In this document: positions 1-26,152 of the stretch, piece by piece
Numbering within the stretch: position 1 is the stretch's first letter
Layout of the letters: every line of letters begins with the position of its first letter
IMG/VR virus record: IMGVR_UViG_3300035660_000003
Coordinates: 86,261 to 112,412 of that record
Strand: one strand, 5' to 3'
DNA length: 26,152 nt
Origin: a virus
Program-made: the position numbers and the translations under genes
Notes under the pieces: generated by a model
The model's database searches: none
Told to the model about the DNA's origin: nothing
The model's input: only the letters and a program-made list of their open reading frames with translations

Positions 1-81
1 AACATCGCCTAATATCTTACTGTAATCACCAATATATCGTGCTTTAATTTTAGTTTTAGACGTATTGCTTGATATAATCAT
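1..81 (-). CDS. Possible 5' end of a further operon gene (partial)
   Basis: After the stop codon of the glycosyltransferase at 56-1282, one minus-strand frame stays open to the window edge for 27 codons. It starts at an ATG at 81-79, inside the 3' end of that gene. The peptide looks protein-like (it contains ARYIGDYSKILGDV), but it is too short to assign. The nearby purine-rich GGTGG is only a few bases from the ATG, so the start is doubtful. If real, it would be the sixth gene of the glycan operon. Confidence 0.3.
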   Translation of the reverse strand, partial: MIISSNTSKTKIKARYIGDYSKILGDV

Positions 82-1282
82 CCCACCTTTTGATTATCTC
101 ATTCCAATTTGAATTTCTTTCATTCAAAATTTCATTCCAGACAACAATTGATTTTTGATTCCATTGAGCGTATTTAGAAAGTCCCTCACTTATGCATTGA
201 TGAAGCAAATTATTAGGATTGAAAACATTGTTCTCTTTTTCTTCAAGTATAGAAAATATATCTCTCATTTCTTTTATATTTTTGGGGTCAAATTTCCGTC
301 CCTCATTTTTCGAATTGATAACTTCTTTGAGTTGTTCTAGTAATTGTTTCGCTCTGCACTCATTACTATGTTTCTGCAATACGAGATTGAGTCCATTTCT
401 AATTATTCTTTTTCTTTCTTCGTCATTTTCCAGATAATATTTCCACTTATCCATAAAATTATACATGTTAATTTCAATCATGTTTTCATTTGGAACTATT
501 CCTAATGCTTTATAATCTAATGGTAAATCAGCTAAACATAATGACTCAGTTGCCATACTTTCCCAGTATTTCGTAACTGGAAATTTGAATAAACCCCCAT
601 CGAAAACCGTGATTTTAGATTTACAAAGAATACTAAGATACTCTGGATAAGAAAAGCGTCTTAGATTAGTTATTACTTTCAAAGAACCATTGTCGCACAC
701 CGATGTTCCCAAAAGTGATTCGTTAAAATCACTGTTAATTAACCATTTCCATATAGCTACCCTAATAGGATACACTATGTTACAACAGCCAGCAAGAAAC
801 ACATCAATTGTCCTTTCGAGATGTTGATTATAAAACATGTTTATCGGAACACTTCTGGGACAATAGCCAACAGTTCCACCGAATTCTTCTTTAGCTCTAA
901 TCCCAACCCCACCACCATACATTCTAAGAAACAAAACATCAAACTCTTTGTTTAGAAATCTATATTTTCTATTTTGCCATTCTCCATGAACGTCATTAAT
1001 AAATGTGATTTTTGGAATATCAGTCATGTGACCAATATCATTTATGTAAAGTCCATCGTTTACTATCACGTCTGGTTTTTCTTCTTTTACTATTACAGAA
1101 AAAGGACCTATTTTAGGGTTTTCTGGATAATATGGCATTTGAGATTCATCGTGGGTGGGTAGATTTGGAATGCCAACAAATACAATATTGTCTTTACCGA
1201 TTAAGTTTTCGAATGCTCGCCTAAACTCTGAATCTGGATAAACAAAAGGCATACTATTTCTAATTATCCATAGAACTTTCAA
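56..1282 (-). CDS. GT-B glycosyltransferase (CgeB / glycosyl transferases group 1-like)
   Basis: Predicted cytoplasmic glycosyltransferase of 408 residues that would add a sugar from a nucleotide donor to a glycan. The N-terminus (MKVLWIIRNS) is a Rossmann-type first strand. Residues 236-253 (VTKYWESMATESLCLADL) match the donor-site motif of CgeB-like group 1 transferases, where the Glu binds the nucleotide sugar. The helical tail at 275-325 is also usual for the family, and the last ~80 residues are a helical extension of unknown role. The start is TTG, and its TTGA overlaps the TGA stop of the aminotransferase gene, which indicates translational coupling. It is the last complete gene of a five-gene glycan operon. 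The fold is fairly sure; donor and acceptor are unknown. Confidence 0.75.
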   Translation of the reverse strand: MKVLWIIRNSMPFVYPDSEFRRAFENLIGKDNIVFVGIPNLPTHDESQMPYYPENPKIGPFSVIVKEEKPDVIVNDGLYINDIGHMTDIPKITFINDVHGEWQNRKYRFLNKEFDVLFLRMYGGGVGIRAKEEFGGTVGYCPRSVPINMFYNQHLERTIDVFLAGCCNIVYPIRVAIWKWLINSDFNESLLGTSVCDNGSLKVITNLRRFSYPEYLSILCKSKITVFDGGLFKFPVTKYWESMATESLCLADLPLDYKALGIVPNENMIEINMYNFMDKWKYYLENDEERKRIIRNGLNLVLQKHSNECRAKQLLEQLKEVINSKNEGRKFDPKNIKEMRDIFSILEEKENNVFNPNNLLHQCISEGLSKYAQWNQKSIVVWNEILNERNSNWNEIIKRWDDYIKQYV

Positions 1283-2403
1283 ATTTTATCTCTTCCCAAT
1301 ACTTTGATTATTGTGTCAACGACCTCTTTTTGTTCTATTGTAGTCATCCCTTCAAATAACGGCAATGTTAATCCATATTGCCAAGCAAGTAATGAGTTTA
1401 AACATTGTTCGTGCTTCACGTTTATATATGGTGGTAAAATGTGAAGGCAGTTGGTTGGAATCTGAACTTCAATGTCTTTGCTTTTCAGATATTCTTTCAC
1501 TCTAAACTGGATTTCATCATCACGAACAAAGTGTTTATGATTGAAAAGTATGGTATATGATTGATAGGTATGAGTGGCGACTGGGGGAATATACGGAACG
1601 TTTACAATATCGTCTGGAATACTACTAAACAGTTCGCTATAAAATCCAGCCAACTTTACCCTTTCATTTATTATTGTGTTTATTTTCGAAAGACGAACTC
1701 TACCTATTGCAGATTGAACGTCACTAAGACGATAATTATATCCAACATATATATGTTGCCATTTATCATAACTTCGTCCGTGGTCTCTCAGAGAGCGAGC
1801 TAATTCATATATTTCATTGTTGTTCGTCACTAACATTCCACCTTCTCCAATGCCCAATAGTTTTCTAGGGTGAAAACTGAAACAAGACACATCGCCCCAC
1901 GTTCCAGCGAGTTTTCCATATCTTGAAGAACCTATTGCTGGAGCAGAATCTTCTAGCACATATAAACCATATTTCTCTGCTATCTCCATAATTGGTTTCC
2001 AATCAGCCGTTAAACCAAATTCACTTACTGGCATTATAACCTTTGTTTTGTTTGTAATGAATTTTTCTATGTGAGTCGGGTCTATCTGAAATTCTCTAAG
2101 ATGAATATCGCATATTATTGGAGTTGCTCTACAATGAAAGACCACATTAATGGTTGCTGGAAACGTAAAATCTGGAATAATTACTTCATCGCCGTTTTTT
2201 ACATGAAGTGACATAAGAGCAAGATGGAGAGCAGTAGTGCACGAACTTGTAGCCAATGCATATTTGACATCTAAATACTGAGCAAACTCTTTTTCAAACA
2301 TGGCGGTTTCTGGTCCTTGAGTTAACCAACCAGAATCGAAAACTCTTTTCACTGCATCGAGTTCTTCTTTTCCGAGTTTAGGACGAATAAGTGGAATTCT
2401 CAT
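1279..2403 (-). CDS. DegT/DnrJ/EryC1/StrS-family sugar aminotransferase
   Basis: PLP-dependent aminotransferase of 374 residues, the usual family length. It is expected to convert a keto-sugar nucleotide to an amino sugar, with glutamate or glutamine as amino donor. The N-terminal IPLIRPKLGKEELDAV and SGWLTQGPE segments are typical. EDSAPAIGS at 151-159 supplies the Asp (D152) that contacts the PLP ring nitrogen, and FHPRKLLGIGEGG holds the Schiff-base lysine K181. YNYRLSDVQSAIG at 222-234 is also conserved. The ATG lies 2 bases after the SDR stop, with AGAGGT about 8 bases upstream as ribosome binding site. With the SDR next door it suggests synthesis of an amino-deoxy sugar for the transferases in the operon. 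Family is very secure; the exact sugar is not known. Confidence 0.93.
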   Translation of the reverse strand: MRIPLIRPKLGKEELDAVKRVFDSGWLTQGPETAMFEKEFAQYLDVKYALATSSCTTALHLALMSLHVKNGDEVIIPDFTFPATINVVFHCRATPIICDIHLREFQIDPTHIEKFITNKTKVIMPVSEFGLTADWKPIMEIAEKYGLYVLEDSAPAIGSSRYGKLAGTWGDVSCFSFHPRKLLGIGEGGMLVTNNNEIYELARSLRDHGRSYDKWQHIYVGYNYRLSDVQSAIGRVRLSKINTIINERVKLAGFYSELFSSIPDDIVNVPYIPPVATHTYQSYTILFNHKHFVRDDEIQFRVKEYLKSKDIEVQIPTNCLHILPPYINVKHEQCLNSLLAWQYGLTLPLFEGMTTIEQKEVVDTIIKVLGRDKI

Positions 2404-2405
2404 TT

Positions 2406-3284
2406 TTATGAACCTCTAATTTCTATTTCTCTCAACATGTCTTTTATTCCTTCTGTCAGAGTCCATTTTGGACTGTAACCTAAAAGTCTAATTGCTTTTC
2501 CAATATCATACCAGAATATTGGCGGGTCCCAAGGTCTAGCAGGTTTGATGATTGGTTCTAATTTTCTATTAAGTAAAATTGAACAAATATCATAGATTTG
2601 ACGTATGGGCATAGGATTCCCAGTTCCTATATTGTAAGATTCGTTTGTATATGATGTATTCAATGCTAGAATGTTTGCTTGCACAATATCTTTAACATAA
2701 ACCTGTTCAACTTGTTGTTTACCACCATAAAGAATAACGGGTTTATTCTGAGAAAGAAGATTAATAAAACATGATACTGCTCCCTTAGCTCCTCTTCCAT
2801 AGACATATCCATAACGAAGATTAATAAAAGGCAAATCATTTTTATGCATTTTAAGAATTTGTTCTGCCACCACTTTAGAAAATCCGTAATATGTATTAGG
2901 TTGCATAGAACAAGATTCGTCAATGGGCGGATGAATATCAGAAATTCCAAAATAAACTGCACCTGACGAAGCCGCAACTATGCGTTCAGCCTTCTTTTCT
3001 AATGCACATTGAACAACATTTATTAATCCTTCAACATTAACACGGAAAATTATTCTTGGGTCAGCCTCAACAATAGGAACGGCACATAAATGAAGGATTT
3101 TATCTCCCTCATTTATATATTTTTTCAAATCTGACGACAAAATATCACAAATAGTAATTTCTATTTCTGGAAATAATGAAGATGCACGAATATCCAATGG
3201 TAAAACTTCATATCCTAATTTTCTTAATTCTAATATTGTATGTCCAGCAATGAAGCCACCGCCGCCAGTAACAATTATTTTCAT
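2406..3284 (-). CDS. NAD-dependent sugar epimerase/dehydratase (extended SDR)
   Basis: Nucleotide-sugar epimerase or dehydratase of 292 residues. The N-terminal TGGGGFIAG (6-14) is the NAD(P)-binding glycine motif. Y133 and K137 (YGFSK) form the catalytic YxxxK, with SSGAVYFG at 106-113 providing the Ser/Thr site. LRYGYVYGRG and the VKDIVQANILAL segment are typical of the GalE/RmlB-like group. It is slightly shorter than the usual 310-340 residues. The ATG follows the TAA of the CapK-like gene directly, with a strong GGAG about 8 bases upstream. It probably prepares the keto-sugar for the aminotransferase that follows. Whether it is an epimerase or a dehydratase cannot be told from sequence alone. 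Confidence 0.9.
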   Translation of the reverse strand: MKIIVTGGGGFIAGHTILELRKLGYEVLPLDIRASSLFPEIEITICDILSSDLKKYINEGDKILHLCAVPIVEADPRIIFRVNVEGLINVVQCALEKKAERIVAASSGAVYFGISDIHPPIDESCSMQPNTYYGFSKVVAEQILKMHKNDLPFINLRYGYVYGRGAKGAVSCFINLLSQNKPVILYGGKQQVEQVYVKDIVQANILALNTSYTNESYNIGTGNPMPIRQIYDICSILLNRKLEPIIKPARPWDPPIFWYDIGKAIRLLGYSPKWTLTEGIKDMLREIEIRGS

Positions 3285-4613
3285 TTAGACATCTCCTCGG
3301 AGTTCAATATTCTGGTTTTCATCCCAGTTGTTAGTATTTACCCACGGTGGTTTGAATTTACTTATGCAAGCCAATTGTTTTCCGCTTCTTGACCTTGCCA
3401 TTGCATCAACATAACGAACTTCAATGTCTATTCTGTCGGAGAAATGTTTAACCAACCTAGTGAAATCTGGAACATGGTTAATATCCCATGCCTTGACCAA
3501 GAGCATTGCTTTACCTTGTTCGTCTTGTTGAACTTGATGTGCTTCGATAAGCATTAGAAAATCTTTTATATCGTAATACATGGACTCGTTGAGTTCTGTC
3601 ATGTTGAGCCAACCATTTTGTTTAGTCCATAGATATTGAAGGGTGCGACCAACTATATTTTCCAGTAATAATAATCCTCTACCACACGAACATTGATGCT
3701 CGGAGTATTTGCCAACATCTCCATTTTCATAACGAACTAAAGGCATGGCATAATTTAACAAGTCTGTCCATATGAAACGTCCGTCTTTCATGGGTTGAAG
3801 AATGTAACGTTCCATAGTCAAATGGATACCTTCGTGTTTATAGCATTCCCCACCCATTGCACCTAAATCTTGTGAACCATAGTAATTGAATACTGGAACT
3901 TCGAATGCTTCATTTGTCAATTTGCGTATATCTTCAGATAATGGTTCACAGTTGTTTATAAAACACTTTAAAGTTGGAATTTTAATGTTATATTTCAAAG
4001 CATAGAAAGATAAACTTCTCATTGCCGAAGCATATGCACGTATCGAGTAGGGAGCAAATTCTTGTATTACACGAAGATAGTTCACAATCGTTTGCTCATT
4101 CACCATCTGTTCTATTGGACAGAACAACAACTCAATCTTTCCATAGGGATTTTTGCCAATGCTTCTGAACGGTTCAACTGGATGTGAACCACCATGACCC
4201 AGTTCTCCAGCACCCCAAACAACTGCTTGTCTTGTCCACGTCAAGTGTGGCTCAGTAACCCAAGACCATATTCTCAAATCAGTATTAGTAATTGGAGTCA
4301 TGTCTGAAGGTTTCTGAACATTGACTACTTCAGAAGTTCCACCAGTCCATATCTTGTAACTTGGAATCTGTTTAGCCCACAATATATCATAGTTATCGTG
4401 AATTTGTTTCTTTGTTAGAATAGGTATTTTCTTCAAATCATCGAGACTGGATACTGAGTCTGGTAGATAACTATAGAATGGACATGAATTCTTCGCATAT
4501 TTTATTAGTTCGTTGAGACCTTCTAATTGCAGAGTTTCAATCTCTTCTTTAGTCCACCATTGAGATTTATTAAGAAAATCGTAAGACAGTTTTTCTCGAT
4601 AATGACTTATCAT
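3285..4613 (-). CDS. CapK/PaaK-like adenylate-forming enzyme
   Basis: Adenylate-forming enzyme of the phenylacetate-CoA ligase / CapK / coenzyme F390 synthetase group, 442 residues, the family's usual length. The ATP-binding loop is IWTGGTSEV at 88-96, shortened from the usual TGGTTG. YYGSQDLG at 244-251 matches the YGSxE signature, with Asp in place of Glu. PLVRYENGDVG at 291-301 holds the ribose-binding Asp, and CSCGRG at 308-313 is typical of CapK proteins. CapK homologues sit in polysaccharide clusters, where their substrate is mostly unknown; here it lies among glycosyltransferases. It starts with an ATGA overlap with the upstream gene. A role in activating an acid for glycan acylation is inference. 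Confidence 0.85.
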   Translation of the reverse strand: MISHYREKLSYDFLNKSQWWTKEEIETLQLEGLNELIKYAKNSCPFYSYLPDSVSSLDDLKKIPILTKKQIHDNYDILWAKQIPSYKIWTGGTSEVVNVQKPSDMTPITNTDLRIWSWVTEPHLTWTRQAVVWGAGELGHGGSHPVEPFRSIGKNPYGKIELLFCPIEQMVNEQTIVNYLRVIQEFAPYSIRAYASAMRSLSFYALKYNIKIPTLKCFINNCEPLSEDIRKLTNEAFEVPVFNYYGSQDLGAMGGECYKHEGIHLTMERYILQPMKDGRFIWTDLLNYAMPLVRYENGDVGKYSEHQCSCGRGLLLLENIVGRTLQYLWTKQNGWLNMTELNESMYYDIKDFLMLIEAHQVQQDEQGKAMLLVKAWDINHVPDFTRLVKHFSDRIDIEVRYVDAMARSRSGKQLACISKFKPPWVNTNNWDENQNIELRGDV

Positions 4614-6556
4614 ATTTCCACCATGAATACTTGTTCATATTCTTTTACCATATGTTTCCATGCCCACCTATCTAAAACTTTCTCCAAATTTTGTTTACCA
4701 ACCCACTTTCTCATACTAGGATTATCCTTTAAATACTGAAGTTTCTCGTTAATCTGTTTCACCATTTCATCTTCTGATTCAATCGGAACTAACCATTCCT
4801 TATCTAAGAATTCTGGAACTCCACCCACACTTGTAGAAACAATTGGTAATCCACAAGCGGCGGCTTCCAAAACTGGTTGAGGCATCCCCTCATATTTGCT
4901 AACGTTTACGAGACAGTCTATTGATTCATAAAACTCGACCATTTCATCCCGTGTTCTGCCCTTCACAAAAAACTTCGGTTCATGTCTATTAATTATTTTT
5001 ACTGGAAACGCCAACCTATTAAGAATATAAAAACGTTTCGCTGGAGATTTAGAGTTTCCAACCCATCCAACAACAAATCTATCTTTTGATTCTTTTTTAG
5101 TTGGTTTAAATATTTCATCGTCAACTCCATTATGACATAAGAAAAGATTATCGGCATTACGTGATTTAAAATAGTCAAAACTTTCTTTTGTAACGCAAAG
5201 TGTTTTCCAACCGTTTATCGGTGAATCAATGCGACCCCAATATACTTGTCCACCCCTTATTCCAACACATTTATTTTTCACTTTATTTATCTCTGCCTTA
5301 ACTTCTTTGGAACAAGCATCATAACAACTGTAATTCATACTAAATATGACATCAGAATTTTTCACGTCTTCTATGGTAATATCACACCATTTCTTTATTA
5401 TACAGTCATGCCTACCATATTTTTGTATGCCTCTAGCCGCAAAATCGAATGCCCATCCATATTCATCAATTATGATTAAAATCTTGAACTTGTCTCTTCT
5501 TCTTTCTCTTCCCCTAGTTATTGCCAAATTATTGAGTTTTTGTCTCTCATTATCAGAAATTCCACAAGTTAAACTCATTTGTCCAGAATGTAAACGTCTA
5601 TGGAAAATGATTTTTGGAATGATTGGCAATTCATAGTTTTCAAGAACTCTTATTTTAAAATCTAAGTCGTCACCAAATTCATATTCTGGATTTCTGTATC
5701 CTATTCTCTCATAAGCAGTTTTTCTGATTAGTATGGTGGACTGGCATAAACAAGAATCTTCGTCAAAATTTCCATCGAAAATCTTCTTTTTATCTAACTT
5801 CTTATAACAATGTTCTACCCGCCAATTCGGGTCTTTAGAAAGACCACTTCTTGGAAAATTAGGGTCGTTAAATTCGTCATACCATCCACAAACCGCATAG
5901 AACCTGCTCTTATCGAGAAAGTTTACTAGATTTTCTATAGCATCAAGTTCTAAATAGTCATCTGAATCTAAATGAATAATAAAATCTCCAGAACTATTTC
6001 TTATTCCAATATTGATTGCGGATGGAAGATTCACGTTTGGAATAGCAATTAATTTTATTCGTTTGGGATATTTCTTTCTATACTCTTCAATTATTTCTGT
6101 ATCGTTACCTATGCTTCCATTGTCAACTATTACATGTGAAACATTTCTGTATGTCTGGTCTAAAACAGATTCGATACACTCTCTAAGGAATGGGTTTCCA
6201 TCTCTGTTCACAGTTATAACAGAAACCTTCGGAAGAGATTTATCAATCATGTGTCTCGTTTCATCTATTTTTTCCTCTTTCAGTCGCCTTATGATTTTTT
6301 GTTTCTCGGTTTCTTCAGCTATTTTTTTCCGTCGTAGTTCCTCTTCCCGAACTTTCAGTTTTTCTTCTTCTTCCTTTTCTCGTTTACGTCTTTCGTTTAT
6401 TTCCTTTTCTTCTTGTTTACCTTTTTCGTAACATCGAATACAGTAACCGCTATAATCGCTATCTTCGACAAAGCACATTGTATATCTTCCGCATCTTTTA
6501 CAGATTGACATTTCAGAATTCCCCATCAATTTCATTTTCAAACATCCAGTCCGCAT
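4610..6556 (-). CDS. Bifunctional GT2-GT4 glycosyltransferase with zinc ribbon and coiled coil
   Basis: A 648-residue fusion. C19/C22 and C39/C42 form a small zinc ribbon. Residues 45-105 are an extremely Glu/Lys/Arg-rich coiled coil. Residues 108-330 are a GT2 (GT-A) domain with VSVITVNRDG, the DSDD metal/nucleotide motif at 197-200 and GDDLDF near 295 as catalytic-acid region. Residues 357-640 are a GT-B domain with GWVGNSKSPAKRF and the EX7E motif E556/E564 (EGMPQPVLE) followed by AAACGLPIV. Each half is complete, so two sugar transfers by one protein are likely. It is the first gene of the glycan operon, with a TATA element 27 bases upstream, so the message is nearly leaderless. Met17 (MSICKRCG) is an alternative start. 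The zinc/coil part is unusual and may tether or oligomerise the enzyme. Confidence 0.88.
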   Translation of the reverse strand: MRTGCLKMKLMGNSEMSICKRCGRYTMCFVEDSDYSGYCIRCYEKGKQEEKEINERRKREKEEEEKLKVREEELRRKKIAEETEKQKIIRRLKEEKIDETRHMIDKSLPKVSVITVNRDGNPFLRECIESVLDQTYRNVSHVIVDNGSIGNDTEIIEEYRKKYPKRIKLIAIPNVNLPSAINIGIRNSSGDFIIHLDSDDYLELDAIENLVNFLDKSRFYAVCGWYDEFNDPNFPRSGLSKDPNWRVEHCYKKLDKKKIFDGNFDEDSCLCQSTILIRKTAYERIGYRNPEYEFGDDLDFKIRVLENYELPIIPKIIFHRRLHSGQMSLTCGISDNERQKLNNLAITRGRERRRDKFKILIIIDEYGWAFDFAARGIQKYGRHDCIIKKWCDITIEDVKNSDVIFSMNYSCYDACSKEVKAEINKVKNKCVGIRGGQVYWGRIDSPINGWKTLCVTKESFDYFKSRNADNLFLCHNGVDDEIFKPTKKESKDRFVVGWVGNSKSPAKRFYILNRLAFPVKIINRHEPKFFVKGRTRDEMVEFYESIDCLVNVSKYEGMPQPVLEAAACGLPIVSTSVGGVPEFLDKEWLVPIESEDEMVKQINEKLQYLKDNPSMRKWVGKQNLEKVLDRWAWKHMVKEYEQVFMVEI

Positions 6557-6582
6557 TCCTTTACTTTATATTCCAGTTCCAC

Positions 6583-6598
6583 TATTTAAGGTTTTCGG
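6583..6598 (-). promoter_or_regulatory. BRE/TATA promoter of the glycan operon
   Basis: On the minus strand CCGAAAACCTTAAATA matches the window-wide BRE/TATA consensus. Transcription should start about 23-25 bases downstream, 3-4 bases before the ATG at 6556, so the mRNA is nearly leaderless. Confidence 0.7.
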
Positions 6599-6647
6599 CA
6601 AATTGCTTTTGTCAACTTTTATTCTCTATCGCTAATAAAATATTAAT

Positions 6648-7628
6648 TTATCCGTTTTTCGTCCTCTTGACAATCTGGAAAAGTTTATTAATCAATTGAG
6701 TTGTGTCCATTATTCGCAAAACATTTTCCTTCCCATTTTTTGCCATTCTCAGCCAGAAATCTTCATCATTAAATAACCGTTCAATTAATTTCTTCTGTTT
6801 GTCATAGTCTCGATGTTTGGTATATAATTCTGGAAAGAATAATTTAACCGAAGGTGATGAACCAATACATGGAACATGAGCTAAAGCACATTCCATACCA
6901 AATCTCGACCATGCTTTATAGTTTTCATTATCATCGATGGCAATATAACATTTACGTAATAGAAACATGAATCCCTGTTGTGGCATCCGTCCCTGATGGG
7001 GCGTTGAATTAAAAATCTTGAAGGTGTGTGGTAGATTCTCTGGAAGTTTAATGGATGCGGATTTAACACTATGTTTGAGTAATGCAATGTTCCTCATTTT
7101 AGTTTTTAATTCTGCTTTACTGGGAAAGATTTGTAAATATTCCTTATATCTAACAAGTTGAGGCAAAAGCAAATGATATATTGATTTAGAACTTCTTTTC
7201 CTGATATATTGTTCCAAAAGTGGATTGTATTCAATATTCCATGCATCAATCACTTCTAATAAGCCACATTCATCAAGAAATTTTTCAGGTGACTTTCCCT
7301 TAGCCTCTGATGGTAAATCATTCCATGTATAGTGATTTGGAATAAAAAGCCACATGAAATCCATATCTTCTTGATATATTATTTTGGCATTTGGGGCGAT
7401 TTTACGTATTACAAATGGAAGTTTATACCATTTCCAACTAATATCGTGACCTACACATCTGACAAAGATTACATCGGCGTTCTTTATAAGTTCGTTTTCT
7501 GGGAAGACGGACGAATCAATAGTGACGAAATTAATCTTAAACTCTGAAGTGATATAATTCCTTAAAGCAATCTCCCATTGAAAGAAATTTTCCTGCGGAA
7601 GATTCATAACAAAACAAAGATTAATCAA
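6648..7628 (-). CDS. GT-B type glycosyltransferase-like protein
   Basis: Predicted glycosyltransferase of 326 residues. The N-terminus (INLCFVMNLP) and NADVIFVRCVG resemble the first strands of a GT-B fold. The last ~90 residues resemble group 1 transferases: IAIDDNENYKAWSRFGMECA, then ALAHVPCIGS and a helical tail (LIERLFNDEDFWLRMAKNG). The EX7E pair is not clear, so activity is less certain than for its neighbours. I place the start at a TTG (7628-7626) whose TTGA overlaps the TGA stop of the upstream HNH gene, with GAGG about 10 bases before it. A longer reading to 7694 would overlap the HNH gene by 70 bases and adds no family sequence. Its only visible promoter lies upstream of the HNH gene, so expression depends on that message. 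Confidence 0.65.
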   Translation of the reverse strand: MINLCFVMNLPQENFFQWEIALRNYITSEFKINFVTIDSSVFPENELIKNADVIFVRCVGHDISWKWYKLPFVIRKIAPNAKIIYQEDMDFMWLFIPNHYTWNDLPSEAKGKSPEKFLDECGLLEVIDAWNIEYNPLLEQYIRKRSSKSIYHLLLPQLVRYKEYLQIFPSKAELKTKMRNIALLKHSVKSASIKLPENLPHTFKIFNSTPHQGRMPQQGFMFLLRKCYIAIDDNENYKAWSRFGMECALAHVPCIGSSPSVKLFFPELYTKHRDYDKQKKLIERLFNDEDFWLRMAKNGKENVLRIMDTTQLINKLFQIVKRTKNG

Positions 7629-8119
7629 TGAAGAGTTCCCTCTTTCCTTTTTTGGTGTGGACAATATCCATAATGACCAATGGAACAATTGCAATTATAA
7701 CAGAGAACACGAAACCCTTCTGGAAAATCATTGGTTGAAAGCCATTGATACAAATTGCCATCTTTCCGCAATTTTGCATGTTTGTTTCCACCACCTTTTA
7801 TATGGTCTATTGTCAAAAATTCGATATGTGATTCATTACAGTTTGGACATGAGCATTTGGGTGGATTGCCACCATAATGAACTAGACATCGTAAACGAAG
7901 TTTTTGTCGAAAATGTTTTTGATAAACTTTAAATTTTTCTCGATTTCTTTCTTGATATTCTTTTCTTTGTTCAATAAGTCTTTCTTTGTTTTCTTTCCAA
8001 TATTTTTTGCTATATTCAGATACTTGTTGTTTGTGTCTAAAAATATATTCTTTGTGTTTTCTCAATATTTCCTCTTTGTTCTTTTCATACCAAAGATGAT
8101 TTCGTTCTTTTTTGTCCAA
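7625..8119 (-). CDS. HNH endonuclease with five 15-residue N-terminal repeats
   Basis: Free-standing HNH nuclease of 164 residues. Aromatic residues W10, Y25, Y40, Y55 and F70 mark five basic repeats with an exact 15-residue period (aromatic, then KNKE-like, then hydrophobic), probably a helical DNA-binding array. The nuclease domain follows: HYGGNPPKCSCPNC with the first zinc cysteines, TIDHIKGGGNKH with the catalytic His, VLCYNCN with the second Cys pair and Asn, and the closing CPH. The start is TTG, chosen because GGTGGAG lies about 8 bases upstream. It is first in an operon with a glycosyltransferase and has its own promoter. Most likely a homing-type selfish nuclease; a regulatory role is possible. 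A 36-base identical stretch is shared with the HNH gene at 15739-16269. Confidence 0.85.
   Translation of the reverse strand: MDKKERNHLWYEKNKEEILRKHKEYIFRHKQQVSEYSKKYWKENKERLIEQRKEYQERNREKFKVYQKHFRQKLRLRCLVHYGGNPPKCSCPNCNESHIEFLTIDHIKGGGNKHAKLRKDGNLYQWLSTNDFPEGFRVLCYNCNCSIGHYGYCPHQKRKEGTLH
7778..7813 (-). repeat. 36-bp direct repeat, copy 1
   Basis: These 36 bases are identical to 15889-15924. They encode the catalytic TIDHIKGGGNKH segment of two HNH genes whose N-terminal parts differ strongly, suggesting recent exchange or strong constraint on the core. Confidence 0.9.
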
Positions 8120-8155
8120 CTTGATTTCTCCACCATAACTAATATCGAGTTCTAC

Positions 8156-8171
8156 TATTTAAAACTTTTGT
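8156..8171 (-). promoter_or_regulatory. BRE/TATA promoter of the HNH-glycosyltransferase operon
   Basis: Minus-strand ACAAAAGTTTTAAATA fits the shared element. It contains the TAA stop of the lon gene (8161-8159). The expected start near 8133 leaves a leader with GGTGGAG ahead of the TTG at 8119. Confidence 0.65.
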
Positions 8172-10261
8172 TTCTCTTTAACACTTTTCTCTTCAACAAA
8201 AGCAATTTTTATGTAATCCTCTAAAGTTTCACATCCAATAACTTTTATTGTATATTCGTTTGGAATAATATCCTGTTCATAGTTTGTCTTAGGAATGACT
8301 ACTTCAGCAAATCCCCATCTTTGAGCCGCCATGATTTTTTCATGTGTTCCGCCAACAGCCGTAATAATTATTTTTCCGTCGATTCCAATGTTGATTTCTC
8401 CAGAAAATGCAATGTCTTGTCTGATTTTCTTATTCTGAATTATAGATAATAGTGCCAAAGTCATTGCAACGCCAGCACTTGGTCCTTCAACTCCATGTGC
8501 TTGAGCAAAATCTATATGAGTTCGTTTATCAAGTGGCGAAAATCCATACATTTGTTGAATTACATGAGCAACTTTAGAAATTGAATGTTGCATATAAGAT
8601 TCATCTTTTACAGCAACACCAGTTATATGGAAATATCCATCCTGTTTCTTTTTTACTTCTTCCATTGAAGCCCTAATTGGCAGGACTGAACCCATCATTT
8701 CATCTGCATTTGGGTCTTTTGTTATTGATAGACCATAGATTTGACCGATTTTAGGTTCAGATTTCGGATTAATTATCAGATAAACATTCTTTTCGGCGAC
8801 AAATCTTTCCAATACTTGTTGATATATTGATTTACAATGCACGTCTATGGCTTCACGGATATACTTAACATCAACTTCAGATTTACCTTCGTCTCTCGCC
8901 AATGTGCTTGCGGTCTTGATTATAGAAATTAATGGTCTGAATTTGGTCGTCAATTTATCTCTTCTTCCACTCTTTCTCCTAGATTCTTCAATCACTTCCA
9001 TACAGGATTCTCTGGTGAATGGTAAAAGATTGAACCGTTTAACCTCTTGAGAGATGAATTGAACGACTTTCTGACGATTTTCAATCGTGTTATCCATGTA
9101 ATTATTCATATAAACTGTCTTACCATAACCCTGAATACGGTCTAACAATGCTGCATGAATATTTGGCAGACTATCTAAGTTTCCTGCCGCTATAAAGAAT
9201 ACCATAGATGGAACTGGTTCGGTTGAAACTGCCATAGCCGCCGTATCTCCACCATGAAATAGACTTCTTAAAGCTATTGGAATTTGTCCCTCTTCAAGAA
9301 CTGTCAAAAGTGTAATTGCCTCTGCACCAGTCAAATTTTTAATCTCATCTATAAATAATATTCCTAAATGAGCACGATGCACGTCACCAGCACTAACTCT
9401 TTGATGTTCTGGAGTTCCTAAACCACCAGTCTGATATGGGTCCCAAGCAATCGAACCGAATAATTGTGCTGAACCATGTCCTGTAGCATCTATATAGGGA
9501 ACTCTTCCAGATGAATTATCAATCAATAATTTAGGAGCATCAGACCTTTCTGCTCCACCAATTCCTTGTGCGGGACCAACCCCACCCATCATTTTTCCAA
9601 ACCATCCTATCATGAAAGAGAAAAACAATAATGATGCTCCACCAATTACTAACGGTGCAACAAAAATGAATGTATTTAGAGGATTTTCTGATAAAACTAT
9701 AATGAACATTGATAAACCTATTAATGCCAATCCGAATCCCCCTAAGAATGTTCGTAGAATTCTCATTCCCCAACGTTGCCAAAATGATTTTTTTCCAATT
9801 TTCTGTGTTTGAATGGAAATTATTTCTTTTCCTTTACCTGCCTGATGAATACTGATTTTTGGTTCTGATGGTAGAGTTTTATTCTTCCAAGACAAAACAT
9901 CATAAAGTTTGATTTTGTGTTTCTTATAGATTTCAGTCATATAAGAAGACATGGCTCGACCAATCAAAGACTTTCCTGTGCCAGCATCGCCCAACAAAAG
10001 TAAGAAAGGTCCAGCAGGCAACCATTCTTTAGGTTGAGGTTTCAGTCCCATAGGGTCTTCAAAGGCTTTCCACCATTTCTTTTGTTTTAGATAAGTTAAT
10101 TTATGAACCCATTCGTCAATGCATAATCGACACTCTTGCATTGCCCTATCTTGCCCAATAATCCAATCTATTAATTGGTCTGAAACGGAAAATCCCAATG
10201 TGTTCTTAAAATCTTTCCATTTCCACTTTTCAGTATTATCACCAAAGTAATCATCAGTCAT
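8159..10261 (-). CDS. lonB: Membrane-anchored ATP-dependent Lon protease (LonB-like architecture)
   Basis: A 700-residue AAA+ serine protease that should degrade selected or unfolded proteins at the membrane. Order: Walker A GDAGTGKS (91-98), two membrane helices (about 168-190 and 196-220) between Walker A and B as in archaeal LonB, the LonB-type segment ending GGLGTPEHQRV, Walker B LGILFIDEI (299-307), Arg finger R375, then the S16 protease domain with catalytic S595 (VEGPSAGVA) and K642 (GGTHEKIMAA). The EGPSAG and SGEINI motifs are closer to bacterial LonA; cellular LonB usually has EGDSAS. The start is the ATG at 10261, with GGTG 5 bases upstream; a GTG at 10267 would add two residues. 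Lon is rarely virus-encoded; particle maturation or host-protein turnover are open options. Confidence 0.92.
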   Translation of the reverse strand: MTDDYFGDNTEKWKWKDFKNTLGFSVSDQLIDWIIGQDRAMQECRLCIDEWVHKLTYLKQKKWWKAFEDPMGLKPQPKEWLPAGPFLLLLGDAGTGKSLIGRAMSSYMTEIYKKHKIKLYDVLSWKNKTLPSEPKISIHQAGKGKEIISIQTQKIGKKSFWQRWGMRILRTFLGGFGLALIGLSMFIIVLSENPLNTFIFVAPLVIGGASLLFFSFMIGWFGKMMGGVGPAQGIGGAERSDAPKLLIDNSSGRVPYIDATGHGSAQLFGSIAWDPYQTGGLGTPEHQRVSAGDVHRAHLGILFIDEIKNLTGAEAITLLTVLEEGQIPIALRSLFHGGDTAAMAVSTEPVPSMVFFIAAGNLDSLPNIHAALLDRIQGYGKTVYMNNYMDNTIENRQKVVQFISQEVKRFNLLPFTRESCMEVIEESRRKSGRRDKLTTKFRPLISIIKTASTLARDEGKSEVDVKYIREAIDVHCKSIYQQVLERFVAEKNVYLIINPKSEPKIGQIYGLSITKDPNADEMMGSVLPIRASMEEVKKKQDGYFHITGVAVKDESYMQHSISKVAHVIQQMYGFSPLDKRTHIDFAQAHGVEGPSAGVAMTLALLSIIQNKKIRQDIAFSGEINIGIDGKIIITAVGGTHEKIMAAQRWGFAEVVIPKTNYEQDIIPNEYTIKVIGCETLEDYIKIAFVEEKSVKEKQKF

Positions 10262-10293
10262 GCTCACACCTGAGAGTAGAAAGTAATTCGAAG

Positions 10294-10309
10294 TATAAAA
10301 AGTTTACGT
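10294..10309 (-). promoter_or_regulatory. BRE/TATA promoter of lon
   Basis: Minus-strand ACGTAAACTTTTTATA fits the consensus. The expected start is near 10271, leaving a ~10-base leader that holds the GGTG ribosome binding site. It is divergent from the HNH promoter at 10333-10348. Confidence 0.65.
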
Positions 10310-10332
10310 TGAAATATAAAAAAATCTTTTCG

Positions 10333-10348
10333 CCATAAAGTTTAAATA
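10333..10348 (+). promoter_or_regulatory. BRE/TATA promoter of the plus-strand HNH gene (leaderless)
   Basis: CCATAAAGTTTAAATA ends 23 bases before the ATG at 10371, so transcription should begin at or next to the start codon. No ribosome binding site precedes the ATG, in agreement with a leaderless message. Confidence 0.75.
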
Positions 10349-10370
10349 GTTCGTTATCTATACTATAAGT

Positions 10371-10853
10371 ATGATATGTCAGATATGCAAAAAGCAATTC
10401 AGTCCAAGTAAATATAATAAAGTCCGTCAGAAATATTGTAGTTTAACGTGTCGAAAAATTGGATTAAGAGAAAATTACCAGCGTAATTCTAAAAGATATT
10501 GGCGAAAACATAAAAAAGAATATCTCAAAAACATTGAAAGGAGCAAAATGAGACTAAAGAAGTTACAATTGCAATATCGCTTTGAAGTTCTTATTCATTA
10601 TGGTGGCAATCCGCCTAAATGTTCTTGCTGTGGCGAAGATAATATCCTTTTTCTTACTATAGACCATATTCACGGTGGTGGAGAAAGTGACCGTAAAAAA
10701 TTAAAAGGAAGTAATTTTTATAAGTATCTAATTGACAAGTGTTTTCCAGACGGATTTCAGGTATTATGTTCTAACTGCAATATGGCAAAAGGAAGGAACA
10801 AAGTTCAATTCTGTCCTGTCCATCATCCAGAACAATATAAAATTGAAGTTTAA
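10371..10853 (+). CDS. HNH endonuclease with N-terminal zinc finger
   Basis: HNH nuclease of 160 residues and the only one on the plus strand. Its catalytic domain matches its paralogues: LIHYGGNPPKCSCCG, LTIDHIHGGGES, VLCSNCN and FCPVHH. Its N-terminus differs. In place of the 15-residue repeat array there is a zinc finger (C3, C6, C23, C27) followed by a single repeat-like unit (RYWRKHKKEYLKN). It lies between the divergent lon promoter and the 3' end of mcm, and its last four bases overlap the convergent mcm stop. The message is predicted to be leaderless. Likely a mobile homing-type nuclease whose binding module has been swapped; the target site is unknown. Confidence 0.85.
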   Translation: MICQICKKQFSPSKYNKVRQKYCSLTCRKIGLRENYQRNSKRYWRKHKKEYLKNIERSKMRLKKLQLQYRFEVLIHYGGNPPKCSCCGEDNILFLTIDHIHGGGESDRKKLKGSNFYKYLIDKCFPDGFQVLCSNCNMAKGRNKVQFCPVHHPEQYKIEV

Positions 10854-12850
10854 CTCGTTGTTCTATAGCAGTTCAAGGTCGGTCTCATAATTACTCCTTT
10901 ATTTAGCAATTCTGAGATGATTTTATTGACATAGCCTTCCAAACCGAGATTTTTAGCGATTTGAAGTAATTCGCCGTGAGAAATTCCTGTAGTGTGGTCA
11001 TTTCCCTGATTATCTCTAATAATTTGCAAAATCTGAGACTCTGCTTTTTCTCTAGTTCCTTTACCAGTCTCAATGATTTCCATATTAAATTTAACACTAT
11101 CGAGAAAGACATTGAAAATCTTTTTAGTTGCTTCGGCATCGGATACATCCGCTATTGGTTTGAGTAGAATTCTAGCATGAGCCTCACAAATCCGTCTCAG
11201 GGCTTCAAACTGTCTATAAAAAATTGAAATTGTTCCTTGATTATCGTTACCGTTTTGCATATGTTTTCTAATCGACAGAAAATAATCATTCAAAATTTTT
11301 CTAGCCTCTGGAGAGACTTCGGGTTTGACTCTTTTTGCATATGCAATATATTTCTTAAATAATTCACGGTCTATTCTCTTGGACTTCTCCTTCTCTTCCT
11401 CACCCCAAATATGTTGAATTACTTTTTCGTCAAGAGATTCATCTGGTTTGTCGATTACTATAAAAATCAAATCAAATCTACTGAATAATGTGGGCGGAAA
11501 ACTTGATAGATTATCCAATACGCTTTTATATGGGTCATATCTACCACTTAACGGGTTAGCCGCTGCTATGATTGAAGTTCGAGCTTTCAGGGTTGCATGA
11601 ACACCCGCCTTATTTATTGAAATGATTTGTTGTTCCATCGCTTCATGGATATTCACTCGGTCTTCTGCCTTCATTTTGTCAATTTCATCGATACAGGCTA
11701 CGCCATTATCTGATAAGACCAGAACCCCCGCCTCAATCATCCATTCACCAGCATCATTTTTAGTCATAGCTGCCGTTAAACCAGCCGCAGTTACGCCTTG
11801 ACCGCTTGAATACATTCCTCTTGGAGATAGTTCCGCAGTTGCTCTTAAAAGTTGACTTTTGGCTGTGCTTGGGTCCCCAACAAAAAGAACGTGGATATTC
11901 CCTCGAATATTGATTTCTCGTTTTCTATCTACTCCGCCAAAAAGACTCAATAGACATGCTTCCTTCTCCATTTTATGACCATAGATGGATGGAGCAACAT
12001 TATCTATAAGAATCTGATAAATATCTGGCTGACTACTTAATTCCTGAATTTCCAATTCTTCTTCAGGCGTTATTTCAATTGATTCTGGGTCTTTACTTTT
12101 CTTATTAATTCCTAAAATATCGAGATAAATTTCATTGAATTTGGATTTGACTCTTCCTTTATACATTGTCGTTAGTTTTACTAATCCAATTACTTCTACT
12201 TCATCTCCGCAATTAACTTTATTTATAAGATGTTGCAATCTAATGAACATGGAAATTCGTTGAGGAACTCTACTTGAAATATCTTCATGCAACTCTTGAA
12301 GGGCGAATTCTTGACTATCTATGGCATCGCTTTCTGATTCTACTGGGTCAAAAAGTCGATGTTTGGATTTACAACCATTACATACTTTTTGTGGAAGACT
12401 TAAAGCCAATGGACTTTCCTGATGGATTGGAGATGTTTCCTCTCCACATTCTCTGCATTTAAAAGTTACATTTAAATACATTGGTCTAACAAATGATAAT
12501 CTGTTGACCAGACCTCTCACCTTAATGGTTTTTCCGACTTGTTTTGCTCCAATATTATGTAGTTTAGTAAATGGGATGGTTTTCTCGTCCATGAACCCGA
12601 TTTGAACTTCATTCCCATCTTTCGAATTACAACTTGCAATGGCTATCGCATCAACCATAGCCTTTTGAAAATCATCGAATGCCCCTCTTTCTGGTGATTC
12701 TATTAACATGGTAGTATAATTCGTATCCCATTGCATCATTTCATCAATGCTAAAAATGATGAAGTTTTTATTCTCATCAATGAGTTCTTTAATATAATGC
12801 TTGTGTTCATCTCTTGCAAAGAATTCCTTAAAGGGGTCAATCATACTCAT
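10850..12850 (-). CDS. mcm: MCM replicative helicase
   Basis: Archaeal-type minichromosome maintenance helicase of 666 residues, which unwinds DNA ahead of the polymerase as a hexamer. The N-terminal domain carries a zinc ribbon (C132, C135, C157, C160). The AAA+ domain has Walker A GDPSTAKS (325-332), Walker B CIDEID (386-391), sensor-1 Asn in AANPLSGRYDP (near 432) and Arg finger R458 in LFSRFD. A C-terminal winged-helix domain (about 600-664) is present. All catalytic residues are intact and no intein is inserted. The ATG at 12850 is preceded by AAGGTTAG about 7 bases upstream. Its own promoter lies at 12885-12900. With PolB, it gives the virus much of its own replisome. Confidence 0.97.
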   Translation of the reverse strand: MSMIDPFKEFFARDEHKHYIKELIDENKNFIIFSIDEMMQWDTNYTTMLIESPERGAFDDFQKAMVDAIAIASCNSKDGNEVQIGFMDEKTIPFTKLHNIGAKQVGKTIKVRGLVNRLSFVRPMYLNVTFKCRECGEETSPIHQESPLALSLPQKVCNGCKSKHRLFDPVESESDAIDSQEFALQELHEDISSRVPQRISMFIRLQHLINKVNCGDEVEVIGLVKLTTMYKGRVKSKFNEIYLDILGINKKSKDPESIEITPEEELEIQELSSQPDIYQILIDNVAPSIYGHKMEKEACLLSLFGGVDRKREINIRGNIHVLFVGDPSTAKSQLLRATAELSPRGMYSSGQGVTAAGLTAAMTKNDAGEWMIEAGVLVLSDNGVACIDEIDKMKAEDRVNIHEAMEQQIISINKAGVHATLKARTSIIAAANPLSGRYDPYKSVLDNLSSFPPTLFSRFDLIFIVIDKPDESLDEKVIQHIWGEEEKEKSKRIDRELFKKYIAYAKRVKPEVSPEARKILNDYFLSIRKHMQNGNDNQGTISIFYRQFEALRRICEAHARILLKPIADVSDAEATKKIFNVFLDSVKFNMEIIETGKGTREKAESQILQIIRDNQGNDHTTGISHGELLQIAKNLGLEGYVNKIISELLNKGVIMRPTLNCYRTTS

Positions 12851-12884
12851 TAGTCTAACCTTACTTATTTTATATAAATCCGTA

Positions 12885-12900
12885 TATTTAAATGTTATGT
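12885..12900 (-). promoter_or_regulatory. BRE/TATA promoter of mcm
   Basis: Minus-strand ACATAACATTTAAATA fits the consensus, with an expected start near 12862. A second TATA-like TTTATATAAA (12868-12877) could serve a leaderless start. TGATTAATCCA, also found before the portal promoter, lies directly upstream. Confidence 0.65.
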
Positions 12901-12904
12901 TGGA

Positions 12905-12920
12905 TTAATCAATTGATTAA
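12905..12920. promoter_or_regulatory. 16-bp perfect palindrome upstream of mcm
   Basis: TTAATCAATTGATTAA reads the same on both strands and sits a few bases upstream of the mcm BRE. It may be a dimer-binding operator. AT-rich palindromes also arise by chance, so this is tentative. Confidence 0.35.
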
Positions 12921-12951
12921 ACGGTGGGCTGCATTAAAATCTCGACAAAAT

Positions 12952-13209
12952 TCAGCCATTAATCAGTTTAAGAATTTGCGGAAACCATTGTGACAGCACG
13001 CCGAGAATACTTAAACCAAAGACTGAAATAATCAGCCATTTTAACCAGTCGATGTCTTTTTTCATCGATGATGTTTGTTCATCTAATTTTTTATGTAAAG
13101 CAAAAAATTCAACAGCTACGGCTTTTTCAAATGGTGTTCTAGCCAGTTTAAAAATCTCATCTGGACAATCGCTGTATTCATCAATCAATTTCTTAAAATC
13201 ATCTTCCAT
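12952..13209 (-). CDS. Small membrane protein of unknown function
   Basis: An 85-residue protein that I do not recognise. The first ~50 residues are acidic and helical (MEDDFKKLIDEYSDCPDE), followed by a short possible coiled coil (ALHKKLDEQTSSMKKDIDWL). One C-terminal membrane helix follows (WLIISVFGLSILGVLSQWF), with the last residues just beyond it. This layout resembles small phage XhlA/holin-accessory proteins, but no signature confirms it. I use the ATG at 13209; a longer frame would overlap polB. GTGA lies 5 bases before the ATG, and a TATA element at 13243-13258 gives an ~11-base leader. It sits between polB and mcm, so a role in membrane attachment of replication is as possible as one in lysis. 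Confidence 0.6.
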   Translation of the reverse strand: MEDDFKKLIDEYSDCPDEIFKLARTPFEKAVAVEFFALHKKLDEQTSSMKKDIDWLKWLIISVFGLSILGVLSQWFPQILKLING

Positions 13210-13242
13210 AGTATTCACGCATATAAATAGGTGCGAAACCAA

Positions 13243-13258
13243 CTTATAAACTTTATGG
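13243..13258 (-). promoter_or_regulatory. BRE/TATA promoter of the small membrane protein gene
   Basis: Minus-strand CCATAAAGTTTATAAG shares CCATAAAGTTTA exactly with the plus-strand HNH promoter at 10333. The expected start is near 13220. Confidence 0.6.
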
Positions 13259-13277
13259 AAGGATAATACAATAACAG

Positions 13278-15758
13278 TTAATTTTGATTCATCCAATTGT
13301 CCATCCGAGTTACGCCCAAAATATCTTTCTCGAAAGACAAGTTTAGCGAGTCCAGAATTTGTTCGAATGTGGTGCGGAGATATTCGATGTATTTTTCAAC
13401 ATCAATATCTTCGGTTTTAGCAAGTTCAAGAGGCTTCACATTTTCGCCTCTACACAGTTTTGGATTAACCTTCACAAACTTTATCGAAGAACCAATTCCA
13501 ATATCCTCAGAATTCAACATTTTAGCCGCCCGAACGTGTTGAGGAATTCCTTTTTCAGTTCGTTCTCCTTTCTCATTTGCCTTACCATATTCCGATATTT
13601 CTTTTGTAATACCAACATTAAATGCCAAATCTGCAAGATTACTCCACTTTCTTTCTTTCAAGATTCTATAGTTAAATTTCAGTAAATCAATTATTTTATG
13701 TTTGGCTAGAGTCATATCCTGTTCAGAATTAACCTGCGACAATATTACTTTGGTATTGTCAAAGGCATTCTTGATAATCGGCGGAGTATGTTTCTTTTTG
13801 CCTGTTAGTCCTTTGACATCCACGAATCCATCTTCGAGAACTCCGAGATAGTTCTTTTTTCTTTCGGATAAACATACATAGCGATAAGATTTATCCAATT
13901 CAAATTCGATGTCAAATTCCTGTTTAGCCCAAGCAATTAATTGGTCTAATACTTCTTTAAGCGGATTCTTAATGAAAATACTATCAGTATCGCCGTAAAG
14001 AATTTCCAAACCTAATTCTTGACCGTGTTGAATTGTCTGACCAATAATATGCCTTCCAATTGCCGTAACCTCTTCAGCCGCTGGTGGACAATACATTTCG
14101 AAACTTTCTGAACCAAAGACTCCGTAACTGGCATTCATAATAACTTTAATTGACTGTTCAGCCACACCATACCATGTCTGAAGTGATTTTGGAAGTTCTT
14201 TATCTTTGGCTTTCTTTTTATACCAATTCACACGCAAATCCCGAAGAGACCCAATCAACATACTTTCAAGTGACCTCTCTTTCAAACACATCCAATGCGG
14301 AAGTTCGCCCACAGTATTGGATTTACATTCTTCATGAGGGCAGTTAATCGTTGAATAGCCAATGTTATAGACTTTTATAATCGAGGGATATAGACTGGCA
14401 AAATCTCCGACTTTGACATTGAAATGTATTCCACTCTTTGGGGGAATTACTGTTGCACCTTTATATTTTTTGCCCTTAACTACTGCTGTAGAAGATGTTA
14501 CGCCCTTCATGGTCTTAATTTCATCGGCGTTTGGAATCAAAAAGTTCCTTTTACGATGTTCATAGGTCAGAAAACTTAGAATCCAACTTGAAACGGATTT
14601 TCTTGAAACGTTCTCGATTGGCATTCTGCTCATTCGGTTAAGAACTAGCATCAAGTTCATGACTAGATTATCATTGAATGTGGTTAATTCTAAGGTTAGT
14701 TCAGCATCACGCATACAATAAGTAATCAATTCAAAATATGATAGGTCGTTAACCCATCTACCAGTCTGGATTTTGCCTTTATTAATTAATGCCTTTGAAA
14801 TAGTATCCAAATCAATGGTTTTATATTTTTGCTGAAAAGCATAGATTTGCATTGCTCGAATGAAAAAGAATTTGTATAGGTCAATATGAATTCCCTTGGT
14901 TAATAAAGTAATCCTATCTCTTACTTCAATTGGGATTTCTGATTCTGGAATTCCGAGTCGCAATGCCCGCACAGCAAGATATTTTAGGTCGAAGTCATCA
15001 CCGTTAAAAGTTATTATGAATGGATATTCATCGAATAAATGGAAAATCATTTTGATGAGTTCGACTTCGGATGAGAAAAATATAGTTTGTGTGCAAGAAT
15101 CTGGATAAATATCCAAGACCTTATTTTCTCGAAGTAGTATAAGTGCAATTCGTTCCCCAGTATTCGAAGCCAGACATGCACACAAAATCGGTAAATTGGC
15201 ACTTTCAGCATTCGGGATTTTTTCCCCAACATTCATAATCTCTAAATCCAAACTTGCCCTCTTGAAATTGGGAGCAGAATATTCGAGCAACCTTGCCCAT
15301 GTCTCGAAACAACTCTTGTCACTTTCATTAATTTTCATTAATTTCAGAACTTGTTCAACACGTTTTTCCGCCTCTGAATCTGTCACGAATTCTAATTTGC
15401 CATCCTTCCTTTGGTATGGCATTCCCATCATAATATTCTTGTCGTAAATATATCCTTGGAAAAACTTAACGTGATTTTCATAGACCTGTGGCATTCCATG
15501 AGTTTGTTTAACATATGATGGATATGCCAAATATGTCTTGTTCATTGTCACATTTTCATGTTTAAGAGCATCATATTTAATGACCTCTTCCGAATTTATC
15601 ACGCCTTTAATTGGCTGACTAAGTTTGATACTCGACAAGAAATATGCTTTATAATCTATATCAGTCCATTCTTCGATTTGCTGAGTTTCATCATTATACA
15701 ATTTTAGGCAGATTGCGTTGAGGGCAGAATTGTAGCTACTACTTACTATGTAAAGCAT
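13278..15758 (-). CDS. polB: Family B DNA polymerase with proofreading exonuclease
   Basis: Replicative DNA polymerase of 826 residues. All exonuclease motifs are present: Exo I SLDLEI (D171, E173), Exo II FNGDDFD (D257) and Exo III YCMRD (Y347, D351). All polymerase motifs are present: A DFASLYPSI (D452), B KVIMNASYG (K538 to G546) and C YGDTDS (588-593). No intein interrupts the active-site motifs. I choose the ATG at 15758 (MLYIVSSSYN, with GGAG 9 bases upstream), which overlaps the upstream HNH gene by 20 bases; a GTG at 15773 would add five residues. No separate promoter is visible, so polB seems to be read from the promoter in front of the HNH gene and translated by coupling. Confidence 0.96.
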   Translation of the reverse strand: MLYIVSSSYNSALNAICLKLYNDETQQIEEWTDIDYKAYFLSSIKLSQPIKGVINSEEVIKYDALKHENVTMNKTYLAYPSYVKQTHGMPQVYENHVKFFQGYIYDKNIMMGMPYQRKDGKLEFVTDSEAEKRVEQVLKLMKINESDKSCFETWARLLEYSAPNFKRASLDLEIMNVGEKIPNAESANLPILCACLASNTGERIALILLRENKVLDIYPDSCTQTIFFSSEVELIKMIFHLFDEYPFIITFNGDDFDLKYLAVRALRLGIPESEIPIEVRDRITLLTKGIHIDLYKFFFIRAMQIYAFQQKYKTIDLDTISKALINKGKIQTGRWVNDLSYFELITYCMRDAELTLELTTFNDNLVMNLMLVLNRMSRMPIENVSRKSVSSWILSFLTYEHRKRNFLIPNADEIKTMKGVTSSTAVVKGKKYKGATVIPPKSGIHFNVKVGDFASLYPSIIKVYNIGYSTINCPHEECKSNTVGELPHWMCLKERSLESMLIGSLRDLRVNWYKKKAKDKELPKSLQTWYGVAEQSIKVIMNASYGVFGSESFEMYCPPAAEEVTAIGRHIIGQTIQHGQELGLEILYGDTDSIFIKNPLKEVLDQLIAWAKQEFDIEFELDKSYRYVCLSERKKNYLGVLEDGFVDVKGLTGKKKHTPPIIKNAFDNTKVILSQVNSEQDMTLAKHKIIDLLKFNYRILKERKWSNLADLAFNVGITKEISEYGKANEKGERTEKGIPQHVRAAKMLNSEDIGIGSSIKFVKVNPKLCRGENVKPLELAKTEDIDVEKYIEYLRTTFEQILDSLNLSFEKDILGVTRMDNWMNQN

Positions 15759-16269
15759 GAGGACACACTCCACTATTTCGTTTGCCCCAATTACAATTCA
15801 TACATAATACTTGATAACCTTCAGGATAACCGTTTTTAACGAGCCAATAATAAAAACTATAACCCATACTTAAATTAAGCGATTTTTTATGTTTGTTTCC
15901 ACCACCTTTTATATGGTCTATTGTAAGAAACTCTATAATTGTTTCGCCACAGCAGGCACATTTAGGTGGATTACCACTATAATGAATAAGCACTTTCACT
16001 TTTAATTGTAACCGTTTCTGAGAAACAGCGTCTTTATTCTTTTGATACCATCGTTTTAGTATCTCTTTAATTTTTTCTTTATTGGCATCTCGATATTTTT
16101 TCTCTCGTTGAAGAATTTTTTCTCGGTTTTTCTGATAATACCGTTTTTTTATTTCTCTGTCTTTTTCTGGATTGTTTTTCCGCCATATTTTCATATAATC
16201 ATTTAATTTTTTAGAATTTTGACGTTGGTAATTCCGCATATATTGTTTATGCTTTTCGATATCCATCAT
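15739..16269 (-). CDS. HNH endonuclease with five 15-residue repeats, overlapping polB start
   Basis: HNH nuclease of 176 residues. Y14, W29, Y44, Y59 and W74 mark five basic repeats with an exact 15-residue period (for example RYYQKNREKILQREK). The catalytic domain has HYSGNPPKCACCG, TIDHIKGGGNKH, VLCMNCNWGK and GVCPH. It starts with a double Met at 16269 behind a TATA element at 16304-16319. Its TAG stop lies inside the polB reading frame, 20 bases past the polB ATG. The nuclease therefore leads the polymerase operon. Free-standing nucleases next to replication genes commonly cut the matching allele lacking them; that, or control of polB, would fit. It shares 36 identical bases with the HNH gene at 7625-8119. 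Confidence 0.87.
   Translation of the reverse strand: MMDIEKHKQYMRNYQRQNSKKLNDYMKIWRKNNPEKDREIKKRYYQKNREKILQREKKYRDANKEKIKEILKRWYQKNKDAVSQKRLQLKVKVLIHYSGNPPKCACCGETIIEFLTIDHIKGGGNKHKKSLNLSMGYSFYYWLVKNGYPEGYQVLCMNCNWGKRNSGVCPHALHSK
15889..15924 (-). repeat. 36-bp direct repeat, copy 2
   Basis: Identical to 7778-7813. It encodes TIDHIKGGGNKH of the HNH active site, and the flanking codons differ immediately outside it. Confidence 0.9.
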
Positions 16270-16303
16270 TATACAACTTCAAATTATATGGTAGAAATTG
16301 TAG

Positions 16304-16319
16304 TATATAAGGTTTTCGG
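16304..16319 (-). promoter_or_regulatory. BRE/TATA promoter of the HNH-polB operon
   Basis: Minus-strand CCGAAAACCTTATATA is nearly identical to the glycan-operon promoter at 6583-6598 (one T/A difference). The expected start is near 16281, giving a leader of about 11 bases. Confidence 0.7.
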
Positions 16320-16345
16320 TTCTGATTTTTAATAGTTAAAATTGC

Positions 16346-16361
16346 CCATAATCCTTATATA
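16346..16361 (+). promoter_or_regulatory. BRE/TATA promoter of the GNAT operon
   Basis: CCATAATCCTTATATA fits the consensus. Transcription should begin near 16384, about 8 bases before the ATG at 16392. It is divergent from the HNH-polB promoter 27 bases away. Confidence 0.7.
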
Positions 16362-16391
16362 TCGGCAAGTATTAATCTCTTTGTGGTTTAG

Positions 16392-16790
16392 ATGAAAGTA
16401 ATAATAGAATTTGATTCGGGTGGAACATGTCACCTGATGCGTGACGGAAAACAAATAGGCGAAACATTATTCATGGAACATAGAACCCAAATAACTATTA
16501 CAGATGCGAATGTTGACGAAGAATTTCAGAGGAAAGGATATGGACGGATTATGTTAAAAGCTATAATGCGATATGCTCAAGAAAAAATGAAACCAATTTA
16601 TCTCTATTCACTTGAGGATGCCGTCCCATTTTATGAAGCACTTGGTTTTTGCCGAATAAAGAAATGGACTGGCACGTGTGAGATTTTCATTAAAAATTTG
16701 AATCCTGAGAAACCCAAAGAAAAACAAATAGACGACACGGACATGATTTGGATTCCAAAGGGGAAGAAAAAGGCTACAGTTTATATCTAG
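16392..16790 (+). CDS. GNAT-family N-acetyltransferase
   Basis: Acetyl-CoA dependent acetyltransferase of 132 residues. TDANVDEEFQRKGYGRIMLKAI contains motif A (Q/RxxGxG as QRKGYG, about residues 51-56), which binds the CoA pyrophosphate. PFYEALGFCRIKKW near residues 77-90 is the usual FYExxGF motif B. The strand order fits a compact GNAT. The C-terminal ~30 residues (rich in Lys and Pro) are an extension without recognisable fold. The substrate cannot be predicted. It is the first gene of a plus-strand pair in an otherwise minus-strand region; its TAG stop touches the GTG start of the next gene, so the two are probably translated together. Confidence 0.88.
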   Translation: MKVIIEFDSGGTCHLMRDGKQIGETLFMEHRTQITITDANVDEEFQRKGYGRIMLKAIMRYAQEKMKPIYLYSLEDAVPFYEALGFCRIKKWTGTCEIFIKNLNPEKPKEKQIDDTDMIWIPKGKKKATVYI

Positions 16791-17258
16791 GTGAAACGTG
16801 TGCAGGTATTCATTAGATTGAAAGTTGGACAGGAAGAAAGGTTATCTAAAACTTTGAATTATACTTATGTTCCAGAGTCATCAATTAAAGTGAAGGTCTT
16901 ACCTGTTCCTGAATTTATTAAAGATGCCGTTTGTAAATCCTGTAAACAGCCAGCAAAATTCATGTTGGAAGATATGACTTTGACCTGTCAACCTTGTCTG
17001 GAACAAATCCTAAAATCGGTTTCAACATTGGAAAAGAAAGAAGATACGCTTGTGCCGTTGACCGAGGAAACCCTTGCAAAAATGAAGTTTGAATGGTCAA
17101 CCGAACGTGAACGTTGGTATTCAATTCGTGGAATTGGACTAAAACCTAAGAATATGAAAGACTTTTTGGAAGTCATTAAAAAGGTCTTTATAGGTGGACA
17201 ATTTCTAGTTTGCGAAGCAGATTATAATAAGGACAAAAAAGAACTCCAGATAAGTTAA
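16791..17258 (+). CDS. Zinc-ribbon protein of unknown function
   Basis: A 155-residue protein that I do not recognise. The N-terminal ~35 residues form a strand-rich segment (VQVFIRLKVGQE). A zinc ribbon follows, with C48/C51 and C66/C69 spaced by 14 residues. After a charged linker, the C-terminal part has mixed strand and helix (WSTERERWYSIRGIGLK, then FLEVIKKVFIGGQFLVCEAD). The GTG start follows the TAG stop of the GNAT gene with no gap, which points to reinitiation. The tight pairing suggests a partner or substrate of the acetyltransferase, but this is inference. It ends 8 bases before the convergent HNH gene. Confidence 0.7.
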   Translation: MKRVQVFIRLKVGQEERLSKTLNYTYVPESSIKVKVLPVPEFIKDAVCKSCKQPAKFMLEDMTLTCQPCLEQILKSVSTLEKKEDTLVPLTEETLAKMKFEWSTERERWYSIRGIGLKPKNMKDFLEVIKKVFIGGQFLVCEADYNKDKKELQIS

Positions 17259-17266
17259 ATATTCCT

Positions 17267-17836
17267 TCATTCTTTATTTTCATGCCGTTTTATCCAATTG
17301 CAATTAGCACAGAGAAGTTGATAGTTCTTTGAACCGCTTTTCAGTTGTTCAAGAACATAAATATAAAATCTTTTTGGACTACCAAATGATTTTATTTCTT
17401 TACATCCGCCACCGCTAATGTGGTCTATCTGTAAACATCTAATATCTGAACAACCATTAGAGACAAGACAACTAGGATTGTTACACTTATTGCCGAGAAG
17501 TTCGAATATTTGCCCCCTCAATTGGGCGTATTCCATCTGATGTTTCTTGTTTATTTTTTCTTTGTTTTTGTTATAGTGAGCACGTATTAAATTTATGTGT
17601 TCTTCATAATATTTCTTGGCGTGTATTTTCTGTTCCTCTTTGTGTTTTTCATAATATTTTTTTCTCCACGCTTTGATTTTTTCTTTGTTTTTATTATAGT
17701 ATTTTCGTGCAGATTTGTTAGCAGATTCCTTGTGCTGCAAATAATATTCATGATTTCTCATCATGATTTCTTTTTTGTGTTTTTGATAGTATTTTCGAAC
17801 AGTTTCTCGGTGTTTTTCATTTTTGACATTCATCAT
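17267..17836 (-). CDS. HNH endonuclease with 15-residue repeats (diverged paralogue)
   Basis: HNH nuclease of 189 residues. Its N-terminus is the clearest example of the repeat array: paired tyrosines at 16/17, 31/32, 46/47, 61/62 and 76/77, exactly 15 residues apart, in units such as RKYYNKNKEKIKAW, plus a shortened last unit near Y88. The nuclease core is diverged from the other three: LLGNKCNNPSC, LQIDHISGGGCKE and LLCANCNWIKRHE, without the NPPKC loop and the closing CPH. The ATG at 17836 has GTGA about 7 bases upstream, and a promoter lies at 17869-17884. It is monocistronic and converges on the GNAT operon. Likely selfish, from an older branch of the family. Confidence 0.85.
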   Translation of the reverse strand: MMNVKNEKHRETVRKYYQKHKKEIMMRNHEYYLQHKESANKSARKYYNKNKEKIKAWRKKYYEKHKEEQKIHAKKYYEEHINLIRAHYNKNKEKINKKHQMEYAQLRGQIFELLGNKCNNPSCLVSNGCSDIRCLQIDHISGGGCKEIKSFGSPKRFYIYVLEQLKSGSKNYQLLCANCNWIKRHENKE

Positions 17837-17868
17837 ATTGATTTCACATAAATGATAAGAAAAACAAC

Positions 17869-17884
17869 TATATAAATTTTTCTG
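17869..17884 (-). promoter_or_regulatory. BRE/TATA promoter of the HNH gene at 17267-17836
   Basis: Minus-strand CAGAAAAATTTATATA fits the consensus. The expected start is near 17846, leaving a ~10-base leader with GTGA before the ATG. Confidence 0.6.
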
Positions 17885-17903
17885 TTTTCTTTATCATGTT
17901 TTG

Positions 17904-18305
17904 TTAATCGTTGAGGAAATCGAGAATTTCTTTTAGTGTTATTAGATTGATTAGGATTTGAAGCAATTCTTCGTCTTTCTGATACATTAAGGATGAAGTC
18001 AATTTGATGATTAATTCATCGATTTTCTTATAACTAATAGGCAAATTGATTTGGAACAGGTCTAACATAACTGCTTTGGCATAGTCCGATTTTGCTTCTA
18101 AAATTTCTTGTAATTGTTTAGACGATAGGTCGGATAGAAGATTCAATATATTGGATTTCCGAGAAAATGTAATTGGAACTTTTATTCCAATCAAAACTTC
18201 TATTTCTGTTGATATTCGTCCTTTTACTTTTTTCAATACTTTTTCTAAAATTGTAAATAGGACACCTATCGATGAACCAAACTTATACTTCTTACTGGGA
18301 GACAT
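17904..18305 (-). CDS. Unknown helical protein
   Basis: A 133-residue protein that I do not recognise. It has a basic N-terminus (MSPSKKYKFGSS), then mainly amphipathic helices rich in Leu, Ile and Lys (LLSDLSSKQLQEILEAKSD, then DELIIKLTSSLMYQKDEELL). No cysteines, membrane span or catalytic motif are visible. A short segment (DYAKAVMLDLF) faintly resembles FEKAVAVEFFALH of the 85-residue membrane protein between mcm and polB, too weak to claim kinship. It has its own promoter at 18336-18351, and the predicted leader is only about 8 bases. It lies between nuclease and structural genes; a regulatory or assembly role would be a guess. Confidence 0.6.
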   Translation of the reverse strand: MSPSKKYKFGSSIGVLFTILEKVLKKVKGRISTEIEVLIGIKVPITFSRKSNILNLLSDLSSKQLQEILEAKSDYAKAVMLDLFQINLPISYKKIDELIIKLTSSLMYQKDEELLQILINLITLKEILDFLND

Positions 18306-18335
18306 AATTACTTCATTATTAATGAGGAGTTCGGG

Positions 18336-18351
18336 TATAAAAAGGTTATGG
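18336..18351 (-). promoter_or_regulatory. BRE/TATA promoter of the 133-residue protein gene
   Basis: Minus-strand CCATAACCTTTTTATA fits the consensus. Its BRE half contains the TAA stop (18348-18346) of the preceding gene. The expected start is near 18313. Confidence 0.65.
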
Positions 18352-18669
18352 TGAATGTGATGACGATTCTTCTTTCTTTTTTATTGTAAGTATTACATGT
18401 TCTCCCGACTTAATGATTACTACAGATTTCTCTATATCGACTGATTTCATATATTGTTTATTGGAAATTATTGTTAATGTTTTTGGTTTTCCAGTTTTGG
18501 GGTCAATCCGCACTTCGCCAGTTTTTTTATCGACATCCCAAAGAATAATTTTAACGTTTATTATTCTAGGTGAAATTTTTTCTTCCTCTCCCTTAATTCT
18601 AATTGTTTCTTCATCTACGTCGGCATGGAAAAGTTCTATTCCGCCTTTTCCTTCATTTGTTCTTCTCAA
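18346..18669 (-). CDS. Small beta-rich protein of unknown function
   Basis: A 107-residue, highly charged protein that I do not recognise. It has alternating strands (PRIINVKIILWDVDKKTGEV, LTIISNKQYM, EKSVVIIKSGEHVILTIKKK) and a Ser/His/Pro tail, so a small beta domain is likely. The start is TTG at 18669: GGGG lies 8 bases upstream and a TATA element at 18703-18718 places transcription just before it. No ATG gives a better start. It sits at the boundary with the structural block and could be a minor virion or regulatory protein. Confidence 0.6.
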   Translation of the reverse strand: MRRTNEGKGGIELFHADVDEETIRIKGEEEKISPRIINVKIILWDVDKKTGEVRIDPKTGKPKTLTIISNKQYMKSVDIEKSVVIIKSGEHVILTIKKKEESSSHSP

Positions 18670-18702
18670 GACTTATTCCCCAAAATATAAAATGAATCCT
18701 AA

Positions 18703-18718
18703 TATTTAAACCTTACGG
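18703..18718 (-). promoter_or_regulatory. BRE/TATA promoter of the 107-residue protein gene
   Basis: Minus-strand CCGTAAGGTTTAAATA fits the consensus. The expected start near 18680 leaves a leader carrying GGGG ahead of the TTG start. Confidence 0.6.
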
Positions 18719-18748
18719 CAATAAATAAAGATGAAGAAACTGGAATGA

Positions 18749-19096
18749 CTAGATTACTTGGTCTTCCCAGTCCATTTTGACTGTATAATTGCCTGCCGTT
18801 ATTGCTGGAACAACCCAAGCCAAAGTCAATAGTCCTGTGGCTTGACTATAATGACCTGCATCGAATGCTTGGTCATTTACCAAGACCGTGCTATCTATCA
18901 CTAAGTCTGTTACGAAAGCCGCTGGCAGTTTACCTGTATCTTCATCAAGAACTGTTGCAGTATAGGTAACGTTATCGCCTTCATATCCTGAAGCAACGTC
19001 TAACTCTTCATTTGTTACAACTACTGTCAGAATTGCTCCTACTTCGAATGCATGTCCAGTTGATTCATCACCAATATATTTAGTGCCGATTGGCAT
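18749..19096 (-). CDS. Ig-like virion/appendage protein (uninterrupted)
   Basis: A 115-residue beta-sandwich protein. Residues 30-113 form one Ig-like domain: NVTYTATVLDEDTGKLP, then LVNDQAFDAGHYSQATGLL, ending YTVKMDWEDQ. The same sequence pattern occurs, in two pieces, in the next protein upstream (19131-20711), where a large domain interrupts it after the position equivalent to D68. The ATG at 19096 is preceded by AGGTGA with 7-base spacing, a strong ribosome binding site. Its promoter (19132-19147) overlaps the stop codon of the upstream gene, so it can be made independently. Likely a small decoration or tail-fibre-associated protein. Confidence 0.7.
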   Translation of the reverse strand: MPIGTKYIGDESTGHAFEVGAILTVVVTNEELDVASGYEGDNVTYTATVLDEDTGKLPAAFVTDLVIDSTVLVNDQAFDAGHYSQATGLLTLAWVVPAITAGNYTVKMDWEDQVI

Positions 19097-19130
19097 TTCT
19101 TATTCACCTTACATTATAAACATCAAAAGA

Positions 19131-20711
19131 CTATTTAAATCTTTTCTTTAATAATAACAAAATTTGTTGTAGAATGCCCGTCTTTTTCTTCTTTGCACTT
19201 GCTAACCGACTCATACTTTCTGGGTAAAATGTCTGGTCTTCCCAATCTAGTTCGATTATATAATTGCCATGTTCGTGTGGAACGATAAAAACTAATGCTA
19301 ATTCTCCTGTTTCTTGGTCATAAACATCCGAAGTGAGAAGTTGGTCGTCAATCAAGACCGTAACACTTTCAGCAGTATATTCCGCATAAATGCTGAAAGT
19401 AGCATCATTTTCATTATAACCACAATCTTCAAGTGGGTCTGGATAATCTCCAGTATAAGTTAAACTCTTCGTATAAATTGGACCACCCCAGTCAAAATAG
19501 TAAGTATTGTATTTGGTTTCACCAGCACTAACATATTCATTCCAAATTGTAAGAATGTAGTCTCCAGCAAGTAGATAGATTGCCGAAGCAAAATCAAATT
19601 GAATCCAGTCGGGACTTGTATTGGTAATTGCGATTTCTTCAGTTTGCCCCATTAAATTTCCATCCATATCATAAATGGCACATTTGGTTTTCACGCCCGT
19701 TGGTGCTGACCCACCCCTACACAAATATACCATAATATCAGTTACATAACCGTTTATTTCTAATTCGAAAGGACAACCCTCAATAGTATTTCCATAATTT
19801 AGAGGATGCTCTCCTATATTTGTTTTCCCAAACTTTGCTGTAGCAACGGCTATCAAATCAACCATAAAATCCTCTGGTAATACATTAGCATCACTATCAA
19901 GAACGGTTGCCGTGTAAGTTACTTCGTCATTTTCATATCCTTCATCAACAGATAAGTCTTCCTCACCCACAACCACCTCTTTAACTCTAAATCCGCCCAA
20001 AAGTTTAGTATCTAAAGTCCCTAGTAATTCAGTTATTGTTCTATTAATCGCTTTGGTTCTACTGTAACTGTCTAATCCGCCCAAATATTCCGTTACCGTT
20101 ATGGAATGAGCAATGAATTCTTTCAGGTCTAAATTTTCAATGTCACAATCTCCATAAAAATTATAATTATGTCCACTGTTCCAAGTGTTGCAAACAAAAA
20201 TGTAACGGAAATTATGGTTTGCATGCAGAGTAAGGCTTAACGTTGCTAAAAGAGTTGTTCGTGCTGAATTACTATAAACTTCACATGTTAAAGCTGTTCC
20301 AGTTTTTTGAACCGTTAGGTAATACATTGTTCCATCAGTAATTGTGTAAGGTGACGTTGAATAATAAACATGATTATAGATTTCACTTAAATAAATCCCT
20401 TCGATTCCATCACCAGTTTTGTAAATTTCTACGTCAATATATGTTTTGCTTGCATCGTATAAGCCTTTAGCGTCATCTACTTCGTTACTTAGCATCCAAA
20501 CATTGGCTTGACGGTAATTTTGTCCACTCACAGCCTTAACATCAATTTTATGTTTAAAATCCGTGAAGTGTCCAGCACCCATATCCCTCTTAAAATAACA
20601 ATCTTCATTCCGATAATCTTGAAAATCGACATGGTTAGTCCCCACTACTGCAATGTGATTATTATCGTCTTTTTCAACCCAATAGGCTTGACTGAAATCT
20701 TCAACAGTCAT
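19131..20711 (-). CDS. Large appendage protein: ConA-like domain plus split Ig-like domain
   Basis: A 526-residue beta-rich structural protein. Residues 1-195 resemble a concanavalin-like lectin/glucanase fold (DFKHKIDVKAVSGQ, TMYYLTVQKTGTALTCEVYS). Residues 203-240 hold two copies of a short ITVTEYLGGLDSYSR-like repeat, common as a linker in surface proteins. Residues 243-288 are the first half of an Ig-like domain, and 448-495 the second half (VTVLIDDQLL, ELALVFIVP, YIIELDWEDQTF). Between them, residues 289-447 form an inserted domain like those in which strands such as VKTKCAIYDMDGNLMGQTEE lead to LAGDYILTIW. The C-terminus is basic with a short hydrophobic stretch. The ATG overlaps the upstream stop as ATGA. 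It probably forms part of the host-binding apparatus; the exact location is unknown. Confidence 0.75.
   Translation of the reverse strand: MTVEDFSQAYWVEKDDNNHIAVVGTNHVDFQDYRNEDCYFKRDMGAGHFTDFKHKIDVKAVSGQNYRQANVWMLSNEVDDAKGLYDASKTYIDVEIYKTGDGIEGIYLSEIYNHVYYSTSPYTITDGTMYYLTVQKTGTALTCEVYSNSARTTLLATLSLTLHANHNFRYIFVCNTWNSGHNYNFYGDCDIENLDLKEFIAHSITVTEYLGGLDSYSRTKAINRTITELLGTLDTKLLGGFRVKEVVVGEEDLSVDEGYENDEVTYTATVLDSDANVLPEDFMVDLIAVATAKFGKTNIGEHPLNYGNTIEGCPFELEINGYVTDIMVYLCRGGSAPTGVKTKCAIYDMDGNLMGQTEEIAITNTSPDWIQFDFASAIYLLAGDYILTIWNEYVSAGETKYNTYYFDWGGPIYTKSLTYTGDYPDPLEDCGYNENDATFSIYAEYTAESVTVLIDDQLLTSDVYDQETGELALVFIVPHEHGNYIIELDWEDQTFYPESMSRLASAKKKKTGILQQILLLLKKRFK
19132..19147 (-). promoter_or_regulatory. 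BRE/TATA promoter of the Ig-like protein gene
   Basis: Minus-strand AGAAAAGATTTAAATA fits the consensus. The final bases of the TATA box form the TAG stop (19133-19131) of the appendage protein gene. The expected start is near 19109. Confidence 0.65.
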
Positions 20712-21580
20712 TCTTTAACCATCTCCTTATCTCCGCCACCATTAACATATAAATATAGTTTAGGTTCTGTTGAACGACATGCGACTAGATGAAACCAAGA
20801 ACCAACGACAATGGTAGTCCCGCCTTCAATTGCCTTTCCACCAGTCCCTTGTTCATGACAATATGCTTTGGGGGTAGCACCATAAGTAAATAAAGCATAT
20901 CCAGTATATGGAGAAGTCGCCAGACGTTTATCAATAGGGTGTCTATATGAAGTCAAGAGGTCAGGGTTTATCCACGCTTCTATAGTAAATGGTCCTGTTC
21001 CCACATTTAAATTATTCCCACAATTCACATAACCAGTTAAATCAAAGTCCTGTGCACCATCTATCTTACCAGAGGTTGTAACTACTGGCTTATTGGCTGC
21101 AATCTTTGTTCCATCTGCATTGTTTGTAGTGCTATCAGCTATTAAACTTGTAGTTTTATCTCGCATGTGCTGAACCATTTTGAAGTTAGCATCCCAAACA
21201 GCCATTGCGGGAGTTGATTCTGTGTCACCAACATAATCCGTATTGTCAGCGTGAGCATGGTCATAGTATAAATATAGGTCTGTATTGCCTATATCTGTTA
21301 CTGATGGAACTTTAACCCATAACCAAGCCTTTTCGTTAGCATCGTCCCACTTATCTATTTCAACATAGCATTGGGTAGTTCCGTCACTTATTGTAACGGC
21401 AATCTTTAATCTATTAGCATCACTTGTTAATTCATCAAAAATAAAACTGATGTCTTCAGCATTATATCCAGATGAAGTAGATAGATAAAGAAGAATTGGA
21501 AAGTTAGTTAAATCTGCGGTTATGTCTCCAGCATCTACTGTAAGTTTTACCCGTTTAGCCCAACCACTAAGCCAAGCCAT
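20708..21580 (-). CDS. DUF2341-LamG appendage protein, LamG truncated
   Basis: A 290-residue structural protein. Residues 5-125 match the DUF2341 type of beta domain (WLSGWAKRVKLTVDAGDI, LYLYYDHAHADN), and 130-290 a LamG/ConA-like lectin domain (GKIDGAQDFDLTGYVNCG, PFTIEAWINPD). In this arrangement LamG normally continues 30-40 residues past LYLYVNG to close the sandwich. Here it ends after nine further residues in a Gly/Lys/Glu tail whose codons double as the purine-rich ribosome binding region of the next gene. The start ATG has GAGGT 7 bases upstream. A promoter is not convincing; it is probably cotranscribed with the gene at 21621-22193. Likely glycan binding at the particle tip. Confidence 0.75.
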   Translation of the reverse strand: MAWLSGWAKRVKLTVDAGDITADLTNFPILLYLSTSSGYNAEDISFIFDELTSDANRLKIAVTISDGTTQCYVEIDKWDDANEKAWLWVKVPSVTDIGNTDLYLYYDHAHADNTDYVGDTESTPAMAVWDANFKMVQHMRDKTTSLIADSTTNNADGTKIAANKPVVTTSGKIDGAQDFDLTGYVNCGNNLNVGTGPFTIEAWINPDLLTSYRHPIDKRLATSPYTGYALFTYGATPKAYCHEQGTGGKAIEGGTTIVVGSWFHLVACRSTEPKLYLYVNGGGDKEMVKE

Positions 21581-21620
21581 TTATTATACCTCATGTTTAG
21601 AGAATGTTATAATTATGATT

Positions 21621-22193
21621 TTACGCACTACCTTGTTTGACTTGACATTTGCAGGTCATTGTTAAAGTGTCACCATTATCCCAGTTCATTGACTCAGCCG
21701 CAAATGTTTGTCTAAAGAGCATAGTATCAGTTGTGCCTGCCGCATCCTTGAAAACTCCAACTTCAGTAATTGCTTGTGTGCCAGTCAATCCAGCATCATT
21801 TGCTTGTGAGAATATTACAACCCATTGTGACGTATCATAAGTGCATCCCGCATCAATTTTAACAATAGTTCCCGTGCATAATGCTCCGCCCAATCTTGAT
21901 TTTTGTGTTCCTAATACTCTGTCTCCAACTACTGCTCCGCCAGTTCCAGTTCCAATACCTATATAATCAAATGCGGTATCACCAATATCTTTCGCCATCA
22001 ATCCAGCAACAATCCGCATTCCATCATAAGTGATACAGTTACGTGGTTTCAAATGCAGTTTCTTCAATAGTCTATTCCAACGAGTATTAGACTTATATTG
22101 TTTGATTATTTTGCCATTCTTATCTCTATGAACCCATTCAATCTCATCGATTATTTCAAACTTTCTTTCATGTATTATCATTTTCATCACCAT
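21621..22193 (-). CDS. Tail-associated structural protein
   Basis: A 190-residue protein of a type common in phage tail/appendage modules. The N-terminal ~50 residues are charged (KFEIIDEIEWVHRDKNGKI). A conserved-looking core follows: MRIVAGLMAKDIGDTAFDYI, then GIGTGTGGAVVGDRVLGTQ, then AITEVGVFKDAAGTTDTMLF and RQTFAAESMNWDNGDTLTMT. Such GIGTG...TEVGLF patterns are familiar in uncharacterised phage structural proteins. The start is uncertain: ATGs at 22193, 22187 and 22181 are in frame. The promoter at 22210-22225 predicts transcription near 22187, so a leaderless start at 22187, or 22181 behind GGTGA, may be the real one. It lies between the portal and LamG genes, which supports a virion role. 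Confidence 0.7.
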   Translation of the reverse strand: MVMKMIIHERKFEIIDEIEWVHRDKNGKIIKQYKSNTRWNRLLKKLHLKPRNCITYDGMRIVAGLMAKDIGDTAFDYIGIGTGTGGAVVGDRVLGTQKSRLGGALCTGTIVKIDAGCTYDTSQWVVIFSQANDAGLTGTQAITEVGVFKDAAGTTDTMLFRQTFAAESMNWDNGDTLTMTCKCQVKQGSA

Positions 22194-22209
22194 TTTAATT
22201 GTATTCGCA

Positions 22210-22225
22210 TATTTAAAGATTATGG
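22210..22225 (-). promoter_or_regulatory. BRE/TATA promoter of the appendage operon
   Basis: Minus-strand CCATAATCTTTAAATA fits the consensus. It contains the TAA stop (22222-22220) of the preceding gene. The expected start near 22187 coincides with an in-frame ATG. Confidence 0.65.
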
Positions 22226-22543
22226 AACTCTCACAATTACCCGAAAGTCTGCCGAAATTTTCGTGTTAAGAGGAGTCATTCTAGTTAATATTGGTTTCCA
22301 GATTGCTTTAACGGCAACTACTTCGTCTGGATTCATATGTTGCACCACTCTAGGTTCAAATGAAAGGTCTGCATCACTCGCAATGAATAAGATGTCAGAC
22401 AATTCATATCTTGAAATGTTTTTGACGTAAATTGTAGTTTCATATGTTTGACCTGCCAAAATAGGTTCATCGGTTTTAATTTCAGTAATTACTTGTTTTA
22501 AGTCAGCATCTTTATATACGATGAAATATGGATAATATGGCAT
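22220..22543 (-). CDS. Small Ig-like structural protein
   Basis: A 107-residue beta-sandwich protein. The segments ILAGQTYETTIYVKNISRYE, LSFEPRVVQHMNPDEVVAVK and NTKISADFRVIV resemble the strand order of Ig/fibronectin-like domains used in phage neck, decoration or tail proteins. The ATG lies 5 bases after the portal stop, and the portal's final codons supply GGTGAG as ribosome binding site about 9 bases upstream. It is therefore translated from the portal message. Position right after the portal suggests a head or neck component, but no specific family is recognised. Confidence 0.65.
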   Translation of the reverse strand: MPYYPYFIVYKDADLKQVITEIKTDEPILAGQTYETTIYVKNISRYELSDILFIASDADLSFEPRVVQHMNPDEVVAVKAIWKPILTRMTPLNTKISADFRVIVRVP

Positions 22544-22548
22544 TTCTA

Positions 22549-24795
22549 CTACTCACCCACCTTGTCTTTTCCAAGTTTCTCTTCGAGTTTTTCCATGATT
22601 TTCCGTTTTTTAGCATGAGTTTTCTTTATTTCTTCGGATTCGGTTTTGAATTTTTCTGTCTCAGCCTCGTGAGTCTTTTTTATCTCATCAGATTCCATTT
22701 TAATTTTCTCCGTTTCAACCCCTATTCTTTCCATTTCGACTGTTTTTTGTTCAATACTTCTTTTAGTATCTTCAATTGTAACTTTAATACTTTCAATTTC
22801 CCGTTGTATTTTTTCTTTCTTTCTGGCATTTTCTTCCTCATCGAATTGTTTTCGTTTATCTTCACATTCTTGTTGTTTTTTGACGAGTTCTGATTGTTCT
22901 TCAGCCAATTCCATCATTATTTTATCAAGTGGAGTTTCAGTTTTGATTATTAATTCTTGGGGCTTCGATTCAGTTTTAACCGTTATTTCGATTGGAATTT
23001 TTGGAATGGTTTCTTCAATTTCCTCTGATTCTTCCTCTACTGATTCTTGAACTGATGGAATGCGTGTTCCGCCCATTGGTCGTGCAAGTCCCTTTTGAGT
23101 TCCAACTTTCCTCACATTGACTCCGCCTTCCAAACGCTTTTGGGTTGTCTCAATAGTCTGTGGGGGCTGTCCTTCTTTCCCCTCAATTTTCTTTTCTTCC
23201 TTTTCTTCAAGTTTCTTCTTTAAAGCCTTATCTGTTTCTTCAATTTGTTTCTCTAATTCTTCCTGTGTTGGAAGTCGCACTTCGTCCCAACCCATAATAT
23301 TACAAATGGATTTCTCAACCTCTAGTTTTATCTGAGGACTTATTGGATTGGCAACATTTAACAAGCCGACATACATTTTAAGTCTATCTACTTCGTTAAG
23401 TAATCCTTCAGTTTTAAATCTGATTTCTGGACTTCCTAATGTCTGTGTTCCTTTTCCACCCTGTTTTTGCTTTGTTTTTCCATATTTACACCAAATGTGA
23501 CGCAAAATCAATTGTCTTCCAATGGCTTTCTTCAGGTCATTTCTCATGCGTTGGAAGTTATAACTTGGTTCTGTTCCAGCCCTATATGGCAATCCAACAA
23601 CGTGATTTGGCACTTTCATACCTTTAGCAATAAGTTTAAGATAGTATGTAACGACCTCTGTTGCTTCGAAGACTTGTCCACCAATCTCTTTAACATCAAA
23701 TCCAGATGGAACAGGAATCGTTGACCAGTTCTTTTCAGACGCTTCTTTCAATTCCTTAATCATGTTTCTAATATATGGCTCGGACCACGGTCTCTCAGGA
23801 GTTCCACAAATTATGAAATATTTCTTGTTTCCTGCTCTATAAATGCCTTCTCCAACAGCATTTAAAATTCTCTCAAGAACTAATGCTGTTGAACTTACTG
23901 GAGCGATTATGCTTTCGCCTCTTTCCGAGAAATCTTTACGATTCAATGAGAGCCAAAACATTTGCCAAGTGTGAAGTTTGATTGTGGGATTAATCACGGA
24001 TTTCGTTTTCAGGGCTTTAAGTTGAACTGGGAGATTTGGGTCAGCTTGTTGAACGCTTTCTGGATTAACTTCGTCCAAAGTCCAATAAACGGGCAACCAC
24101 GATTGCGGGTCACGATATAATTTAAGTCGTGTATGAGCATCATTGATGATTTTCATTCTTTTAATGCTGATTAGGTCTTTCCATTCTGGTTCTACTGTGT
24201 CATATATTACTACATCAACCTCTCTACCATTAGCATCCTTAGATTTAATGGTTTTGAAATCCTTAATATAGCTTTCAAAACTGATTAATTTTTCGAGGTC
24301 ATAGATGATTTCAGAAGCACCAACGCCAGTAGTCAATGCATTATCAAGAATCACGTCTATCAATTCAAACAAGCCAGAAATGAACTCGTCCTGATAAACA
24401 TTTTCGATAAAAGTTTCAACGTATTCTTTGAGTTCCTGTTTAAACGTATCTTTGGCATCTTCAACCCTAGTGGTTACTGATATTCCACTGCCAAGAATAG
24501 TGTCTTTTACGTAGTCCACACAAGCGGAAATTGGAGCAAAATTCTTTCTGAGACGGATATAAGTCGCAACATCATTAACATTACTTTGAGATTTAAACAA
24601 CTGGTTAGTATCTAGTTTAACTATACCACCACTTTCTTCAATATATGTAAGAAATCCATCCTTAAAAACTTCTTCGACGACTTTTGCAACAGTAGTTCCT
24701 TTACGCTGGGCTTCTTCTTTTGCCCAATCAGAAAAGGGAATTGTTTCTGGCTTGGATTCAGATAATTTTTCTTCTTTAATTGATTTCTTAACCAT
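22549..24795 (-). CDS. Portal protein with long C-terminal coiled coil
   Basis: A 748-residue portal-like protein, the dodecameric DNA gate of head-tail viruses. Residues ~70-510 fit a portal core: helical stem region, WQMFWLSLNRKDFSERGESI near 277-296, LNAVGEGIYRAGNKKYFII and the late segment VVTYYLKLIAKGMKVPNHVV. After ~515 comes a charged Glu/Lys linker, a Pro/Thr-rich part with isolated strands (IPIEITVKTESKPQELI), then ~115 residues of heptad-rich coiled coil (625-740) containing an 18-residue tandem duplication. Most portals lack such an extension. The ATG has AGGT 6 bases upstream and a TATA element at 24838-24853. It ends in two consecutive TAG codons. The call rests on pattern and context: no terminase or capsid gene adjoins it here. 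Confidence 0.75.
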   Translation of the reverse strand: MVKKSIKEEKLSESKPETIPFSDWAKEEAQRKGTTVAKVVEEVFKDGFLTYIEESGGIVKLDTNQLFKSQSNVNDVATYIRLRKNFAPISACVDYVKDTILGSGISVTTRVEDAKDTFKQELKEYVETFIENVYQDEFISGLFELIDVILDNALTTGVGASEIIYDLEKLISFESYIKDFKTIKSKDANGREVDVVIYDTVEPEWKDLISIKRMKIINDAHTRLKLYRDPQSWLPVYWTLDEVNPESVQQADPNLPVQLKALKTKSVINPTIKLHTWQMFWLSLNRKDFSERGESIIAPVSSTALVLERILNAVGEGIYRAGNKKYFIICGTPERPWSEPYIRNMIKELKEASEKNWSTIPVPSGFDVKEIGGQVFEATEVVTYYLKLIAKGMKVPNHVVGLPYRAGTEPSYNFQRMRNDLKKAIGRQLILRHIWCKYGKTKQKQGGKGTQTLGSPEIRFKTEGLLNEVDRLKMYVGLLNVANPISPQIKLEVEKSICNIMGWDEVRLPTQEELEKQIEETDKALKKKLEEKEEKKIEGKEGQPPQTIETTQKRLEGGVNVRKVGTQKGLARPMGGTRIPSVQESVEEESEEIEETIPKIPIEITVKTESKPQELIIKTETPLDKIMMELAEEQSELVKKQQECEDKRKQFDEEENARKKEKIQREIESIKVTIEDTKRSIEQKTVEMERIGVETEKIKMESDEIKKTHEAETEKFKTESEEIKKTHAKKRKIMEKLEEKLGKDKVGE
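22609..22716 (-). repeat. Two 54-bp tandem units in the portal coiled coil
   Basis: The region encodes two consecutive 18-residue units (ETEKIKMESDEIKKTHEA and ETEKFKTESEEIKKTHAK). It is an in-frame duplication that lengthens the coiled coil. The DNA copies have drifted, so it is not very recent. Confidence 0.75.
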
Positions 24796-24837
24796 GAATA
24801 TACCTGCTTTAATGTTAAGTAAATAATAACATTCTAG

Positions 24838-24853
24838 TATATAAGAATTATGG
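24838..24853 (-). promoter_or_regulatory. BRE/TATA promoter of the portal operon
   Basis: Minus-strand CCATAATTCTTATATA fits the consensus. The expected start near 24815 leaves a ~20-base leader with AGGT. TGATTAATCCA (24865-24855) lies 1 base upstream of the BRE, as before mcm. Confidence 0.7.
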
Positions 24854-24917
24854 CTGGATTAATCATTTTTATTATGGAAAATCAAAAAATTATGGGATTT
24901 ATTCGTTCTCAGACATT

Positions 24918-25373
24918 TTATCCCAATAATCGAGCAAAAACTTCTTCAATTTCTCCGCCGATGTCTGGAATGAATTTATAATCTTTAATCTGGTCTCTAG
25001 TTATCCATTTATAGGCTTGACATTCAGCCAACTTGATTTTTATTTCATCAGAAGTTCCGTCAATGACAACATAAAAACTGATGATAAGACGATTAATTTG
25101 TCCAGCATAAATCGAACAGAGGAAATGCAGTTCTTTATTATAAGCATCGATTCCAGTTTCTTCTTTTAACTCTCTAATAGCACATTTCTCAACGGCAAAG
25201 TATCGAAAGTCTTGACCTATTGGAGTTCCATCTTCAGACTGGAGTTTTCCACCAGCTACAGTCCACAAATTTGCGAATGCTTTATCTGGCGGTCTTTGAA
25301 CGATTAAAGCCTTCCTGTCCATAGAAATCACAATTAATGTAGCACTAACTTTCAAAGATTCTAATTCGCCCAT
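24918..25373 (-). CDS. Nudix hydrolase
   Basis: Nudix hydrolase of 151 residues, expected to hydrolyse a nucleoside diphosphate linked to another group, for example an oxidised dNTP or a nucleotide sugar. The metal-binding half of the Nudix box is intact: RELKEETGI (67-75), with E68, E71 and E72. The first half is atypical. LWTVAGGKLQ (37-45) is followed by about 11 extra residues before G53, and F59 stands where the box normally has Glu. The strand after it (LHFLCSIYAG) is normal. The ATG lies 4 bases after the stop of the endonuclease VII-like gene, so the pair is one operon. The gene downstream has its own promoter. Confidence 0.88.
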   Translation of the reverse strand: MGELESLKVSATLIVISMDRKALIVQRPPDKAFANLWTVAGGKLQSEDGTPIGQDFRYFAVEKCAIRELKEETGIDAYNKELHFLCSIYAGQINRLIISFYVVIDGTSDEIKIKLAECQAYKWITRDQIKDYKFIPDIGGEIEEVFARLLG

Positions 25374-25377
25374 GAAA

Positions 25378-25902
25378 TCATTCTTCTTTCCTTTTAATTT
25401 TCAAAGTTTTAAATGGTGGATTTTTCAAATATTGAATTGCTCTCTCAATGCCTTCTAAATTATCTCCTAACAATCCAAGACCCTTGTTACATTTTTGACA
25501 AAGGAATCCTCGTGGTTCATTTGTTTTATGGTCGTGGTCAAACTCAAGATAATGTTTATTTCTTTCTTTTTGTGCCATGCTTCCACAGATTCCGCATCTG
25601 TGATGTTGAATTTCCAATAATACATCCCCATCATTAAGAGATAATCCGAATTCAGAAAATTTGTTTTTTCTCGTTCTAATACTCCTTCTCTCTTTATAAA
25701 ATGGTTCTTGTCGATATTTTGCATCACTTTCTACTTTCCATTTTTTATGAATTTTGACCCAGTTTTTGGTATTTTCTCTTTGACGTTGAGCAAAATCTGG
25801 ATTAATTTTTCTAAGATTTTTTTCATAGCAATTTCTACACATCCCTTTAGCATAATAAGATAATTCTGGATGACATGATGGTTTCTTAATATTTCTAATC
25901 AA
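25378..25902 (-). CDS. Recombination endonuclease VII-like HNH nuclease
   Basis: A 174-residue nuclease of the endonuclease VII / HNH type. A short N-terminal Cys/His region (C10, H11, C22, C25) resembles the zinc knuckle often seen ahead of such nucleases, followed by a basic helical stretch. The catalytic zinc-finger domain has C103/C106, C135/C138 and the YLEFDHDHKT metal site (D122, H123, D124, H125), then NKGLGLLGDN. T4 endonuclease VII resolves branched DNA before packaging; many homologues are uncharacterised. It differs from the four other HNH proteins here: no NPPKC loop and no 15-residue array. The start is TTG at 25902. The promoter overlaps the stop of the gene before it, and a perfect palindrome covers the predicted transcription start. 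Confidence 0.82.
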   Translation of the reverse strand: MIRNIKKPSCHPELSYYAKGMCRNCYEKNLRKINPDFAQRQRENTKNWVKIHKKWKVESDAKYRQEPFYKERRSIRTRKNKFSEFGLSLNDGDVLLEIQHHRCGICGSMAQKERNKHYLEFDHDHKTNEPRGFLCQKCNKGLGLLGDNLEGIERAIQYLKNPPFKTLKIKRKEE

Positions 25903-25907
25903 ACGAA

Positions 25908-25930
25908 TTTCCCAATTATTAATTGGGAAA
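25908..25930. promoter_or_regulatory. 23-bp perfect palindrome, probable operator
   Basis: TTTCCCAATTA and its exact reverse complement flank a single T. It lies between the TATA element (25936-25951) and the TTG start (25902), covering the expected transcription start near 25913. This is a classic place for a repressor to block initiation. An RNA hairpin is less likely because most of it should lie outside the transcript. Confidence 0.65.
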
Positions 25931-25935
25931 ACAAC

Positions 25936-25951
25936 TATTTAAGTCTTTTGG
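25936..25951 (-). promoter_or_regulatory. BRE/TATA promoter of the endonuclease VII-Nudix operon
   Basis: Minus-strand CCAAAAGACTTAAATA fits the consensus. It contains the TAA stop (25941-25939) of the upstream gene. Confidence 0.65.
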
Positions 25952-26152
25952 TTATATGAGTCGGGAAGAATGATTTTATCTTCCATATCATATAATTCTT
26001 TTGGCAGTTTGCCTTTCTGAATTTGCAGAATAGTCCAATAAGCTCCAACAAGATTCCATATGGATGAAATAAGATGGTTTTCTCCGTCATCTCTACCATC
26101 CACAACGCAAGCAAGATGTCTCATTGCAGAATCTAAAAATCGTGATACTGGA
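25939..26152 (-). CDS. dATP/dGTP diphosphohydrolase-like protein, C-terminal part (runs off window)
   Basis: The frame is open to the right edge, so the N-terminal part lies outside the window; 70 codons are visible. The segment FLDSAMRHLACVVDGRDDGE followed by NHLISSIWNLVGAYWTILQI resembles the helical C-terminus of phage dATP/dGTP diphosphohydrolase-like proteins (DUF5664 type), where an LRH...GED...HL..A.WN pattern is typical. These are thought to act on deoxynucleotide pools. An internal ATG at 26124 would give only 61 residues, beginning inside the conserved part, so it is not a believable start. The stop codon is part of the next gene's TATA element. Family call is moderate because only the end is seen. 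Confidence 0.6.
   Translation of the reverse strand, partial: PVSRFLDSAMRHLACVVDGRDDGENHLISSIWNLVGAYWTILQIQKGKLPKELYDMEDKIILPDSYNQKT

Follow-up and report, generated by a model that had tools for sequence, protein, structure and literature searches.

Four HNH proteins (A to D) of a large virus, whose host is probably archaeal, carry in front of the catalytic core an arm made of basic 15-residue units. This arm, NUMOD-like and prone to diversify, most likely directs nucleases of the homing type to their DNA targets. They are encoded in the window, the whole stretch of 26,152 bases analysed here, which corresponds to positions 86261-112412 of the 112,412-base virus record IMGVR_UViG_3300035660_000003. 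On balance, we favour the reading that A to D are mobile homing-type HNH nucleases situated between replication genes, with the basic array arm carrying much of the target recognition. Since the same array is found on unrelated cutting domains and changes faster than the cutter, it probably helps to decide where these mobile nuclease genes cut DNA; that the array nucleases bind DNA, contact its bases, cleave it and home is our inference. The coordinates that a preliminary description of this DNA had assigned to the ORFs of A, B, C and D were right, and its list of nucleases in the window was incomplete, as an Endonuclease_7 protein at 25378-25902 had been missed. The relevant features are as follows.

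7625..8119, minus strand: HNH protein A, 164 aa, with a four-unit N-terminal array and a degenerate fifth unit, followed by an HNH core of the FLTIDHI..GGG type
7913..8092, minus strand: array of A, residues 10-69, in 15-residue units
8159..10267, minus strand: LonB-type protease gene, between A and D
10371..10853, plus strand: HNH protein D, 160 aa, with a zinc finger, a two-unit array remnant and a core of the type found in A and B
10377..10451, plus strand: zinc finger of D (C3/C6/C23/C27, residues 3-27); PHROG matches span the finger and the core
10473..10562, plus strand: array remnant of D, two units, residues 35-64, with N39 and N54 15 apart
10850..12850, minus strand: MCM helicase gene, adjoining D
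13278..15773, minus strand: family B DNA polymerase gene (polB), adjoining B
15739..16269, minus strand: HNH protein B, 176 aa, five units; the final bases of the gene overlap the polB start
16006..16230, minus strand: array of B, residues 14-88
16392..16790, plus strand: GNAT acetyltransferase gene, on the far side of B from polB and a landmark of the empty site
17267..17836, minus strand: HNH protein C, 189 aa, six units with spacing 15, 15, 15, 15, 11
17531..17791, minus strand: array of C, residues 16-102
25378..25902, minus strand: fifth nuclease of the window, of the Endonuclease_7 family (Pfam PF02945, E=1.6e-17), without a 15-residue array

Nuclease cores and insertion sites

The core of C (LQIDHISGGG..YQLLCANCNWIKR) differs in type from that shared by A, B and D. 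Residues C104, C107, D118, H119, C156, C159 and N160 are invariant in the B family, whose model has the beta-beta-alpha elements (strands and helix) at 115-119, 152-156 and 157-165, and C118, D138, C176, C179 and N180 are invariant in the C family with H139 nearly so; both families belong to the HNH (beta-beta-alpha metal) nucleases. Pfam HNH matched B only with E=0.29, below the cut-off, and none of A to D rose above the cut-off for recombination endonuclease VII (PF02945). In fold comparison, the HNH core alone weakly resembles the Gme HNH nicking endonuclease (PDB 4h9d; VIA Z 4.1, 67 residues, rmsd 4.2), and the array is left unmatched. The C-terminal HNH domain of the array nucleases would be the part that nicks or cuts. 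Outside the window, at least seven further genes of the HNH type lie on the virus record, and in some of them longer arrays are joined to a core of another kind.

Insertion sites were compared with a related 93.7 kb virus contig (L222, IMGVR_UViG_3300005573_000073), which was found by MCM alignment, a single-sequence search with polB having retrieved no relatives. In their best segments, the polB, LonB and MCM of the two viruses are 45%, 57% and 38% identical, respectively, and small genes by polB are also in common. At the B site polB and GNAT are 90 bases apart in L222, and at the D site MCM and LonB are about 50 bases apart. Thus, B and D occupy sites that are empty in a relative, which is the mark of freestanding homing endonucleases, and with the same flanking genes on either side both are insertions beside the MCM, LonB and polB genes. 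For the A site the comparison with L222 is one-sided, C lies at a rearranged junction, and no Rfam match pointing to an intron association was found in the virus record. A very improbable alternative holds that the nucleases are resident viral enzymes serving packaging, recombination or the exclusion of competitors rather than mobile genes; the presence of several copies per genome is in keeping with it, as is the ability of phage HNH proteins to serve packaging, but the B and D sites are empty between conserved neighbours and neither B nor C finds a match in the L222 record, which may be incomplete. Phage freestanding homing endonucleases are described to insert near essential genes, replication genes among them (PMC10448857).

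Several other features of the two viruses were observed. The L222 LonB gene (9937-15042, plus strand) has 1701 codons, its length being accounted for by three inteins with LAGLIDADG parts; the window LonB is without inteins, but has the HNH genes A and D on either side. One end of the window, by the viral replication genes, contains at 56-7694 a sugar-modification block (glycosyltransferases, a DegT-type aminotransferase and an epimerase-like protein), whose genes were named by eye except for the glycosyltransferase at 4610-6556. Big tail- or adhesin-like proteins with repeated modules are encoded at 19131-21580, and like stretches occur in L222 at 853-2775.

The 15-residue unit and its predicted structure

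Marker aromatic residues at 10/25/40/55/70 in A, 14/29/44/59/74 in B and 16/31/46/61/76 in C are indeed at the positions described earlier, and the 15-residue period is real, with lag-15 aromatic pairing exceeding residue shuffles in A (p=0.016) as well as in B and C (0 of 20,000 shuffles reaching the observed value). When self-similarity was averaged over HNH relatives from other viruses, collected by homology, lags 15 and 30 gave the only peaks, and the period is common to unrelated viruses and not peculiar to the virus of the window. When units are counted by the Asn/His at position 5, the best-conserved residue of the unit, rather than by the aromatic, the five repeats originally attributed to each of A, B and C hold for B, but A has four with a degenerate fifth and C has six (H20, H35, N50, H65, H80 and N91, the final step being 11 residues and not 15). 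Protein D had been portrayed as having exchanged its array for a zinc finger; its cysteines at 3/6/23/27 are present and its catalytic core is kept, but two units (N39 and N54) persist behind the finger. As the combination of a zinc ribbon or finger with an array and a nuclease is common elsewhere, D is a short-array member rather than a case of array replacement. No tandem repeat matching the arrays was found at the DNA level, and tandem DNA duplication was rejected as the origin of the period. A 30-residue superperiod was considered and found not convincing, lag 30 being slightly above lag 15 in some arrays.

The consensus of the unit is [YW]1-x3-[NH]5-[KRP]6-[ED]7-K8-[IVL]9…K14, and its statistics were drawn from two sets, 88 units in 25 proteins and 417 distinct units. 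Tyr/Trp is present at position 1 in almost nine-tenths of units, and Asn/His at position 5 in 92% of the 88 units and in more than nine-tenths overall. Position 6 is Lys/Arg, or Pro in 24% of the 88-unit set, as compared to about 0-1% Pro at other positions. In the 88-unit and 417-unit sets, respectively, position 7 is acidic in 68% and 85%, position 9 hydrophobic in 72% and 82%, and position 14 basic in 77% and 84%. The net charge is about +2.5 per unit (417 distinct units), and the helical-wheel charge moment, a single-vector test, was not significant (p=0.43). Spacing was measured in a set of 64 array proteins that a synthetic consensus array had retrieved, where the step between successive [YW]...[NH] motifs is 15 (261 cases), 11 (27), 19 (13) or 30 (21, equal to two units), with the remaining values at most 4 each and shuffles giving about 1 each. 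Units thus vary by plus or minus four residues, about one helical turn, so that the conserved residues keep roughly one face. The 11-residue units are without positions 12-15, and the number of units per array ranges from 3 to 16.

Structure prediction with AlphaFold2 gave B (23-sequence alignment) a pLDDT of 94.8, with helices at 4-17, 19-32, 34-47, 49-62, 64-77 and 79-98, the helix being broken at unit residue 5 in all five units (N18, N33, N48, N63 and N78). In the model of C (35-sequence alignment; pLDDT 96.4), residues 2-49 form one helix and breaks are found only at residues 50, 65 and 91, each of which is also Asn/His-5. The preliminary description had named a single continuous coiled coil as the outcome that would speak against it; the helices of B break at every unit, while the helix of C is mostly continuous, and regular breakage at each unit is therefore not a general feature of the models. 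An Asn/His with Lys/Pro and Glu after it is a common way for a helix to begin. Accordant with this, the array may consist of short helices in series, with each 15-residue unit contributing one that begins at a conserved Asn/His cap. When a Foldseek match was re-examined, 59 residues of the B arm were aligned, at an rmsd of 17 A, to the long helix of a coiled coil, which implies that the arm as modelled is strongly curved, bends of long helices in AlphaFold models being at times spurious (PMC11676326). Foldseek with the B and C models gave no confident match, another fold comparison mainly covers the HNH core, and a profile search for a solved relative of the array gave nothing better than E=0.65.

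An arm that acts in oligomerisation or as a rigid spacer, as a right-handed coiled coil or a single charged helix that does not bind DNA, would fit the spacings of 11, 15 and 19, a hendecad/pentadecad series that belongs to right-handed coils, and the helix predicted throughout by AlphaFold2. We give little credence to this reading, since the charge of about +2.5 per unit, the conserved Asn/His and the frequent helix-start Pro are unusual for the core of a coil, the helices predicted for B are broken and the recognisable partners of the array are almost always nucleases. The preferred reading is instead that the array forms a basic, extended arm which would run along the DNA and bear much of the target recognition.

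Partners and divergence of the array

One of the features that argues for a modular arm is the range of its partners. Three kinds of core follow the array within the virus record that includes the window: the A/B/D type, the C type and, as the third, one with the pattern CHEIHGK..C..CHRTLH (G000:46446-47006 and 5648-6280, plus shorter ones); a search with a third-core protein of this record found no viral relative. Elsewhere, in viral as well as cellular genomes, the neighbours of the array are endonuclease VII, GIY-YIG or other HNH types; it can also occur alone, and a zinc ribbon often precedes it. A search with nothing but the array gave 68 array proteins, in which the Pfam partners were HNH (6), GIY-YIG (6), Endonuclease_7 (5) and HNH_5 (4), with HNH_3, HNH_4 and NUMOD4 once each and additional HNH types recognised by motif, and no Pfam family covers the array. 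NUMOD profiles of Pfam gave this one NUMOD4 match in all when the five window nucleases, further viral copies and the 68 array proteins were taken together. Hence, the initial framing as an HNH family is too narrow for an array that also occurs with non-HNH nucleases or by itself. An array-only tblastn of a phage collection returned nothing, probably owing to the BLAST low-complexity filter.

Individual arrays were also observed in other settings. Outside the window, G000:C1:46446-47006 (minus strand) has seven near-perfect 15-residue units before the third HNH-like core, which is without a Pfam match. The array proteins of L119:1108-1989, with 16 units, and L139:1450-2007 end, in place of a nuclease, in a common small domain with function unassigned (..YI..LL.....L...DIPQGLIE.KR..I.I.R.IK), and L199:1351-1941, on a Lokiarchaeota MAG contig (Asgard archaeal assembly), encodes a zinc finger and a ten-unit array with no nuclease. 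A helix-turn-helix partner in L197 was a weak match only (E=0.28) and was not used.

The array also diverges faster than the core. When proteins with related cores were compared pairwise, conservation was lower in the N-terminal part in 173 of 174 pairs. At near-identical loci of viral contigs (L145/L160, L126/L160, L126/L145, L159/L162, L123/L162 and L123/L159), nucleotide identity is 98-99.8% in downstream DNA and 92-96% in the core, with array protein identity of only 59-84% and units gained or lost in some; array identity is below core identity in 21/21 pairs. Across five pairs (L145/L160, L126/L160, L176/L192, L159/L162 and L123/L162), pN/pS was 0.82 in the array and 0.37 in the core, and within the array 0.23 at positions 1, 5, 6, 7 and 14 and 1.31 at the others. 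In six pairs, changes concentrate at unit positions 13, 9, 10 and 12, and position 13, where the residue is mostly N/Q/K/R/S/H/T, differed in 17 of 24 cases (p=1.6e-4); these pN/pS and position tests rest on few codons, on pairs that share members and on alignment within repeats. Alleles from separate assemblies give equal values (for example L167 and L168, L145 and L146), which argues against misassembly.

Faster change of the array could reflect relaxed constraint instead of retargeting. Under such an explanation, the array would bind DNA or RNA electrostatically only and keep the nuclease near nucleic acid, and the target would be chosen by the HNH core or by the zinc finger. Its high net positive charge, the range of unit numbers and the existence of some relatives of the C-type core with little or no array lend this a certain credibility, but strong retention of residues 1, 5 and 7 beside positions with pN/pS of about 1.3 is patterned rather than general relaxation and residue types often seen to contact bases are frequent at the most variable position, and hence we regard it as unlikely. 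At the other extreme, a TALE-like, zinc-free code, in which superhelical 15-residue helices lie in the DNA groove with the hypervariable positions 13, 9, 10 and 12 reading bases, seems quite improbable; were it true, gain, loss or exchange of units would reprogram a viral nuclease. We do not favour a strict repeat-to-base code, although it is possible, because the spacing varies by four residues and 11-residue units are without positions 12-15. The simplest account, given the partners, the charge, the patterned variation and the gene mobility, is a homing-type nuclease with a diversifying helical arm, in which the conserved residues 1, 5, 7 and 14 would hold the framework, and the variable residues 9, 10, 12 and 13 together with the unit number may provide new target preferences with the nuclease unchanged. 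The earlier proposal, in which the array is modular and determines the target, thus gains indirect support from the junctions to unrelated nuclease folds and from the faster divergence, through whole units gained or lost and through amino-acid changes, and loses the overstated swap in D.

Comparison with known targeting arms

Up to now, no model matching the unit was found in Pfam or NCBIfam, and within the literature searched, with preprints and most subscription papers outside its scope, the motif strings were not found and no such repeat was described in HNH proteins. PHROGs families of endonuclease VII and HNH proteins (phrog_1035, phrog_7091 and phrog_17714) have profiles that cover parts of array proteins, but their array matches are unannotated or named for the nuclease only, phrog_17714 being of unknown function. 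If the preferred reading is true, the array would constitute a widespread, uncatalogued DNA-targeting repeat that is combined with several kinds of nuclease and diversifies faster than the nuclease. It would also supply natural pairs with the same nuclease and different arms (L145/L160, L126/L160 and L123/L162) in which to ask whether a helical repeat reads DNA, name the candidate residues and explain quick target change of viral homing nucleases.

In phage homing enzymes, the nuclease is as a rule joined to DNA-binding regions that are elongated and modular (PMC3943268). As in the NUMOD-bearing phage homing endonucleases I-TevI and I-HmuI (PMC3943268, PMC1564403), a small nuclease is tethered in the array proteins to such a region, the catalytic parts are of the HNH or GIY-YIG kind and the genes are often near essential genes. 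However, the array is not NUMOD by Pfam (NUMOD4 in 1 of 68), and consists of an exact zinc-free 15-residue helical unit that is mostly N-terminal to the nuclease. The T5orf172 homing endonucleases likewise have repeated DNA-binding modules and lie near essential genes, and fast retargeting through repeat recombination has been proposed for them (PMC10448857), but their modules are separately folded zinc fingers, whereas the units described here are 15-residue helices in an unbroken chain. Thus, the concept is already known through NUMODs and repeated zinc fingers, and it is this particular 15-residue arm that has most likely not been catalogued previously.
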